From: Kaistia granuli DSM 23481
GTDB lineage: Bacteria > Pseudomonadota > Alphaproteobacteria > Rhizobiales > Kaistiaceae
NCBI RefSeq assembly: GCF_000380505.1
Contig: NZ_AQYH01000004.1
Span: 1 to 64,000, forward strand
Length of the DNA: 64,000 bases
Direction of reading: 5' to 3'
A program made the position numbers and the translations under genes. Every line of letters starts with the position of its first letter. Positions within the stretch are counted from its first letter, which is position 1. Under the pieces are notes generated by a model. That model was not told the origin of the DNA. It saw only the letters and a list, made by a program, of their open reading frames with translations, and searched no databases. Shown here one piece after another: positions 1 through 64,000 of the stretch.

Positions 1-1
1 C

Positions 2-343
2 GGCTTCGGCCCTGTCGTCGCGCGCAGCCTACTGGCGCTGATGCCGGAACTCGGCACCCTCACCCGGCGACAGGCCGCGAGCCTGGCCGGCTTGGCCCCG
101 CATCCGCGCGATTCCGGCAACACCAGCCGGCACCGCACCATGCGCGGCGGACGCACCGAACTCAGGCCTTTGCTGTTCATGGCCGCCCTCAGCGCGGCCA
201 GGGCCAACCCCGGCCTGCGCGACTTCTACCGAAGCCTATGCGCCGCCGGAAAGCCAAAGCGCCTCGCGCTCGCAGCCGTCGCCAGAAAACTCGTCGTCCT
301 TGCCAACGCCTTGCTCAAACCAGATGCAACAGAACTGACTTGA
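2..343 (+). CDS. IS110-family transposase, C-terminal part (5' end outside window)
   Basis: The reading frame is open from base 2 and encodes about 113 residues up to a TGA at 341-343. It matches the C-terminal Transposase_20 half of IS110-type DEDD transposases: an opening GFGPVVA segment, then SLAGLAPHPRDSG, then MRGGRTELRPLLFMAAL, and a terminal AVARKLVVLANALL. This half carries the conserved serine region of IS110 recombinases and works with the N-terminal RuvC-like domain, which lies outside the window. Whether the element is intact cannot be judged. IS110 elements lack long terminal inverted repeats, and none is visible after the stop codon. It is the only insertion-sequence gene seen here. 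Confidence 0.85.
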   Translation, partial: GFGPVVARSLLALMPELGTLTRRQAASLAGLAPHPRDSGNTSRHRTMRGGRTELRPLLFMAALSAARANPGLRDFYRSLCAAGKPKRLALAAVARKLVVLANALLKPDATELT

Positions 344-381
344 TGACGACGAGCGCGTGGCTTGCATCGTTGCTCGCGTGC

Positions 382-411
382 AGGCCCTCGCCCGCTAGCG
401 GGAGAGGGCCT
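382..411. repeat. Palindromic CCCTCgCCCGC-type hairpin between converging genes
   Basis: Arms AGGCCCTC and GAGGGCCT flank a self-complementary core, CCCGCTAGCGGG, with a single G/A mismatch between arm and core. It lies between the transposase stop and the convergent SDR stop. A similar palindrome (CTCCC.CTCCCC with GGGAGG.GGGAG) sits at 35031-35063, also between converging genes. Short palindromes of this kind are commonly dispersed in rhizobial genomes. It may act as a bidirectional terminator or mRNA-stabilising hairpin. There is no T tract. Confidence 0.55.
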
Positions 412-422
412 CGTGAGGAGCC

Positions 423-1232
423 TTACCCCGGGAACAGCGTCAGGCCGCCGTCGACGCGGATCACCTGGCCGTTGATGAACTTCGAGCCGGGGCCGGCAAG
501 GAAGGCGACGGCGTCGGCGATCTCGGACGGCTCGGCATAGCGGTTGAACGATATTCCCGACGAATCCATCTTGGCCGGATCGACGACGCGGGTCGCCTGG
601 AAGCGGGCCGACTTGGTCGGGCCGGGGCTCACCGCGTTGATCCGGACGCCCTGTTCGTAGAGCTCCTTGGCGAGACAGCGCGTGTAGTGCACGACGGCCG
701 CCTTCAGGGTCGAATAGACCACTTCCGGCGAGCAGCCCATATGCGCCGCCGCCGAGGCAATGTTGATCACCGAGCCGCTGCCGGCCTTAACCATCGCCGG
801 CACGAAGGCCTGGCAGACCAGCATGGTGCCGATCAGATTGTTGTTGGTGAGGACCTGGATGTCCTCGAACGAGATGTTGAGCGCATCGTTCGGCTTCGGC
901 TTGTTGCCCGAGGCGCCGATGTCGCCGCCGGCGCAATTGACCAGCACGTTGACCGTGCCGAGCTTGGCCTCGATCTCCTGCTTCATCTTCTGCACGGCGG
1001 CCGGGTCGCCGATATTGCCGGTGACGGCGACGGTGCGCACGCCATGCTTGGCGATCTGCTCCGCCACTTCGCCCATGTCGGCGGCCTCGCCATATTTGGC
1101 GGGACCCGTCCATTCGAGATCGTGGATGGCGACATCGGCGCCGAGGCTCGCCAGCTTCTCGGCCATGGTGCGGCCGAGACCACGGCCGGAGCCGGTGACG
1201 AAGATGACCTTGCCGGAGAGTTCCTTGCTCAT
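423..1232 (-). CDS. SDR-family NAD(P)-dependent oxidoreductase
   Basis: Classical short-chain dehydrogenase/reductase of 269 residues, cytoplasmic. It has the cofactor-binding TGSGRGLG at residues 13-20, NCAG at 99-102 (a variant of NNAG), catalytic Ser160 and the YSTLK pair Tyr173/Lys177. The C-terminal INGQVIRVDGGLT segment is typical of SDRs. The start is supported by AAGGAG seven bases upstream. It is the last gene of a minus-strand operon with a sugar ABC transporter, another SDR and a TIM-barrel isomerase. It probably oxidises or reduces a sugar, polyol or sugar acid brought in by that transporter. The exact substrate cannot be read from the sequence. Confidence 0.9.
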   Translation of the reverse strand: MSKELSGKVIFVTGSGRGLGRTMAEKLASLGADVAIHDLEWTGPAKYGEAADMGEVAEQIAKHGVRTVAVTGNIGDPAAVQKMKQEIEAKLGTVNVLVNCAGGDIGASGNKPKPNDALNISFEDIQVLTNNNLIGTMLVCQAFVPAMVKAGSGSVINIASAAAHMGCSPEVVYSTLKAAVVHYTRCLAKELYEQGVRINAVSPGPTKSARFQATRVVDPAKMDSSGISFNRYAEPSEIADAVAFLAGPGSKFINGQVIRVDGGLTLFPG

Positions 1233-1302
1233 TGGCGAGCTCCTTGCTTGCCGGCCCCGAGGGGCCGCTGTGTTGAAAGGGAGGGAGGACGGATGGTGAT
1301 GG

Positions 1303-2286
1303 TCAGGCCATGACGCCGATCGCCTTCATGTTGGCGACGCTGCGCCGGATCATGTCGAGCTCGTAGGAAACGAGCGCGCCGTCCTCGCCGCGTTCCCAGG
1401 GGGTGCGGTAGTCGGCGTCGTCGGCGAGGCGGTTGCGGCGGGCGGCCTGCAGACAGGCGGCAAGCGAGCGCGCCGAGCGCGGCGGATAGCCGTTCCACCA
1501 GTCCTGCGTCAGCAGGCGGACATGGCGGACGTCGAGCGCGCCGGGCTCCAGCACGGCGGTCAGCTTGTCGTGATGCTCCGCGAGGATGGCGAGCACCTCG
1601 CGGAACGGCACGAAACCGTCGCCGATGGCGCAGCGGACGAGACGAAAACCCTCGTCGGTGAACTGGACGTTGTAGTCCTTCAGATGCACGTGCCGGACCC
1701 AGGGCGCGATCCTTCGGGTGAAGTCGAGCGGCGCTTCGCCGACCGGCAGTGTGTTGCCGGTGTCGTAGCAGATGCCGACGCCGCCCTCGGTCTCCTCGCA
1801 GAGGCCGACCAGCTCGTCCGCGGTGAAATCCTGGTGGTTCTCGATCACCAGCGTCCGGCCTTCCGAGACCGCGCGCGGCGCACAGTCGGCGAGTGCTGCG
1901 TGCACGCCGCGCACCAGCTCGTGCCATGTCTCGCCGGCGGCGTTGCGGTCGCCGCAGAGCACCGGCGTCAGGCAGACGCGGATCAACTTGGCGTCGAGCC
2001 GCTCGGCCGAGCGAAAGGCGCCGTCGAGCGGCCCGTGGTTCAGCCCGCTGCTCACCACCGGCGTCATGCCGAGCGCGGCGAGCCTCGCTTTCAGCGCCGC
2101 CACCGCGTCGTCGTCGAGTGCCGCGATCCACGGCTCGAAGATCTCGATCGTCTTCGCGCCCAGTTCCTCGGCAAGCTGGATGAAGCCCTCGAGCCCGCGC
2201 CCGTCCGGATTGGCGCGCGGCGTGCCGTGGCCCTGCAGGCCGAGATGGTAGGTCAGTCCGTAGGGGTTCAGTCCGACTTGCAGCAT
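1303..2286 (-). CDS. Sugar phosphate isomerase/epimerase-like TIM-barrel protein
   Basis: The protein has 327 residues and belongs to the AP-endonuclease-2/xylose-isomerase-like TIM-barrel superfamily. Likely metal-binding motifs appear in the usual order: Glu in VIENHQ near residue 150, Asp in CYDTGN, His in HVHLKDY and Glu in AVLEPG. Members isomerise or epimerise keto-sugars, or dehydrate inositol-type compounds, using a divalent metal. It lies between two SDR genes, 42 bases after the upstream one. Together these suggest a redox-plus-isomerisation route for one imported sugar or polyol. No signal peptide is seen, so it is cytoplasmic. Confidence 0.85.
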   Translation of the reverse strand: MLQVGLNPYGLTYHLGLQGHGTPRANPDGRGLEGFIQLAEELGAKTIEIFEPWIAALDDDAVAALKARLAALGMTPVVSSGLNHGPLDGAFRSAERLDAKLIRVCLTPVLCGDRNAAGETWHELVRGVHAALADCAPRAVSEGRTLVIENHQDFTADELVGLCEETEGGVGICYDTGNTLPVGEAPLDFTRRIAPWVRHVHLKDYNVQFTDEGFRLVRCAIGDGFVPFREVLAILAEHHDKLTAVLEPGALDVRHVRLLTQDWWNGYPPRSARSLAACLQAARRNRLADDADYRTPWERGEDGALVSYELDMIRRSVANMKAIGVMA

Positions 2287-2328
2287 GGCGCTTCCAATCT
2301 GGCGACGGGATGGCGGGGCGGGGCGAGG

Positions 2329-3093
2329 CTAGCTCAGCCCGCCATCGACGATGATGGATTGCTTGGTGATCATCCGGCTGTCGTCGGCGCCGAGGAACAG
2401 CGCCGTGCGGGCGATTTCCTCGCCGCGCAGCACGGTGCGGATGCATTGCCGGCTGACCAGCGCGTCGACGCTTTCCGGCGTCTTGTACCAGAGCGCATAT
2501 TGCTTCTCGGTCATCACCGCGCCGGGCTCGATCGAATTGACGCGGATGTTGTCGGCGCCGAAGGCGCGCGCGAGGCTGCGTGTCAGGCCGAGCACCGCCG
2601 CCTTGGCCGTGGTGTAGGCCGGCATGTTGGGCGCGCCGCCGCGCCAGGCAATCGACGAGAAATTGATGATCGAACCGTAGCCGAGCTCTCGCATCTGCGG
2701 TCGGACGGCCTGGGCGGTGAAGAATTGCGGGCGCAGATTGATCGACTGCGACCAGTCCCAGTAATCCGGCGTGACGTCGTCGACCTCGCGGCGGTCGTCA
2801 TTGGCGGCGTTGTTGACGAGGACGCCGATCGGGCCGAGCTCGCGGCCGATCTCGGCGATGACAGCCTGCGTCGCCTCGGTGTCGGTCAGGTCGCAGCGGC
2901 GGAAGATCGGCCGGTGCGCGGATCCCGCCAGTTCGTCGGCGAGCGCCTGCCCGACCTCGTCCTGGATGTCGACGAAGGCGACCTTCGAACCGGTTGCGGC
3001 AAAGGCGCGGACAATGTCGGCGCCGATGCCGGAGGCGCCGCCAGTCACAAAGACGACGCGCCCGGAAAGGCTGGGATATTGGGCAAAATTCAT
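2329..3093 (-). CDS. SDR-family oxidoreductase
   Basis: Classical SDR of 254 residues with TGGASGIG at 17-24, NNAAN at 94-98, Ser147, and Tyr160/Lys164 in YTTAK. The C-terminus has the usual SIIVDGG segment. Asp42 after the second strand (FVDIQ) would favour NAD(H) over NADP(H), as known for the family. It lies 48 bases after the ABC ATPase gene and belongs to the same minus-strand operon. It is probably a sugar or polyol dehydrogenase. It clearly differs from the other SDR of this operon (423-1232), so two different redox steps are likely. Confidence 0.9.
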   Translation of the reverse strand: MNFAQYPSLSGRVVFVTGGASGIGADIVRAFAATGSKVAFVDIQDEVGQALADELAGSAHRPIFRRCDLTDTEATQAVIAEIGRELGPIGVLVNNAANDDRREVDDVTPDYWDWSQSINLRPQFFTAQAVRPQMRELGYGSIINFSSIAWRGGAPNMPAYTTAKAAVLGLTRSLARAFGADNIRVNSIEPGAVMTEKQYALWYKTPESVDALVSRQCIRTVLRGEEIARTALFLGADDSRMITKQSIIVDGGLS

Positions 3094-3141
3094 GGCATGC
3101 GGCCTGTGGGATTGCGTCGGGCGGGGAGGACGATCCGATCG

Positions 3142-4251
3142 TCAGATCAGGTTTCTGGTGGTCGGGTCGAACAGGCAGGCATGCGACATGTCGATGCCGA
3201 GCGTGATCGTCTCGCCCATGCGCGGCGCCTCGTCCGGATCGAAGCGGCCGGTCACTTCGAGATCGCCGAAGCGCATCAGGCCGATCGTTTCGGCGCCGGT
3301 CGGCTCGACCATCTCGACCGGGGCGTCGATGCTGGCGATGCTCTTCTTGGCCGCCTTCAATTCCGGCGAGTAGCGGAAGATGTGCTCCGGGCGGACGCCG
3401 AGAATGACGTCGCGGCCGGCAGCGCCGGGCGAGATGCCATCCTGCAGCGAAAGCACCGCGGTGCCGCCGGTTGCCTTGAACGAGACCGCCGGCTTGCCGT
3501 CGGGGCCTGTCGTCAGTTTCGCCGGAATGAAGTTCATGGCCGGCGAGCCCATGAAGCCGGCGACGAACATGTTGGCCGGCCGGTCATAGACCGCCTGCGG
3601 CTCGTCGAACTGCTGCACCTGGCCCTGGTGCATCACGGCGATGCGGGAGGCGAGCGTCATCGCCTCGACCTGGTCATGCGTGACATAGACGGTCGTCTTG
3701 CCGACGCGATGATGCAGCTTCTTGATCTCGGTGCGCATGTCGACGCGCAGCTTGGCGTCGAGGTTGGAGAGCGGTTCGTCGAACAGGAACAGTTTTGGAT
3801 CGCGCACCAGGGCGCGGCCCATGGCGACGCGCTGGCGCTGGCCGCCGGAGAGCTGGCCGGGCTTGCGGCCGAGCAGCGGCTCGATCTGCAGCAGCGCGGC
3901 GACGCGCTTCACCGCCTCCTCGCGTTGCGGCTTCGGCACGCCGCGGCTTTCCATGCCGAAGGTGATGTTCTCGCGCACCGTCATGGTCGGGTAGAGCGCG
4001 TAGGACTGGAACACCATGGCGATGTCGCGGTCCTTCGGCGCCACCGAATTGACCAGTCGGTCGCCGATCCGGATCTCGCCCTCGGTCACCGTCTCGAGGC
4101 CGGCGATCATGGCGAGCAGGGTCGATTTTCCGCAGCCGGACGGGCCGACCAGGGCGATGAACTCACCGGTCCGCGCCTCGATGTTGATGCCCTTCAGCAC
4201 CTCGACGGAACCGAAGCTCTTGCGCAGGTTGCGGATGGTCAGCGACGACAT
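3142..4251 (-). CDS. Carbohydrate ABC transporter ATP-binding protein (MsmK/UgpC type)
   Basis: The 369-residue ATPase of a CUT1 sugar importer acts on the cytoplasmic face of the membrane. Walker A GPSGCGKST is at 36-44, the Q-loop is in VFQSYALYP near 80-90, the signature LSGGQRQRV is near 135, Walker B is LFLFDEP and the H-loop is YVTHDQ. The C-terminal third forms the TOBE/MOP-like regulatory domain with the conserved GVRPEHI. It follows the two permease genes. It is the only CUT1 ATPase in this window, so it may also energise the second CUT1 transporter at 13.4-16.6 kb, which has none. Such sharing is known for MsmK-type ATPases. Confidence 0.95.
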   Translation of the reverse strand: MSSLTIRNLRKSFGSVEVLKGINIEARTGEFIALVGPSGCGKSTLLAMIAGLETVTEGEIRIGDRLVNSVAPKDRDIAMVFQSYALYPTMTVRENITFGMESRGVPKPQREEAVKRVAALLQIEPLLGRKPGQLSGGQRQRVAMGRALVRDPKLFLFDEPLSNLDAKLRVDMRTEIKKLHHRVGKTTVYVTHDQVEAMTLASRIAVMHQGQVQQFDEPQAVYDRPANMFVAGFMGSPAMNFIPAKLTTGPDGKPAVSFKATGGTAVLSLQDGISPGAAGRDVILGVRPEHIFRYSPELKAAKKSIASIDAPVEMVEPTGAETIGLMRFGDLEVTGRFDPDEAPRMGETITLGIDMSHACLFDPTTRNLI

Positions 4252-4294
4252 GAGAGCCTCATCGGATTGCAGCCATGGTCATGGGAGCGCGTCA

Positions 4295-5197
4295 TCACTT
4301 GATCGCTCCCTGGGTGAGGCCCCGGACGAAATATTTGCCGCCGAGGAAGTAGACGAGCAGCGGCGGCAGCGCGCCGATCAGCACGGCCGCGCTCATCACG
4401 TCATAGGCGCGCACATTGGTGCCGCTCGCCGTCAGGGCGACGAGAGCGGCCGTGATCGGCTGCTCGCGTCCCGAGGTGAAGACGACGCCGAACAGATATT
4501 CGTTCCAGATGCCGGTGAACTGCCAGATCACGGTCACGATCAGGATCGGCGGCGACAGCGGCAGGATGATCTTGCGGAAGATGCGCCAGAAGCCGGCGCC
4601 GTCGATGCGCGCCGCCTTGATCAGATCGTCCGGGATCGAGACGTAGTAGTTGCGGCAGAACAGGGTGGTGAAGGAGATGCCCTGCACCACATGGATCAGG
4701 ATCAGCCCGTAGGTCGAATTGGTCAGGCCGAGCTTGCCGAGCAGGAAGGCCCAGGGCATCAGCGCGATCTGGCCGGGCATGAAGACGCCGAGCAGCATCA
4801 GCGTGAACAACACTTCCGAGCCCTTGAAGCGCCATTTCGACAGCACGTAGCCGTTCATCGCGCCGAGCAGCGTCGACAGGATCGTCGCCGGGATCGCCAT
4901 CCAGAGCGAGTTCAGGAAGTTGCGGCGCATGCCCTCGCAGGTGCCGCCGATGCAATAGGTGCTCCAGGCATCGGCCCAGGCATGGAAGGAAAAGCTGCGC
5001 GGGAAGGCGATCAGGCCGTTCTGGGCGATCTCCGGCTGCTCGCGGAACGAGTTGAAGACGACGACCAGCAGCGGCACGAGATAGATGATCGCGAAGATCG
5101 AAAGCAGGCCGTAGATCACCACCCGGCTCAGGAAGTGGCGGCGGAAGGCGGCCGAGGCTTCCCGGTCGTGGACGCGGGCGAGGGCTGCGTCAGCCAT
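4295..5197 (-). CDS. Carbohydrate ABC transporter permease (MalG-like)
   Basis: CUT1-type inner-membrane permease of 300 residues with about six hydrophobic segments. The EAA loop that contacts the ATPase is visible as AARIDGAGFWRIFRKIILP in the C-terminal half. An N-terminal helix (LLSIFAIIYLVPLLVVVF) is followed by a periplasmic region. Its start overlaps the stop of the upstream permease by 8 bases, so translation is probably coupled. It pairs with that permease to form the channel for the binding protein encoded at 6206-7471. Confidence 0.93.
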   Translation of the reverse strand: MADAALARVHDREASAAFRRHFLSRVVIYGLLSIFAIIYLVPLLVVVFNSFREQPEIAQNGLIAFPRSFSFHAWADAWSTYCIGGTCEGMRRNFLNSLWMAIPATILSTLLGAMNGYVLSKWRFKGSEVLFTLMLLGVFMPGQIALMPWAFLLGKLGLTNSTYGLILIHVVQGISFTTLFCRNYYVSIPDDLIKAARIDGAGFWRIFRKIILPLSPPILIVTVIWQFTGIWNEYLFGVVFTSGREQPITAALVALTASGTNVRAYDVMSAAVLIGALPPLLVYFLGGKYFVRGLTQGAIK

Positions 5198-6152
5198 GAT
5201 GGCTCTCCCTGCGATGGCGCCAGACGACGAAGAAGGAATAGGGCACCAGCACGACGGCGAGCGCCGCCAGCATCATGATGGCCGCGGCGGCGCCTTCGCC
5301 GATCTGGCCGCGCTGGAACATCAGATCGTAGACATAGATGGCCGGGAAGGTGGTCGAGATGCCCGGGCCGCCGCGCGTCAGCGCCGCGACGAGATCGAAG
5401 GTCTTGATGGCGAACTGGATCTGCACGACGGCGACCGCGAGGAAGATCGGCGCGATCACCGGCAGGATCACCCGCCGATAGGTGCGGAAGGTGGAGGCGC
5501 CGTCGATCTGTGCCGCCTTGACCAGATCGGGGTCGACCGATCGCAGGCCGGCGAGGAACAGCGCCATGGCGAAGCCGGAGCTCTGCCAGATGCCGGTGAT
5601 GATGATCGCGTAGATCGCCGTGTTGCGGTCGGAGGCGAGGGCGAAGTTGAAATTGGTCCAGCCGAGGCTGCGGACCAGCATCTGGATGCCGTCGACGGGA
5701 TTGTAGAGCCAGCTCCAGACCGTGCCGGTGACGATGAAGGATACGGCGAGCGGATAGAGGAAGATCGTCCGCCAGGCGGCCTCGCCGCGCACCTTCTGGT
5801 CGATCAGGATGGCGAGCAGCAGCCCGATCGCCATGGCGCCGACAATGTAGAAGGCGGAGAACAGGAACAGATTGCTGTAGGCGATGTTCCAGCGCCGGTT
5901 GCTCCAGAGCGAGGCGTAGTTGTCGAGGCCGACAAAGCCGTAGCTGGGCAGGAGCGAGGAATTCGACAGCGAGATGTAGAGGGTCCAGATTGTGAAGACG
6001 AAGACATAGATGAACGACGCCGCCAGCGATGGCGCGAGAACGAGAATGGGGGCGATCCGGGTCAGGCGCTCGCGCCAGGATGGTCCGGGGCTCGCCGGCC
6101 CGGGAACCCGGGCGGCATCCGCAGCGGTGGTCGACATGTCTGGCCCTGTCAT
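5190..6152 (-). CDS. Carbohydrate ABC transporter permease (MalF-like)
   Basis: CUT1 permease of 320 residues. A cytoplasmic N-terminus of about 40 residues precedes the first helix (LVLAPSLAASFIYVFVFTIW). The EAA loop is AAQIDGASTFRTYRRVILP. It forms a heterodimer with the product of 4295-5197. The first ATG at 6152 has little Shine-Dalgarno sequence. An in-frame ATG at 6137 (protein starting MSTTAADA) is an alternative and would remove five residues. It lies 53 bases after the binding-protein gene. Confidence 0.93.
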   Translation of the reverse strand: MTGPDMSTTAADAARVPGPASPGPSWRERLTRIAPILVLAPSLAASFIYVFVFTIWTLYISLSNSSLLPSYGFVGLDNYASLWSNRRWNIAYSNLFLFSAFYIVGAMAIGLLLAILIDQKVRGEAAWRTIFLYPLAVSFIVTGTVWSWLYNPVDGIQMLVRSLGWTNFNFALASDRNTAIYAIIITGIWQSSGFAMALFLAGLRSVDPDLVKAAQIDGASTFRTYRRVILPVIAPIFLAVAVVQIQFAIKTFDLVAALTRGGPGISTTFPAIYVYDLMFQRGQIGEGAAAAIMMLAALAVVLVPYSFFVVWRHRRESHHG

Positions 6153-6205
6153 GAAAACGAAGGATCGGGCGCGGCGCGGGGCACCGCGCCCGACAAGGCG
6201 GTTCG

Positions 6206-7471
6206 TTACATCTGGGCCTCGACGGCATCCGCGATCGCGGTCGCCGCCTGTTCCGGCGTCATCGAGGGCGTGTTCACGAACTCGGTGACCGTATCCATGA
6301 TCGCGCCGCGATATTTCTGCGGGATGGTCATGTTGTGGGCCATCGAGCGGACCAGCGTGCCGCCTTCGATCGAGGCCTGCAGGTCCTTCTGCGCCAGCTG
6401 CTGGCAGGGGTTGAAGCCGGTCGACAGGTCAACGTCGAGCCGGGCCGGGATCGAACCCTTGGCCTGGTTGAACACCGTCTGGAATTCCGGCGACAGGATC
6501 GTCTTGGCCAGGAGCTCCTGGCCCGCGACGTAGTCCGGATCCTTCTGCTTGAAGAAGACGACGGAGTCGGCGTTCAGGATGAAGCCGGGCTTGCCCCAGT
6601 CGGTCGGCGCCTGGCTGCAGGTGTAGTCGGTGCCTTCCTTGAAGCCGGCGGCGGTGAGGAGACCGATGGTCCAGTCGCCCATGATGTGGAAGGCGGCGTC
6701 GCCGCGGCCGACCATCGCCGACATCGTATCCCAGTCACGGCCGACCATGCCGGGATCCATGTATTTCGACGTCATCAGGCGAAGCTGGGTCAGGGCCTTG
6801 ACCATGCCGTCGCTGCGCAGGGCGTCGACGTCACCCTCGACGAAGGCCTTGCGGTAGAGGTCGATGTCCTGGCCGTAGACCACGACCTCGAAGACGGTCG
6901 AATCCGTCCAGTCGGCGGTCGAATGCGCGATGCAGATCTTGCCGGCGGCGACGACCTTCTCGCAGGCGGCGTTGAATTCTTCCCAGGTCTTCGGCACGGC
7001 GTCGACGCCGGCTTCCTTCATCACCTTCGGCGACGACCACAGCCAGTTGATGCGGTGGATGTTCATCGGCGCGGCAACCCAGTTGCCGGTCGGCTTCATC
7101 ACCGGCAGCAATTCGGGCGCGACCACCTTCTCCCAGCCCTCGGCCGCGGCGAGTTCGTCGAGATTGGCGGTCATGCCGGTCTCGTTCCACTCGGCGATCT
7201 CGGGGCCCTTTAGCTGCACGGCGGGCGGCGCGTTGCCCGCGATCACGTCAGCGCGCAGCTTGGCCAGCGTGTTGGCAGTGTGGCCGGCGATCGAGGTCTG
7301 TTCCCACTTGCCGCCGGCCGCGGTGTACATCTCGCCGAGCTTGGCGATCGCCGCGGCGTCGGAGCCGGTGGCCCACTGGTGCAGCAAATTCGTCTTCGGT
7401 TCGGCTAGCGCCGTTCCGCTCAGGAGAGCAAAGGTCAAAAGACCAGCGCTCGCCTTCCAAGTGAAGGTCAT
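6206..7471 (-). CDS. ABC transporter extracellular sugar-binding protein (family 1)
   Basis: Periplasmic solute-binding protein of 421 residues for the CUT1 importer. It has a clear Sec signal peptide (helix ASAGLLTFALLSG, likely cut after TALA). The mature part has the family-1 fold, including LLHQWATGSDA near the start and an AAFHIMGDW segment. GGGAGA sits just upstream of the ATG. It is the first gene of the operon that runs to 423 and faces a divergent ROK regulator across a 384-bp gap. A mono- or oligosaccharide is the likely ligand, but the sequence does not identify it. Confidence 0.93.
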   Translation of the reverse strand: MTFTWKASAGLLTFALLSGTALAEPKTNLLHQWATGSDAAAIAKLGEMYTAAGGKWEQTSIAGHTANTLAKLRADVIAGNAPPAVQLKGPEIAEWNETGMTANLDELAAAEGWEKVVAPELLPVMKPTGNWVAAPMNIHRINWLWSSPKVMKEAGVDAVPKTWEEFNAACEKVVAAGKICIAHSTADWTDSTVFEVVVYGQDIDLYRKAFVEGDVDALRSDGMVKALTQLRLMTSKYMDPGMVGRDWDTMSAMVGRGDAAFHIMGDWTIGLLTAAGFKEGTDYTCSQAPTDWGKPGFILNADSVVFFKQKDPDYVAGQELLAKTILSPEFQTVFNQAKGSIPARLDVDLSTGFNPCQQLAQKDLQASIEGGTLVRSMAHNMTIPQKYRGAIMDTVTEFVNTPSMTPEQAATAIADAVEAQM

Positions 7472-7676
7472 GATTTCTCTCCCTGGGTGTACCGCCCGAT
7501 ACTTGCGACCGTTTTGCGCGGCGACTTGTTCTTGTGGTTTTCAGTGCGTCTCCCCGTGTTCTGACGCTCCTTTTTTTCTAGGACGAACATATTTCACTGT
7601 CAACGCAGCTAGGGCATTGGCAACGGTTACGCTGCACTGCCAAAATGACCGCTTGAATCGCCGATCAGAGGCGAGG

Positions 7677-7712
7677 ATCTTCAAGATTAACATCTTGTCG
7701 ATCCAACAAGAT
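7677..7712. promoter_or_regulatory. Candidate operator: cluster of ATCTT/AAGAT inverted repeats
   Basis: The 384-bp gap 7472-7855 separates the sugar transporter operon from the divergent ROK gene and holds no supported gene. Within 36 bases there are two inverted repeats. ATCTTcAAGAT lies at 7677-7687. ATCTTGT and ACAAGAT, separated by 7 bases, span 7692-7712. The octamer ATCTTGTC at 7692-7699 recurs at 10308-10315, 40 bases before the start of the second ROK gene. These are plausible ROK operators controlling both divergent promoters. Binding is inferred from position and symmetry only. Confidence 0.45.
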
Positions 7713-7855
7713 TGGCCGATGTTGCATTGCCCACTCGGTCGGGAGCGGTTCGGCCGAGCAGCGACAGGCTTCTTGCATTAAAAGAAGGCAGTGGACCGAA
7801 CCATGGGACCACGCCGGATTTGGCCGCCTGCCTGGCCGTGGAAGAGGGGACAAGG

Positions 7856-8989
7856 ATGTCGGATCGCATGACGCCATCGCGGCAGGGCCCGGTCGCCGAG
7901 ACTTCCGTCGAACGCGCGGCCTACCAGCCGGCGGGGCAGAATCTGCTCCATGCCGCCGATCACAATCTGCGCGTCACGCTGGAGGCGTTGCGGCGCAAGG
8001 GGCCGATGAGCCGGCTGGATCTGGCGCGGGTCACCGGCCTGACCGTGCCTGGTATCACCAACATCGTCCGCCGCCTCGCCGCCGACGGGCTGGTGGCGGA
8101 GGAGGCCGGGCCGAGCGGCTCGCGCGCCAACCGCTTCGCCATAATGCCGGACGGCGCCGTCTCGCTCGGCGTTGATGTCGTCGGCGGGCGGGCGAACCTG
8201 GTCGCGATCGATCTCGACGGTCGCGTCGTGCTGCGCGACGCCTGCGAAGTCGATGTCGACGATCCCGCGCCGGCGGTCGTGCGCCTCGCCTCCGAGGCGC
8301 TGGCGCGTCTCGCCGCGCGATCCGCCGGCCGCGTCCTTGGCCTCGGGTTGACGGCGACGGACTGCGCCGAGGCTGTGCGTGCCGCGCTGGCGCCGCTGCC
8401 CGTCGTCGCCGAGCCCGACACCATCGCGGCGGCGCTCGGCGAACGCCAGTTCGGCGCGGCGACTGCCGATGACAGCTTCGTCTACATCCTGCTCGGCCCC
8501 TCGACACGGGCCGGCATGGTGATCGGCGGCGCCGTCTTCAATGGCGCCGAGCACAAGGCCGGCCGGGTCGGTTTGATGCGGACCGGCGAGGATGGCAGGC
8601 TGCTCGACGAGGCGCTGTCGACGACGGCTCTGGCCGGACTGGAGATCGACGATCCGGAGGTAGCGCGCTGGATCGAGGATGCCAGCGCGCATCTGATGGA
8701 TTCGATCATTGCCATCTCGGCCTTCATCGCGCCGCGCGTCATCTTCATCGGCGGCCGGTTGCCGGTCACCTGGCTCGATGCGCTGATCCAGCGGCTCGGT
8801 GCGCGGCGGCAGGAGCGGATGATCGAACCGACCCAGCCCTACTGGCTGCCCGAGCTGGTGCGCGGCTCGCTGGCCGAGGACGCGGCGCTGGTCGGCATCG
8901 CCGCGATGCCGTTCCTGGAATTCTTGCTGCCCGACCCGCGCCGGCCGTTCCGGCCGCGTGCTATGGCGTCGGCGGATCCGGCGTCGTGA
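7856..8989 (+). CDS. ROK-family transcriptional regulator with degenerate sugar-kinase motifs
   Basis: The 377-residue regulator starts at an ATG preceded by GAGGGGA at 7843-7849; the frame extends further upstream but without support. A winged helix-turn-helix (GPMSRLDLARVTGLTVPGI) covers about residues 35-75, followed by an actin-like ROK domain. Key ROK motifs have decayed. The usual NDAN is EPDT, the glycine-rich ATP loop (GTGIGGG in kinases) reads GPSTRAG, and AGEIGH is AGRVGL. It therefore should not phosphorylate sugars, and ligand binding may be altered. It diverges from the CUT1 transporter operon, which it probably represses. Its 3' end overlaps the convergent second ROK gene by 29 bases. 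Confidence 0.88.
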   Translation: MSDRMTPSRQGPVAETSVERAAYQPAGQNLLHAADHNLRVTLEALRRKGPMSRLDLARVTGLTVPGITNIVRRLAADGLVAEEAGPSGSRANRFAIMPDGAVSLGVDVVGGRANLVAIDLDGRVVLRDACEVDVDDPAPAVVRLASEALARLAARSAGRVLGLGLTATDCAEAVRAALAPLPVVAEPDTIAAALGERQFGAATADDSFVYILLGPSTRAGMVIGGAVFNGAEHKAGRVGLMRTGEDGRLLDEALSTTALAGLEIDDPEVARWIEDASAHLMDSIIAISAFIAPRVIFIGGRLPVTWLDALIQRLGARRQERMIEPTQPYWLPELVRGSLAEDAALVGIAAMPFLEFLLPDPRRPFRPRAMASADPAS

Positions 8990-10268
8990 TCCAGTGACGC
9001 GTCGTGGCCCGTCCGGGCCGGTCGGCATTGCCGCGCAGCGGCGCACGGGTCAATTGGGCGGGATCGGCGGATTCGAGCCTGAGCGCATGCGAGAGCGGCA
9101 TCGTCGCCGCGCCGAGGGCCGCCGCGTCCTCGGAGCCGGCGGCGCGGTGGATGCGCGGCGTCGGCCGCGGATCGCGCGATAGCGCCTCGCGCACATAGAG
9201 CAGCAATTCGTCGAGGATGGTCACCGGGATTCGGCCGCCGATCAAAACCGCGTCCGGGTTGATCAAGAGGCCGATGTCGATGGCGGCCTCCGCGATGTGC
9301 CGGGCGGCCATGCGCAGCCAGGACGTCAGCAGAGCCTTGCCGCGCGCATCGAGGTTGAGCAGGTCCTGCGGCTTCGACACCAGGATGCCGTGGCTCGCCA
9401 GGAAATCATACAGGATGAACAGCGAGACGAGCTGGCCGAGCGGCTGCACGCGCTCGCCGGCCGGCGCCTCCGGCAGTGTCACCGGCAGCCAGCCGATCTC
9501 GCCGCTGATGCCGGTCGTGCCGTGATAGCAGGCGCCGTCGAGCACCAGGCCGCCGCCGAGGCCGGAGCCGAAGAAGATATAGAAGAAGCTGCGGATCTCG
9601 GCGCCGAGGCCGTAGGTCAATTCGCCGATCGCCGCCGCGGTGGCGTCGTTGTCGATCAGGATCGGATGGTCGGTGAAGCGGGCGAAGCGCGCCCGGATGT
9701 CGACGCTGCGCCATAGCCGGTAGGCATCGGGCATGCCGATGAACGGAATTTCGCCGAGCCAGTCGGGGATGGCGACGCCGATGCCGGCGAGCCGTGTCTC
9801 GTCGATGGCGCGGCGGCGGCGAAACGTCGACAGCGCCTCCTTCATCTCGGCGAAGAAGGCGTCCGGCAGCATGAAGCGCTCTTCGCGATGGATGCGGTCG
9901 CGCACGGTGCCGACGGCGTCGATGGCGACGATGGTCAGATGATCGCGGCCGATGCCAGCGCCGACGGCGAAGCAGCCCTCGGGGTTGATTTCCAGCTCGA
10001 TCGCCGGCTGGCCACGCATGCCGTAGCGCCGGCGCGCTTCGACGACGAGGCCATCGTCGATCAGCTTGCCGGTGATGCGGGCGACGGCCTGCTTGCTGAG
10101 GCCGGAGCGCAGCGCGAGTTCGGTGCGCGAGATCGGCGCATGCCAACGGATCGTGCGCAGGATGACGGCCAGGTTGTGGGTCGCCGCCAGTTCGGAATTG
10201 GAGCCGGCGAGATCGCCTGGAGCCGTCAGGGATGAAGTCAAGATGTCGTTGCCGCCGGGGGAGATCAT
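8961..10268 (-). CDS. ROK-family transcriptional regulator (NagC/XylR-like)
   Basis: The protein has 435 residues. The helix-turn-helix (APISRTELALRSGLSKQAV) lies near 45-65, followed by a ROK domain that keeps more motifs than its neighbour: IDNDATAAAIGE, FGSGLGGGLVLDG and GISGEIGW. The start is well supported by GGAGG seven bases upstream. It lies 62 bases downstream of the alpha-mannosidase gene on the same strand. It probably belongs to that operon or has its own promoter in the gap, where ATCTTGTC at 10308-10315 resembles the candidate operator at 7692. It likely senses a sugar from the mannosidase/ABC pathway. The C-terminal 40 residues are low-complexity and overlap the convergent gene. 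Confidence 0.9.
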   Translation of the reverse strand: MISPGGNDILTSSLTAPGDLAGSNSELAATHNLAVILRTIRWHAPISRTELALRSGLSKQAVARITGKLIDDGLVVEARRRYGMRGQPAIELEINPEGCFAVGAGIGRDHLTIVAIDAVGTVRDRIHREERFMLPDAFFAEMKEALSTFRRRRAIDETRLAGIGVAIPDWLGEIPFIGMPDAYRLWRSVDIRARFARFTDHPILIDNDATAAAIGELTYGLGAEIRSFFYIFFGSGLGGGLVLDGACYHGTTGISGEIGWLPVTLPEAPAGERVQPLGQLVSLFILYDFLASHGILVSKPQDLLNLDARGKALLTSWLRMAARHIAEAAIDIGLLINPDAVLIGGRIPVTILDELLLYVREALSRDPRPTPRIHRAAGSEDAAALGAATMPLSHALRLESADPAQLTRAPLRGNADRPGRATTRHWITTPDPPTP

Positions 10269-10330
10269 GGGTGATCCTCCGCCGGCGGATAGAGGGCAAG
10301 GGTTGCTATCTTGTCAAGGATGGGCGTCGC

Positions 10331-13300
10331 CTATCTCTGCTTGATGAGCCAGCTTCTCACTTCGAAGGGATGCAGGTCGGCGCCGGCCTTGCGGTCGTCC
10401 GCCTCCTCCAGGATGTTGACCGGTCCCGACAGCAGCCAGCCGTCCTTCGGCAGCACGTCGAAGCGACCGCGGCCGCCGGCCGGCTCGTAGACGCGCAGCA
10501 CCAGCGCCTTGCCGTCCTCGCTCGCCTTCAGGCCGCCGAGGCCGGCCGGAATGCCGGAGATGGCGATCGGCGTTTCCACGCCCGGCCGCAGGTCCGAGGC
10601 GCGGGTGGCGAGCAGGGGCTGGTTCAGATCCAGCGCTTCCTCGCGCACGCCGCCCTCGTGCCAGGCGCCCTGATGCGGCATCAGCGCATAGACGAAGCTC
10701 TGTTCGCCCTCGTCGGCCAGCGGGTCCGGATAGATCGGCGCGCGCAGCAGGCTGAGGCCGAGCATGTTGCCCTTGATGCTGTGGCCGTATTTGCCGTTGT
10801 TGAGCAGCGCCACGCCGAAGCCCGGCTCCGACAGATCGGCGAAGCGATGCGCCGGCACCTCGAACTTCGCCTCGTCCCACGAGGTGTTGTTGTGGGTGGT
10901 GCGGCGGACGGCTCCGAAGGCGCATTCGAACGTGGCGAGGTCGGAGCGGACATCGACCGGTGTCTGGGTGCGAAGCAGGACGCGGCGGTCGTGCCAGTCG
11001 AGATCCGTCTTGATGTCGAGGCGCGGCGCGTTGGCGAGGAGCTGCAGCGTCTGCGTGATGGTCGAATCGCGGAATTTCCGGACGATCCGGATCGAGGCGC
11101 GATGCGGCCCCGTCTCGATCACCTCGAGGCTCTCGAACGAAGTCAGTTCCTGGCCGTTGGCGGTGTAGTCGTCTTCGAGGTCCCAGGCGTCCCAGTTGCG
11201 CGGCTTGTCCATGGGATAGACCCAGAGCTGGTTGCCGCGGCCGGCGAGCGCCTCGCGCCCGGCCCGCTTGTCATAGAGGCTGGCCAGCGTGCCGTCCGGA
11301 TTGAGGATGACGCGGATCAGGCTGTTTTCCAGCTTGCTCTTCGAGACGCTGAGGCCGGATGAAGGCGCCAGGGCCTTGCCGTCCAGCACGACGATGCCCA
11401 GTGGCGGCACGGTGACGTCGAGTGCCAGTGGCTTGCCGTCGAGCTCGACCCGAACCGGACGGGCGTGCAGGTCGGGATTGACGACGACCAGCGCGTCCTT
11501 GGCGTCGCCCTTCGGCAATAGGCCTGCCAGGGCCTTGAGCCCGTCGCGCTGCGCGTCGAGGCCGGTGTCCAGCGCTTCGCCCAGCTCGCGCTCGGCATCG
11601 TCGTATATCTCGCGAATGCCGGAGCCGGGCAGGATGTCGTGGAACTCGTTCTTCAGCACCTTGCGCCAGGCGGGTTCCAGGCTCTGCGGCCGTGCGGCGC
11701 CCAGCATGTTGGCGAGCGAGGCGACCGTCTCGGCGGTGATCAGCGCGCGCTCGGCGTGGCGATGCAGCCGCTTGGTGTGGCTCTGCGTCGTCAGCGTGGC
11801 GCGGTGCAGCTCGAGATAGATCTCGCCCTGCCAGACCGGCACCTGGGCTGCGGGGATTTCGTGCATGCGGGCGAACACGTCCTCGACGCGCGCCGGCTTC
11901 AGCGACGGCACGGCCGGGAATTCGGCGAGCTGCGCCTGGCGCTCCAGCATCTCCGGGGTCACGCCGCCGCCGCCGTCGCCATAGCCGACGGCGAGCAGGC
12001 TTTCGTCGTGGATGGTCTTGCCGCGGAAATTGCCCCACGTGCCGAGGATCGCTTCGGGTTCGGTCGAGCCGTTATAGCCGCGCACCGGATTGTCGAAGGT
12101 GTGCGCCAGCACGCGGCTGCCGTCGAGGCCTTCCCAGTAGAACAGGTCATGCGGGAATTTGTTGGTCTCGGACCAGTTCACCTTGATGGTGAAGAACGAA
12201 TCCATGCCGCCCTGCTGGAGGAGCTGCGGCAACGCCGGCGAGAAGCCGAAGCAGTCGGGCAGCCAGCAGACGCGATGGCGGACGCCGAACTTCTCCTGGA
12301 AGTAGCGCTGGCCGTAGAGGATCTGGCGCACGAAGCTCTCGCCGGTCGGCATGTTGGTGTCGGGCTCGACCCACATGCCGCCGATGGTCTCCCACTGGCC
12401 GCTCTTCACCGCTGCCTGGATTTCCTTGAACAACGCCGGATCGTCTTCCTCGATCTGCGCATAGTAGGCGGCTGTCGACTGGTTGAAGACGAAGTCCGGA
12501 AAACGCTCCATCAGGCGGAGCGCGGTATTGAAGGTGCGCCGCGCCTTGCGCCGCGTTTCGTCATAGGGCCAGAGCCAGGCGAGATCGATATGGGCGTGGC
12601 CGGTGATGCCGAGGCTACCCTGCTGCGGATAGCGTGCCTTCAGGCCCTTCAGCGTCTCGCGCAGGTACTCGAGCGCGCGCTGGACGCTGGCGCGGTGGTC
12701 CTGGCGCAGGCCTTCCGGGTCGGCCTTCAGCGGCGGCAATTGCCAGATCTTCTGCTGGCCGCGCTGCGGCGCCGTGCGGGCGACATAGTCCTGCGTCGCC
12801 GACGGCCAGTCGAGCGCGGCGAAGGTGTGCTCGGCCGCGGTGATCAGATGCGGCACCACGTCATGCGCGCCGAGCAAGCGGGCGGTCTCGGAAACCTGGC
12901 GCAGCAGCAGGGCGAGCTCATGCACCGGCTGGTCGATCCAGGCGAGATGGGCCCGCGTCAGGCGCGGCTCGCGCACCGGTTCGCCAAAGGGCAGGCGGGC
13001 GACGGCGTCGACATGGATCTTGAAGCGGCGGCCGGGGAGCGGGAATTCCTGGTGGAAGGGGTCGAGGCCGAAGCGGGTTTGCTCGCCCTTGCCCTGGGGC
13101 GTCAACGTGATCAGGCTCTCGCCGCCGACATCGATCAGGAGGCGCGCGTCGTCGAGCGACCAATGCTCCGGCACCGTCGCTTCCGCGTCGAGGGCGATGG
13201 CGCCGTCCTTCTTGGGCCAGAAGCCGCCCATGGCGAGCGGCGCGCTGTTGAACTGCCAGCCTTCGACGGCCACGGTCTCGCGCTCGCGCCAGAACCCCAG

Positions 13301-13354
13301 TTCCTCGACGCGCACGTCGATGCGGTCGAGCCGCTGCTGGAGGGTCAGGGACAT
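10331..13354 (-). CDS. Alpha-mannosidase, glycoside hydrolase family 38
   Basis: The 1007-residue enzyme has no signal peptide, so it is cytoplasmic. It should hydrolyse alpha-mannosides from imported oligosaccharides or glycans. An N-terminal domain of about 230 residues precedes the GH38 catalytic core, which has the zinc-binding GHAHIDLAWLWPYDE near 260, the nucleophile Asp in WLPDCFGFS and ELHRATLTTQ. The central helical and C-terminal beta-sandwich domains follow. The start is placed at the MSLTLQQ methionine, which has GGAG nine bases upstream; a start six codons earlier lacks one. It follows two sugar permease genes by 52 bases. The ABC system probably imports the mannoside it cleaves. 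Confidence 0.93.
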   Translation of the reverse strand: MSLTLQQRLDRIDVRVEELGFWRERETVAVEGWQFNSAPLAMGGFWPKKDGAIALDAEATVPEHWSLDDARLLIDVGGESLITLTPQGKGEQTRFGLDPFHQEFPLPGRRFKIHVDAVARLPFGEPVREPRLTRAHLAWIDQPVHELALLLRQVSETARLLGAHDVVPHLITAAEHTFAALDWPSATQDYVARTAPQRGQQKIWQLPPLKADPEGLRQDHRASVQRALEYLRETLKGLKARYPQQGSLGITGHAHIDLAWLWPYDETRRKARRTFNTALRLMERFPDFVFNQSTAAYYAQIEEDDPALFKEIQAAVKSGQWETIGGMWVEPDTNMPTGESFVRQILYGQRYFQEKFGVRHRVCWLPDCFGFSPALPQLLQQGGMDSFFTIKVNWSETNKFPHDLFYWEGLDGSRVLAHTFDNPVRGYNGSTEPEAILGTWGNFRGKTIHDESLLAVGYGDGGGGVTPEMLERQAQLAEFPAVPSLKPARVEDVFARMHEIPAAQVPVWQGEIYLELHRATLTTQSHTKRLHRHAERALITAETVASLANMLGAARPQSLEPAWRKVLKNEFHDILPGSGIREIYDDAERELGEALDTGLDAQRDGLKALAGLLPKGDAKDALVVVNPDLHARPVRVELDGKPLALDVTVPPLGIVVLDGKALAPSSGLSVSKSKLENSLIRVILNPDGTLASLYDKRAGREALAGRGNQLWVYPMDKPRNWDAWDLEDDYTANGQELTSFESLEVIETGPHRASIRIVRKFRDSTITQTLQLLANAPRLDIKTDLDWHDRRVLLRTQTPVDVRSDLATFECAFGAVRRTTHNNTSWDEAKFEVPAHRFADLSEPGFGVALLNNGKYGHSIKGNMLGLSLLRAPIYPDPLADEGEQSFVYALMPHQGAWHEGGVREEALDLNQPLLATRASDLRPGVETPIAISGIPAGLGGLKASEDGKALVLRVYEPAGGRGRFDVLPKDGWLLSGPVNILEEADDRKAGADLHPFEVRSWLIKQR

Positions 13355-13406
13355 TCCAATTCTCCGTCTCAAAAATAGCTCGATGAAAGCGATGGATGGG
13401 TTCGGT

Positions 13407-14249
13407 TCAGCCCTTTACGGCGCCGGCGGTCAGGGCTCCGACGATCATGCGCTGCAAAAGGAGGAAGGCGACGATGGCCGGCACCACGGCGACCAGACAG
13501 GCGGCCGCGAGCACTTGCGTCGACGAGGCGTTCGACGTGCCGGCGAAGTTGAAGATCGCCACCGAGATCGGCAGCTGCGCATCCTTGTTGAGCAGCAGGA
13601 ACGGGATCAGGAACTGCGACCAGTTCAGGATGACGATCAGGATGAAGGCCGAGGCGAGGCCGGGGGCGGCGAGCGGCAGGGTGATGCGCCAGAAGGTGCC
13701 GAAGCGGCTGCAGCCGTCGATCGCGGCAGCTTCCTCGAGCGATTTCGGGATGCCGTCGATGGCGCCCTTCACCAGCCAGGTGCACATCGGCACGCTGATG
13801 GCGATGTAGACCATGGTGACGCCGAAATGGCTGTTGATGAGGCCGAGCGCGCTCATGTAGCGGTAGAGCGGCACCAGGATGACCAGCGGCGAGATCATCT
13901 GGAAGGCGAGGATCACCATCATCAGCGCCGACTTGCCGGAAAACCAGAAGCGCGAGAAGGCGTAGGCCGCGGGGGCCGCCACCAGCAGGCAGCCCAAACC
14001 GCCCAGTGCCGACAGCTTCAGCCCGTTCCACAGATAGAGCAGGAAGGTCGGGTCCGAGAGGATCTGGGCGAAATTGTCGAGCGTCGGCCGCTTCGGGATG
14101 AAGCGGCTGGCGCCGAGGAAGACTTCCTGTCGGGTCCTGAGCGACAGCGACAGCAGCCAGGCGAGCGGCGTCAGGAAGAAGGCGGCGATCAGGATCGCCA
14201 TCAGATAGGTGAGGGCGTCGCCCCATTTCTCGCGGCGTTCGGCGGTCAT
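13407..14249 (-). CDS. Carbohydrate ABC transporter permease (MalG-like)
   Basis: CUT1 permease of 280 residues with about six transmembrane segments. The EAA loop is seen as AAAIDGCSRFGTFWRITLPLAAPG. The ATG at 14249 overlaps the upstream permease stop as ATGA, so translation is coupled. It forms the channel with the product of 14246-15187. No ATPase gene accompanies this transporter before the alpha-mannosidase gene. An open frame runs on upstream through the neighbouring permease, but it is out of frame with that gene and is not used. Confidence 0.93.
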   Translation of the reverse strand: MTAERREKWGDALTYLMAILIAAFFLTPLAWLLSLSLRTRQEVFLGASRFIPKRPTLDNFAQILSDPTFLLYLWNGLKLSALGGLGCLLVAAPAAYAFSRFWFSGKSALMMVILAFQMISPLVILVPLYRYMSALGLINSHFGVTMVYIAISVPMCTWLVKGAIDGIPKSLEEAAAIDGCSRFGTFWRITLPLAAPGLASAFILIVILNWSQFLIPFLLLNKDAQLPISVAIFNFAGTSNASSTQVLAAACLVAVVPAIVAFLLLQRMIVGALTAGAVKG

Positions 14250-15187
14250 TCGGAAGCCTCCCTGCGCGGCAGGAACGACGCATAGACCAGCGCCAGCACG
14301 AGGCTGATGGCGAGCATCAGCACGGAGAGCACGCTGCCGCCGGCGAGGTCGTAGTTGCGGAACACCGTGTTGAAGGTGAACAGCGACAGCACCTCGGTGG
14401 CGCGGCCGGGGCCGCCGCCGGTCAGCGAGATGATCGCGTCGAAGGTGTTGAGGGTCTGGATCGTCACGAGGATCGAATTGACGAGGATGGCGGCGCGCAA
14501 TTGCGGCAGCGTGATGAAGCGCAGCTTCTGCGTGCCGCTGGCGCCGTCGACGCTCGCCGCCTCGTAGAGCGTCGGGTCGATCGCCTTCAGCGCCGCGTAG
14601 AAGACGATCATCGAGAAGGCGGTGCCGCGCCAGACATTCGAGAGGACGGCCGAGACCATGGCCATGTTGGGATCGGACAGCCAGGCGACCGGCGAGATGT
14701 GCATCAGCCGCAGCACGCTGTTGATGGCGCCGAACGGCGCCTCGCTGAACAGCATCTGCCAGATCAGGCCGTTGGCGATGCCGGGAATGACCCAGGCGAT
14801 CAGCACGATGGTCCGGAGCGCGACCATGCCGGGCAGCTTGCGCCGCTCGCCGCGCATGACCAGCAGCGCGATGGCGAGACCGAAGACCTGCTGGCCGACG
14901 ACGCTGCCGAAGGTGAAGAGGAAGGTGGTCCAGAGGATGTCGACGAGAGCGGGGTTCTCGAACATCGCCCGGATCGTGGCGAGCGTGTAGCGCTCCTCGT
15001 TGCCGACCAGGCTCGCATTGGTCAGGCCGAGACGGAACACGTCGATGATCGGGTAGAGGTAGAACACGCCGAGCATGACCGCGACGGGTACGAGCCATGT
15101 GAACGGATTGGCTTCGAGGCGTCGGCCAAGGCTAGGGCCGGCCACGCGCCGGCTTATTGCCATCGCGGCCGTCTGTGTCGTCTGCAT
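14246..15187 (-). CDS. Carbohydrate ABC transporter permease (MalF-like)
   Basis: CUT1 permease of 313 residues. A cytoplasmic N-terminus of about 30 residues leads into the first helix (FTWLVPVAVMLGVFYLYPII). The EAA loop is AASVDGASGTQKLRFITLPQL. AGGAG eight bases upstream supports the start at 15187. It lies 77 bases after the binding-protein gene and shares a 4-base stop/start overlap with the next permease. Part of the putative mannoside uptake operon. Confidence 0.93.
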   Translation of the reverse strand: MQTTQTAAMAISRRVAGPSLGRRLEANPFTWLVPVAVMLGVFYLYPIIDVFRLGLTNASLVGNEERYTLATIRAMFENPALVDILWTTFLFTFGSVVGQQVFGLAIALLVMRGERRKLPGMVALRTIVLIAWVIPGIANGLIWQMLFSEAPFGAINSVLRLMHISPVAWLSDPNMAMVSAVLSNVWRGTAFSMIVFYAALKAIDPTLYEAASVDGASGTQKLRFITLPQLRAAILVNSILVTIQTLNTFDAIISLTGGGPGRATEVLSLFTFNTVFRNYDLAGGSVLSVLMLAISLVLALVYASFLPRREASE

Positions 15188-15264
15188 GCTGTCGCTCCTG
15201 CCCAGACGCGGCGATCGGTATCCCCGGCCGATCTCGCTGGCCGGGGATGTCGCTGCGCTTTGCC

Positions 15265-16566
15265 TCAGAGCCGCGCGAAGGCGGCCTGGACAGCGGTGTT
15301 GGCGGCGTCGAGGGCGGCTTCCGGCGTCTTGGTGCCGGAGAGGACGTCGCCCATCATGATCTGGATCTGGTTGGAGATCTCAGGATAGATCGGCACGCCC
15401 GGACGGGCCTGGCCGTTGACCAGCGCCTTGGCGAAGGTCTCGTTGGCCGGCGTCTTGAATACGTCGTACTTGCCGTAGAGGGCTGCGGCCGTCGGCAGCT
15501 GCTGCTGCAGCGCGTTGCCGGGGCCGGCATAGATCTCCTTGATCACGGCCGCGCACATGGCGACCTTTTCCGGATCGCTGGAGAAGGCGCCGAAGGTCCA
15601 GCCGCCGGTGCCGGTCGAACGCTGGTCCGGCGTCGGCCCGGGGATCTCCGAGAAGGTCCACTTCTCGAACTCTTCCGGCTCCAGCGTGTTCTTCAGCTGG
15701 CCGTACTGCCAGTTGCCGCCGATGAAGAGCGCCGCCGTGCCGGCTGCTGCCGCCGCGTTGAACTCGTCATAATTGACGATGGTGGCGACGCGCTTCGGCG
15801 CAGCACCCGAATCGACGAGATCCTTGAAGTAGTTGACCGCCTTCAGGAACTTCTCGCGGTTTTCCCCCTCGGCGAAGATCGGCTTGCCCTTGTCGTCGAC
15901 AAGCTTGCCGCCCTGCGCCCAGAAATTGGCGAGCCAGTCGAAGGTGGTGCCTTCCCAGCGGCCGCCATTGAACAGAACGCCTTCCATGCCCTTGTCCTTG
16001 GAGGCGATGGCGGCGGCCTTCAGCTCGTCCCAGGTCTTGGGAGCGTCCGGCACGATGTCTTTGTTGCGGTAGAGCACGCGCAGATCGGTGTTCCACCACC
16101 AGGCGTAGATCTTGCCGTCGGGGCCGGTGATGCCCTCACGGATGAACGGGAAGAGATCGGCCACTTCTTCCTTGGTGAAGTATTCGTCGAGCGGCTTCAG
16201 CACGTTGGCGCCCTTGAACAGCGCCAGCACGAAGCTGTCTACCGCCGCGCAATCCGGGCCCTGGCCGGACTTCGCCTGCTCGAGCATGCGGGCCTGTTCC
16301 TGGCCGATATTGTCGGACATGCGCTCGAGGTCGATGCGCCAGCCCGGATGGCGCTGGATGAACTCGCTGAACAGCTTCTGGTAGCCCTCTGCCCAGACCG
16401 GATCGGTGCTGGTCGGGCCATCATTGGTCAGGCGGAGCGTGAAGGATTTCGGGGCGTCGGCAGGACCGACGCGGTCCTTGGTGACGAGGTTCTGGGCTTG
16501 GGCAGAGACGGCGACGAACGCGGCGGCGGAAGCCAGCAGCGCGGTGACGAGACGCAAGCGCATCAT
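15265..16566 (-). CDS. ABC transporter extracellular sugar-binding protein (family 1)
   Basis: Periplasmic binding protein of 433 residues. Two tandem ATG codons (16566 and 16563) follow GGGAGA and either may initiate; the longer open frame upstream lacks a ribosome-binding site. The signal peptide MMRLRLVTALLASAAAFVA is probably cut after SAQA. The mature protein has the SBP_bac_1 pattern (EGYQKLFSEFIQRHPGW, AALFIGGNW). It is the first gene of an operon with two permeases, a GH38 alpha-mannosidase and perhaps the ROK gene. A mannose-containing oligosaccharide is the most likely ligand, inferred from the neighbour enzyme. Confidence 0.92.
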   Translation of the reverse strand: MMRLRLVTALLASAAAFVAVSAQAQNLVTKDRVGPADAPKSFTLRLTNDGPTSTDPVWAEGYQKLFSEFIQRHPGWRIDLERMSDNIGQEQARMLEQAKSGQGPDCAAVDSFVLALFKGANVLKPLDEYFTKEEVADLFPFIREGITGPDGKIYAWWWNTDLRVLYRNKDIVPDAPKTWDELKAAAIASKDKGMEGVLFNGGRWEGTTFDWLANFWAQGGKLVDDKGKPIFAEGENREKFLKAVNYFKDLVDSGAAPKRVATIVNYDEFNAAAAAGTAALFIGGNWQYGQLKNTLEPEEFEKWTFSEIPGPTPDQRSTGTGGWTFGAFSSDPEKVAMCAAVIKEIYAGPGNALQQQLPTAAALYGKYDVFKTPANETFAKALVNGQARPGVPIYPEISNQIQIMMGDVLSGTKTPEAALDAANTAVQAAFARL

Positions 16567-16666
16567 GAAATCTCCCGTGGGGTGTTTCCTCGAATGGACG
16601 GCTCTGGCGGCCATCTCGTTCTCCGGCACGTCCTTGTTTCGGGTGCCTGACAAAGATTAAATCACA

Positions 16667-16681
16667 TCGATTTTATATCGA
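16667..16681. promoter_or_regulatory. AT-rich promoter region with inverted repeat TCGAT-N5-ATCGA
   Basis: The 295-bp gap 16567-16861 lies upstream of the mannosidase transporter operon and downstream of the LysR stop codon. It holds no supported gene. The first 115 bases next to the operon become AT-rich, with the inverted repeat TCGATtttatATCGA about 100 bases before the operon start. The position fits an operator or promoter element. The regulator is unknown; the ROK protein at 8961-10268 is a candidate. Confidence 0.3.
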
Positions 16682-16861
16682 CAAGGGGGCGATGCCCGCA
16701 TCGGATCGGCCGCAGGGAATCGACCGCCGCGAGCGATCAACGGGAAGGCCTCGTCGGGCCAACGTGGCGGGAAGGGGGACTCGCGGTTCCTGCCCTTTGC
16801 GCTCGCTGAGGTCCGGTAGGCAGCGGCGGGTGATCGACCGGGGATCGCGCGTCCGAAGCCG

Positions 16862-17719
16862 TCAGGAAGCGATGGCCCGATGCTCGCGGAACGCGGCGGC
16901 CAGCGTGCGCAACGCCTCGCGCGACTTGGTGTCGGTCAGCGTCGAATGCAGCATGATCTCCGAGGACGGCAAGGTCGGCAGGCCGAAGCGCTGGCCGACT
17001 TCGACCGTGCCCGGCGGGGCGAGGCGGCAGGGAAACGCGCCGATGGCTAGACCCGCGGAGACGGCGGCTGTCACCACCGAGGAGCCGCCGCCGAGAAAGA
17101 CGTCGATCCACGGGATGCTGATCGCGTCGAGGGCGCGGGTGGCCATGTCGCGCACGCCGCAGGAGGGGGCGTGGGTTGCAAGGCGGATGGGCTCGCCCTG
17201 ACGGTGCTCGAAATGCGGCACGGCGAACCAGCCGAAATCCTCGGGCCCGAGGATTTCGGCGTCGCGGCGATCATCTTCGCGGCGGACGATGGCGGCATCG
17301 AGCTCGCCGCGATCGAAGGCGTCGAGCAGGGTGCGCGAATTGTCGAGCCGCACTTCGATGGTCAGGCCGGGATCATGTGCATTGAGGCGCGCCAGCAGGG
17401 TCGGCAGTTCCGGCCCGGCGACATGGGCGGCGATGCCGAGCGTGAAGCGGCGCCGGCAATCCGTCAGCCCGGCCAGCGCCCGCTCATGCGCGGCGAGGAA
17501 GCCGCGCGCACCGTCGAGGAACAGCGCGCCCTGGGCCGAGAGACGCACCGAGCGCGGCGTCCGCTCGATCAGCCGCTGGCCGATCCGGTCCTCCAGCCGC
17601 TTCAGCTTGACGCTGATGGCGCCCTGGGTCGTGCCCAGCGCCTCCGCCGCGCGGGTGAAGCTCTGGAAGTCGGCGATGGCGACGAAGGCCTGAACCGAAT
17701 CGACATCGAGGATGGTCAT
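16862..17719 (-). CDS. LysR-family transcriptional regulator
   Basis: The 285-residue regulator has an N-terminal winged helix-turn-helix (AFVAIADFQSFTRAAEALGTTQGAISVKL, about residues 9-40). A periplasmic-binding-like effector domain follows (LTIEVRLDNSRTLLDAFDRGELDAAIV). The frame is open well upstream, but LysR proteins begin about ten residues before the HTH, which fits the ATG at 17719 or one three codons earlier at 17728. It diverges from an MFS transporter across 157 bases and probably controls it. Confidence 0.9.
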   Translation of the reverse strand: MTILDVDSVQAFVAIADFQSFTRAAEALGTTQGAISVKLKRLEDRIGQRLIERTPRSVRLSAQGALFLDGARGFLAAHERALAGLTDCRRRFTLGIAAHVAGPELPTLLARLNAHDPGLTIEVRLDNSRTLLDAFDRGELDAAIVRREDDRRDAEILGPEDFGWFAVPHFEHRQGEPIRLATHAPSCGVRDMATRALDAISIPWIDVFLGGGSSVVTAAVSAGLAIGAFPCRLAPPGTVEVGQRFGLPTLPSSEIMLHSTLTDTKSREALRTLAAAFREHRAIAS

Positions 17720-17740
17720 GGCAATCATCCGTATTTGTTG

Positions 17741-17755
17741 TCTCTGAAATAGAGA
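17741..17755. promoter_or_regulatory. Candidate LysR operator TCTCT-N5-AGAGA
   Basis: A perfect inverted repeat with 5-base arms and a 5-base centre lies 22 bases before the lysR start, in the intergenic region shared with the divergent MFS gene. LysR regulators bind short imperfect dyads in such positions. The site fits in place and size, but no binding data can be read here. Confidence 0.4.
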
Positions 17756-17876
17756 GCCATCCGGTTTCGATGTCGTCAAGCGCCCGTTAAAGTTCGGCCC
17801 CGAATCCAGCGCGGCCCGAACGCACGTCGCCTCCACTCCGAAGGCAGCACGGTCGCCCCTCTCGAAAGTCCGAAGC

Positions 17877-19412
17877 ATGCCCATGCCCCCGACACCGTCC
17901 GGCTCGCGCCTCGTCGCCCTCGCCGCCGTCTGTCTCTCTTCGTTGATGTTCGGGCTGGAGATCTCCAGCGTTCCGGCGATCCTGCCAACGCTGGAAAAGG
18001 TGCTGGGCGCCGATTTCGTCCAGCTGCAATGGATCATGAACGCCTACACGATCGCCGTGACCACCGTGCTGATGGCGACCGGCACGCTCGCCGATCGCTA
18101 TGGCCGCAAGCGCATCTTCCTGATCGGCATTGTCGCGTTCGGCGTCGCCTCGCTGATCTGCGGGCTGACGGAAAGTGTGTCGGTGCTGATCGCCGCCCGC
18201 TTCGCGCAGGGCCTGAGCGGCGGCGTGATGCTGATCTGTCAGGTCGCGGTGCTGTCGCACCAGTTCCAGGAGGGCCGCGCGCGCGGTCTCGCCTTCAGCG
18301 CCTGGGGTATCATCTTCGGCATCGGTCTCGGTTTCGGCCCGATCGTCGGCGGCGCGATCGTCGCCGTCTGGAGCTGGGAGTGGGTGTTCCTGATCCACGG
18401 CGCGCTGAGCCTGGTCACCTGGCTGCTCGCGCTCGGCGGCGTCGAGGAATCGCGCGATCCGGACGCCACCCATCTCGATGTTCCGGGCATCGTCACCTTG
18501 TCGCTGGCCGTGTTCGGCCTCGCCTATTTCATCACCCAGGGGCCGGATCTCGGCTTTGCAAGACCGACCGCGCTCGTCATTCTCGGCCTGACCGCGGCGA
18601 GCTTCGTCGCCTTTCTCGTCGCCGAGAAGCTCAGCCCGCGGCCGATGTTCGATTTCACCGTGTTCCGGATCCGCCCCTTCTCCGGCGCGGTGATCGGTTC
18701 GGCCGCCATGAACATCAGCTTCTGGCCATTCATGATCTACCTGCCGATCTGGTTCCAGGCCGGCCTCGGCTATGACAGCGTCGCCGCCGGATTGGCGCTT
18801 CTCGCCTATACGCTGCCGACCCTCGCCGTGCCGCCGTTCGCCGAGCGGCTGTCGCTGCGCTACCGGCCCGGCCTCGTCATCCCGGCCGGCCTCGGCCTGA
18901 TCGGGCTCGGCTTCTTCGCGATGATGCTCGGCAGCGGCGCCGAGAATGCCAGCTGGCTGACGATGCTGCCTGGCTGCGTCCTCGCCGGCATCGGCCTCGG
19001 CTTCACCAACACGCCCGTCACCAATACGACGACGGCGGCCGTCTCCGCCAATCGGGCCGGCATGGCCTCCGGCATCGACATGAGCGCCCGCATGATCTCG
19101 CTCGCCATCAACATCGCGCTGATGGGGTTCCTGCTCGTCGAAGGCGTGCGCGCCTCACTGCAGGCTGCGCTGCCGGGCATCGCCGACGCGGAGCGGATGC
19201 GGCGCCTCGCCCAGCAGGTCGCGTCGGGCGCCGGCGTGCCTCCCGGTGAAGGCATTTCGGATGCCGTCGTCCACCAGGCGCTTGTCGACGGCTTCGGCTG
19301 GATCCTGCTCTATGGCGGCATCGGCGTCTGGCTGCTCGCCGCGGCGAGCTATTGGGTCTTCGGGCGCAAGGCGAGCGCCCCGGCCTGCCCGGCGCATCCA
19401 GCAGTGCTCTAG
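17877..19412 (+). CDS. MFS transporter, DHA2 (EmrB/QacA-like) family
   Basis: Inner-membrane transporter of 511 residues with about 14 predicted helices, the number typical of DHA2 drug:proton antiporters. The motif-A-like loop GTLADRYGRKRIFLIG lies between helices 2 and 3. GFGPIVGG in helix 5 resembles antiporter motif C. It likely exports toxic or signalling small molecules. It is divergently paired with a LysR gene. Two ATGs (17877 and 17883) are possible; neither has a strong ribosome-binding site. Confidence 0.9.
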   Translation: MPMPPTPSGSRLVALAAVCLSSLMFGLEISSVPAILPTLEKVLGADFVQLQWIMNAYTIAVTTVLMATGTLADRYGRKRIFLIGIVAFGVASLICGLTESVSVLIAARFAQGLSGGVMLICQVAVLSHQFQEGRARGLAFSAWGIIFGIGLGFGPIVGGAIVAVWSWEWVFLIHGALSLVTWLLALGGVEESRDPDATHLDVPGIVTLSLAVFGLAYFITQGPDLGFARPTALVILGLTAASFVAFLVAEKLSPRPMFDFTVFRIRPFSGAVIGSAAMNISFWPFMIYLPIWFQAGLGYDSVAAGLALLAYTLPTLAVPPFAERLSLRYRPGLVIPAGLGLIGLGFFAMMLGSGAENASWLTMLPGCVLAGIGLGFTNTPVTNTTTAAVSANRAGMASGIDMSARMISLAINIALMGFLLVEGVRASLQAALPGIADAERMRRLAQQVASGAGVPPGEGISDAVVHQALVDGFGWILLYGGIGVWLLAAASYWVFGRKASAPACPAHPAVL

Positions 19413-19426
19413 GGCAAGCTGGTCAT

Positions 19427-19452
19427 CCGGTGAGGGCGTGGATCCTCACCGG
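19427..19452. terminator. Hairpin between converging MFS and SDR genes
   Basis: CCGGTGAGG and CCTCACCGG form a perfect 9-bp stem around an 8-base loop, 14 bases after the MFS stop and 19 bases before the convergent SDR stop. No T tract follows on either strand, so it is a probable rather than classical bidirectional terminator. Confidence 0.5.
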
Positions 19453-19471
19453 CCGCCCTCGGCCTTCTCGC

Positions 19472-20311
19472 TCAGTACGGCGTCTCGCCGGCGTCGGCGT
19501 TGACGGCCTGGCCGCGCACCAGCATGGCATCGTCACCGAGCAGGAAGGAGGTCAACCTGGCCACCTCGACCGGCTGGATGTGACGCACGAGCTGCGCCGC
19601 CACCATCTTGTCGAAGATCTCGGGCGCCGGCTCGGCGGTGAACTCCGAATAGGCTTCCGACACTTCCTTCAGCATCGGCGTCGCGACGCCGCCCGGGCAG
19701 ACGCAGTTGACGTTGATGTCATAGGCGGCCAGCGCTTCCGACAGCATGCGCGTCATCGAGATCATGCCGGCCTTGGAGGCGCTGTAGGCGAGTGACTCGA
19801 CATGGCCCTTCTTGCCGGATTCCGAGGCGATCGAGACGATGGCGCCGGGGATCGAATGCTCGATCATGTGGGCGGCCACCAGCCGCGACACGTCATAGGC
19901 GCCGAACAGGTTGATCTCGAACTGCCTCTGCCAGTCGGAGCGCGAGATCGACATCGGATCGGCATGCAGCACGATGGCGGCGGAATTGACGAGGCCGTCG
20001 ACGCGGCCGAGCAACTCGATCGATTTTGCCACACCGGCCGCTACCGCCGCCTCGGAGGCGACGTCCATGACGACGCCGAAGCAGCCACCGGCGGCGCCGC
20101 CCAGCGCTTCTACCGTTTCGTCGACGCTCTCTTGCTTCAGATCGGCGATGACGACCCGCGCCTCCTGGGCGATCAGGAGCTCCGCGATCGAGCGTCCGAT
20201 GCCGCCCGTACCTCCGGTGACGAGGAAGCCCTTGCCGGCATGGACGGGGAAGGCGCGGCTCTTGCGGATCGGCAGCGGCCTGTCCGGGCGGCGGGTCTCG
20301 TATTTCGACAT
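19472..20311 (-). CDS. SDR-family oxidoreductase
   Basis: SDR of 279 residues with TGGTGGIG at 32-39, NSAA at 109-112 in place of NNAG, Ser153 or Ser150, and Tyr166/Lys170 in YSASK. The N-terminus has an extra arginine-rich stretch of about 25 residues before the Rossmann fold. GAAGGAA upstream supports the start at 20311. It is alone on its strand, convergent to the MFS gene and divergent from the nucleoside transporter operon. The substrate is unknown. Confidence 0.88.
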   Translation of the reverse strand: MSKYETRRPDRPLPIRKSRAFPVHAGKGFLVTGGTGGIGRSIAELLIAQEARVVIADLKQESVDETVEALGGAAGGCFGVVMDVASEAAVAAGVAKSIELLGRVDGLVNSAAIVLHADPMSISRSDWQRQFEINLFGAYDVSRLVAAHMIEHSIPGAIVSIASESGKKGHVESLAYSASKAGMISMTRMLSEALAAYDINVNCVCPGGVATPMLKEVSEAYSEFTAEPAPEIFDKMVAAQLVRHIQPVEVARLTSFLLGDDAMLVRGQAVNADAGETPY

Positions 20312-20487
20312 CGGGGTTCCTTCGCCGGCTCGTGCCGGTCCTTCCAGATCGCGGGGCGCGGGGTAGGGCGATCGGGGGGATATCGCCTGCGCGCAGAATA
20401 GGCGGGATCGATAGGCGGTCAATCGCAGTTGTGGCGTCATCCCTGAGTCGATATCTTCCGGCCATTCAACATTGCAGGAGATTGCAG

Positions 20488-21501
20488 ATGAGGCTTCGGG
20501 GTCTTTTGGCTGGCGCGGCTGCGCTGATGGCGGTGTCGGCGGCCGAGGCTCAGGACGCGAAGCCGCTGATCGTCTTCGTCTCGCCCAATCCGGTCGGCGT
20601 GAACGACTTCCTCAAGCTCGCCAAGGCGGGCACGGAAAAGGCGGCGGAAGCCGTCGGCGCCACCGCCAAGGTCTATGAGAGCACGGATCCGACGACCATC
20701 CGTCAGAATCTCGACGCCGCCGCCAAGGAAGGCGCCAAGGTGGTGATCGCCGTCGGCTTCGAGTTCAACGACGTGCTGCCGGAAGTCGCCAAGTCCTATC
20801 CCGACACCAAGTTCCTGCTCGTCGACAGCTGCCCGCAGACGCCGGGCCCGAACGTCCATTGCTCGGTGTTCCGCGAATATGAGGCGAGCTTCCTCGCCGG
20901 CGCCGAGGCGGCGCTGACCAGCGAGACCGGCAAGGTGGGTGCCATTGGCGCGCTCGATATCCCCTTCATCCATCGCTACACGGATCCCTTCGCCGAGGGC
21001 GCCAAGCATGTGAAGCCGGAGATCGAGATCGCCCCGACGCTCTGGATCGGCGGTAACAATCCGTTCTCCGATCCGGCCCGCGGCCAGCAGCGCGCCAGCA
21101 TCATGGTCTCGGACAACACCGATCGCATCATGGCAGGCGGCGCCGGCTCGAATGGCGGCATCTTCAAGGCGATGGAAGACCTGCCGGGCGCGGCGGCCTT
21201 CGGTGTCGACAGCAACCAGTGCCCGCAGGCGCCGGGCCTCGTCATGGACAATGTCCAGAAGCGCACCGACATTGTCATCGAGAAGGGCGTCGCCGGCCTG
21301 TTCAAGGGCGACCAGCCGGCCTTCGCTACCTACGGCCTCGCCGAGGGCGGCATGACGCTGACCAGCCTGGAGCCGGGCCTCGAGGAATCGGGCTGCCTGA
21401 TCGTCAAGTTCCCGGACGTCATCGCCAAGGTGAAGGCGCTGCGCGACGAGGTCGTAGCCGGAACGGTGAAGGTCGCCGATCCGATGCAGCTCGCCAAGTA
21501 A
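20488..21501 (+). CDS. BMP-family ABC transporter substrate-binding protein
   Basis: Periplasmic binding protein of 337 residues with a signal peptide (LLAGAAALMAVSAAEA, then QDAKPL). It lacks a lipobox cysteine, unlike many PnrA lipoproteins. The Bmp fold is recognised from KEGAKVVIAVGFEFND, YPDTKFLLVDS and YEASFLAGAEAAL. Family members bind purine nucleosides or related compounds. AGGAG upstream supports the start. The following genes encode the double ATPase, two permeases and a nucleoside hydrolase, so nucleosides are the most likely ligand. Confidence 0.92.
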   Translation: MRLRGLLAGAAALMAVSAAEAQDAKPLIVFVSPNPVGVNDFLKLAKAGTEKAAEAVGATAKVYESTDPTTIRQNLDAAAKEGAKVVIAVGFEFNDVLPEVAKSYPDTKFLLVDSCPQTPGPNVHCSVFREYEASFLAGAEAALTSETGKVGAIGALDIPFIHRYTDPFAEGAKHVKPEIEIAPTLWIGGNNPFSDPARGQQRASIMVSDNTDRIMAGGAGSNGGIFKAMEDLPGAAAFGVDSNQCPQAPGLVMDNVQKRTDIVIEKGVAGLFKGDQPAFATYGLAEGGMTLTSLEPGLEESGCLIVKFPDVIAKVKALRDEVVAGTVKVADPMQLAK

Positions 21502-21515
21502 CGGTCGTTGTCGTT

Positions 21516-21550
21516 GAAGGGTCGCGCGGATCCGCCGCGCGATCCCCTTC
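21516..21550 (+). promoter_or_regulatory. Strong intercistronic hairpin after the binding-protein gene
   Basis: CGCGCG at 21523-21528 pairs with CGCGCG at 21536-21541 around a 7-base loop. The stem extends outward through GAAGGG and CCCCTTC with a bulge. It lies 15 bases after the binding-protein stop in a 173-bp gap that holds no gene before the ATPase. No T tract follows. Such hairpins between a binding-protein gene and its transporter genes often protect upstream mRNA or attenuate downstream transcription. Confidence 0.5.
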
Positions 21551-21674
21551 CGATCCGGGCTTGACCGGATTGGCATTCGGACCGATAGGCTCCGCCCGAT
21601 TGTGCCCGCGCTCGGCGGGGCGAGTGGCGTTTCCGCAGCCGGAGCGCGATTTCCAAAAAAAGATCGAAGCTGGG

Positions 21675-23216
21675 ATGACGATCGAGCTAGAAGCCACCGG
21701 CATCGTCAAGCGCTACGGGCCGCTCGTCGCCAATGACCATGTCGACCTCTCCGTCCTGCGCGGCGAGGTCCACGCCGTGATGGGCGAGAACGGCGCCGGC
21801 AAGTCGACGCTGATGTCGATCCTCTACGGCATGCAGCAGCCGGACGCCGGCCGTATCGTGCTGCGCGGCGCCGAGATGCACTACCGTTCGGCGCTGGATG
21901 CCATTGGCGCCGGCATGGGCATGGTCCATCAGGCATTCAAGCTGTTCAATTCGCTGACGGTCTGGGAAAATGTCGTCTATGGCATGGAGCCGACCCGCTT
22001 CGGCTTCATCGATCGGCGCGAGGCGGCGCGGCGCGTCGCGGCTCTGGCCGAACGCTATCGCCTGCAGGTCGACCCCAACGCCGTCGTCGGGCGCCTGTCG
22101 GTCGGCGTGCGCCAGCGCGTCGAAATCCTGAAGGCACTCTATCGCGACGCCCGGGTGCTGATCCTCGACGAGCCGACCGCCGTGCTGACGCCGCAGGAGC
22201 GTGACGGCCTGTTCGACATCATCCGTTACCTGACCGCCGACGACCGAACCATTTTGTTCGTCACCCACAAGCTGCATGAGGTGATGGCGATCACCGACCG
22301 CGTCACCGTGCTGCGCGATAGCAAGGTCGTGGACCGCATGGTGACTTCAGAGACCTCGGCCCGCGAGATCATCCGCGCCATGACCGGCCGGGCGGTCAAT
22401 TTGACCGTCGAAAAGAGCCCCGCCAATCCTGGCGCGGTCGTGCTCGAGGCGCGAGGCCTGACGGTCGCCACCGATGGTGGCAAGCCGGTGGTCGATCGCG
22501 TCGATCTCGCTATCCGCGCGGGAGAAATCGTCGGCATCGCCGGCGTCGCCGGCAACGGCCAGACCGAGCTGATCGAGGCGCTGACCGGCCTGCGGATTTC
22601 CGATGGCGGCACGGTTTCGATCCACGGCACCGACGTCACGGCGCTTGATGTCGAGCGCCATCGCGACGCCGGCCTCGCCTATATCCCGGAAGATCGCGCC
22701 ACGACCGGCACGGCGCTCGCCGCCTCGGCCGCCGACAATCTCGCCATGGGTTTTCAGCGCAAGCCGCCGCTTTCGAACGGCAGCCTCCTCGACCGAAACG
22801 CGGTCACCTCGCATGCGAAGACGCTGATCGAGCGTTTCGGCGTCAAGATCGGCTCCGAACAGCTCGCCGTCGGCACGCTCTCGGGCGGTAATCTGCAGAA
22901 GGTGGTGGTCGCGCGCGAGCTGTCGCATCGGGCGCCGCTCTTGATCGCCGAGCAGCCGACGCGTGGCGTCGATGTCGGCGCCATCGAATTCATTCATGGC
23001 CAGCTGGTCGCCGAGCGTGATCGCGGCGGCGCCGTGCTGCTGGTGTCGGCCGAACTGACCGAGATCCTGGCGCTCGCCGATCGCGTGCTCGTCATGTTCG
23101 ACGGCCGCATCCTGGCCGAACTGCCCGCCGCCGAGGCCGACGAGGAAACGCTCGGCCTGCTGATGGCCGGCCGCGTCCGCGACGCGCATCTGACTGACGG
23201 AACGGAGGCCGCATGA
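21675..23216 (+). CDS. Nucleoside-type ABC transporter ATP-binding protein with two ATPase domains
   Basis: The protein has 513 residues with duplicated ABC domains, as in the RbsA/NupA (YufO) families. The first domain has GENGAGKST near 38-46, LSVGVRQRVEIL in the signature position and LILDEPTAVLTP. The second has a degenerate Walker A (GVAGNGQTE), LSGGNLQKVVVAREL and EQPTRGVDVG. Degeneracy of the second site is normal in this family. The start at 21675 precedes the conserved GIVKRYGPLVA segment, though its Shine-Dalgarno is weak. It powers the two permeases immediately downstream; its stop overlaps the next start by 4 bases. Confidence 0.92.
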   Translation: MTIELEATGIVKRYGPLVANDHVDLSVLRGEVHAVMGENGAGKSTLMSILYGMQQPDAGRIVLRGAEMHYRSALDAIGAGMGMVHQAFKLFNSLTVWENVVYGMEPTRFGFIDRREAARRVAALAERYRLQVDPNAVVGRLSVGVRQRVEILKALYRDARVLILDEPTAVLTPQERDGLFDIIRYLTADDRTILFVTHKLHEVMAITDRVTVLRDSKVVDRMVTSETSAREIIRAMTGRAVNLTVEKSPANPGAVVLEARGLTVATDGGKPVVDRVDLAIRAGEIVGIAGVAGNGQTELIEALTGLRISDGGTVSIHGTDVTALDVERHRDAGLAYIPEDRATTGTALAASAADNLAMGFQRKPPLSNGSLLDRNAVTSHAKTLIERFGVKIGSEQLAVGTLSGGNLQKVVVARELSHRAPLLIAEQPTRGVDVGAIEFIHGQLVAERDRGGAVLLVSAELTEILALADRVLVMFDGRILAELPAAEADEETLGLLMAGRVRDAHLTDGTEAA

Positions 23217-24241
23217 GCGAGCGTAGCGTGCGGACCACAAGGCTGCCGCAAATCCCGGCGGTGCCGCTGGCGATCGGGATCGGCATCCTCATTGGCGGAC
23301 TGCTGGTGCTCGCCTCGGGCGGCGATCCGATCGCCGCCTATCGCGAGATCCTGATCGGCGCGCTGGCACCGGCGAACTGGCCCAACACGCTGAACTGGGC
23401 CGTGCCGCTGGTCGGCATGACGCTGGTCGCGGCGCTGCCCTTGCGCGGCGGCATGGTCAATCTCGGCGGCGACGGCCAGCTCGTCATCGGCGGCCTCGTC
23501 GCGGCGCTGGCGGCACTCTATCTGCCGCTGCCTGGTCCGCTTTTGATCACAGCCAGCATCCTCTGCGCCATGATCGCCTCCGGCCTCTATGCCTCGCTCG
23601 CCGCCTGGGGCGAGACGCGATTCGGCATCCCGATGCTGATCTCGACGCTGCTCTTGTCCTATCCGGCGATCGGTGTTGCCTCCTATCTTGTCGGTTTCCC
23701 GCTGCGCGACATGGCGACCGGCCTCGCCCAGACCCGGATGATCCCGGACGCGGCTAGGCTTCCGGTGATTTCCGGCCCGCTCAATATCGGCCTGATCCTG
23801 ATGATCGTCGTCGCCATCGCCGTCGTCTTCTACGATCGCCGCACGGTCGGCGGCTACGAGTTGCGCATGCGCGGGCTCAACGCCAAGTTCGCCGGCTATG
23901 GCGGCGTTCGCTTGGCTTCGCAGCAGGTGCGGGTGATGTTCGCCAGCGGCGCAATCGCCGGCCTGGTCGGCGCCATCCTCGTGCTCGGCTCGCTCTATCG
24001 CTACCAGGATGGCGCGCTGCTGACGCCGGGCTACACCTGGTCCGGCCTGATGGCGGCGCTGCTCGCCGGCGGCGCCCCGCTCGGCGCCATCGCCGCCGGG
24101 CTGTTCTTCGCCGGGCTGCAGACGGGCGGCTTCGCCATGCAGCGAGAGACGGCGATCCCGCGCGTCCTCACCATGGTGTTGCAGGCCGTCATCATCCTCT
24201 TCCTCGCCATACGCCACGGCGTCGGGAGGAAGTCGTCATGA
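23213..24241 (+). CDS. Nucleoside-type ABC transporter permease
   Basis: BPD_transp_2-type inner-membrane permease of 342 residues with about nine hydrophobic helices, of the NupP/YufP kind. LNAKFAGYGGVR near 220 matches the conserved cytoplasmic loop (GxNxxAAxYAGI in relatives). It starts inside the stop of the ATPase gene (ATGA) and ends in the same kind of overlap with the next permease. It forms half of the channel. Confidence 0.9.
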   Translation: MSERSVRTTRLPQIPAVPLAIGIGILIGGLLVLASGGDPIAAYREILIGALAPANWPNTLNWAVPLVGMTLVAALPLRGGMVNLGGDGQLVIGGLVAALAALYLPLPGPLLITASILCAMIASGLYASLAAWGETRFGIPMLISTLLLSYPAIGVASYLVGFPLRDMATGLAQTRMIPDAARLPVISGPLNIGLILMIVVAIAVVFYDRRTVGGYELRMRGLNAKFAGYGGVRLASQQVRVMFASGAIAGLVGAILVLGSLYRYQDGALLTPGYTWSGLMAALLAGGAPLGAIAAGLFFAGLQTGGFAMQRETAIPRVLTMVLQAVIILFLAIRHGVGRKSS

Positions 24242-25167
24242 GCCTGATGAGCTTCATCACGCCGTCGCTGGTCAATTCCGCCGTCCAGTCGATCACGCCG
24301 ATCCTGCTGGCAGCGCTCGCCGGCACGCTTTGCGGCCGGGTCGGCGTCTTCAACATGGCGATGGAAGGCCAGCTGCTCGTCGGCGCCTTTGCCGCCGTCG
24401 TCGGCTCCTACGCCACCGGCAGCGCGCTTGGCGGCGTGCTGTTCGCCATTGTGTTCACCGTGCTGTTCTCGCTGATCCTCGCCTATGGCGCGACCTGGTT
24501 CAAAGGCGACCCCGTCGTCATCTGCATCGGCATGAACCTGCTCGCCTCCGGCCTGACGGCCTATCTGCTGCGGCAGATGTTCGGCGTTTCCGGCACGTTT
24601 TCCGACCCGGCCATTGTCGGGCTGAGCAAGATCCGCATCGACGCGATCAACACCATCCCCTGGATCGGCTGGATTTTTTCGCGGCAGACAGCGATCACCT
24701 GGCTCGCCTGGATCCTGACCGCCGCCGTGACCATCATGATGTTCCGCACGCCGGTGGGCCTGCGCCTGCGCGGCGTCGGCGAGGATGCGAGCGCCGCCGG
24801 CACGATGGGCATCGACGTGCTGCGCTACCGCGTGGCGACCGTCTTGTTCGCAGGCGGCCTGACCGGGCTTGGCGGCGCGCAGCTCTCGCTCGGCACCGTC
24901 AGCATCTTTTCCGAGGACATGAGCGCCGGCCGCGGCTGGATCGCCGTCGTCGCCGTCATGCTCGGCCGCAATCATCCGCTCTGGGCGGCACTCGCCTGCG
25001 TGCTGTTCGGCGTTGCCGACGCGCTCTCCGTCCGCCTGCAGAGTCAGGGCCTGCCCAACCAGCTGACCGACATCGTGCCCTATGTGGTGACGCTTCTCGC
25101 CCTGGCGCTCAGCCATCGCAAGCGGCTGAAGCGCCGCGCCGCCGAGACCCTTACCGCGCACGCCTGA
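24238..25167 (+). CDS. Nucleoside-type ABC transporter permease
   Basis: BPD_transp_2 permease of 309 residues of the NupQ/YufQ kind, with the early GRVGVFNMAMEGQLLVGA motif typical of this subfamily. LRGVGEDASAAGTMGIDV is the loop that contacts the ATPase. It overlaps the preceding gene by 4 bases and is followed after 29 bases by the nucleoside hydrolase gene. It forms the second half of the channel. Confidence 0.92.
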   Translation: MSLMSFITPSLVNSAVQSITPILLAALAGTLCGRVGVFNMAMEGQLLVGAFAAVVGSYATGSALGGVLFAIVFTVLFSLILAYGATWFKGDPVVICIGMNLLASGLTAYLLRQMFGVSGTFSDPAIVGLSKIRIDAINTIPWIGWIFSRQTAITWLAWILTAAVTIMMFRTPVGLRLRGVGEDASAAGTMGIDVLRYRVATVLFAGGLTGLGGAQLSLGTVSIFSEDMSAGRGWIAVVAVMLGRNHPLWAALACVLFGVADALSVRLQSQGLPNQLTDIVPYVVTLLALALSHRKRLKRRAAETLTAHA

Positions 25168-25196
25168 GGCGTGCCCCTGCAATCAAGGACCCCGCC

Positions 25197-26150
25197 ATGA
25201 CCGAAACCTGCCGCATGATCCTCGACGTCGACACCGGCGTCGACGACGCCATGGCGATCTTCTACGCAGTGCGTCGCCCGGGTATTAAGCTCGAGGCGCT
25301 GACCACCACCTTCGGCAACACCGACACGGTGATCGCGACCGAGAACACGCTGAAGATCCTGGAACTGCTCGGGCGTCCCGAGATCCCGGTGGCCCAGGGC
25401 GTCGCCCGCTCGCTGATCCGCCCCTACCAGCGCATGGCCGATCATATCCATGGCTCCAACGCGCTCGGCGATGTCGAATTGCCGAAGCCGAAGATCAAGG
25501 CTGTCGACGAGCACGCCGCCGATCTGATGATCCGCCTCATCAGGGAGAACCCCGGCGAGATCACGCTCTGCCCGGTCGGCCCGATCACCAATGTCGCGCT
25601 CGCCATCACCAAGGCGCCGGAGATCGCCAAGCTGGTGAAGCAGATCGTCGTGATGGGCTCGACCGTCCTGCATCCGGGCATTCATGGGCCGATCGCGCCG
25701 ATGGTCGATGCCAATTTCGCCAATGATCCGGAAGCGGCCCACATCGTCCTGCAGGCCGGCGCCAACGTGACGCTGGTCGGCATGGACGTGACCATGACGA
25801 CCCTGCTCTCGACCGCCATGATGGCCGAGATTTCGCGCGAGGGCGATCACGCCGCGCAGACGCTGATGCAGATCACCCAGTTCTACGTCGACGCCTACAA
25901 GACGATGTATCCGGGCATCCAGGGCTGCGGCCTGCACGATCCGCTCGCCGTCGCCGTCGCCGAGGATCCGACTTTGGTCGGCCTGGAGCGGATGTATGTC
26001 GATATCGAGCTGCATGGCGAACTGACACGCGGCTCGACGGTTGCCGACCGCCGCCGCACGGCGATCCCGTTCCACAACGCCAATGTCGCCATGACCGTCG
26101 ACCGCCCCCGCTTCGAGGCCGACTTTATGGCGCTGATGAAGGGTCGCTGA
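25197..26150 (+). CDS. Nucleoside hydrolase (inosine/uridine-preferring family)
   Basis: The 317-residue enzyme cleaves the N-glycosidic bond of nucleosides to give a base plus ribose. The calcium-binding signature DVDTGVDDAMAI lies at residues 10-21, with PVGPITNVALA in the middle and HDPLAV near 245 supplying a further metal ligand. AAGGA upstream supports the ATG at 25197; the longer open frame upstream is a shadow of the permease gene. No signal peptide is seen, so it is cytoplasmic and acts on nucleosides delivered by the ABC transporter of the same operon. Confidence 0.94.
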   Translation: MTETCRMILDVDTGVDDAMAIFYAVRRPGIKLEALTTTFGNTDTVIATENTLKILELLGRPEIPVAQGVARSLIRPYQRMADHIHGSNALGDVELPKPKIKAVDEHAADLMIRLIRENPGEITLCPVGPITNVALAITKAPEIAKLVKQIVVMGSTVLHPGIHGPIAPMVDANFANDPEAAHIVLQAGANVTLVGMDVTMTTLLSTAMMAEISREGDHAAQTLMQITQFYVDAYKTMYPGIQGCGLHDPLAVAVAEDPTLVGLERMYVDIELHGELTRGSTVADRRRTAIPFHNANVAMTVDRPRFEADFMALMKGR

Positions 26151-26348
26151 GGCCGTTTGCTGACCCCAGGCAACGCGATTTCGGAACCCTTTCGGGCTTC
26201 GTGTTGCGAACCAGATTGAACAGAAGACCGGGAGCCCTATTGTAGACCGGTGTCGCCGGCAGCAATTCTCCCGCTCTTCTGATCTTTCGGGCGCAGAGTT
26301 CGCTCTCGTTTCCGTCGCAGGAACCGCAACAATTCGGAGGCGCCGAGA

Positions 26349-28325
26349 GTGCCGAAATTTGTTGTCAATCCGCCGGTGTTTTTCGGTTCCGTTGCGATTG
26401 TTGTTCTGTTCGTCGGGATCGGCGTCCTATTCCCCCGGCAGGCCGACGATATCTTCAGCGGCATGCAGGCCGCGATCCTGTCGGGGTTCGGCTGGCTGTA
26501 CCTGCTGGCGGTCGGCATCTTCCTGATCGCCATGATCCTGCTCTCGTTCGGCCGCTACGGCGATCTGAAGCTGGGGCCGGACGACGCCGTGCCGGACTTC
26601 CGCTTCCGCTCCTGGCTGTCGATGCTGTTCGCCGCCGGCATGGGCATTGGCATGATGTATTTCGCCGTCGGCGAGCCGATGACCCATTTCGCGTCGCCGC
26701 CGGAAGCCGCGCCGCTGACGATCGCCGCCAAGCGCGAAGCGATGAGCGTGACCTTCTTCCATTGGGGCATGCATGCCTGGGCCATCTATGCGGTGGTCGG
26801 GCTGTCGCTCGCCTATTTCGGCTATCGCTACAACCTGCCGCTGACCATCCGCTCCGGCCTCTATCCGATCCTGAAGGAGAGGATCAACGGGCCGATCGGC
26901 CATGCCGTCGATATCTTCGCCATCTGCGGGACCATGTTCGGGCTGGCGACATCGCTGGGTTTCGGCGTGCTGCAGATCAATGCGGGCCTGAATTTTCTGC
27001 TCGGCGTGCCCGTCTCGCTGTCGGTGCAGATCCTGCTGGTAGTCGTCGTGACGGCGATCGCGACCATGTCCGTCATATCCGGGCTCGACAAGGGGGTCCG
27101 CATCCTGAGCGAGCTCAATCTGTCGGTCGCCGTTCTCCTGATGCTGTTCGTGCTGGTTGTCGGGCCGACCCGCCTGCTGATGCGGGACTTCGTGCAGAAC
27201 ATCGGCCTCTATCTCGACAGCATCCTGTTGCGCACTTTCAACATCTACGCCTACGAGCCGCGTCCCTGGATCGACAAATGGACGCTGTTCTACTGGGCCT
27301 GGTGGATCTCCTGGTCGCCCTTCGTCGGCATGTTCATCGCGCGCATCTCGCGCGGGCGGACGGTGCGGGAATTCGTCGTCGCCGTCCTGTTCATGCCGGC
27401 GGGGTTCACCTTCTTCTGGATGACGGTGTTTGGCAACACGGCGATGGAGATCGACACCACCGTGGCCAATGGCGCGCTGGCGAAAGCCGTGCAGGCGGAT
27501 CTGTCCGTGGCGCTGTTCCAGTTCTTCCAGTATCTGCCTTTCGCGGCCGTGACGTCGGGCCTGGCGGTGGCGCTGATCGTCATCTTTTTCGTCACCTCGG
27601 CGGATTCCGGCTCGATCGTCATGGATACGATCGCCGCCGGCGGGCGGACGGATACGCCGTTCCTCCAGCGCATCTTCTGGTGCCTGCTGAGCGGGGCCGT
27701 CGCCGCCGTGCTTCTGGCTGCCGGCGGTCTCTCGGCGCTGCAGTCCGCCACCATTTCGACGGCGCTGCCGTTCTCGATCGTCATGCTGGTTCTCGTTTGG
27801 GCGCTGTTTGCCGGCATGAAGGCCGATGTGGCGAACAGCCAGACCCAGATGGCGGCGGTCCCCCAGGCCTATCCGGCTTCCGGCATGGCCTGGCAGAAGC
27901 GGCTGGCGCTGTTGCTGCGCGCGCCTGACGCCCGGGATATCGACCGTTTCCTGGAAAACGCGGCGAGCCCGGCGCTGCATGCCGTGGCGAAGGAGCTGCA
28001 GGCGCGCTCGCGGGCAGCGGAGGTCGAGTTTGATCGCGAGGCCGGCACGATCGCGCTGACGGCGCCGGCCGATGATGTCCGCAACTTCATCTATGGCGTG
28101 CGGCGGGTCGAGCACAAGCTGCCCGCCTTCACCGCCTATGACGCGACCCGGACCAATTTCCGCTACGAGGCTTACACGTTCTTTTCGGACGGCAGCCGCG
28201 GCTACGACATCATGGGCATGTCGCAGGAGCAGATCATCAACGATGTCCTCGCCAAGTTCGAGCGCTACATCGCCCAGTCGCAGTCGCCGGCGACATCGCT
28301 CCTGACGGCGGCCCCGGAGCACTAG
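26349..28325 (+). CDS. BCCT-family transporter (choline/glycine betaine type)
   Basis: Secondary transporter of 658 residues with 12 expected helices, imports quaternary ammonium compounds such as choline or betaine. Family signatures include [18 protein letters not shown] and the tryptophan-rich [22 protein letters not shown]. It starts at GTG with GGAGG nine bases upstream. The C-terminal part from about residue 500 is a hydrophilic extension of roughly 150 residues, resembling the BetT-type cytoplasmic domain that senses osmotic stress. The 198-bp gap before it shows no clear gene or terminator. Confidence 0.92.
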
Positions 28326-28597
28326 GCGCCGTTCAGCCTCGCGCATTCTCCAGGATCCCCTCAACGGCTTTGGCGTGCCTAGCCGCCGGCGCTCGCGATG
28401 TCGCGCCATGAGCCGGATTGCCGATAGGGCATGACCAACGTTTTCACCGACATGTCCCTGGCGGATCGCTCGCATCGTGCCGGCCGGAACGGCTGGAACC
28501 GGAGGATAGCGAACGGTTTGGTACAAGACAGCGCTGCAAAGCGGCTGGAAAAGCCGGCGCGTTCCGACGAATCCTGCTTGACGGCTGCAAGGGTAGC

Positions 28598-28613
28598 ATG
28601 TTGACGTTTACAT
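28598..28613. promoter_or_regulatory. LacI-type operator upstream of the lactonase/ABC operon
   Basis: The 16-mer ATGTTGACGTTTACAT is an imperfect dyad centred on CG (ATGTnnACGTnnACAT), the usual form of LacI-family operators. Its exact reverse complement occurs at 36202-36217, and ten matching bases recur at 36368-36377 beside the lacI gene. The surrounding gap 28326-28679 holds no other supported feature. Confidence 0.75.
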
Positions 28614-28679
28614 GAGGACGGGGCGCGGTGAGGGCGCCTCGATGGCATCGCAGGATGCCGGGAATGGGGAGGAGTGCAC

Positions 28680-28733
28680 ATGCGCCAGAACGGCGGATTG
28701 ATTGTCATGGCCATCCGGACGGGGGCGATCTGA
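28680..28733 (+). CDS. 17-residue leader ORF, coupled to the lactonase gene
   Basis: ATG at 28680 is preceded by a very strong ribosome-binding site, GGGGAGGAG (28666-28674), five bases away. It encodes MRQNGGLIVMAIRTGAI and stops at TGA 28731-28733, whose last A begins the lactonase ATG (TGATG). The lactonase itself has only a GGGGG stretch nearby. The small ORF may load ribosomes and pass them on by termination-reinitiation. No attenuation hairpin or run of regulatory codons is obvious. It could be a chance ORF, but the ribosome-binding site and exact overlap argue otherwise. Confidence 0.5.
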   Translation: MRQNGGLIVMAIRTGAI

Positions 28734-29596
28734 TGTCGCATTCCCCGATCGTCGATACGCATCTGCATCTCTGGGATCCGGCGAAGCTTCGCTATGCTTG
28801 GCTCGACGGCAATCCCGTGCTCGATCAGGCCTATCTCCTCGACCGCTACAATGAAGCGACCGAGGGTCTCGGTGTCGAGGCCATGGTGTTCCTGCAGTGC
28901 GAGGTCGATCCCGCGCAGTACCAGGACGAGGCGGACTGGGTCGCCGAACTCGCCAAAGTCGATCCGCGCATCAAAGGCATGGTCGCCTGGGCGCCGCTGG
29001 AGAAGGGGCGCGCCGTCGCCGACGATCTCGAGCGCCTCGCCCGGCACGACATCCTGCGCGGCATCCGCCGTATCATCCAGTTCGAGCCGGACGTCGATTT
29101 CTGCCTGCGTCCCGATTTCATCGAGGGCGTGCGGACACTCGCCGATTTCGACCTCTCTTTCGATATCTGCGTCGATCAGCGCACCATGGCGAATGCCCTG
29201 AAATTCGCGGCGCAGGTGCCGGAAGTGCCGATGATCCTCGATCATATCGGCAAGCCGCGCATCAAGGCCGGCGAGATCGAGCCGTGGGCGAGCCAGATGC
29301 GCGAGCTGGCGGCGATGCCGCATGTCGTCTGCAAGATCTCGGGCGTCGCCACCGAGGCCGATCACGCCAACTGGACCGACGATCAGCTGAAGCGCTACGT
29401 CGAGGTCGCGATCGACGCCTTTGGCTTCGACCGCGTGATGTTCGGCGGCGATTGGCCGGTGGCCGTGCAGGCGATCGAGTATCGCCGCTGGGTCGGCCTT
29501 CTCGACGACATCCTCGCCTCCGCCACCGATGCCGAGCGGCAGAAATTCTGGCGCGACAACGCCGTCCGCTTCTATCGCCTGGAGCCGGCGCGATGA
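28733..29596 (+). CDS. Amidohydrolase-family sugar lactonase (L-fucono/L-rhamnono-lactonase type)
   Basis: The 287-residue protein belongs to the COG3618 amidohydrolase-2 family. HLH in VDTHLHLWDP starts the chain, as usual for the family, followed by ILDHIGKP near 165-172 and VMFGGDWPV near 240, which supply further active-site residues. Family members open aldonolactones such as L-fucono-1,5-lactone to the acid. The start at 28733 sits just before the conserved motif; a longer frame upstream is unlikely. Its stop overlaps the ATPase start (ATGA). With the aldo/keto reductase and SDR nearby it fits a non-phosphorylating sugar oxidation route. Confidence 0.88.
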   Translation: MSHSPIVDTHLHLWDPAKLRYAWLDGNPVLDQAYLLDRYNEATEGLGVEAMVFLQCEVDPAQYQDEADWVAELAKVDPRIKGMVAWAPLEKGRAVADDLERLARHDILRGIRRIIQFEPDVDFCLRPDFIEGVRTLADFDLSFDICVDQRTMANALKFAAQVPEVPMILDHIGKPRIKAGEIEPWASQMRELAAMPHVVCKISGVATEADHANWTDDQLKRYVEVAIDAFGFDRVMFGGDWPVAVQAIEYRRWVGLLDDILASATDAERQKFWRDNAVRFYRLEPAR

Positions 29597-31119
29597 CAGA
29601 GTTGAGGCCGCTCGTTTCGGCGCGCGGCATTTCGAAATCCTTCGGCGGCGTCGAGGTTCTTCGCAATGTCGACCTCGATCTGTTGCCGGGGGAGGTGCAT
29701 GCCCTGCTCGGCGAGAACGGCGCGGGAAAATCGACCTTTGCCAAAATCCTCGCCGGGGTGCACCGGCCGACGCGCGGCACGATCGAACTCGGCGGCAAGC
29801 TCGTCGAGATCGGTTCGCCGATTGGCGCGCAGCGGCTCGGCATTACGCTGATCCACCAGGAGCCGATCTCGTTTCCCGATCTTTCGGTGGCCGAGAACCT
29901 CGTCATCGGCCAGGTCGGCGGCAAGCCGCTCGGCCGCGTCCGCTGGGCGGAACTCGCCAAGGAGGCGCGCCGCTTGATGGGCCTGCTGAACGTCCCGATC
30001 GACGTCACCGTGCCGATGCGCGGTCTTTCGATCGCCGACCAGCAGATGGTCGAGATCGCCCGCGCCCTCGCTTCCGACAGCCGGCTGATCATCATGGACG
30101 AGCCGACCGCCGCGCTGACGCCGAAGGAGGTCGAGACGCTGTTCGGCATCGTCCGTCGCCTGCGCGAAGAGGGCCGGACCATCATCTTCATCTCGCACAG
30201 GTTGGAAGAAGTGCGCGCCATCTGCGACCGCGTCACCATCTTTCGCGATGGCGACAAGATCGAGACGGCGGCGACGACGAACCTGACCGATGCCGACATC
30301 ATCCGCCGCATGATCGGCCGCCCGGTCGCCGACTATCTGCATCGCGGCGTTGGTCATGTCGGTGACGTGGCTCTGTCGGTCCGTGCGCTGACCCTGCCGG
30401 GGCGGTTCGAGAACATCAATTTCGACGTCCGCAAGGGCGAGATCGTCGGCCTCGGCGGCCTGGTCGGCGCCGGCCGAACCGACGTCGCCCGCGCCATCTT
30501 CGGCGTCGCGCCGGCCGCCTCGGGCGTCATCGAGATCGACGGCAAGCCCGTCACCATCCACGAGCCGACCGATGCCATCGGCCTCGGCATCGCGCTGGTG
30601 TCGGAGGATCGCGCCATTGCCGGCATCTTCCGCTCGCTCTCGGTCGAGACCAACATCACCGCCGCTGTGCCGAAGCAGATCGCTCCCAATGGCATCATCC
30701 GCCGCGCCGTCGAGAAGCGGCTGGCGCAGCAATCGGTCGAGAAGCTTCGCATTCGCCTCGCCACCGTACGCCAGCCGATCGGCGAGCTTTCCGGCGGCAA
30801 CCAGCAAAAGGCGATCCTCGCCCGCTGGCTGCTGGCCGAGCCGGATATCCTGATCCTCGACGAGCCGACGCGCGGCATCGACATCGGCGTCAAGGCCGAG
30901 TTCTACGACATGATCGGTGAACTCGCCGCCGGCGGCCGCGCCATCCTGCTGATTTCCTCCGAATTGCCGGAGTTGCTCGCCTTGTCCGACCGCATCCTCG
31001 TCATGTCCGAAGGTAAGCTGACGGCGGATATTCCGCGCGCCGAGGCGAGCCAGGAGGCGATCATGCATGCCGCCGTGCCGCGCACCGGGCGCCATACAGT
31101 CTCGGGAGCGGCGGCATGA
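29593..31119 (+). CDS. CUT2 sugar ABC transporter ATP-binding protein (RbsA-like)
   Basis: The 508-residue protein has two ABC domains. The first has GENGAGKST near 40-48, LSIADQQMVEIARAL and IIMDEPTAALTP. The second has the degenerate Walker A GLVGAGRTD, a full LSGGNQQKAILARWL signature and LILDEPTRGIDIG. It starts within the lactonase stop codon and ends within the start of the first permease. It energises uptake of a monosaccharide through the two permeases encoded next. Confidence 0.95.
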   Translation: MTELRPLVSARGISKSFGGVEVLRNVDLDLLPGEVHALLGENGAGKSTFAKILAGVHRPTRGTIELGGKLVEIGSPIGAQRLGITLIHQEPISFPDLSVAENLVIGQVGGKPLGRVRWAELAKEARRLMGLLNVPIDVTVPMRGLSIADQQMVEIARALASDSRLIIMDEPTAALTPKEVETLFGIVRRLREEGRTIIFISHRLEEVRAICDRVTIFRDGDKIETAATTNLTDADIIRRMIGRPVADYLHRGVGHVGDVALSVRALTLPGRFENINFDVRKGEIVGLGGLVGAGRTDVARAIFGVAPAASGVIEIDGKPVTIHEPTDAIGLGIALVSEDRAIAGIFRSLSVETNITAAVPKQIAPNGIIRRAVEKRLAQQSVEKLRIRLATVRQPIGELSGGNQQKAILARWLLAEPDILILDEPTRGIDIGVKAEFYDMIGELAAGGRAILLISSELPELLALSDRILVMSEGKLTADIPRAEASQEAIMHAAVPRTGRHTVSGAAA

Positions 31120-32102
31120 GTTCGATCGCACGCCTGTTCCGCGCCCGCGAGGCCGGCATCCTCGTCATGCTGGTGCTGTTCGTCGTCGTCGTCGGCCTGA
31201 TCCAGCCGCGCTTCCTCTCGACTGAGACGCTGCGCATCGTGCTGCTCGCCGTGCCGCTGATCCTGGTCGCCGCCATGGGCCAGATGATGGTTCTGGTCTC
31301 GCGCAACGTCGACCTCTCGATCGGCTCGATCCTCGGCTTTTCGGCCATCGCCGCCGGCATGGTGTTTCGGGACTACCCCGACCTGCCGCTTGCCGTCGGC
31401 TTCGCCGTCGGCGTGCTGTCGGGCGCAGCGCTCGGCTTCGTCAACGGCCTGGTCGTCACGCTGTTCAAGCTGCCGTCGATCATCGTGACGCTCGGCACGC
31501 TCAGCCTCTATCGCGGCCTGCTGTTCATCCTGTCGGGTTCGAAGCAGATCGATCCGAACGACATCCCCGAGCCGCTGATCCGCATGGCGCAGACCTCGCC
31601 AATCGACGTCCCCTGGATCGTCATCATCGCCTTCGCGGTGGCGTTCGCCACCTGGCTGTTCGTCACCTATGCACAGGTCGGCCGGCAGATCTACGCGATC
31701 GGCTCCAATCCTTCTGCGGCACCCCTGAGGGGCATCCGCGTCATGCCGGTGACGATCCTCGTCTTCACCCTCTCGGGCGCGCTCGCCGGCCTTGCCGGTC
31801 TGATCTACGCCGCTCGCTTCGGCTATGTGAATCCCGGCATCACCGGCGTCGGCTTCGAGTTCACTGTCATCGCGGCGGTGGTGATCGGCGGCGTCTCGAT
31901 CAATGGCGGCGTCGGCTCCGTGCTCGGCACGGTGCTCGGCGTGCTGCTGCTCGGCTCTGTCCAGGTGGCGCTGCCGATCCTCGGTGTCTCCGGCTTCTGG
32001 CAGAACGCCATCTATGGAGGGATCATCCTGATCGCCCTCGTCATTGACCGCACCGTCCGCCAGGGCGGTCTGCGCGGCCTGCTTGCCCGGGGTGGCGCAT
32101 GA
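31116..32102 (+). CDS. CUT2 sugar ABC transporter permease (RbsC-like)
   Basis: Inner-membrane permease of 328 residues with about nine to ten helices. Family marks include VSRNVDLSIGSILGF near 62-76, the GSNPSAAPLRGI loop near 202-213 that contacts the ATPase, and GGVSINGGVGSVLGTVLG near the C-terminus. It overlaps its neighbours by 4 bases on both sides. It works as a heterodimer with the product of 32099-33118. Confidence 0.94.
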   Translation: MSSIARLFRAREAGILVMLVLFVVVVGLIQPRFLSTETLRIVLLAVPLILVAAMGQMMVLVSRNVDLSIGSILGFSAIAAGMVFRDYPDLPLAVGFAVGVLSGAALGFVNGLVVTLFKLPSIIVTLGTLSLYRGLLFILSGSKQIDPNDIPEPLIRMAQTSPIDVPWIVIIAFAVAFATWLFVTYAQVGRQIYAIGSNPSAAPLRGIRVMPVTILVFTLSGALAGLAGLIYAARFGYVNPGITGVGFEFTVIAAVVIGGVSINGGVGSVLGTVLGVLLLGSVQVALPILGVSGFWQNAIYGGIILIALVIDRTVRQGGLRGLLARGGA

Positions 32103-33118
32103 ACTCCATCGACAAGAACCCAGTCGCCGCCGCCCCGTCGACGGTCGTCGTGCGCGAGGCGGCGGCCCCTCGTCCGCGCTGGCAGGTGTTGCTGATCCGC
32201 CCCGAGACGGTGACCCTCATCCTGTTGGTTGTGGCGACAATCGTCGCCAGCCGGCTGTCGCCCTTCTTCGCCGATCTCGGCTTCATTCTGGAAAGCTCGA
32301 CCTATTACATCGAGTTCGCCATCGTCGCGCTGGTGCTGACGCTGGTCATCATCTCCGGCGAGATCGACCTGTCGCCGGCGGCCCAGATGGCGCTTTCCGC
32401 CTGCCTGTTCGGCACCGCCTTCAAGGCCGGGCTGCCGATCCCCGTCGCCATGGGCGTCAGCCTGCTGGCAGGGCTGGTCATGGGCGCCTTCAACGGCTTC
32501 CTCGTCACCGTGCTGCGGCTGCCGTCGATCATCGTCACCATTGGCACGTTGATCCTCTATCGCGGCCTCGCGCAGGTGTTGGCCGGCGACAAGTCGATCG
32601 GCGGTTTGCCCAGCTGGTTCGTCGGCATTGACTACCGCATGGTCGGCATCGTGCCGGTTCCGGTGCTCGTTTTCGTCGCCGCCTCGATCGCCCTCGGCCT
32701 GTTTCTCGGCATCACCATCTATGGCCGCCAGATCTACCAGATCGGCACCAGCGAGATCGCCGCCATCCATGCCGGCATCCGCGTCCGGCGCATCAAGATG
32801 GGCCTGTTCATCGCTTCGGGGATCACGAGCTCGATCGCGGGCCTGATGGTCGCCTCGCGGCTCGGCTCGGTCCGCTACGACCTCGCCTCCGGGGCCGAGC
32901 TCACCATGGTGCTGATCGTCATGCTGGGCGGCACCTACATCTTTGGCGGCCGAGGTTCGATCCTCGGCACCTTCCTCGCCGCCTGGCTGCTGGTCATCAT
33001 CGCCACCGGCATGACGGTCGCCAACATCGCCATCAATGCACAGCTGACCGTCATGGGCCTGCTGCTCATCGTCTCGATCATCATGACCAACGCCATCTAC
33101 GCCCGCAGCCAGCGCTAG
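32099..33118 (+). CDS. CUT2 sugar ABC transporter permease (RbsC-like)
   Basis: Second permease, 339 residues, with a cytoplasmic N-terminus of about 35 residues before the first helix. ISGEIDLSPAAQMALSA near 82-98 and GTSEIAAIHAGIRV are the counterparts of the RbsC motifs. A paired permease arrangement is typical of rhamnose-type (RhaP/RhaQ) CUT2 systems rather than ribose systems, which use one. The gene overlaps the previous one by 4 bases, and the binding protein follows after 36 bases. Confidence 0.93.
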   Translation: MNSIDKNPVAAAPSTVVVREAAAPRPRWQVLLIRPETVTLILLVVATIVASRLSPFFADLGFILESSTYYIEFAIVALVLTLVIISGEIDLSPAAQMALSACLFGTAFKAGLPIPVAMGVSLLAGLVMGAFNGFLVTVLRLPSIIVTIGTLILYRGLAQVLAGDKSIGGLPSWFVGIDYRMVGIVPVPVLVFVAASIALGLFLGITIYGRQIYQIGTSEIAAIHAGIRVRRIKMGLFIASGITSSIAGLMVASRLGSVRYDLASGAELTMVLIVMLGGTYIFGGRGSILGTFLAAWLLVIIATGMTVANIAINAQLTVMGLLLIVSIIMTNAIYARSQR

Positions 33119-33154
33119 CGGGATCCGTCTGTCAGCAACTGGGAGGTACTGAAC

Positions 33155-34156
33155 ATGCTGAGAAGAAATCTGATGCTCGCCGCCGCTTTTGGCGCCGTCC
33201 TGTTCGCCGGCGCGGCCCAGGCGGCCGATCCGGTCTCGATCGTCTACATCCCGAAGAACACGGGCAACCCGTATTTCGATTCGATCATCAAGGGCTTCGA
33301 GGACGGCTGCAAGAAGCTCGGCTGCGAGTTCACCACCGTGGCGCCTGCCTCGGCCGAGGCGACCTCGCAGATCCCGTTCGTCACCGCGCAGATCCAGCGT
33401 GGCGTCAACGTCGTCGCCATTTCGCCGAACAGCCCCGACGCGCTCAACCAGGTGTTCGACCGCGCCCGCGCCAAGGGCACGCTGATCCTGTCGGTCAATT
33501 CCGACATGCCCGGCAACGAGGCGCACCGCGACGCGGCCATCCTGCCGGTCGACTTCACCAAGACCGGCCCGTCGCAGGTCGAGCTGCTCGGCAAGCAGAT
33601 CGGTTATGAGGGCGAGATCGCCATCCTCTCGGCCACCACCGACGCCCCGGACCAGAACGTCTGGATCGCGGCGATGAAGGACACACTCGAGAAGGATCCG
33701 AAATACGCCAAGATGAAGCTGGTCACCATCGCTTACGGTGATGATGACCCGCAGAAGTCGACCACCGAGACGGAAGCCCTGCTCGCCAACTTCCCGAACT
33801 TGAAGGGCATCATCTCGCCGACCACCGTCGGCGTCGCCGCGGCCGCCCAGGTTGTCGAGACGGCCAAGAAGGCCGACCAGGTCAAGGTCGTCGGCCTCGG
33901 CACGCCGAACCAGATGCGCCGCTTCATCGAGAACGGCACGGTCGAGGCGTTCCAGCTCTGGAGCCCCTACAACCAGGGTCTGCTCGCAGCCCACTTCGCC
34001 GTCGGCGTCAAGGACGGCTCTATCAAGAACGAGGCCGGCACCGTCTTCGAGGTCGAGGGTCTCGGCAAGGTCACGGTCGACAAGGACAGCGTGATCAAGA
34101 CGCAGGCCGACCTCACCACCTTCGACAAGGCGAATATCGCCGACTTCAACTTCTGA
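33155..34156 (+). CDS. CUT2 sugar ABC transporter substrate-binding protein (RhaS/RbsB-like)
   Basis: Periplasmic binding protein of 333 residues. The signal peptide LMLAAAFGAVLFAGAAQA is cut before ADPVS. The Peripla_BP_4 fold starts with IVYIPKNTGNPYFDSIIKGFEDG, followed by GVNVVAISPNSPDAL. GGGAGG before the ATG gives an efficient start. In sequence style and with two permeases it resembles RhaS, the rhamnose-binding protein of rhizobia. The neighbouring enzymes favour a 6-deoxy sugar such as L-fucose or L-rhamnose. It is last in the operon and followed by a terminator. Confidence 0.92.
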   Translation: MLRRNLMLAAAFGAVLFAGAAQAADPVSIVYIPKNTGNPYFDSIIKGFEDGCKKLGCEFTTVAPASAEATSQIPFVTAQIQRGVNVVAISPNSPDALNQVFDRARAKGTLILSVNSDMPGNEAHRDAAILPVDFTKTGPSQVELLGKQIGYEGEIAILSATTDAPDQNVWIAAMKDTLEKDPKYAKMKLVTIAYGDDDPQKSTTETEALLANFPNLKGIISPTTVGVAAAAQVVETAKKADQVKVVGLGTPNQMRRFIENGTVEAFQLWSPYNQGLLAAHFAVGVKDGSIKNEAGTVFEVEGLGKVTVDKDSVIKTQADLTTFDKANIADFNF

Positions 34157-34175
34157 TCCTTCCGACCCGTTTCTT

Positions 34176-34210
34176 GCCCGCGGCGCGCTTCGGCCCGTCG
34201 CGGGCTTTTT
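34176..34210 (+). terminator. Rho-independent terminator after the CUT2 operon
   Basis: GCCCGCG (34176-34182) pairs with CGCGGGC (34199-34205), followed directly by five T residues. It lies 20 bases after the binding-protein stop, so the SDR gene that follows is probably expressed by partial read-through or its own promoter. Confidence 0.8.
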
Positions 34211-34273
34211 CGTAACCACCGGCAGGTCGGCGCAGCATTCGCGCTGACCACCCGTCGTCGCAACGGAACCACC

Positions 34274-35023
34274 ATGAACAGCTATGATTTCAAGGACCGC
34301 GTCGCCATCGTCACCGGCGGCGGCCAGGGCATCGGCCGCACCGTCGCCGAGCGCATCCTCGCCTCGGGCGGCAAGGTCTCGATCTGGGACCGCGACGCGG
34401 CACTGCTGGAGAAGACGATTGCCGAGATCGGCAGCGCCAATGTCGAGGGCCGTGCCGTCGATATCGGTGATCTCGCCTCGGTCGAGGCGGCGACCGCGGC
34501 GGTGATCGGCCATTTCGGTCAGATCGACATCCTGGTCAACAATGCCGCCATTGTCGGCCCGAACGCGCCGACCTGGGAATACCCGCCGCAGGCCTTCAGC
34601 GACGTCGTCCATATCGGCCTGACCGGCACCTTCCACTGCTGCCGCGCCGTCGTCCCGCACATGATCGAGCGCAATTATGGCCGCATCGTCAATGTGAGCT
34701 CGGTCGCCGGCAAGGAAGGCAATCCCAACGCCGTCGCCTATTCCTCGACCAAGGCGGGCGTTCTGGCGCTGACCAAGTCGCTCGGCAAGGAGCTGGCGAC
34801 GCAGAACATCTCCGTCAACGCCGTGACGCCGGCGGTCGCCAAGACGACGATGGCGCTGAGCCAGGCGCCGGAATTCCTCGCCTATATCCTCGCGAAGATC
34901 CCGCGCGGACGGATGCTGGAACTGTCCGAAGCCGCGTCGATGATCTGCTTCCTGTCGTCGGAGGAGAATTCTTTCACCACCGGCGCCACCTTCGACCTCT
35001 CGGGCGGTCGCGCGACGTATTAA
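34274..35023 (+). CDS. SDR-family oxidoreductase (sugar acid or sugar dehydrogenase)
   Basis: Classical SDR of 249 residues with TGGGQGIG at 14-21, NNAA at 89-92, Ser142/143 and Tyr156/Lys160 in YSSTK. Asp39 in SIWDRD suggests NAD(H). It follows the CUT2 transporter operon. In known oxidative L-fucose and L-rhamnose pathways an SDR of this type oxidises the 2-keto-3-deoxy acid or the sugar itself, so that role is inferred. A fuconate/rhamnonate dehydratase is not present in the window. Confidence 0.88.
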   Translation: MNSYDFKDRVAIVTGGGQGIGRTVAERILASGGKVSIWDRDAALLEKTIAEIGSANVEGRAVDIGDLASVEAATAAVIGHFGQIDILVNNAAIVGPNAPTWEYPPQAFSDVVHIGLTGTFHCCRAVVPHMIERNYGRIVNVSSVAGKEGNPNAVAYSSTKAGVLALTKSLGKELATQNISVNAVTPAVAKTTMALSQAPEFLAYILAKIPRGRMLELSEAASMICFLSSEENSFTTGATFDLSGGRATY

Positions 35024-35030
35024 GTGGCGT

Positions 35031-35063
35031 CGCTCCCTCTCCCCGCACGCGGGAGGGGGAGCG
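35031..35063. repeat. Palindromic CTCCC/GGGAG hairpin between converging genes
   Basis: A 13-bp stem (CGCTCCCTCTCCC with GGGAGGGGGAGCG, one G-T pair) encloses the loop CGCACGC. It lies between the SDR stop and the convergent aldo/keto reductase stop. Its inner part resembles the hairpin at 382-411. It is likely a dispersed palindromic repeat that may also end transcription in both directions. Confidence 0.55.
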
Positions 35064-35073
35064 AGCCCGAGTT

Positions 35074-36105
35074 CTACGGCGTCGGGGCGTCGGCGCGGAT
35101 CAGGCCTTCATGCTTCAGCTCGGCCCAGAGGTCCCCAGGGATCTCCATGCGGACCAGGTCGAGATTGGTCGTCACCTGTTCCGGCTTGAATGCGCCGGGG
35201 ATGACGGACGCGACGGCCGGGTGATGCAGCGGGAACTGCAGCGCGGCTGCCGGCAGCGGCACGTTGTGGCGCTTGCAGACCTCAGCGACGCGGCGGGCCT
35301 TTTCGAGGATCTCGGGCGTCGGCTCGAAATAATTGTACTTCGCGCCCGGTACAGGGCCGGTGGCGTAGAGGCCGGAAGAGAACACGCCGCCGATGATGAT
35401 GCCGACATTGCGCTCGACGCAGAGCGGCAGCTCCTTGGTCAGCGTCTCCTGCTCGCCGAGCGTGTAGCGCAGCGCCAGCAGGAAGAAGTCCATGTCGAAC
35501 ATCTCGAGGAAGCGCGGGATCAGTCCGAGCTCGTTGATGCCGGCGCCGATGGCGCGGATGCGGCCGGCCGCCTTCAGATCGGCCAGCGCCCGCCAGCCGC
35601 CATTGGCGAGCTGCGCGAAGCCGGCCTGCACCATCGGCTCCGAGCCGCGATGCCACCAGTCGAGATCGTGGATCACCAGAGTGTCGATGCGGTTCATGCC
35701 CAGGCGCTGGAGGCTGTCCTCATAGGCGCGCATGACACCGTCATAGCTGTAGTCGAAGTAGTGGTCGAAATGCAGGCCGCCGGACCAGAAGCCGGTGTCG
35801 AACTCGTCCGGCTTCTGCAGCGGCGCGCGCAGGATACGGCCGACCTTGGTCGACAGGATCACGTCCTCGCGCGGCTGCTTGTAGAGGAAGCGGCCGACGC
35901 GGTGTTCGCTCTGGCCCCGCCCGTACCAGGGCGCGGTGTCGTAATAGCGGACGCCGGCGTCCCAGGCCGTCTGCAGCGTCGTCTCGGCATCAGCGTCGGT
36001 CACCTTGGTGAACAATTCGCCGAGCGGCGCCGCGCCGAAGCCGATCTGCGGCAGCATCACGTCGGTGCGGCCGAGCTGGCGGCGCTTGAATGGATCCATG
36101 GTCAT
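35074..36105 (-). CDS. Aldo/keto reductase, D-threo-aldose (L-fucose) 1-dehydrogenase-like
   Basis: The 343-residue AKR has a TIM-barrel fold. It shows the family tetrad: Asp and Tyr in YYDTAPWYGRG, Lys in STKVGR, His in VIHDLDWW. The start GRTDVMLPQIGFGAAPLG resembles D-threo-aldose 1-dehydrogenases, which oxidise L-fucose and similar sugars to lactones. GGGAG before the ATG at 36105 supports that start; an ATG six codons earlier is possible. The lactonase encoded at 28733 would act on its product. It diverges from the LacI regulator, with an operator at 36202-36217. Confidence 0.88.
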   Translation of the reverse strand: MTMDPFKRRQLGRTDVMLPQIGFGAAPLGELFTKVTDADAETTLQTAWDAGVRYYDTAPWYGRGQSEHRVGRFLYKQPREDVILSTKVGRILRAPLQKPDEFDTGFWSGGLHFDHYFDYSYDGVMRAYEDSLQRLGMNRIDTLVIHDLDWWHRGSEPMVQAGFAQLANGGWRALADLKAAGRIRAIGAGINELGLIPRFLEMFDMDFFLLALRYTLGEQETLTKELPLCVERNVGIIIGGVFSSGLYATGPVPGAKYNYFEPTPEILEKARRVAEVCKRHNVPLPAAALQFPLHHPAVASVIPGAFKPEQVTTNLDLVRMEIPGDLWAELKHEGLIRADAPTP

Positions 36106-36201
36106 GTCTCTCCCTGTGGTCAAGCCCGCCGGCGCGCCGAAACCATGACGTGAATCGACAGCCCCTTTGGCGAGACGCTTTTGCCATAAAACGGCATCAC
36201 T

Positions 36202-36217
36202 ATGTAAACGTCAACAT
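36202..36217. promoter_or_regulatory. LacI-type operator before the aldo/keto reductase gene
   Basis: ATGTAAACGTCAACAT is the exact reverse complement of the site at 28598-28613. It lies about 97 bases upstream of the aldo/keto reductase start and 160 bases upstream of the divergent lacI gene. The identical 16-mer ahead of two separated transcription units supports one regulon. Confidence 0.75.
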
Positions 36218-36367
36218 GGCTGCCGCATCCTGGTCTGTGCACATCGGCAATGTGTAGCGGGCGCAATAACCCTTGATTCACGACGGGCCGAATGGCAGCC
36301 TGCCCGGGATGAAATCTTCTGGCGGCCCCAGGTCAGTGTCCCTCATCCGGCCGAAGACTGGAGAAGG

Positions 36368-36383
36368 ATGTAAACGTTATGTC
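36368..36383. promoter_or_regulatory. Partial LacI operator overlapping the lacI start codon
   Basis: ATGTAAACGT matches the first ten bases of the operator at 36202. The second half (TATGTC) departs from the ACAT arm. It falls between the AGAAGG ribosome-binding site and the ATG of the regulator. Binding here would block its own expression. Confidence 0.5.
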
Positions 36384-37431
36384 AGGGAAGATGCCGGCCG
36401 GCGGCCGGCGGCAGCCGACCATCCACGAAGTAGCGGCGACGGCGGGCGTGTCGATCGGTACGGTGTCGCGCGTCGCCAGCGACAGTCCGCGCGTCGCGCC
36501 CGAGACGCGGGCCCGCGTGCAGGCCGCAATGGCCGAACTCGGCTATCAGCCCAACGCCGCGGCGCGCGCCATGCGCACCAACCAGACCAAGACGATCGGC
36601 TTCCTGATCCCGGATATGACCAACCAGGTCTTTGCCCGCGTCGCGCAAGGGGCCGAGGCGGTGTTCGCGCCGGAAGGCTACATGCTGTTCGCCTTCTCCT
36701 CGAACCGCTCGCCGGCGCGCGAGATCGAGTTCCTGCAAGCCGCCCGCCAGCGCCGGATGGACGGCTTGATCGTCACGCTGTCGGACGAGACGGCGACAGG
36801 CACGATCGAGGAGTTGAAGCGCATGGGCGTCCCGGTCGTCGTGCTCGACCGTGACATCCCGGTTGAGGCGGATGTCGTCTACAGCGAGCACATCCAGCCG
36901 ATCGAGACTGTGGTCGGCCAGTTGCTGCAACTCGGCCATCGTCGCATCGGCCTGATCACCGCCTCGCACAATATCCGTCCCGGCCGAGACCGGGTCACCG
37001 GCTTCAAGCGGGCGTTGGAAAAGGCCGGCGTGCCGGTCGACGAATGGCTGATCCGCGCCCGCACCCAGAGCGCCGAGCGCGGCGCCGCCGAGGCACATGA
37101 TCTCCTTACCGGGCCGAACCCGCCGACCGCCATTCTGGCCGCAGGCAGCGATATCTTCTATGGCGCGCTCAAGGCCGTCCGGCTGCTTGGCCTGTCGATC
37201 CCGGACGATGTTTCTTTCGTCGGCGCCGACGATGCGCTGCTCGGCGAGCTCGTCTATCCGCCGATCACCGTGATCGACCGCGACATGGTCGAGGTCGGCC
37301 GCCAGGCGGCCGGGCTGCTGATCGAGCGGCTGAAGGGGCTCGACATGCCGCCGCGCCGGATCATGCTCGGCAGCAGCGTGATCCTACGCAGCTCGATCGC
37401 CGCGCCCAAGGGGATGCCGGAGCGCCGCTGA
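36379..37431 (+). CDS. LacI-family transcriptional regulator
   Basis: The 350-residue repressor has an N-terminal helix-turn-helix at residues 14-34 (TIHEVAATAGVSIGTVSRVAS), followed by a hinge (NAAARAMRTNQTKTIGF) and a sugar-binding periplasmic-like domain (HRRIGLIT, DDVSFVGADD). It probably controls the lactonase/CUT2 operon and the divergent aldo/keto reductase through the matching 16-bp operators, with a 6-deoxy sugar or its lactone as inducer. AGAAGG lies 11 bases before the ATG. Convergent with the RND gene, separated by a hairpin. Confidence 0.93.
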   Translation: MSGKMPAGGRRQPTIHEVAATAGVSIGTVSRVASDSPRVAPETRARVQAAMAELGYQPNAAARAMRTNQTKTIGFLIPDMTNQVFARVAQGAEAVFAPEGYMLFAFSSNRSPAREIEFLQAARQRRMDGLIVTLSDETATGTIEELKRMGVPVVVLDRDIPVEADVVYSEHIQPIETVVGQLLQLGHRRIGLITASHNIRPGRDRVTGFKRALEKAGVPVDEWLIRARTQSAERGAAEAHDLLTGPNPPTAILAAGSDIFYGALKAVRLLGLSIPDDVSFVGADDALLGELVYPPITVIDRDMVEVGRQAAGLLIERLKGLDMPPRRIMLGSSVILRSSIAAPKGMPERR

Positions 37432-37469
37432 GACCGGTTGCCGGTCCACAGACACTCCCCGAAACGAAA

Positions 37470-37502
37470 GAACCCAGGCGATGCGAGGCACGGCCTGGGT
37501 TC
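37470..37502. terminator. Terminator hairpin between lacI and the RND pump gene
   Basis: GAACCCAGGC and GCCTGGGTTC form a perfect 10-bp stem with a 13-base loop. On the plus strand CTTGTTGTTG follows, moderately T-rich. It lies 38 bases after the lacI stop and 28 bases before the stop of the convergent pump gene, so it may serve both. Confidence 0.7.
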
Positions 37503-37530
37503 CTTGTTGTTGCGGTCTATGCCCGGAGCG

Positions 37531-40500
37531 CTATGCCGGCTTCTGGCTCGCCTCCACCGCCGGCACCGCCGGCTGCGGCTTCTTCTTCTCGCGCCCGCCG
37601 ATCAGCTTGTAGAACAGCGGGATGAAGAAGATGGCGATGAACGTCGCCGCCAGCATGCCGCCGATGACGCCGGTGCCGATCGAATGGCGGCTGGCCGAAC
37701 CGGCGCCCGTCGAGATCGCCAGCGGAACCACGCCGAGGATGAAGGCAAGCGACGTCATGACGATCGGGCGGAAGCGCAGCCGCGCCGCCTCGAGCGCCGC
37801 GTCGAAGGCGCTCATGCCTTCCTCGCGCTTGATCACCGCGAACTCGACGATCAGGATCGCGTTCTTCGCGGCAAGGCCGATCAGCGTCACCAGGCCGATC
37901 TGGAAGTAGACGTCGTTGCTGAGCCCGCGCAGCCAGATCGCCAGGAAGGCGCCGAACAGGGCGAACGGCACCGCCAGGATGACCGCGAAGGGCAGCGACC
38001 AGCGCTCATACTGGGCGGCGAGGATCAGGAACACCATGACGATGCCGAAGATCAACGCCTGCGAACCGGTGCCGCCGGTGGCGATTTCCTGGTAGGCCGA
38101 ACCGGTCCAGGCGACCGTGTAGTCGGCCGGCAGCGCTTCCGCCGCGACCGCGCGGATGGCGGCGAGCGCCTGGCCCGACGAATAGCCGGGGGCCGGGTTG
38201 CCCATCACCTTGGCGGCCGGGAAGTTGTTGAACCGCTCCAGCAGGTCCGGACCGATCATGCGCTCGACGGTGACGAGCGTGTCGAGCGGGATCATGTTGC
38301 CGCTTTCGGCGCGGACGAAGACCTGCCTCAGGTCGTCCGTCTTCTCGCGGAAATTGGCCTCCGACTGCAGCTTGACCTGGAAATTGCGGCCATAGAGCGT
38401 GAAGTCGTTGACGTAGAGGCTGCCGAACGTCGCCTGCATGGTGGCGAAGATCGAGGTCAGCGGTACGCCGAGGGCCTTGGCCTTGTCGCGGTCGACATTG
38501 AACTTGTACTGCGGGACGTTGGTCGTCAGCGTGGTGCGGACACCGGCGAGTTCGGGCCGCTTCGCCGCGGCATCGACGAGCGCCTGCGTGGCGACGACGA
38601 GCTTGTCGGTGCCCGAGCCGCCGCGGTCCTGGATGTAGAGCTCGAAACCGCCGGTCGTGCTGAGGCCCTGGATCGGCGGCGGGTTGAAGGCTAGAACCAT
38701 GCCGTCCTGGATGCCGGCATTCACGCCGATGATCTGGCCGGGCATGGCGCGGGCGTCGAGTTCGGGAGACTTCCGCTCGGACCAGTCCTTCAGCTTGATG
38801 AAGCCGGCGCCGGCGCTGGGCGACTGCGCTCCGGCCAGCAGGTCGAAGCCCGAGAAGGCGAGCATGGTTTCGACGGCGGGCAGCTTCGAGACGTTGTCGT
38901 TCACCGTCGACATCACGTCGGCGGTGCGCGTCAGCGCGGCGGCCGGCGGCAGGATGCCGACGACCATCAGCACGCCCTGGTCCTCGTCCGGCACGAGCGC
39001 GCCGGGGATCTTCGTCGCCAGATGGACGGTGGCGCCGATCATGACCGCGAACAGGGCGACAGCGACCAGGGCGCGCTTCAGGAAGAAGCGGACGCCGGCC
39101 GTATAGCCGCGGGTGATCCTGTCGAAGCCGCGGTTGAACCAGCGGAATGGGGCCCAGGGCTCGTGATGGCCGGGCTTCAGGATCGCCGCGCAGAGCGCCG
39201 GTGTCAGCGTCAGTGCGACGATGCCGGAAATGGTCACCGAAACGGCGATGGTGATGGCGAACTGCCGGTACATCTCGCCCGCGAGGCCGCCCATGAAGGC
39301 GACGGGCACGAACACCGAGACCAGCACCAGCACGATGGCGATGACGGGGCCCGTCACTTCGCTCATCGCCTTGATGGTCGCCTCGCGCGGCGGCAGCTTC
39401 TCCGTCGTCATGATGCGCTCGACGTTCTCGAGCACGACGATGGCGTCGTCGACGACGATGCCGATGGCGAGCACCAGGCCGAACAGCGTCAGGAGGTTGA
39501 TCGAGAAGCCGAGCAGATACATGCCGGCGAAGGTGCCGAGGATCGAGACCGGCACCGCGATCAACGGTATGAGCGTCGCCCGCCAGTTCTGCAGGAAGAT
39601 GAAGACGACGACGCTGACCAGGAGCAGCGCTTCGATGAAGGTCTTGATCACCTCGTGGATCGACTGATCGACGAACAGCGTCGTGTCGTAGGGGATCGAG
39701 TAGCTGACGCCTTCCGGCATCCGCGTGGCGATTTCGTCCAGCTTTTCCTTCACCAGCGCGATCGTGTTGAGCGCGTTGGCGCCCGGCTGCAGATAGATGC
39801 CGATCGGAACGGTCGGCTGGCCCTTCAGGATGGCCTTGAAGCCATAGTCCTGCGCGCCGAGATCGATGCGCGCGACGTCCCGCAGGCGCAGGGTTGCGCC
39901 GTTGGGGTCGGAGCGCAGGATGATGTTGCCGAAGGCCTCTGGATCGGACAGTCGCCCGTCCGTCGTCACGGCGTAGGAGAAGACGAGTTCGCCCGCGGTC
40001 GGCGGATCACCGACGCGGCCAGCGGCGTATTGCTGGTTCTGCTCGCGGATGGCGGTGGCGACGTCGTCCGTCGTCAGTCCGAACTGCGCCAGCTTGTCCG
40101 GCCGGAGCCAGACGCGCATCGCGTAGTTCTCGCGGCTGAACAGGTTCGCCTGGCCGACGCCCGGAATGCGCTTCAATTCGTCGATGACGTTGAGTAGCGC
40201 GTAGTTGGCGAGATAGACGGAATCGTATTGCGGATTGTCGGAAGCCAGCGCGGCCACCGCCAGGATCGAGCTCGACTGCTTGTTGACGGTGACGCCGAGG
40301 CGCTGGACTTCCGTCGGCAGCGCCGAGACGGCGCGCTGCACGCGGTTGTTGACGTTGATGGTCGCCTGGTCGGCGTCGGTGCCAGTGGCGAAGGTCACGG
40401 TCAGCTGCATCGAGCCGGAGCTCGAATTAACCGACTGCATGTAGAGCATGTCCTCGACGCCGTTGATCTGTTCTTCGAGCGGGGCGGCGACGGTCTGCGT

Positions 40501-40671
40501 CAGCACTTCCGCGCTGGCGCCGGGATAGGTGGCGCTGACGACCACCTGCGGCGGCGTCAGTTCGGGATACTGGGCGATCGGCAGGGCGCGCATGGCGAGG
40601 ACGCCGGCGAGCACGATGATGATCGAAATGACGGCCGCGAAGACCGGCCTGTCGACGAAGAAGCGGTTCAT
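37531..40671 (-). CDS. RND multidrug efflux pump inner-membrane subunit (AcrB/MexB-like, HAE1)
   Basis: Proton-driven transporter of 1046 residues, the usual HAE1 length. It starts [15 protein letters not shown], keeps the proton-relay aspartate pair in [16 protein letters not shown] (TM4 region) and has the large periplasmic loops and a second repeat. It forms a trimer that exports drugs, bile-like compounds or plant phenolics, together with the adaptor encoded upstream and an outer-membrane channel. No TolC-type gene is adjacent, so the channel is elsewhere. TAATG overlap with the adaptor stop indicates translational coupling. Confidence 0.96.
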
Positions 40672-41831
40672 TACGGCTGCGCCTGCGTGTTCTGGGCCGT
40701 CGCTTTGCTCGGCGCGACGGGGGCGCCGGCGCGCACCTTGATGACGCCGGATGTGACGATCTGGTCGCCGGACTTCAGGCCGTCGAGCGCGATCCAGCCG
40801 CCGTCGACCGACTGGCCGAGCGTGACGGGCGTGATCGCGGCGACATTCTCCGCGTCGATCGTGTAGACGAAGGTGCCCTGCGGGCCCTGCATCACGGCGA
40901 TCTCGGGCACGACGATCGCGGAATCGAGCTTCATGCCAGAGAGGGTGATGCGGACGAACTGGCCGGGGATCAGTGCCAGATCCGGATTGTCAAAGACCGC
41001 GCGCGAGCGGATCGTGCCGGTCTGCACGTCGATGCTGGCCGAGGTGAAGTCGATCTCGCCCGTCCGGTCATATTGGGTGCCGTCGCCGAAGGTAAGGCTG
41101 GCGGTCAGCTTGACGTCGGCGTCGGACTTGTCGCCGCCGGTGAGCTGGCGCATCGCAGGGGCGTTGGCGTCGGCGACGGAGAAGTTGACATAGACCGGGT
41201 CGAGCTGGGTGATCGTCGTCAGCAGGCTATCGGCGCTGCCGACGCCGACGAGGCTGCCTTCCGGCACGACGTCGAGGCTGGTGATGCCGTCGATCGGCGC
41301 GCGCACGGTCGCATAGTCGAGATTGATCTGGGCCGATTGCAGCTGCGCCTTGGCAGCGGCCACCGAGGCTTCCGCGAGCTCGACCGCCGAAACCGCGTCA
41401 TCGCGCGACTTCTGCGAGCCGACCTTGCGATCGAACAGCTCAACGGCGCGGGTCTGGTCGCGCGTGGCCTGGGCCAGTTGCGCCTCGGCGGTCTGCAACT
41501 GCGCCTTCGCCTTGGCGACCTCGGCCTCATAGGTCATGGGATCGACGCGGAAGAGCACGTCGCCGGCCTTGACGCGGGCGCCCTCGACATAGGTGCGCTC
41601 CTTGAGGATGCCACCAACCTGGGCGCGGACCTGCACCTCGCGGAAGGCCGCGATACGGCCGGAATAGGTATAGCTCAGCGGGACTTCGCGGGCTTGAAGA
41701 GTGGTGATTTCGACGCTGGGCGGCGGCGGCGCGGCCGGCGCCTGAGCCAGGGAAATCGCCGGAACTGTCAGCAGGCTGGAGCCCATCAGGAGGATTGCGA
41801 GGGATCGACGGGCGACGAAGGGCAATCGCAT
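40671..41831 (-). CDS. RND efflux periplasmic adaptor subunit (AcrA/MexA-like)
   Basis: Membrane-fusion protein of 386 residues with a signal peptide ([20 protein letters not shown]). The lipobox cysteine of AcrA is absent. The hairpin/lipoyl region begins with [19 protein letters not shown]; a coiled-coil with [16 protein letters not shown] lies near 100-170, followed by beta-barrel domains. The long open frame upstream crosses the tetR gene; the ATG at 41831 precedes the signal peptide directly. The pump gene follows with a one-base overlap. Confidence 0.93.
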
Positions 41832-41879
41832 GCTATTGCACCGCAAATAAGAGAAGACTGGATTTATTGTTGCACGGTA

Positions 41880-41903
41880 TATATACAAACACTCATGTAT
41901 GTA
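41880..41903. promoter_or_regulatory. AcrR-like 24-bp operator between adaptor and tetR genes
   Basis: TATATACAAACA followed by CTCATGTATGTA gives an imperfect 24-bp dyad whose outer arms (TAyATACA / TGTATGTA) closely resemble the known AcrR operator of Escherichia coli. It lies in the 87-bp divergent promoter region, 15 bases before the tetR start. Repression of both units by the TetR protein is likely. Confidence 0.65.
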
Positions 41904-41918
41904 AAGGGAGCGGGGACC

Positions 41919-42584
41919 GTGCGGCGAACAAAATCTGAATCTGAGGAAACTCGGCAACGCATTCTGGACGCGGCGGAAACCGTGTTCCTCGACGTCGGCG
42001 TATCCCGCGCCTCGCTGGAGCGGATCGCAACGGAAGCCGGCGTTACACGGGGGGCGATCTACTGGCATTTCGCCAATAAAAAGGAGCTGCTGGAGGCGAT
42101 CATCGGTCGCGTCCACGGCCGGCATCAGGCGGTGGTGGCCCGCACATTCGAGGGCGGCGCCGAGCCTTTGCAGAAGGTGCTGGATTGGGCGCTCGAGGTG
42201 ATCGAGGCGTTCGCCACCGAGGAGCACACGCGCAAGGTCTACACGATCATCGTCACGCGCTGCGAATATGTCGGCGAGATGCAGCAGGCCCGGCGCCTGC
42301 AGCAAACGATGCACGACACCATGGCGGCGAACTTCCAGAGCGCTTTCGAGGCGGCCGAGGCGGCCGGTCAGCTGGCCGAGGGCTGGAACGCGGCCTCGGC
42401 CTCGATCACCCTGCAGTGCTTCATGTCCGGACTGCTGGACAATTGGCTTCGGTATGATTTCGATGCCGATGTCGCCAAGAAGCTGCGGGCCGGACTGGCG
42501 AGCCTCATGGCGAGCTTCCGCGCCGGGGCAGGCCTAGCCGCTCTGGCTTCCGTGAGCCCGGACGAAGGGGGCGGCACAACCTGA
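41919..42584 (+). CDS. TetR-family repressor of the RND pump (AcrR/TtgR-like)
   Basis: The 221-residue repressor has an HTH in residues 10-55 (TRQRILDAAETVFLDVGV, then GVTRGAIYWHFANKKEL). The C-terminal ligand pocket resembles TtgR/AcrR. The start is chosen as GTG at 41919, giving MRRTKSESEETR, with GGGAG eight bases upstream; an ATG at 41894 would add eight residues within the operator. Divergent from the adaptor gene. Ligand binding likely releases the 24-bp operator. Confidence 0.92.
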   Translation: MRRTKSESEETRQRILDAAETVFLDVGVSRASLERIATEAGVTRGAIYWHFANKKELLEAIIGRVHGRHQAVVARTFEGGAEPLQKVLDWALEVIEAFATEEHTRKVYTIIVTRCEYVGEMQQARRLQQTMHDTMAANFQSAFEAAEAAGQLAEGWNAASASITLQCFMSGLLDNWLRYDFDADVAKKLRAGLASLMASFRAGAGLAALASVSPDEGGGTT

Positions 42585-42596
42585 AGGTGCCGCCCC
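42568..42596 (+). terminator. Hairpin over the tetR stop codon
   Basis: GGGGCGGCAC and GTGCCGCCCC form a perfect 10-bp stem with a 9-base loop that contains the tetR TGA. No T tract follows, so termination strength is uncertain. The next 213 bases (42597-42809) are lower in GC and show no supported gene. Confidence 0.5.
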
Positions 42597-42809
42597 TGAT
42601 GTATATTGACGTAAGGTAATGTGCGGGATATTTTGAAATTTGGAGTATCTTTGGCTGCTTTACCGGGGGTGGAATCTATCCTTGCAGTCACGCCGTTTCG
42701 CTGAGGGGTTGAGCGGCGGCATTCTCGTGAATATCCAAGGCAATCCGAGCATTCAGGACGGTACTTGTTTCGAGCGAGGCGGTGTCCGGGTGGAATGTCG
42801 TGTGCGAAT

Positions 42810-42998
42810 TCAGTCGGAAAGCAACTGGCGACCGATCGCCCACCACACCAAGATGCTGACGGCGATCAATCCGGCGTAGACGGCCGTGCGCAGCAATGCC
42901 CTGCCGATCACGCCGGGTTCGAGCGGCGCCGCTCTGGGGTCACGTCCCTCGGAAGTTTTAGGGCCGAAGGCCGGCTTATCGGCGGTCATCAGGCGCAT
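42810..42998 (-). CDS. Small single-helix membrane protein, unknown function
   Basis: The ORF encodes 62 residues with a polar N-terminal half and one clear transmembrane helix (LLRTAVYAGLIAVSILVWWAIG) ending in RQLLSD. An in-frame ATG three codons in (MTADKPAF) may be the true start; neither has a strong ribosome-binding site. It is divergent from the ExoY-like gene by 101 bases. A role in polysaccharide export is only suggested by position. The helix is more regular than expected for a random frame. Confidence 0.45.
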   Translation of the reverse strand: MRLMTADKPAFGPKTSEGRDPRAAPLEPGVIGRALLRTAVYAGLIAVSILVWWAIGRQLLSD

Positions 42999-43099
42999 TC
43001 CAGCATTGGCGGGGCGAATCGGGGAAGCATTTCAGACGACGTGCCAGATGAGACTTGGCAAGCAGGCCTTGTCAATTCCTCTGCGCGAGGGGGGCGAAA

Positions 43100-43801
43100 A
43101 TGGGATCTCCATCAATTCGGGTGACGAACACCGAGCCCGGTGTGCGACCGCCCGTTTCGGGCGATGTCGATCTACGCTCGGTGCCGCGCGGCTATCCGCT
43201 CAAGCGGATCATCGACATCGGCATTGCGGGCTTTGCCATCCTCCTCCTGCTGCCGGTCGGCGTGATCATCGCCCTGTTGGTCGCAACGAGCGGTGGTCCC
43301 GTCTTCTATGTTGCCGACCGACGCGGCGCTGGCGGCCGTATCTTCCGGATGTACAAGTTCCGCACCATGGTTCCGGGCGCCGACGCCGTTCTTGACGCCT
43401 ATCTGCAGGGCGATCTGGAAGCGCGCCGCCAATACATGCGAACCTACAAGATCAAGGACGACCCGCGGATCACCGTGATGGGCGGGTTCCTGCGGCGGTT
43501 CAGTCTGGACGAGCTGCCGCAGCTGATCAACGTCGTGCGCGGCGACATGAGTCTCGTCGGCCCGCGTCCCCGGGGCGAGGTCGAATTCGCGGCCATGTCG
43601 GGCGATCGCCTGTTCGCGGCCTACTATCTTTGCCGTCCGGGCATGACCGGGCCTTGGCAGGTTTCGGGGCGGTCGGGGACGGACTACCAGACGCGCCTCG
43701 AACTCGATGCCGATTATGCGAGGGAGCTGAGCCTCGGTGGCGATCTGCTCATTCTCGCCAAGACGGTGCCTGTCGCCCTAGTCGGCACCGGGGCCTACTG
43801 A
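43100..43801 (+). CDS. ExoY-like polyprenyl-phosphate sugar-1-phosphate transferase
   Basis: Priming glycosyltransferase of 233 residues that loads the first sugar phosphate of a polysaccharide repeat onto undecaprenyl phosphate in the inner membrane. It has one N-terminal helix ([21 protein letters not shown], about 37-57), then MYKFRTM, the basic DDPRIT segment and the hallmark [21 protein letters not shown]. The short form with a single helix is ExoY-type rather than full-length WbaP. GAGGGGGG upstream supports the ATG at 43100. It is convergent with the glycosyltransferase operon at 43823-48376. Confidence 0.94.
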
Positions 43802-43822
43802 GCCGCTGGTTCCGGCACCGCG

Positions 43823-44932
43823 TCAACGCTTCTCCAGCAGCGCCTCGTAGAGCCTGGCATGCGCGGCCGAGCCGATGCTGCGCAGGTATCGTTCGGCCAC
43901 CAGCCGGCGTCCGTTCTGCGCGAGGCGGGCGTAGAGTTCCGTGTCGTCCAAAATCTCCCGGATCGCCGCCGCATAGTCGTTCGGGTCGAAGCCGTCGATC
44001 AGGCGGCCATGCTCGCCATCGGTCAGGATCTCGCGGGTGCCGCCAATCTTGGAGGCAATCACCGGCACTCCGAGATGCAGCGCCTCGATCGGGGCGATCG
44101 GCAGGCCCTCCCAGAGCGACGGCAGCACGAGCAGCCGCGCCGATCGAAGCGCCCGCAGCACCTCGCGGCGCGGCAGCGCGCCAACCCAGGTGATCCGGTC
44201 GCGCGCCGGGCTCGTGGCGATGCGGGCGCGCAGGGAGGCTTCCAGCGGGCCGCCTGCGATCATCAGCAGCCGGATGCCGGTTCCGGCGAGGCTCTCCAGG
44301 ATGTCGACCATGAAGAGCGGGTTCTTCTGCGGATGGGCGCGGCCGGCGAAGATCAGATCAAAACGCTCGGCGCCGGGCTCCATTTCGACGAAATCGGCGG
44401 GGTCGATGCCGTTTAGAATGCTGGAGGCCTTCGGTGCCGTCCGGGCCAGGATGGCTTCGCGGTCGGCGCGATCCCGGTCGCCTTCCGAGACGAAGATCAC
44501 CGCGTCGGCCCGCGCCGCGATGTGGCGCTCGGCGAGGCGGCCGAGCCAGCGCAGCGGTAGCATCTTGTTAGCATGGTGGTAGCCGTGCACGGTGTAGACG
44601 AGCGGCGCCGCGGCTGGAGACCCAAGGCCGGCCAGGGGCAGGCCGGCACGCGCGCCGTGGGCATGCACGATATCCGGTTGGAACCGCTCGATCTGCTTGG
44701 CGAGGCGGGGGCGCAGGCGCGGGTCCAGCCGCGCGGTGAAGAAGTCGAGTGCCGCCGTCCGGATGCCCTCCTGTTCGGCGCGCTCGAGGAGCGCCGATCC
44801 CGGCGCCGTCACCAGCGAGACGTCGAAGGCGCCGGTCGCGAGCAGGTCCCGGCAGAGACCGAGCACAGCGGTGCTGCCGCCACCGGGGCTGCCGTCGGGC
44901 AGGACGTGCAGGATGTGCCGCCGCCGGCTCAT
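43823..44932 (-). CDS. Glycosyltransferase family 4 protein
   Basis: GT-B enzyme of 369 residues. The N-terminal domain starts ILHVLPDGSPGGGSTAV, with the DIVHAHGARAG loop. The C-terminal nucleotide-sugar domain has FAGRAHPQKNP, PSLWEGLPIAPIEA (the conserved EGxPxxxxEA) and a GTREIL segment. It transfers a sugar to a lipid-linked intermediate on the cytoplasmic face. The start at 44932 overlaps the flippase stop by four bases. Last gene of a four-gene polysaccharide operon. Confidence 0.9.
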   Translation of the reverse strand: MSRRRHILHVLPDGSPGGGSTAVLGLCRDLLATGAFDVSLVTAPGSALLERAEQEGIRTAALDFFTARLDPRLRPRLAKQIERFQPDIVHAHGARAGLPLAGLGSPAAAPLVYTVHGYHHANKMLPLRWLGRLAERHIAARADAVIFVSEGDRDRADREAILARTAPKASSILNGIDPADFVEMEPGAERFDLIFAGRAHPQKNPLFMVDILESLAGTGIRLLMIAGGPLEASLRARIATSPARDRITWVGALPRREVLRALRSARLLVLPSLWEGLPIAPIEALHLGVPVIASKIGGTREILTDGEHGRLIDGFDPNDYAAAIREILDDTELYARLAQNGRRLVAERYLRSIGSAAHARLYEALLEKR

Positions 44933-46257
44933 GTCGTTGTCTCGGCGATCGCCGCATCGGGCTGACGGTGCCGAGCAAGGGCGACAATGCGGCTGGTGAG
45001 GAGCAGCAGCGCCGTCGCGATCATGGCGAGCGCCGTGCCGGTCAGGCCGAAGGCGCCGATCAGCCACAGGCTAAGGGCGACCGAGGCGACGCCGCCGCCG
45101 ATATTGATGATGGCGAGCGCACGATCCCGGCCGAGGCTGTACAGCCCGTAATTCACCGCGTCGGCCAGCAGGCGGATGATCATGGCGATCAGCATCAGGC
45201 CGAGCAGGGGGCCGTTGATCGGCGTTGCGGGCCCGAGCAGCCATGGCAGGCCGACGAGGGCGGCGGCCCAAACGAGGCTGGCCAGCACGACGGCCGCGAC
45301 GAGAACCCGGGCGGCCATCGAAGTCAGAGCGCGCCGCCAGCTTTCCACGCCGCCGTCGCGCCAGGCGGTGACCAGGGCAGGCAGAGACACCTGCACGATG
45401 GCGGCCGAGACGAGGACGTGCAGGGCATTGGCGATCGACCAGTGCAGGACGAAGACGCCGGCGGCGCCGAGATCGAGTTTGGCGTTGACGATATAGCGAT
45501 CGAGATAGGTCATGCCGACAAGGGCGAGGTCGTTCAGATAGATCAGCCATCCGCCCCGGATGCGGCGGCCGATCCAGCCGGCGTCGAGCGGGGACCGGAG
45601 GATGGCGGCGAGCGGCCAGCCGCGCAGGACGATCCAAAGGCCGGCTACATTGGCGGCGAGCGCCGCCAGCCAGCAGAGAAGCACGAAATCGAGCGTTCTC
45701 AGCGCCGGAAAGGCGATGCCGAGTAGCGCCGCCGGCACGACCCAGGCGCCGGAGCGGATCAGGAGCAGAAAATTGGCGGCGAGCGGCTTGCCGACGCTGA
45801 TCAGGGCGATGTGCAGATCGAAGGCGAAGGCTTCCAGCGCCAGGATCGCGGCGATCACCGGCAGCGGACCCGGCGATGTCACCAGGCCGGCGAATATCAG
45901 CGCGCCACAGGCGGCGCCCGCTACCGCCAGGCTGAAGAGGGTCAGGATCAGTCGGTCGCGCACCCGCCGCCCGGCCTCGAGACGGGGCAGGCCGACGATC
46001 TCGCGGCCGAGGAAATAGGTGACGCCCCATCCGAGCATCACCGGCGTCAGGCCCGCCGCGCCCTGGATCAGGCCGAACTGCCCGACCGCGTCGATGCCGA
46101 GATAGCGGGCGAGATAGATAAGGAGAGCCAGGCGCATGGCGAGGCCCATGCCGCGGATCGCCAGATTGGCGGTCGGCGCGAACAGGGGATGCCGGCCGAT
46201 GGCCCGTTGCTCCGGCAGGCCGGATGAGCCTCCTTGCCGGTGCCGGGGGCCGGTCAA
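44929..46257 (-). CDS. Polysaccharide flippase-like membrane protein (Wzx/MATE-like)
   Basis: Integral membrane protein of about 442 residues with 12 or more hydrophobic helices, of the polysaccharide biosynthesis (MviN/MOP) superfamily. It probably flips lipid-linked repeat units to the periplasm. The start is uncertain: a TTG at 46257 overlaps the upstream GT stop (TTGA), but the first ATG in frame lies about 36 codons further in, just before the helix beginning MRLALLIYLARYLG. GGAGG near 46233 fits neither exactly. It lies between two GT4 genes. Confidence 0.82.
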   Translation of the reverse strand: MTGPRHRQGGSSGLPEQRAIGRHPLFAPTANLAIRGMGLAMRLALLIYLARYLGIDAVGQFGLIQGAAGLTPVMLGWGVTYFLGREIVGLPRLEAGRRVRDRLILTLFSLAVAGAACGALIFAGLVTSPGPLPVIAAILALEAFAFDLHIALISVGKPLAANFLLLIRSGAWVVPAALLGIAFPALRTLDFVLLCWLAALAANVAGLWIVLRGWPLAAILRSPLDAGWIGRRIRGGWLIYLNDLALVGMTYLDRYIVNAKLDLGAAGVFVLHWSIANALHVLVSAAIVQVSLPALVTAWRDGGVESWRRALTSMAARVLVAAVVLASLVWAAALVGLPWLLGPATPINGPLLGLMLIAMIIRLLADAVNYGLYSLGRDRALAIINIGGGVASVALSLWLIGAFGLTGTALAMIATALLLLTSRIVALARHRQPDAAIAETTT

Positions 46258-47390
46258 TTCGGCTGGCCGGCGCCGAGGCCAGCGCGGCTCGCCTCGCCCG
46301 GCCGGGCCGGGCCGGCGATCTGGCATTCGAGTGTGGCGACGAGGATCGTCCAGTCCAGCGCGGCCGCCGCGGCGCGCCCGGCGTCGGCATGGCGGTGCCA
46401 CAGGTCGAGCGCTGCCTCCGCCGCCTCTGCCAGGGCAAGCGGCTCTGGCCGGGCAACCGCTCCGCAGCCGGCGGCGCGGACGATGTCCTTGGCGCCATTG
46501 CCGGGATCATCGGTGGTGACGACCGGCAGCCCGCTCGCCATCGCCTCGGCGACGACGCGGGGAAATCCCTCGCGCTGGCTGGTCAGCATCAGCAGGGCAT
46601 GCTCGGCCAGCAGCCGGATCTTGTCGTCGTCCGAAACGGCGCCGAGAAGGTCGATCGCGGCGCGGGCCGGCGAGGCGTCGATCCGCTGGCGGAGCTCGGC
46701 CAGCGCCGGGCCGTCGCCGGCGATGGTCAGCCGGTCAGGATAGCCGCGCTCCCGCAGGCATTCGAAGGCCGAGACGAGCAGCGGCAGGTTCTTGTGGGCG
46801 GTGATGCGGCCGAGCGACAGGATACCCCGGCGCAGCTGGCCGGGCGGTGCGCGATAGGCCTTGAGATCGAGGCCACTCGGCAGCACGAAGACGGGACGAC
46901 CGGAGGTTCGGCTGATCGCCGTCGCCACGCTATCGCTGATGGCGGCGTTGTGCGCCGTGGCACATGGCAGGAGGCGCTGGATCGCGGCATGGAAGCGGTC
47001 GCTGCGAACCTCGCACCAATGCAGCACGGCGCGTTGGCGCAACGCGCCCGGCAAGGTCACCGCGTGCAGCAGCGGCCATTGATTGAGGATGACGAGGTCA
47101 TAGTCGGCTTGCTGCAGGCGGCGCCGGGTCCAGAGCGCGTAGCGCAAGATGGCCGGCCAGCTCCGCCGCATCCAGGCGCGCGGCGGCGACGTATAGCGCG
47201 GCGCGACCGGGTGGCGGTGAACCCGGACGCCGTCCTGCTCTTCTTCTCCAGCGAGCCCGGCCGCATGGGCGACGCAGAACAAGTCGACCTCGTGGCCGCG
47301 CGCGGCGAGCGCCCGGCCGAGGCCGGCGAAGAACAGCTCCTGTCCGCCGAGGCTCGGCGGATACAGCTCGGTCAGGAGCGCGACGCGCAT
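46254..47390 (-). CDS. Glycosyltransferase family 4 protein
   Basis: GT-B enzyme of 378 residues with an N-terminal acceptor domain (LLTELYPPSLGGQELFFAGL) and a C-terminal donor domain (SLGRITAHKNLPLLVSAF, TSQREGFPRVVAEAMASGLPVV). The REGFPRVVAEA segment is the GT4 donor-binding motif. It starts within the stop of the epimerase gene (TGATG) and ends within the flippase start, so it is part of a tightly coupled operon for an extracellular polysaccharide. Confidence 0.91.
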   Translation of the reverse strand: MRVALLTELYPPSLGGQELFFAGLGRALAARGHEVDLFCVAHAAGLAGEEEQDGVRVHRHPVAPRYTSPPRAWMRRSWPAILRYALWTRRRLQQADYDLVILNQWPLLHAVTLPGALRQRAVLHWCEVRSDRFHAAIQRLLPCATAHNAAISDSVATAISRTSGRPVFVLPSGLDLKAYRAPPGQLRRGILSLGRITAHKNLPLLVSAFECLRERGYPDRLTIAGDGPALAELRQRIDASPARAAIDLLGAVSDDDKIRLLAEHALLMLTSQREGFPRVVAEAMASGLPVVTTDDPGNGAKDIVRAAGCGAVARPEPLALAEAAEAALDLWHRHADAGRAAAAALDWTILVATLECQIAGPARPGEASRAGLGAGQPN

Positions 47391-48376
47391 CAGCCGACGC
47401 CGGCCGGCTCGGCCGCTCTCCGAAGTAGATGCGGGCCGAAATCCGGTTCCTGCCAGAGATCGCGCAGGCCGTCGTCGAGTGTGCGGGCGGGCTGCCAGCC
47501 GAAGCGCTTGCGGATCCTGGAGATATCGGCGGCGAGAAAAGGCCGGTCGACGGCGCGGCTGCGTTCGGGATCGCGCGTGACCTCGAAATCAAAGCCGGCG
47601 ATCGCCCGCATCTTCTCGAGGATCTCGGCGACCGAATGGCAGTGCGAGGTGCCGAGATTGACGGGAAGCCATGTGCCGGGCGCCACCGCGCCGCCAAACG
47701 CCAGGGCGGCGAGGCCGGCGGCCGCGTCGTCGACATGGATATAGTCGCGCCTCGGCCAGAGATTGCCGAGTTGGACCTGCCGGCGCCCGGCCTTCAGCTG
47801 GCTGACGATCTCCGGCACCAGATGCGGGTTGGTCTCGCCGGGGCCGACGACGTTGAACAGCCGGACGGCGATCCCCACCAGGTTCCGGGCTGCGGCGAAA
47901 TGGGCGAGATATTGCTCGGCCTGCAGTTTGGTGAGGCCGTAGAGGTCGGTCGGCCCCAGCGCCGAGCGTTCCTCTACATGCGGGCGCGCGTCGGGGCGGT
48001 AGACGGCGCCGCTGCTGGCCAGAAGGAAGCGGCAGCCGGTCGGCGCCGTCCGCAACAGATTTACCGTGCCGGAAAGGTTCACGGCCAGCGCCCCGAGCGG
48101 ATCGCGGTCGCATTCCGGAATGAAGTGGATGGCGGCGAGATGGAGGATGATCTCGGGCATGAAGGTGTCGATGGCATGGGCCACGACGGCGGCGTCCCGG
48201 ATGTCGCCGCGCAGCAGCGTCATCTGTGCCTGTTCGGCGACGCTGAAACGCTGCGCGCCGAAATGGAGCGTGTCGAGGACGAGCAGGTCGTGCTCCGGCG
48301 CTAGCAGGCGCACCAGCGCCCTGCCGACAAAGCCCGAACCGCCCGTCACCAGAATCCGGCTGCGACGGCTTGCCAT
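47390..48376 (-). CDS. NAD-dependent epimerase/dehydratase (nucleotide-sugar)
   Basis: Extended SDR of 328 residues with GGSGFVG at 12-18, the SSGAVYR strand and catalytic Tyr146/Lys150 in YGLTK. RDYIHVDDAA fits the GDP/UDP-sugar binding region. It resembles GDP-6-deoxy-lyxo-4-hexulose reductase (Rmd-type) and GalE-like enzymes, but the exact product is not clear. It is the first gene of the minus-strand polysaccharide operon and probably makes a sugar donor for the two GT4 enzymes. Confidence 0.9.
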   Translation of the reverse strand: MASRRSRILVTGGSGFVGRALVRLLAPEHDLLVLDTLHFGAQRFSVAEQAQMTLLRGDIRDAAVVAHAIDTFMPEIILHLAAIHFIPECDRDPLGALAVNLSGTVNLLRTAPTGCRFLLASSGAVYRPDARPHVEERSALGPTDLYGLTKLQAEQYLAHFAAARNLVGIAVRLFNVVGPGETNPHLVPEIVSQLKAGRRQVQLGNLWPRRDYIHVDDAAAGLAALAFGGAVAPGTWLPVNLGTSHCHSVAEILEKMRAIAGFDFEVTRDPERSRAVDRPFLAADISRIRKRFGWQPARTLDDGLRDLWQEPDFGPHLLRRAAEPAGVG

Positions 48377-48979
48377 TGAGCTCCCCCCGGAGGCTCAACC
48401 CGGCCGATCGACCTGCGTCGCCGGCGTGGCTTTCATTTCAAGGCTGGCTGCGTATTCGCGACGAATGCCTCGATCGCTCTCCCCCACTTTCGATGCCGCA
48501 GACATGTTGATCAAGGCCGGATTTCTTTAGCACGAGGCTGGGATTTTCCCTAGTCCGGCCGGAATACCCGGTCGCCGAAGCTGAATCCGGAACAGGGCTC
48601 CGATCGCGACAGGGCGGCCGGTCGCGCCGAAGACCCGCTTCGCCAGTGAACAGTTCAGACGAATTATTTATATAACCTTATTGTGTATTCCTTTGCGGAA
48701 TGCACCCAGGAATTGCTGCGGCGCGAGCAGAGCGACAGCAGGGCGGCACAATCGGCAGCGATGGCCGAGTCGAGACTTTCACGCCGGAAGTCGCGGAATG
48801 CGGCGATTATTCGGTGTCTTGTCGGCAATGTCGGCGGATTCTTGATTTAGTTGTGGAGATATTGTGGCGGGCCGGTTTTGATGCATTGCATTCAAACTCT
48901 GGCTGTGTCCTCGCGACAACAGTAATTCGGTCGGGCTGTGATATAGCTAGCTCACGTTCTTAACTGGAGCCCCCCGCCA
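48377..48979. other. Non-coding region with AT-rich promoter area
   Basis: About 600 bases without a convincing gene lie between the divergent polysaccharide operon and the outer-membrane protein gene. From about 48660 the sequence is markedly AT-richer than the rest of the window (ATTATTTATATAACC, ATTCTTGATTTAG). A possible -10 element (GATATAGCT, near 48940) lies about 40 bases before the outer-membrane gene. The open frame at 48700-48963 has no ribosome-binding site and no family features. Regulatory DNA for both flanking units is the likely content. Confidence 0.5.
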
Positions 48980-49657
48980 ATGAACCTTCTTCGTATCTCC
49001 GCTCTCGCGTCCGCCTCGCTGCTCGCTCTGGGCGTCACCGCCCAGGCCGCCGACCTGACCTACGAGCCCGCCCCGGTCGTCGAGGCTGCCCCGGCTGCCT
49101 TCAACTGGACCGGCTTCTACCTCGGCGTGCACGCCGGCGCTGCCATCGTTGACGGCGACTACTCGGTTGTTGGCACGGACATCGGTGGCGACAACGCTAC
49201 CGGCTTCATCGGTGGCGTCCAGGCTGGCTACAACTGGCAGTTCGACAACATCGTGATCGGCGCCCAGACGGACTTCGCCTACACCTCGGCCAAGATCTCG
49301 TCTTGGGACAACACTGCGACCGCTGGCAGCTCGGCTGAGAACAAGCTCGAGTGGCTCGGTTCGACGACGGGTCGCGTCGGCTACGCCTTCGACAACCTGC
49401 TCGTCTACGGCAAGGGCGGTGTCGCCTACGGCCAGTCGAAGATCGACGTCAACACCCCGGTCGGCTCCATCGATGACTCGAAGTGGCATGTTGGCTGGAC
49501 GGCTGGCGTTGGCGCTGAATACGCCTTCACGCAGAACATCACCGGCCTGATCGAGTACAACTATGTCGACCTCGGCTCGGAAGACTACTTCGACAACGCC
49601 GTCAATGCCGACCTGACGACGAACGTCATCAAGGCTGGCCTGAACTACAAGTTCTGA
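48980..49657 (+). CDS. Outer-membrane beta-barrel protein (Omp25/Omp31-like)
   Basis: The 225-residue protein has a signal peptide (LASASLLALGVTAQA, cut before ADLTYEPAP). An eight-stranded OmpA-type barrel is expected. The mature start FNWTGFYLGVHAGA and the repeated GYNWQF, GRVGYAF and AGVGAEYAF strands match the Omp25/Omp31/RopB family of rhizobia and Brucella. The C-terminus ends in KF, a typical barrel signature. CTGGAG precedes the ATG. Codon use is noticeably biased to strong codons, which suggests high expression. A strong terminator follows. Confidence 0.93.
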   Translation: MNLLRISALASASLLALGVTAQAADLTYEPAPVVEAAPAAFNWTGFYLGVHAGAAIVDGDYSVVGTDIGGDNATGFIGGVQAGYNWQFDNIVIGAQTDFAYTSAKISSWDNTATAGSSAENKLEWLGSTTGRVGYAFDNLLVYGKGGVAYGQSKIDVNTPVGSIDDSKWHVGWTAGVGAEYAFTQNITGLIEYNYVDLGSEDYFDNAVNADLTTNVIKAGLNYKF

Positions 49658-49682
49658 TCCGCTTTTCTCGGATCGGTTACGG

Positions 49683-49710
49683 AAAGGCGGCCCATCGGGC
49701 CGCCTTTTTT
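49683..49710 (+). terminator. Rho-independent terminator of the outer-membrane protein gene
   Basis: AAAGGCGGCCC and GGGCCGCCTTT form an 11-bp stem with a 3-base ATC loop, running into six T residues. It lies 26 bases after the stop codon and is the clearest intrinsic terminator in the window. Confidence 0.92.
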
Positions 49711-49821
49711 CGTTTCCAAGACCACAGGGGTCGCGCTTGCGTGGCCCCTTTTTCGTTGAACGCCACCCGTCGCATTTCGACGCGAGGGTGCTTGTCAGGC
49801 GGCGGATCGTCTCGTAAAAGC

Positions 49822-49839
49822 GTTATGTTATAACATAAC
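49822..49839. promoter_or_regulatory. Zur box: perfect 18-bp palindrome GTTATGTTATAACATAAC
   Basis: The perfect dyad matches the consensus of the zinc-uptake regulator Zur in alphaproteobacteria (around TGTTATAACA). It lies 14 bases before the start of a DUF4198 gene followed by a COG0523 GTPase, both known members of Zur regulons. Zinc-loaded Zur bound here should shut off the operon, so expression is expected under zinc limitation. Confidence 0.85.
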
Positions 49840-49853
49840 ATATGGAGCATCCG

Positions 49854-50585
49854 ATGCGGATCCAACGTCTTCTCCTCGTCTCGACCCTTCTCGGTCTCGG
49901 CACCGTCGCCGCCTCCGCGCATGGCATCTGGACGGCGGAGCGCTGGGGCGAGACCGGCATCGTCTACGGCCATGGCGCCGAGGACGGGGCCTATGAGCCG
50001 GCGAAGGTCAAGCAGGTGAGGGCGGTCGACAAGGAAGGCAAGCCGGTCGAGGCCAAGATCGCCGGCCGCAAGGGCGGTGCCGTGGTCGAGGCGGCCGATG
50101 AAGCGGTCATCCTGCTCGTCGATTTCGCCAACGGCATCTATTCGAAGGGCGCCGACGGCCAATGGGTGAACAAGCCGAAGCGCGAGGTTCCCGGCGCCAC
50201 CGAGGCCGGCGACAACTGGAAGCACAACGTCACCATCCGCCATCTGCATGGCGATGCGCTGCCGGAACTGCCGCCGCAGAAGCTGCAGATCGTGCCGCTG
50301 GCGAACCCGACCGAGCTGGCCGCCGGCGCCTTGTTCAAGGTCCGGGTTCTCTTTGACGGCAAGCCGCTCGCGGGTGCCGCCATCACGCCGGACTATGTCA
50401 ACGCGTCCGAGGCGACCCTCGGCAAGACCGATGCGGACGGCGTCGCCGAGGTGCTGATCCGCAATCTCGGGCTCAACGTGATCGCGGTCTCGCATTCCGT
50501 GCCGCTCGCCGATACGCGCGATGCCGACAAGGCGAACCATTTCGCCACGCTCTCCTTCGTCAACGAGCCGCACCACGAACATTGA
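49854..50585 (+). CDS. DUF4198-family periplasmic metal-uptake-associated protein
   Basis: Exported protein of 243 residues with a signal peptide ([17 protein letters not shown], cut before HGIW). GGAG six bases upstream favours the ATG at 49854 rather than 49842. DUF4198 proteins have an Ig/carboxypeptidase-regulatory-like fold and accompany nickel, cobalt or zinc uptake. Here the mature N-terminus begins with His and the C-terminus ends EPHHEH, so metal binding is plausible. It is the first gene after the Zur box. Together with the GTPase downstream it points to zinc scavenging. Confidence 0.87.
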
Positions 50586-50644
50586 GGTGCCGGTGGCCGG
50601 GGCGGGGTGTCCCGGCCACTTTCGACGAACGCTTCATCACACGG

Positions 50645-51883
50645 ATGCCCTTCATGCCCGCCATCGACGCCGACGGCCGCCTGCCCGTCACCGTGCTTTC
50701 CGGCTTTCTCGGCGCCGGCAAGACGACGCTGCTCAACCATATTCTCAACAATCGCGAGGGACGGCGCGTCGTCGTCATCGTCAACGACATGAGCGAGGTG
50801 AACATCGACGCGGCGCTGGTGCGCGACGGCGGCGCCGATCTGTCGCGAACCGAGGAGCGGCTGGTCGAGATGTCGAATGGCTGCATCTGCTGCACGCTCC
50901 GCGACGATCTCCTGGCCGAAGTCCGCCGGTTGGCGGCGGAGGGCCGGTTCGATTATCTGCTGATCGAAGGCACCGGCATCGCCGAGCCACTGCCGATCGC
51001 CGCGACGTTCTCGTTTCGCGACGAAGCGGACGTGTCGCTCGCCGACGTGGCGCGCCTCGACACCATGGTCACGGTCGTCGATGCGGTGAACCTGCTGCGG
51101 GACTATTCCAGCCCCGACTTCCTGCGCGATCGCGGCGAGACGGCTGGCGAGGGCGACGAGCGGACACTCGTCGATCTCCTCGTCGAGCAGATCGAGTTCG
51201 CTGATGTCATTGTGGTCAACAAGGCCGACGATGTCCCGGCCGAGCAGCGCGACCTGGTCGCCACCATCGTGCGGGCCCTTAATCCGGATGCGAGGATCGT
51301 CTTTGCCGCTTTCGGTCAAGTCGCGATCGACACCGTGCTCGGCACCGGCCTGTTCGATCCGGACAGGGCCGAGGAGCATCCGCTCTGGTTCAAGGAGCTG
51401 AACGGCTTCCGCGACCATGTGCCGGAGACAGAAGAGTACGGCATTTCGAGCTTCGTCTACCGGGCGCGGAGACCCTTTCACCCGGCCCGATTTCAGGCGT
51501 TTCTCGATGCGGGCTGGCCGGGGCTTATCCGGGCGAAGGGCCTGTTCTGGCTGGCGACGCGGCCGCAATGGGTGGGCGACATGAGCCTTGCCGGCGCGAT
51601 CTGCCGAACCGGGCCGATGGGCTTCTGGTGGGCGGCGGTGCCGCGGGAGCACTGGCCGGACGATGCAGAATGGAGCGCGCGGCTGCGGCGCAACTGGGCT
51701 CCGGTCTTCGGCGATCGCCGGCAGGAGCTGGTGTTCATCGGCACGGGCTTCGACGAAATGGCGATGCGGGCGGCGCTCGACGCCGCGCTCGTCGGCCCGG
51801 CCGATCCCGCCCGTTTCGACCTTTCGGCCTTCCGCGATCTCGAGGATCCGTTTCCCGCCTGGCGGCGCGACCGGGCGGCCTGA
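50645..51883 (+). CDS. COG0523-family GTPase, zinc metallochaperone (ZigA/CobW-like)
   Basis: GTPase of 412 residues. P-loop GFLGAGKTT is at 20-28, the metal-binding CxCC (CICC) at 80-83 follows NG, and the guanine motif NKAD appears near 190. The CobW C-terminal domain starts around residue 250 ([15 protein letters not shown]). COG0523 proteins under Zur deliver zinc to client enzymes when zinc is scarce, as known for ZigA and ZagA. The start at 50645 lacks a good ribosome-binding site; 50654 is also possible. It lies 59 bases after the DUF4198 gene. Confidence 0.92.
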
Positions 51884-51886
51884 ACG

Positions 51887-52216
51887 GTGCGGTTCCCCAA
51901 TCCCTTCGCGCCGCGCGAACCATCGCAGAACGCGGAGGCCGCGGCCCGCATCAAGGCGTGGACCCGGACGGCGCTCGGCCTCGACGAGGCGACGCGCGTC
52001 CTGGTGCACGAGATAGCCTGCGCGCGGCCAGGATGTGCGCCGCGCGAAACCGTGGTGCTGGTGGTGCCGGCCGAGGCGCCGCCGTTCCGGATCGCCCTGC
52101 ACAAGTCGATGCGGGATCTGACCGAGGCCGAACTCGCCAGGGTCTGGCGGGCCCGGTCTTCGGCGATCGACGGGGAAGGGCCGCCCGGCGACGGGCGGCC
52201 GGCTTCGTCGGACTAG
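51887..52216 (+). CDS. Small conserved protein with CARPGC motif, COG0523-linked
   Basis: The 109-residue protein starts at GTG three bases after the GTPase stop. The middle part (EIACARPGCAPRETVVLVV, then FRIALHKSMRDLTEAEL) has a pair of cysteines four residues apart. From memory, similar small proteins with the pattern C-x4-C-x-x-x-E-T lie next to COG0523 GTPases in other proteobacteria, but no function is established. It could be a metal-binding partner of the GTPase. The C-terminal 20 residues are low complexity and overlap the convergent gene by 4 bases. Confidence 0.75.
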   Translation: MRFPNPFAPREPSQNAEAAARIKAWTRTALGLDEATRVLVHEIACARPGCAPRETVVLVVPAEAPPFRIALHKSMRDLTEAELARVWRARSSAIDGEGPPGDGRPASSD

Positions 52217-52932
52217 ATGCTCTCGGGCGGCGTGGCGGACGCCGTCTGGCTCTGGTTGCTGTCGAGGACGACGACCTTCGAACCGGCGGGAACGCGGTTG
52301 TAGAGGTCGAGGATGTCCTGGTTCATCAGCCGGATGCAGCCGGACGAGACGGCCTGGCCGATCGACCAAGGCTGGTTGGTCCCATGGATGCGGTAGAGCG
52401 TGTCCTGGCCGTTGTTGAACAGATACAGCGCGCGGGCGCCGAGCGGATTTTCCGGGCCGCTCTCCATGCCGTTCGCCCATTTGGCGTTGCGCTCGGGGTC
52501 GCGCTTAATCATGTCCTGCGTCGGCGTCCAGCGCGGCCATTCGCGCTTGTACTGGACGGTCGCCGCGCCGGTGAATTCGAGGCCGGCCTTGCCGACGCCG
52601 ACGCCGTAGCGCATCGCCTGGCCGTTTTCCTGGACGAGATAGAGGAAGCGGTTGGCCGGATCGACGACGATGGTGCCGGGCTGCTCGCCGGTCGGGTCCT
52701 TGACGACCTGGCGCATGTAGCGCGGCTTCAGGTGCTTCAGGTCGACGGCCGGAATCGGGAACTTGTCGTCATCGACCGCCGCGTAGCGGCTGACGGTGGC
52801 CGGGTCGAGACGCGGCGGCGCCTCGGCGACCGGGCCGGTGGTGGCGCAGGCGGTCACGACCGGCAGGAGCAGCAACAGGGCGGGGATGTTCAGTCGGCGC
52901 GCCAGGCGCGACGGTTGGGGGGAAAGCGACAT
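52213..52932 (-). CDS. L,D-transpeptidase (ErfK/YbiS/YcfS/YnhG family)
   Basis: Lipoprotein-like enzyme of 239 residues with a hydrophobic N-terminus and lipobox VTAC (Cys29). The YkuD domain spans about 85-225, with His183 in HGTNQPWS and the catalytic Cys199 in SSGCIRL. It forms 3-3 peptidoglycan cross-links or attaches proteins to peptidoglycan in the periplasm. The start is placed at MSLSPQPS rather than nine codons upstream. It is convergent with the zinc operon and downstream of the dsb genes. Such enzymes need a reduced cysteine, which fits a thiol-reducing neighbour. Confidence 0.92.
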   Translation of the reverse strand: MSLSPQPSRLARRLNIPALLLLLPVVTACATTGPVAEAPPRLDPATVSRYAAVDDDKFPIPAVDLKHLKPRYMRQVVKDPTGEQPGTIVVDPANRFLYLVQENGQAMRYGVGVGKAGLEFTGAATVQYKREWPRWTPTQDMIKRDPERNAKWANGMESGPENPLGARALYLFNNGQDTLYRIHGTNQPWSIGQAVSSGCIRLMNQDILDLYNRVPAGSKVVVLDSNQSQTASATPPESI

Positions 52933-52982
52933 GGCGCTTCTTTCTGCTGGGATGGGCATGGGCGAAGGAGGATGGACTTCGA

Positions 52983-53603
52983 TTATTCGGCCTGACGCGC
53001 GCGGGCGTCGGCGACGACCTGCTTGAAGCCGGCATAATCGAGCGTGGTGGTGCGGAACGGCCCGACCAGATAGGTCGGCGTTCCGGTCAGTCCCAGCGAA
53101 TCCGCCTGGGCGAGATTGCGCTGGAGGAGGGCGGTGATCTTCGGGCCGTGGGCGTCGAGATCGGCTTCCAGGCGGGTCATGTCGATGCCGGCGGCCTTCA
53201 TGGCCTTGAGCATGGACTGCTGGTCCGCCTTGCGGCCGGAGATCCCCATCAAGGCGTGATGGGCCTTCTCGTAGCCGCCCTGGTACTTGGCGCCGAGCGC
53301 CAGCTGGGCGCCGAGAATGGAGGACTCGCTGAGGATCGGCCAGTCCTTGTAGACAAGGCGGATCTTGCCGTCTTCCTTGACGACGCGCTCGAGGTCCGGC
53401 GCCGACTTCTTGCAGTAGATGCAGTTGTAGTCGAGATAGGCGACGATGGTGACGTCGCCCTTCGGATTGCCGCCGACCGGGGCCTCGGGATCGTTGAGGA
53501 TCGCATTGACGTCAACCTGCTGCGCCCAGGCTGGGCTGGCCAGCAACGGGGTGACGGCAAGGGCGGCGGTGCTCAAGGCGATAAAGTCGCGACGGTTCAT
53601 CAT
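52983..53603 (-). CDS. DsbA-like thiol:disulfide oxidoreductase
   Basis: Periplasmic thioredoxin-fold protein of 206 residues. The N-terminus NRRDFIALS followed by a hydrophobic stretch looks like a signal peptide of Tat type, probably cut after WAQ. The active site is C61-I-Y-C64 in DYNCIYCKK, and the cis-proline loop is TGTPTY. The family (Com1/BdbD-like) oxidises or isomerises disulfides. It lies 33 bases downstream of a DsbD-like gene, so it may be kept reduced by it, as in the Scs system. Upstream AAGGA supports the start. Confidence 0.9.
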   Translation of the reverse strand: MMNRRDFIALSTAALAVTPLLASPAWAQQVDVNAILNDPEAPVGGNPKGDVTIVAYLDYNCIYCKKSAPDLERVVKEDGKIRLVYKDWPILSESSILGAQLALGAKYQGGYEKAHHALMGISGRKADQQSMLKAMKAAGIDMTRLEADLDAHGPKITALLQRNLAQADSLGLTGTPTYLVGPFRTTTLDYAGFKQVVADARARQAE

Positions 53604-53636
53604 GGTATTCCTTATAGCGATGGGATGAGGCGAAGT

Positions 53637-55541
53637 TCAGATGCCTGCGCGTCCCAGATTGCTTCCAAACGCCGCAGTCGTGATCGCCCCGATGCTGCGT
53701 GTGCCCTCGATCTCGCGGCCGGTCGCCGGGTCGATCAGCAGCATTGTCGGCGGCCCGACGACGTCGAAACGCTGCATCAGCGCCTGCGTGTCCGGGGTGG
53801 TTTCGGTGACGTCGGCGACGATCACCGAGGCGCGGGCGAGGCGGGCCACGATCGCCGGATCGCGGAACACGGTGCGGTCATGCGTCTTGCAGACCGTGCA
53901 CCATTCGGCCGTGAAGGAGACGAAGATCGGCTGGCCCTGCTGGCGGGCGCCGGCGATGGCGGCGTCCATGGCGGCCGGCGAATTGACGCGGATCGCGGTC
54001 TCGGCCGCGATCGCCGCCGGTGCCGCCCGGCCTTCGGTCAGGAAGGCGAGCGGGCGCAACGGGTCGCTGGCGCCGGCGCTGGCGCCGATGATCAGCACCG
54101 CGCCATAGACGAGCGCGGCGAAGCCGAGCGTCTTGCGCGGGTGGTCCAGGAAGGGGCGGACCGGCTCCGATGGTGTGGCGGCGGTGAAGGCGACGCCGGT
54201 GCCGATCGCCAGCAGCGCCCAGAGCGCGAGCGTGAGTGAACCGGGCATGACGCGGCCGGCCATCTCGATGGCAAGCCCGAGGAAGACGATGCCGAAGATC
54301 CCCTTGATGCGGCCGAGCCACGGGCCGGCGCGCGGCAGGATCCGGGCGCCGAAGGTGCCAACGGCGATCAGCGGCAGCCCCATGCCGAGGCCGAGCGCGA
54401 ACAGTGCGCCGGCGCCGCGCCCGACATCGCCGGTCTGCGACACATAGAGAAGGGCGACGGCGAGCGGCGGCGTCACGCAGGGGCCGACGATCAGCGCCGA
54501 TCCGAAGCCGAGCAGGGCGGCGCCGGCCAGCGAGCCGCCGGAGCCGGCCGTGGCCGGCTGGAGGAAACGCCCGAGGAAGGCCGGCGCCTGCAATTCGTAG
54601 AGGCCGAACATCGACAGGGCGAGCGCGACGAGGACGACGCTCATCAGGCCGAGCGCCCAGGGCGTCTGCAGTGCCGCCTGCAGGTTCTGGCCGGACCAGG
54701 CCGCGACGACGCCGAGCAGCGCATAGGCTGCCGCCATCGCCAGCACGTAGGCGAGCGACAGCGAGAAGCCGCGCCGCGCCGACGTTCCCGCGCCGGAGCG
54801 GGCGATGATCCCGGAAAGGATCGGGATCATCGGGAAGACGCAGGGCGTCAGGGCCAGCAGCAGGCCGAAGCCTAGAAAGGCGGCGATCATCATGGCCGGA
54901 TTGCCGGCCATCAGCGAACTGGCGGTCGCCGGCGTCGCGATATCGGGCATGGCCGTCGCGATCGGGGCGCTCGCGGCAGCGGAGGCCGCCGGCTCGTCCT
55001 CGGCGACGATTGCGGCCGCGTCGAGCTTCGGCATGGCCAGGCTGAGCGCCGGACCAGCGGCGCTGACCGCGAGCGTCGCGAGGTCGACGGTCCTGTGGGT
55101 TGGCGGATAGCAGATGCCGGCTTCGGCGCAGCCCTGGAAGGTGACGGTCAGGGACGGACCGGTGCCGAGATCCGCCGCCGCAATGCGCGCCTCGGCCTTG
55201 CCGTAATAGACCTCAGTCGGGCCGAAATTCGGATCGTCCTTCATCTCGCCGGCCGGCGTCACGGCGACGAGCGTCGCGCCGCCCGCGTCGCGGACGCCGA
55301 TTTTGTCGCGATAGAGATAATTGCCGTCGGCGATGGTCCAGGCGAGACGGAGATCCCCGCCGGCGTCGCGGCTGGCGGCGAGATTGAATATGGCGTCGGC
55401 GCGCGGCGGCGATTGCGCGCCGGCGGGCAGGGCGGCTAGGACGATCAGCGCGGCGAGCGCCAGCACGCGCAGGACGGCGCGCCGGATCGACGGGAAAGGC
55501 AACTGGCAGGGGTTCACGATATTCGTCATGGACCCACCCAT
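53637..55541 (-). CDS. DsbD-like thiol:disulfide interchange protein
   Basis: Inner-membrane electron carrier of 634 residues. After a signal peptide comes the N-terminal DsbD alpha domain with GCAEAGICYPP. Next is an Ala-rich linker, then eight helices with the cysteines in ALTPCVFPMIPILSGI and ALIVGPCVTPPLA. A C-terminal thioredoxin domain has EWCTVCKTHD. It moves electrons from cytoplasmic thioredoxin to periplasmic partners, here probably the DsbA-like protein downstream. The start may be 55541 or four codons later at 55529. Divergent from the two-component genes. Confidence 0.92.
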   Translation of the reverse strand: MGGSMTNIVNPCQLPFPSIRRAVLRVLALAALIVLAALPAGAQSPPRADAIFNLAASRDAGGDLRLAWTIADGNYLYRDKIGVRDAGGATLVAVTPAGEMKDDPNFGPTEVYYGKAEARIAAADLGTGPSLTVTFQGCAEAGICYPPTHRTVDLATLAVSAAGPALSLAMPKLDAAAIVAEDEPAASAAASAPIATAMPDIATPATASSLMAGNPAMMIAAFLGFGLLLALTPCVFPMIPILSGIIARSGAGTSARRGFSLSLAYVLAMAAAYALLGVVAAWSGQNLQAALQTPWALGLMSVVLVALALSMFGLYELQAPAFLGRFLQPATAGSGGSLAGAALLGFGSALIVGPCVTPPLAVALLYVSQTGDVGRGAGALFALGLGMGLPLIAVGTFGARILPRAGPWLGRIKGIFGIVFLGLAIEMAGRVMPGSLTLALWALLAIGTGVAFTAATPSEPVRPFLDHPRKTLGFAALVYGAVLIIGASAGASDPLRPLAFLTEGRAAPAAIAAETAIRVNSPAAMDAAIAGARQQGQPIFVSFTAEWCTVCKTHDRTVFRDPAIVARLARASVIVADVTETTPDTQALMQRFDVVGPPTMLLIDPATGREIEGTRSIGAITTAAFGSNLGRAGI

Positions 55542-55552
55542 CTGAATTCCAC

Positions 55553-55569
55553 CTTAAGGCAGCCTTAAG
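55553..55569. promoter_or_regulatory. PmrA/QseB-type box: CTTAAG-N5-CTTAAG
   Basis: Two direct CTTAAG hexamers are 11 bp apart, one helical turn. This matches the tandem hexamer boxes (yTTAAk with 5-bp spacing) bound by PmrA/BasR and QseB response regulators. It lies in the 61-bp gap between the divergent dsbD gene and the response-regulator gene, so it may control both. Confidence 0.75.
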
Positions 55570-55602
55570 CTGGCAAGGCAAGATCGGGGCAAAGGAGACA
55601 CA

Positions 55603-56265
55603 ATGCGCATTCTGGTGGTCGAGGATGATCCGATCCTGGCGGACGGGCTGAAGGTCGGGCTGGGGCTCGCCGGCGCCACGGCCGATCTGGTCGGCAGCTG
55701 CGGGGACGCACGCTCGGCCCTGGCGGCGCATGACTTCGACGCCGTCGTGCTCGACGTGATGCTGCCGGATGGCTCCGGCCTCGAGGTGCTCAAGGAAATG
55801 CGCGGCGCGGGCGATCGTACCCCGGTGCTGCTCTTGACCGCGCTCGACGAGGTTTCCGATCGCATCCGCGGGCTGGATGGCGGCGCCGACGACTATCTGA
55901 GCAAGCCCTTCGACCTCGACGAGCTGGCGGCCCGGATCCGTGCCATCGCGCGCCGTGCCAGCGGGCGGGCGGCGCCGCTACTGGTGGCGGGCGATCTGGT
56001 GCTCGATCCGGCCTCGATGTCGGCCGCGCAGGACGGGGCGGAGATCCCGCTGTCGCGGCGCGAATTCGCGGTGCTGTCGCTGCTGATGGAGCGGCCGGGC
56101 ATCATCCGCTCCAAGGGCGAGATCGAGGATCGCCTCTATGGCTGGCACGAGGAAGTCGAGAGCAACGCGGTGGAAGTGCATGTCCATAATCTCAGGGCCA
56201 AGATCGGCCGCACCGCCATCGAGACCGTGCGCGGCCTCGGCTACCGGATGAGGGATGCGGGATGA
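55603..56265 (+). CDS. OmpR-family response regulator (QseB/PmrA-like)
   Basis: The 220-residue regulator has a receiver domain with acidic residues Glu7/Asp8/Asp9, phosphorylation site Asp51 (VVLDVMLPDG), Thr79 (LLLTALD) and Lys near 101 (LSKPFD). A C-terminal winged helix covers about 125-220 (LSRREFAVLSLLMERPG, VHVHNLRAKIG). The start MRILVVEDD is certain. The histidine kinase gene starts within its stop codon. The PmrA-type box upstream suggests autoregulation and control of dsbD. Confidence 0.95.
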   Translation: MRILVVEDDPILADGLKVGLGLAGATADLVGSCGDARSALAAHDFDAVVLDVMLPDGSGLEVLKEMRGAGDRTPVLLLTALDEVSDRIRGLDGGADDYLSKPFDLDELAARIRAIARRASGRAAPLLVAGDLVLDPASMSAAQDGAEIPLSRREFAVLSLLMERPGIIRSKGEIEDRLYGWHEEVESNAVEVHVHNLRAKIGRTAIETVRGLGYRMRDAG

Positions 56266-57602
56266 TCTCGCTTCGCCGCCGCCTCTTCCTCATCCTGCTG
56301 GTCGCGACCGGGGTGATCTGGCTCTCCGCCGTCGCCTGGATCTATCAGGTCAGTCGCGCCGAGGTGGAGCATGTGCTGGACACGCGTCTGCAGGAGGCGG
56401 CGCGCATGGTGGATTCGCTCGTTGCCGGGCATATGCCGGCCTCGCCGGCCGAGCCCGTCGTCATTCCGGGCGGCGAGACGTCCAGCTATGAGCGCCAGCT
56501 TTCCTGTCAGATCTGGTCACTCGATGGCCGGCTGATCGCGCGCTCTTCCGGCGCGCCGGACGAGCAGCTCGCCGGCCCGGCTCCTGGCTTCTCGGAGCGC
56601 GTGGTCGATGGCGAGCGCTGGCGGATCTTCACGGTCGACGATGCCGCCAAGGGCGTCCGCGTCATGGTCGGCGACCGGCTCGGCCTGCGCGACCAGCTGA
56701 TCGCCGATCTGATCAAGGGCCTGCTGTGGCCGACGCTGCTGGTCGCCCCACTGCTGGGACTGCTAATCTGGGTCAGCCTCGGACGGGGACTGCGACCGCT
56801 CGGCGATATCACGACGGCGCTGAAGGCGCGCGATGCCGAGGATATGCGCCCGATCGACGCCGGCCACGCGCCGGCGGAGATCCGGCCGCTCGCCGACGCG
56901 CTCAATACGTTGTTCGCCAAGGTCGAGGCGGCGCGCCAGCAGGAGCGGGAGGTGACGGCCTTCGCCGCGCATGAGCTGAAGACGCCGCTCGCCGGTCTGA
57001 AGACGCAGACGCAGATCGCGCTGGCTGCGTCCGACGAAGAGATCCGCAACGGCGCGCTGCGCCAGATCCTCTCCTCCGTCGATCGGACGACGCGTCTGGT
57101 GCGCCAGCTGCTGGTGCTGGCCAAGCTCGATGCCGGCTCCCTGACGATGCCGGTCACGCCCGTCAGCCTCGGCGACATCATCGACGAGATCTGTGCCATC
57201 AGCGGACCGACGCCTGCCTGCCGGATCGTCGTCGATCCGCTGCTCTATGACCGGCGGGTGCCGACCGACCGCGAGATCCTGACGATCGCGCTGCGCAATC
57301 TGCATGAGAACGCGGTCCAGCACAGCCCCGCCGGCGGCACCATCAGCTGGCGCTTCACGCCGGACGGTTTCGGGGTCGTGGTCGAGGACGAGGGGCCGGG
57401 GGTCGATGCGGACGAACTCCCGCATGTGCGCCAGCGCTTCTATCGCGGCCGCAGCCGCAGCCCGGTCGGCAGCGGGCTCGGCCTCGCCATCGTCGAGGTC
57501 GCGTCGGCCCGAATCGGCTGGAGCCTGCATCTGGAAAACCGTGCCGAGGGGCGTGGCTTCCGGGCAGAGCTTCGCCGGGTCGGAAACGCCATTCCGGCCT
57601 GA
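56262..57602 (+). CDS. Sensor histidine kinase (QseC/PmrB-like)
   Basis: Inner-membrane kinase of 446 residues. Transmembrane helices lie at about 8-28 and 155-172, flanking a periplasmic 2CSK-type sensor domain. A HAMP-like linker follows, then the HisKA domain with His237 in AAHELKTP. The ATPase domain has HENAVQHSP (N box), EDEGPGV (G1) and GSGLGLAIV (G2). It phosphorylates the partner response regulator at Asp51. The signal is unknown; in relatives it can be metals, polymyxin or catechols. Confidence 0.94.
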   Translation: MISLRRRLFLILLVATGVIWLSAVAWIYQVSRAEVEHVLDTRLQEAARMVDSLVAGHMPASPAEPVVIPGGETSSYERQLSCQIWSLDGRLIARSSGAPDEQLAGPAPGFSERVVDGERWRIFTVDDAAKGVRVMVGDRLGLRDQLIADLIKGLLWPTLLVAPLLGLLIWVSLGRGLRPLGDITTALKARDAEDMRPIDAGHAPAEIRPLADALNTLFAKVEAARQQEREVTAFAAHELKTPLAGLKTQTQIALAASDEEIRNGALRQILSSVDRTTRLVRQLLVLAKLDAGSLTMPVTPVSLGDIIDEICAISGPTPACRIVVDPLLYDRRVPTDREILTIALRNLHENAVQHSPAGGTISWRFTPDGFGVVVEDEGPGVDADELPHVRQRFYRGRSRSPVGSGLGLAIVEVASARIGWSLHLENRAEGRGFRAELRRVGNAIPA

Positions 57603-57802
57603 GCCAGCGGCGGCCGCCGAGCCCAAGGAAGGCTCATTTGGCGTTTACCACCGCTCTGAACTGAATGTTAATCCACAGTCCGCTAGGTTTCCCGCTCGGA
57701 ATGACCGCTGTCTTGTCAGCGGGTTATGATCCGCGTTGCGAAGGCGGCTGGCGGTCCCTGGCGGACCTCTCGCACACTTGAGAAGAGGAAGCCGGCGCGG
57801 CC

Positions 57803-59287
57803 ATGAACGACGTCTCGCATGACATCGGAAAAGCCAATGGGGCATCCGGCGATGCCGGTCCCTGGCCGATGGCGTTCGCCATTCTGGTGAAGACGCTCCG
57901 GCGCTGGATCTGGATCATCCTGGCGGCTGGAATCGTCTTCGGCCTTCTGGCCGTGGTCGCCAAGTCGCTGATGCCGCAGCGCTATACGGCGACAGCGCAG
58001 TTCCTGCTCGATCCGCGCGGCCTGCCGATCTTCCCGGGCGATCTCTCGGTCGCCCAGTTCGACGCCAACAGCCAGATCGGCGTGGTCGAGAGCCAGATGC
58101 GGATCATCACCTCCGAGCGGGTGCTCTCCAAGGTCCTCGCCGACGAGGCTCTGATGGACGCGCTGATGCCGCGCGACGGCGGCGAGGGTACCGCGCCAGC
58201 GGATCCGATGCCGCTGCGCCCCAGCCTCGACGTCAGCGGCAACAAGGCCGCGGCGCTGACCGTCCTGCAGCGCGCGATCTCCGTGCAGCGGGCCGAGCGC
58301 AGCTTCGTCATCGACGTCACGGCGACGGCGCGCACGCCGGTTCTGGCGGCCGAACTCGCCAATGCCGTGGTCAAGGCCTATCTCGAGGAAGACGCAGCCA
58401 ATCGCGGCGAGGCGGCCAAGCGCCTCACCGATGAACTGACCGGCCGCCTGGAGACGCTGCGCCAGCGCCTGCGCGATTCCGAGGCCAAGGCCAACAGCTT
58501 CCGTATCGAAAGCGGCCTGATCAGCACGGGCGACCGCCTGGTCGTCGAGCAGAAGCTCGCCGAGGCCGTCACCGAACTGAGCGCGGCGCAGCTGCGGCTC
58601 GATCAGGCGACGTCGCGGGCGGCGCAGCTCGATTCCGCCCAGCGCGATCTCGGCATGCTCGGCGCCAATGACGACATGCGTTCGCTGACGCCGCTGATCG
58701 AACGGCAGAACGCGGCGCGCGAGAATATCGCGGTGCTGGCGGCGCGCCTCGGCGATCGCCATCCGGCGTTGAGCGAGGCCCGCGATCGCCTCGAAGAGAT
58801 CGGCCGGCGCATCGACGTCGAGCTCGGCTGGATCAAGCAGGCGGCGCAGGCCGATCTGGAGCGGGCGCGGACGACGCAGCAGGCACTGTCGCGCTCGGTC
58901 GCCACGTTCTCCGACCAGGTTGCCAAGACGCAGCAGGCGAAGCTCGAAATGCGGGCGTTGGAGCAGGAAGTCGAAACCAACAGGACGCTGCTGGAATCCT
59001 TCAAGACGCGTGCCCTGCAGGTCGGCGAGTTCGGTCGCATCGATCCCGGCGCGGTCCGCATCGTCTCGGTGGCGCAGCCGCCGCCGGAACGTCGAGGGCT
59101 CAAGGGCCTGGTGCTCTGGGGCGCGTTCGGCGCCGTCATGGGCATGATCCTCGCCGCCGCGTTCGCCACCTTCAAGGCCATGCTGTCCATCGGCGCCGCG
59201 ATGTCTCGCGGCGCTGCCTCGGCCGGCGCCCGCCCGCACGCGACGCGGGAGCGTGCCGCGTCCGAGGGGGTGGCATTGCCATCCTGA
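57803..59287 (+). CDS. Polysaccharide chain-length/export protein (Wzz/GumC-like)
   Basis: The 494-residue protein has a Wzz domain with a first helix near 37-55 (WIWIILAAGIVFGLLAVVAK). A long periplasmic coiled-coil covers about 200-420 (RLETLRQRLRDSEAKANSF, EIGRRIDVELGWIKQAAQ). The PPPERRG segment, as in PPxxPxxP motifs, precedes a second helix near 440-460. A tyrosine-kinase domain is absent, so it is a GumC/ExoP-N-type co-polymerase. The 200-bp gap before it shows no gene. Confidence 0.88.
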   Translation: MNDVSHDIGKANGASGDAGPWPMAFAILVKTLRRWIWIILAAGIVFGLLAVVAKSLMPQRYTATAQFLLDPRGLPIFPGDLSVAQFDANSQIGVVESQMRIITSERVLSKVLADEALMDALMPRDGGEGTAPADPMPLRPSLDVSGNKAAALTVLQRAISVQRAERSFVIDVTATARTPVLAAELANAVVKAYLEEDAANRGEAAKRLTDELTGRLETLRQRLRDSEAKANSFRIESGLISTGDRLVVEQKLAEAVTELSAAQLRLDQATSRAAQLDSAQRDLGMLGANDDMRSLTPLIERQNAARENIAVLAARLGDRHPALSEARDRLEEIGRRIDVELGWIKQAAQADLERARTTQQALSRSVATFSDQVAKTQQAKLEMRALEQEVETNRTLLESFKTRALQVGEFGRIDPGAVRIVSVAQPPPERRGLKGLVLWGAFGAVMGMILAAAFATFKAMLSIGAAMSRGAASAGARPHATRERAASEGVALPS

Positions 59288-59332
59288 GCCGATGATCCGC
59301 TCCATCGCCCATTCGACCCTCGCGGCACCGGT

Positions 59333-60802
59333 ATGAAACCGGCGAGATCCCCGCGCCTGCTTGGCTGGATCGGTTGGGCCGGCGCCGACGCGATGGGCCG
59401 GCTGGCGCTGCTGACCGGCAGCACGATCATCCTGTCACGCATGCTGACGCCGCACGATTTCGGCATCAGCGCGCTGGTACTGACCATCGTCGCCGTGGCG
59501 TCGGTCTGTGTCGGCGCTCCGTTCGAGGAGGCGCTGGCGCAAAGGCGGTCGCTGCGGCGGTCGCATCTCGGTGCCGCGCTCGCCCTGTCCTGGCTGGTCG
59601 GCCTCGTCCTGCTCGTGCTTTCGGTGGCCGGCGGCTATTGGCTCGGCCATCTCTATGGCGAGCCGCAGATGCGGACCCTGCTGCCGGTCGCCATGCTGTC
59701 GGTCTTCTTCAGCGGCCATTCCGACATTGCGACGGCGCTGGCGCGCCGGCTGCACCGCTTCAACGATGTCGCGATGGCGACGCTCGCAGGGCATGCGATT
59801 GGCATCGCGCTGGCGCTTGCCATCGCCTTTGCCGGCGGCGGGGTCTGGGCGCTGATCGCCCAGCGCCTGCTCGTCGTCGTCGCCCGCGCCTTCATCCTGC
59901 AATGGCGGCTGGGCTTCCTGATCCTGCCGCGCTGGTCGATGTCGCATCTCGGCCATATCGGCCGGTTCGCCCGCATCTCCTTCTTCGACCGGCTGGCCGA
60001 CAACCTGACCTATCTCGCCTTCAACAACATCGTCGGCATGCTCTACGGCGTCACCGTGCTCGGCTATGTCAACATGGCGATGCGGCTGATCGAACCGATT
60101 CGCGGCGCCATCATCGCCACCTCGCACAATCTCGCCTTCTCCTATTTCGCCGGCGCGAGCGACCATCCCGTCCGCCTGCGCGAGCGGGTCGAGCCCGTCG
60201 TCGCCAATGCCGCCTTCGTCATCGCGCCGCTCTTCGCCGGCCTTGCTGCCGTGACCCCGATCCTGCTGCCGATCGTCGCCGGTCCCGGCTGGGACGGCGC
60301 GATCAACATCGCCATCTGCCTCGCTGCCGGCGCGGCGATCGTGCTGCCGGCGCGGCTGGTCTATACGGCGCTCTCCGCCAGCGCCCGGCCGGAATTCAGC
60401 CTGATCGGCGCTTTGGCGAGCTTCGGCTCCACGCTCGTCATCCTCGTCGCCGCGAGCCCGCTCGGGCCGATCAGCGTCGGCGTATCTCGCTTCGTCGGCG
60501 ACAGCGTCCAGGCCGGCTTCGCCATCAGCTTGCAGTCGCGCCATCTCGCCTGGTCGCGCTTCGAGCGCCTCGGCTCCCTGCTGCCGGCATGGTTCCTCTC
60601 CGGCGCCATGGGTCTGGTCGTCGCCGGCGCCGGGTACGGGCTTGCCGGCATCAACCGTCCGCTGGCGCTCCTGCTGTCGGTGGCGCTCGGCGTCGCCGTC
60701 TATGCCGGGCTGCTCGCTGTCTTCGCCCGGCCCGCTCTGCGCAACCTGCTGGCCGTCGTGCGTCCCGGCCGGCGGACCGGAACCATCAAGCTGGAATCCT
60801 GA
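59333..60802 (+). CDS. Lipid-linked oligosaccharide flippase (WzxC-like)
   Basis: Integral membrane protein of 489 residues with about 14 hydrophobic segments, of the polysaccharide_synt_3 group (DAMGRLALLTGSTIILSRML near the N-terminus, RISFFDRLADNLTYLAFN in the middle). It probably flips repeat units for the polymer controlled by the chain-length protein 45 bases upstream. No strong ribosome-binding site is seen before the ATG. A second flippase is encoded at 44929-46257, so the strain may make two polymers. Confidence 0.9.
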   Translation: MKPARSPRLLGWIGWAGADAMGRLALLTGSTIILSRMLTPHDFGISALVLTIVAVASVCVGAPFEEALAQRRSLRRSHLGAALALSWLVGLVLLVLSVAGGYWLGHLYGEPQMRTLLPVAMLSVFFSGHSDIATALARRLHRFNDVAMATLAGHAIGIALALAIAFAGGGVWALIAQRLLVVVARAFILQWRLGFLILPRWSMSHLGHIGRFARISFFDRLADNLTYLAFNNIVGMLYGVTVLGYVNMAMRLIEPIRGAIIATSHNLAFSYFAGASDHPVRLRERVEPVVANAAFVIAPLFAGLAAVTPILLPIVAGPGWDGAINIAICLAAGAAIVLPARLVYTALSASARPEFSLIGALASFGSTLVILVAASPLGPISVGVSRFVGDSVQAGFAISLQSRHLAWSRFERLGSLLPAWFLSGAMGLVVAGAGYGLAGINRPLALLLSVALGVAVYAGLLAVFARPALRNLLAVVRPGRRTGTIKLES

Positions 60803-60804
60803 CC

Positions 60805-61806
60805 ATGTCCGCCTCGTCTCCGCGCGATCGCGCTGTCCTCGTCACCGGTGCCGCCGGTTTCATCGGTCAGGTGGTGACGCGCGACCTGGCAGCGGCCGGC
60901 TTCGCGGTACGGGCCGGAACGCGTCGGAACGCCGCCCCGCTGCCGGAGGGCGCCGTCGCCATGCGCTGCGACCTGGCCGATCCGGCCGCGACGCGCGCCG
61001 CCGTCGCCGGCACCAGCGTCGTCGTCCATGCGGCCTATGGCGATTCGGCCTCGATGGTCGCCGAATGCCGCGTCCTGCTCGCGGCGATGAGCGCGGCCAA
61101 GGTGCCCTGCCTGATCTATTTCAGCTCGATCGCCGTTTATGGCGAGCGGACGGGCGTGGTCGACGAGACGATGCCGGCGGCTGGCGCGCCGGGCGGCTAT
61201 GGTGACGCCAAGATCGCCTGCGAGGCCTTCGTGCGCGCCTGGGCGCAGGATCCGGCCGCGCCGGAGCGCCGGGTTCTGATCCTGCGGCCGGGCATCGTCT
61301 ATGGCACCGGCAGCGTGTTCTGGACGGACAAGCTGGCCGAGCGAATCCGGGCTCGCGCCTGGGGCCATTTCGGCCCGTCCGGCGCCGGCCCGGCGGCGCT
61401 GGTGCATGTCGATGACATCGGCGAACTGGTGGCGACCGCCGCGCGCTGGCTGGCGCTGGTGCCGTCCGAATGGCCGCCGGTAACGGCGCTCAATGTGGTC
61501 GGCCCGGAAACGCCGAGCTGGAACGACTATTTCGCGGCCCTGGCGAAGCGGATTGGCGTGCCGTTGCGGCCGCTCGGCGGTGTGAGGCTGTCGCTCCGCC
61601 AGGCACTCGCCGTGCCGGGCAAGGTCGCGCGCAAGCTGCGGCTGCCGCTGTTCCGTCGCGCCGCGCTGGCGCCGACCCGACCCGAGATGGCGATCTTCGC
61701 GCGGGACGTGCGCTACGACACGACGGCGATCCGCGCGCGCGGGCTGGCGCCGCGCACCGGTCTGGCGGAAGGCCTTGCCCGCACCACTTTCAAGCCGACG
61801 CGCTGA
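60805..61806 (+). CDS. NAD-dependent epimerase/dehydratase
   Basis: Extended SDR of 333 residues with GAAGFIG at 15-21, SSIAVYG, and catalytic Tyr132/Lys136 in YGDAK. The start at 60805 lies two bases after the flippase stop, so translation is probably coupled. The C-terminal part (LFRRAALAPTRPE) is basic. It probably modifies a nucleotide sugar for the adjacent polysaccharide. The substrate is not evident. It converges with the GH44 gene with only 4 bases between. Confidence 0.87.
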   Translation: MSASSPRDRAVLVTGAAGFIGQVVTRDLAAAGFAVRAGTRRNAAPLPEGAVAMRCDLADPAATRAAVAGTSVVVHAAYGDSASMVAECRVLLAAMSAAKVPCLIYFSSIAVYGERTGVVDETMPAAGAPGGYGDAKIACEAFVRAWAQDPAAPERRVLILRPGIVYGTGSVFWTDKLAERIRARAWGHFGPSGAGPAALVHVDDIGELVATAARWLALVPSEWPPVTALNVVGPETPSWNDYFAALAKRIGVPLRPLGGVRLSLRQALAVPGKVARKLRLPLFRRAALAPTRPEMAIFARDVRYDTTAIRARGLAPRTGLAEGLARTTFKPTR

Positions 61807-61810
61807 CGCC

Positions 61811-63460
61811 TCAGGCGAAAGCGAAACGACGCGCCGAGCGCGCGGGCAGGTCTATCTGCCAGCCGTTATCGACCTGGCGGGCGCCCGCGTCGAGGCCGAT
61901 CGCCTGGGGGTGGGCGTCATCGAAACCGAACGCGGCGACGAGCGGCCGGGCGCCGCCGGTCTCGAAGCTCACATCGATCGTCGCGGCGGCGTCCGATTTG
62001 TTGATCACGACGAGATGCAGGCCCGTCTGGCCGGTCGCGCCGGCGGCATAGGCGACCAGGTCCGCGCCGCCGCCCGCGATCGTAACCTCGAGCGATTGAT
62101 CGCCGAAGCGTTGTCCGCCGGCGTCGGCCGCGCGATAGAGCCGGTAGGCCTCTCCGAGCCAGCCCTCAAGACTGCCCCAATGGCTGGCGAAGACGACGTC
62201 GTGGCGGCCGAACCGGCCGAGCACGTCGGCCAGCGCAAGGCCGGAGGCGAGTTGGCCGGCGCCGCCATAGTTGAACTCGGTGATCGCGAGCGCCGTGCCT
62301 GGGAAGGTCGCGGCGATGATGGCCTCGAGGCTAGGCAGCAGCGGCAGGCCGAGCTGGGCCTCGCCCGAAAATGCCGGCAGGGCGCGCGGCACCCAGCTTT
62401 CCTCCCGGAAACCGGGCTCGGTCAGCGTGCGGGGCGCCTCGAGCAGCGCCGCCGCCAGCGCCGGATTCTCGGTACGGAACAGGTCGCCGGAATTGCTGTA
62501 GGGGTACCAGTGCACGTCCAGCGCGTCGAGCAGGCGGATGCCGTCCTGCTCCGAGGCCTGGCGGAAGGCGTCGAGATAGGCGGCGACGAAGCTGCCGTGA
62601 TGGCGGTAGTCGTTCCAGTCCGGCGCATCCTGGAAGCTCGCCATCTCGGTAGCGCCCCAGCTCACCGGGCCAAAGACGAGGGCGGCCGGGTCGGCGCGCT
62701 TGATGGCGCGCGCGGCCGCCAGCGAGCGCTCGAGGAAGGCGCGGATCGTCGGCTTGCCGGCGACGATGCGCGGGTGGGTCTCGAACCAGAGCCCCGGTTC
62801 GTTGTCGAGTGCATAGGCGTAGATGCCGCGCTCGCTGTCCGCGCCGCCATAGGTCTCGACCAGGCGCGCGAGCAGCTGCGGGATATCGGCGACGGCCGGC
62901 ACGATCGGGTCGCCGGCCTTCGTGCCGGCTGTCCACTGGATCGGCACGAAGCGCGGCGAGGGCGCGGCGGCCTCAGGCGGTACGGGGCCGTCGAAATCGG
63001 CGGCGACGGAACCGGCGAGCGGCACGGTGACGAGGCTCTTGGCGCCCATGGCCAGCGAGGCCTCGTGCATCGCCTCGATCAGCAGGGCGGGCTTGGTCCA
63101 TTCCGTCTTCGGCAGGCCCAGCGCGTCGAGCAGGAACGGGCCGTTGGCGTGCTGGTAGTCCTTGCCGGCATTGGCGGCGTTGTTGACCCAATTGTAGGTC
63201 GTCATCAGATTGCCGCCGAGCCGGCGCGCCGTGACACCGGCGGCGCGGTCGAGTTCGGCGGAGGGCGCGCCGCCATCCATCGTGCCGATCTCGTTGGAGC
63301 CGTAGATTAACGGGCTGATCGGCCGGCCCGGTCCGCCGTCCGCGACGCGCAGGCTCCACTTTGCGCCGGACTGCGCCATCGCGGGGAGACCGCCGAGGGC
63401 GAGACCGCCGGCAGCTAGGCCGGCGCCGAGTACGGCGCGGCGGGTGGGGCGGCGATTCAC
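61811..63460 (-). CDS. Tat-exported glycoside hydrolase family 44 protein
   Basis: The 549-residue protein starts at GTG 63460, overlapping the upstream GT stop (GTGA). The N-terminus RRPTRRAVLGAG plus a hydrophobic stretch ending PAMAQ is a Tat signal. GH44 features in order: ISPLIYGSNE, RRLGGNLMTTYNWVNNAANAG, DNEP with the likely acid Glu221, LDVHWYP at 314-320, LAITEFNYGG with the likely nucleophile Glu395, and ADVLGRFG. Known GH44 enzymes cut beta-1,4-glucans and xyloglucan. Here it lies in a polysaccharide locus, so it may trim the cell's own polymer. No cellulose-binding module is present. Confidence 0.88.
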   Translation of the reverse strand: MNRRPTRRAVLGAGLAAGGLALGGLPAMAQSGAKWSLRVADGGPGRPISPLIYGSNEIGTMDGGAPSAELDRAAGVTARRLGGNLMTTYNWVNNAANAGKDYQHANGPFLLDALGLPKTEWTKPALLIEAMHEASLAMGAKSLVTVPLAGSVAADFDGPVPPEAAAPSPRFVPIQWTAGTKAGDPIVPAVADIPQLLARLVETYGGADSERGIYAYALDNEPGLWFETHPRIVAGKPTIRAFLERSLAAARAIKRADPAALVFGPVSWGATEMASFQDAPDWNDYRHHGSFVAAYLDAFRQASEQDGIRLLDALDVHWYPYSNSGDLFRTENPALAAALLEAPRTLTEPGFREESWVPRALPAFSGEAQLGLPLLPSLEAIIAATFPGTALAITEFNYGGAGQLASGLALADVLGRFGRHDVVFASHWGSLEGWLGEAYRLYRAADAGGQRFGDQSLEVTIAGGGADLVAYAAGATGQTGLHLVVINKSDAAATIDVSFETGGARPLVAAFGFDDAHPQAIGLDAGARQVDNGWQIDLPARSARRFAFA

Positions 63461-64000
63461 GAAACGAGACCCGAGCCGTAGAGGGCAGGGCGGCTGCGCA
63501 TCCACAGCAGCTTGCCGAGCCCGCCATGGAGCTTGACCCGCGCCTTCTCGGCGCGGATCGGATCGATCGGCGTGAAGACGAGCGCTGTCAGGCCGTGCAG
63601 CACGATCTGGATCGCGCCGGCCGCCATCCAGAAGCCGATGCGCGTCCATTCGACCGGGCGCGCCTTCCAGTGGGTGAGGACGCGGATCTGGCCCGAGAGG
63701 AACTTGCGCTTGCGCACATAGGCCCAGTTCAGCCGTCGTTCCGGCACCCATTCCGTCACGATGCCGCCTGCCGACCAGGCAAAGCGCTTGCCTTCCTCGA
63801 CCAACCGCTTCAGCAGCAGCGTATCCTCGCCGCCGATCTCGTTCATGCTGGTGTCGAAGGGCTGCTCGAGGGCGAGGCAGGCCGCGCGGTTGAACATCGA
63901 ATTGTTGGTGCCGAGATAGGCGGCGCGCGCGGTGATGTCGGCGCCGTCCGGCAGATCGAGCCAGCGCGAAAAATACGGCGCGAGCGGTCCGATCGGCTTG
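63457..64000 (-). CDS. Glycosyltransferase family 2 protein, C-terminal part (5' end outside window)
   Basis: The frame is open from the window edge to a stop at 63457-63459, giving about 180 residues. GTNNSMFNR, the acid pair in GGEDTLLLKRL (the catalytic-base region of GT2 enzymes), and a basic WAYVRKRKF segment precede a hydrophobic helix (WMAAGAIQIVLHGLTALVF). It probably adds a sugar to the lipid-linked polysaccharide repeat. Its stop overlaps the GH44 start by 4 bases, so synthesis and hydrolase are co-expressed. Confidence 0.85.
   Translation of the reverse strand, partial: KPIGPLAPYFSRWLDLPDGADITARAAYLGTNNSMFNRAACLALEQPFDTSMNEIGGEDTLLLKRLVEEGKRFAWSAGGIVTEWVPERRLNWAYVRKRKFLSGQIRVLTHWKARPVEWTRIGFWMAAGAIQIVLHGLTALVFTPIDPIRAEKARVKLHGGLGKLLWMRSRPALYGSGLVS

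Follow-up and report, generated by a model that had tools for sequence, protein, structure and literature searches.

A GH44 gene in a polysaccharide locus of Kaistia granuli

The window, that is, the whole stretch of DNA analysed here, comprises positions 1 to 64,000 of a 373-kb contig (contig 4) in the 4.77-Mb genome of Kaistia granuli. The genes and features of the locus within it are as follows, with the strand in brackets.

43055..43801 (+), initiating hexose-1-phosphate transferase (PHPT); PF02397, E 1.6e-55
43823..45067 (-), second GT4 glycosyltransferase; PF00534, E 1.6e-33
46254..47390 (-), GT4 glycosyltransferase; PF00534, E 9.9e-28; in two other Kaistia genomes a relative lies beside Wzz and the counterpart of the epimerase gene of the next entry
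47390..48376 (-), epimerase-family protein; PF01370, E 4.1e-44; a relative adjoins Wzz in two other Kaistia genomes
55603..56265 (+), response regulator adjoining the locus, membership uncertain; PF00072, PF00486
56262..57602 (+), sensor histidine kinase adjoining the locus, membership uncertain; PF02518 and others
57803..59287 (+), Wzz-type chain-length protein; PF02706, E 3.4e-10
59333..60802 (+), Wzx-type flippase; PF13440, E 9.2e-48
60799..61806 (+), NAD-dependent epimerase/dehydratase-like protein (SDR); PF01370, E 2.4e-18
61811..63460 (-), GH44 glycoside hydrolase of 549 aa, GTG start, no CBM found; PF12891, PDB relatives and fold match
62276..62278 (-), Glu395, predicted nucleophile (TEFNYGG); codon checked; kept in 33/33 GH44 rows
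62798..62800 (-), Glu221, predicted acid/base (NEPGLW); codon checked; kept in 33/33 GH44 rows
63371..63460 (-), N-terminal export signal with twin arginine (residues 7-8, 63437-63442), read by eye; probable cleavage after AMA
63457..64000, on to contig position 64386 (-), GT2 glycosyltransferase (GT2a); PF00535, E 8.3e-28

As the original prediction had it, GH44 shares 4 bases with a GT2 gene: GT2a ends at 63457, and the bases GTGA belong to both. At its other end, the GH44 stop lies 4 bases from the end of the convergent SDR gene, and GH44 was likewise correctly described as facing a chain-length, flippase and epimerase set, namely Wzz, Wzx and SDR on the other strand. Past the window, the contig encodes a protein of the Wzy/O-antigen-ligase family PF04932, another GT2, a protein with DUF6492 and an oxidoreductase of the Gfo/Idh type. 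The DUF6492 gene overlaps the oxidoreductase gene (contig 66975-69154, L002 5975-8154).

It was found that the PHPT, Wzx, Wzy and Wzz-type genes by which a Wzx/Wzy-dependent pathway is recognized are all present in the locus, the Wzy call being made from PF04932, a family that also includes ligases, and the PHPT gene lying 14 kb from Wzz. In the NCBIfam scan the initiating transferase was WbaP/EPS_sugtrans-like, with scores under the cut-offs of those profiles. No Wza was found on contig 4, the three Poly_export matches of the genome being on contigs 3 and 20; WecG also had no match on contig 4, and the single WecG-type match of the genome was on contig 1. The polysaccharide gene set seems to be split in two in K. 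granuli, since in two other Kaistia genomes the counterparts of its GT4-epimerase pair are neighbours of Wzz. The two parts adjoin in L042 and L043. In K. granuli they are parted by 48980-55541 of the window, which encodes outer-membrane-type, CobW-like, L,D-transpeptidase-like, DsbA-like and DsbD-like proteins (named by eye).

Properties of the predicted enzyme

The assignment of 61811-63460 (-) to GH44, already made in the original prediction, was borne out by profile, relatives and fold. PF12891 matched with an E value of 2e-42 (146.1 bits against a cut-off of 25.1) and was the sole Pfam match at E ≤ 0.01; in agreement with the prediction that a binding module is lacking, the Pfam scan of the 549-aa protein found no CBM. 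Seven distinct PDB sequences matched the protein, under the names Cel44C/xyloglucanase, endoglucanase and cellulase, the best being the Paenibacillus polymyxa enzyme (1.2e-93, residues 43-517). An AlphaFold model was obtained with a pLDDT of 78.7 and a pTM of 0.84. When the PDB was searched with this model, ranks 1-8 were occupied by Cel44A, Xgh44 and the Clostridium acetobutylicum GH44 enzyme (TMq 0.81-0.82), and ranks 9-10 by CelM2 (TMq 0.70-0.71), which we take to be GH44 as well. Residues 1-30, 59-65 and 84-101 were of low confidence, the last of these near the active site, and for this reason no statement is made about the shape of the cleft. The nearest named relative found was Kaistia adipata DSM 17808, with a GH44 82% identical in the best segment.

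From what is known of the GH44 family, we assume that Glu221 in the NEP motif acts as acid/base and Glu395 in the TE motif as nucleophile. As both residues are kept in every one of the 33 GH44 proteins aligned, the forms linked to EPS (exopolysaccharide) loci look active. The leader of the K. granuli protein, read by eye as VNRRPTRRAVLGAGLAAGG..., contains the RR pair, and an RR leader before a hydrophobic stretch was seen by eye in 15 of the 15 proteins of clade A (defined below), being Tat-type by motif. The predicted Tat leader was upheld on this reading of the sequence. The kept twin-arginine leader and the intact catalytic residues would fit an exported endoglycosidase.

GH44 enzymes are best known for plant-fibre digestion, and the closest solved relatives of the protein are a xyloglucanase and endoglucanases. 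It could accordingly be an ordinary secreted plant-polysaccharide endoglucanase or xyloglucanase that stands in the locus by chance or by hitch-hiking. Two ABC permease genes ~11-13 kb away on the same contig would agree with this, as would the cellulolytic isolate of K. adipata reported in an excerpt of PMC3317674.

Gene order in clade A loci

Clade A comprises 15 distinct loci: seven from Kaistia, G389, G101, G060, G254, Ancylobacter gelatini (L012), G324 (L013/L037), Rhodoblastus (L014) and an Azospirillaceae MAG (L015). Because ORF calling picked some shadow ORFs in this GC-rich DNA, the neighbourhoods were read by tblastn with mostly Pfam-checked proteins, a procedure that divergent versions can escape. 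At least one of Wzx, Wzy and Wzz was observed near GH44, within the fetched stretch, in 14 of the 15 loci. In G324 only Wzy of these three was seen beside GH44, and in Rhodoblastus only Wzx. The exception was L015, where no EPS genes were found in the stretch; five neighbours scanned there gave sulfotransferase, biotin carboxylase, chemotaxis and DctP matches, and one had no match.

The order Wzz-Wzx-SDR, reversed GH44-GT2a and forward Wzy was found in six of the seven Kaistia loci as well as in G060 and G254; the seventh Kaistia locus, L010, is cut by a contig end before Wzx. Only the GH44-GT2a, Wzy half is visible in G101. In G389, the locus of which carries a linked Wza, the Wzx-Wzz pair is inverted with GH44 still within the set. 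The Ancylobacter locus is reshuffled, with GT2a moved away and GH44 between Wzx and Wzz. Where GT2a adjoins GH44, the 4-base overlap of the GT2a stop with the in-frame GH44 start was seen in 9 of 11 loci (all seven Kaistia, G101 and G060), while in G254 the two genes touch as TGATG and in G389 they are apart.

Distribution of GH44 and co-occurrence with Wzy

GH44 was found to be rare, being present in 11 of 397 genomes of the order, in 3 of 385 of the class and in 4 of 398 of the phylum (own genome counted in the latter two), and in none of 14 control genomes. Within the family it occurred in 7 of 28 genomes, all 7 belonging to the 14 genomes of the own genus. In these same seven Kaistia genomes a close Wzy was present, at 70-75% identity where it was not the query itself. 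Of the seven Kaistia genomes lacking GH44, four had only a 30-32% Wzy match and three had none.

The search of the order with Wzy gave some match in 114 of 397 genomes. These were split by a gap: 11 genomes had matches of ≥45% identity over most of the protein and ≥306 bits, and the rest reached at most 174 bits and 36%. With the threshold for a close Wzy (≥45% identity) chosen once this gap had been seen, GH44 was present in 10 of the 11 order genomes with a close Wzy, one genome having Wzy alone (G286) and one GH44 alone (G224) (n = 397), related genomes being non-independent draws in this count. Of the 12 GH44 genomes searched, 9 had a PF13440 flippase at most 10 kb from GH44, a count subject to the same non-independence. 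These nine were the clade A and clade B genomes included (clade B is described below), one of them (G1114) with a match below the Pfam cut-off, and in G224, G720 and G900 no such flippase was found near GH44. For comparison, the K. granuli genome has four flippase matches in 4.77 Mb, and a random place in it would be ≤10 kb from one in ~1.7% of cases.

In G286, two genome searches did not find GH44. Its Wzz, Wzx, SDR, GT2a and Wzy are in the usual order, forming the same locus minus GH44, and only ~20 bases separate the matched parts of SDR and GT2a at the place of GH44 (L086 8270-8290). As this locus is intact without GH44, the pathway can do without the enzyme.

This dispensability, together with the export leader and with the suspicion, voiced in an excerpt of PMC11340318, that hydrolases of such loci modify the matrix, might suggest that GH44 acts outside the cell on the finished polymer, in matrix loosening, dispersal or recycling, and not during synthesis. 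Two observations make that improbable in our judgement: the overlap with a glycosyltransferase gene suggests that the enzyme is needed in step with synthesis, and among the subset of neighbouring proteins scanned there was no outer-membrane secretion gene.

G286 also provides a natural comparison strain for what GH44 does. Replacement of GH44 by another hydrolase was considered for this genome and rejected, no GH being present among the four proteins scanned (a WecG-type GT, a tRNA pseudouridine synthase, a formyl transferase and an MFS transporter). Likewise, two f17 genomes with the more distant Wzy had no hydrolase near it among six proteins scanned, which matched PHPT, Wza, Wzz or PilZ or had no match.

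A second GH44 clade in EPS loci

G446 encodes a distant GH44 (27% identical) in an EPS locus together with ManC, Wzz, DUF6492, WecG, Wzx, PHPT and SDR. In a search of the whole family of G446, GH44 was present in 7 of 55 genomes (clade B). In each of these seven, GH44 comes directly after a Wzy-like gene and directly before Wzx, the Wzy-like call being made from a PF04932 match of 23 bits, under the cut-off of 31.7. Matches to Wza, Wzz, WecG and PHPT each occurred in six of the seven stretches; the seventh is cut near the gene by a contig end. The clade B leaders appeared by eye to be mostly ordinary Sec signals. Two tandem WecG-type glycosyltransferase matches were seen at the edge of one clade B locus (G1114, L103 1968-3721). 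DUF6492, encoded near GH44 in K. granuli, recurs in the distant clade B loci (L047), which suggests a possible glycan-related role in EPS loci.

Synthesis of an O-antigen or another lipid-linked glycan, with GH44 trimming or recycling lipid-linked oligosaccharides, would be in line with the membership of the K. granuli polymerase-like protein in the O-antigen ligase family PF04932 and with the lack of a linked Wza. Against this, Wza is encoded in the related G389 locus and in six of the seven clade B stretches, and GH44 enzymes are generally known for endo-cleavage of long glucans; we regard such a role as very improbable.

In the GH44 tree (33 rows, midpoint root, EpsB itself absent, L011 left out as the same record as G017), clade A stood beside the Bacteroidota GH44, and clade B among those of G720, G224, G900 and a Paenibacillus plasmid. 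Support was 100/100 for the split between these halves, 100/98 for the EPS-linked part of clade A and 93/100 for clade B. The long branches of the Paenibacillus plasmid and G900 leave the deep joins unsure. With thin sampling and a midpoint root, the simplest reading of this tree would be that GH44 was recruited into EPS loci twice.

The GH44 proteins outside clades A and B are those of G224, G720, G900, seven Bacteroidota and one Paenibacillus plasmid. In the searches made, on partly annotated stretches, none had such polysaccharide-gene neighbours. The G224 enzyme carries CBM2 and PKD and adjoins AAA, DUF58, VWA and potassium-transporter genes; three Bacteroidota proteins scanned had secretion tails and CBM30 matches, two of the three above cut-off. 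Compared with these, the lack of a CBM in K. granuli speaks against an ordinary plant-polysaccharide enzyme, although this absence alone is weak evidence because the unlinked GH44 of G720 and G900 also had no CBM match. The G720 protein (L046 8950-10641) is 53-56% identical to clade B; no EPS gene was found near it in L046 and no PF13440 flippase anywhere in that genome. Also against such an enzyme are the placement, which is kept across families and recurs in the separate clade B, and the tight co-occurrence with one Wzy type. Chance placement was rejected as the main reading on account of the conserved placement in the clade A loci and in 7/7 clade B genomes, and we hold the plant-polysaccharide reading as a whole to be unlikely.

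Proposed function

The original prediction had tied GH44 to the polysaccharide synthesis of the cell itself. Judged from genome sequences, this link is well supported by conserved placement, Wzy co-occurrence and the second clade in EPS loci. The prediction is in this way borne out in part, its β-glucan-like polymer, the cleavage of it and the periplasmic site of action being proposals. We therefore consider it probable that the K. granuli enzyme serves the polymer of its own locus. It is likely that GH44 regularly accompanies one type of Wzx/Wzy locus for surface polysaccharide as an accessory enzyme, an endoglycosidase with a Tat-type leader that would set chain length or clear export.

The initiating transferase and the glycosyltransferases would assemble repeat units on a lipid carrier, to be flipped by Wzx and polymerized by Wzy under the control of Wzz. 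Translation of GH44 is probably coupled to that of GT2a, as the observed 4-base overlap suggests. GH44 would then cut the polymer, or stalled or mis-sized chains, presumably in the periplasm or during export, at a β-glucosidic bond of the kind that GH44 enzymes recognize, by which chain length may be set or the export path kept clear. It would thus work like EpsB of Myxococcus xanthus, PslG and PrmQ.

Several points count against a role on the own polymer. Clade A keeps the active-site motifs of the plant-glucan enzymes, and the case is weakened by these motifs, by the exceptions G286 and L015, and by the report in the excerpt of PMC3317674 noted above. Also to be counted are the absence of linked Wza and WecG in K. 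granuli and the loci with a single component, Wzy in G324 and Wzx in Rhodoblastus. A bolder version can be offered only tentatively and is rather doubtful: that GH44 was recruited at least twice from glucan degraders into Wzx/Wzy EPS loci, once as clade A with its Tat-type leader and one Wzy and once on the clade B/EpsB side, and that it cuts the own polymer at β-1,4-glucosyl bonds, which would predict a cellulose-like segment in that polymer.

The genome comparison indicates that the link between GH44 and EPS is conserved on two separate GH44 branches, and GH44 in alphaproteobacteria should not be taken as a sign of plant-biomass degradation. The locus offers a genetically simple case for the effect of a hydrolase on chain length and export, and the linkage of the polymer might be guessed from its enzyme.

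Comparison with known systems

Xgh44/Cel44C of P. polymyxa and Cel44A of Clostridium thermocellum share the catalytic and C-terminal domains with the K. granuli protein, with 33-35% identity in the structural match and TM of 0.81-0.82. To our knowledge they are secreted plant-glucan enzymes with neither an EPS locus context nor a Tat leader. GH44 was named solely as a degradative enzyme in excerpts of PMC12211065 and PMC4138018, and within the open-licence PMC literature no paper was found that ties an alphaproteobacterial GH44 to an EPS locus in its title or abstract.

The original prediction regarded the role as not usual for the family. This is weakened by EpsB (MXAN_7450) of M. xanthus, which it overlooked. 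EpsB is listed as a glycosyl hydrolase in an excerpt of PMC2129111 and corresponds to NCBIfam NF041873, 'GH44 family glycoside hydrolase EpsB'. Like the K. granuli protein, it is GH44 (by its NCBIfam name) and encoded in a Wzx/Wzy EPS locus. NF041873 was also the GH44 match in our NCBIfam scans. The K. granuli protein, which has a Tat-type leader (by eye), scored 172.1 bits against an equivalog cut-off of 1250 and was on this score rejected as an EpsB ortholog. Three clade A proteins scored 164-182 bits and the GH44 of the clade B side 269-306; this difference suggests that EpsB falls on the clade B side of the family. The non-EPS, CBM-bearing GH44 of G224 reached 295 bits, compared with 286-306 for the clade B proteins scored. 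As it scores as high as EPS-linked GH44, NF041873 does not mark EPS function, and matches below its cut-off say nothing on this point.

PslG, encoded in the psl locus of Pseudomonas aeruginosa, has been shown to be a retaining endo-β-glucosidase (excerpt of PMC11912335). It is thus an endoglycosidase of an EPS locus, as proposed for the K. granuli enzyme, but belongs to GH39, whereas the K. granuli protein matched GH44 alone. PrmQ of the Sphingomonas promonan locus resembles the K. granuli protein in being a glycoside hydrolase with a predicted export signal, encoded beside Wzx and Wzy genes in the EPS locus of an alphaproteobacterium, and differs in belonging to GH16 rather than GH44. According to the same excerpt of PMC11340318, deletion of PrmQ led to rugose colonies, and deletion of prmN (GH10) in the same locus had no effect on colony form, from which it follows that a hydrolase in an EPS locus need not matter; the hydrolases of such loci were suspected there to modify the matrix, accommodating growth and division.

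The concept of a polysaccharide-locus hydrolase is already known from EpsB, PslG and PrmQ. New, as far as our searches show, are clade A, the Tat-type leader of its proteins and its association with a single type of Wzy. The K. granuli enzyme and its relatives widen the set of such hydrolases, in which EpsB was the only other GH44 member found.
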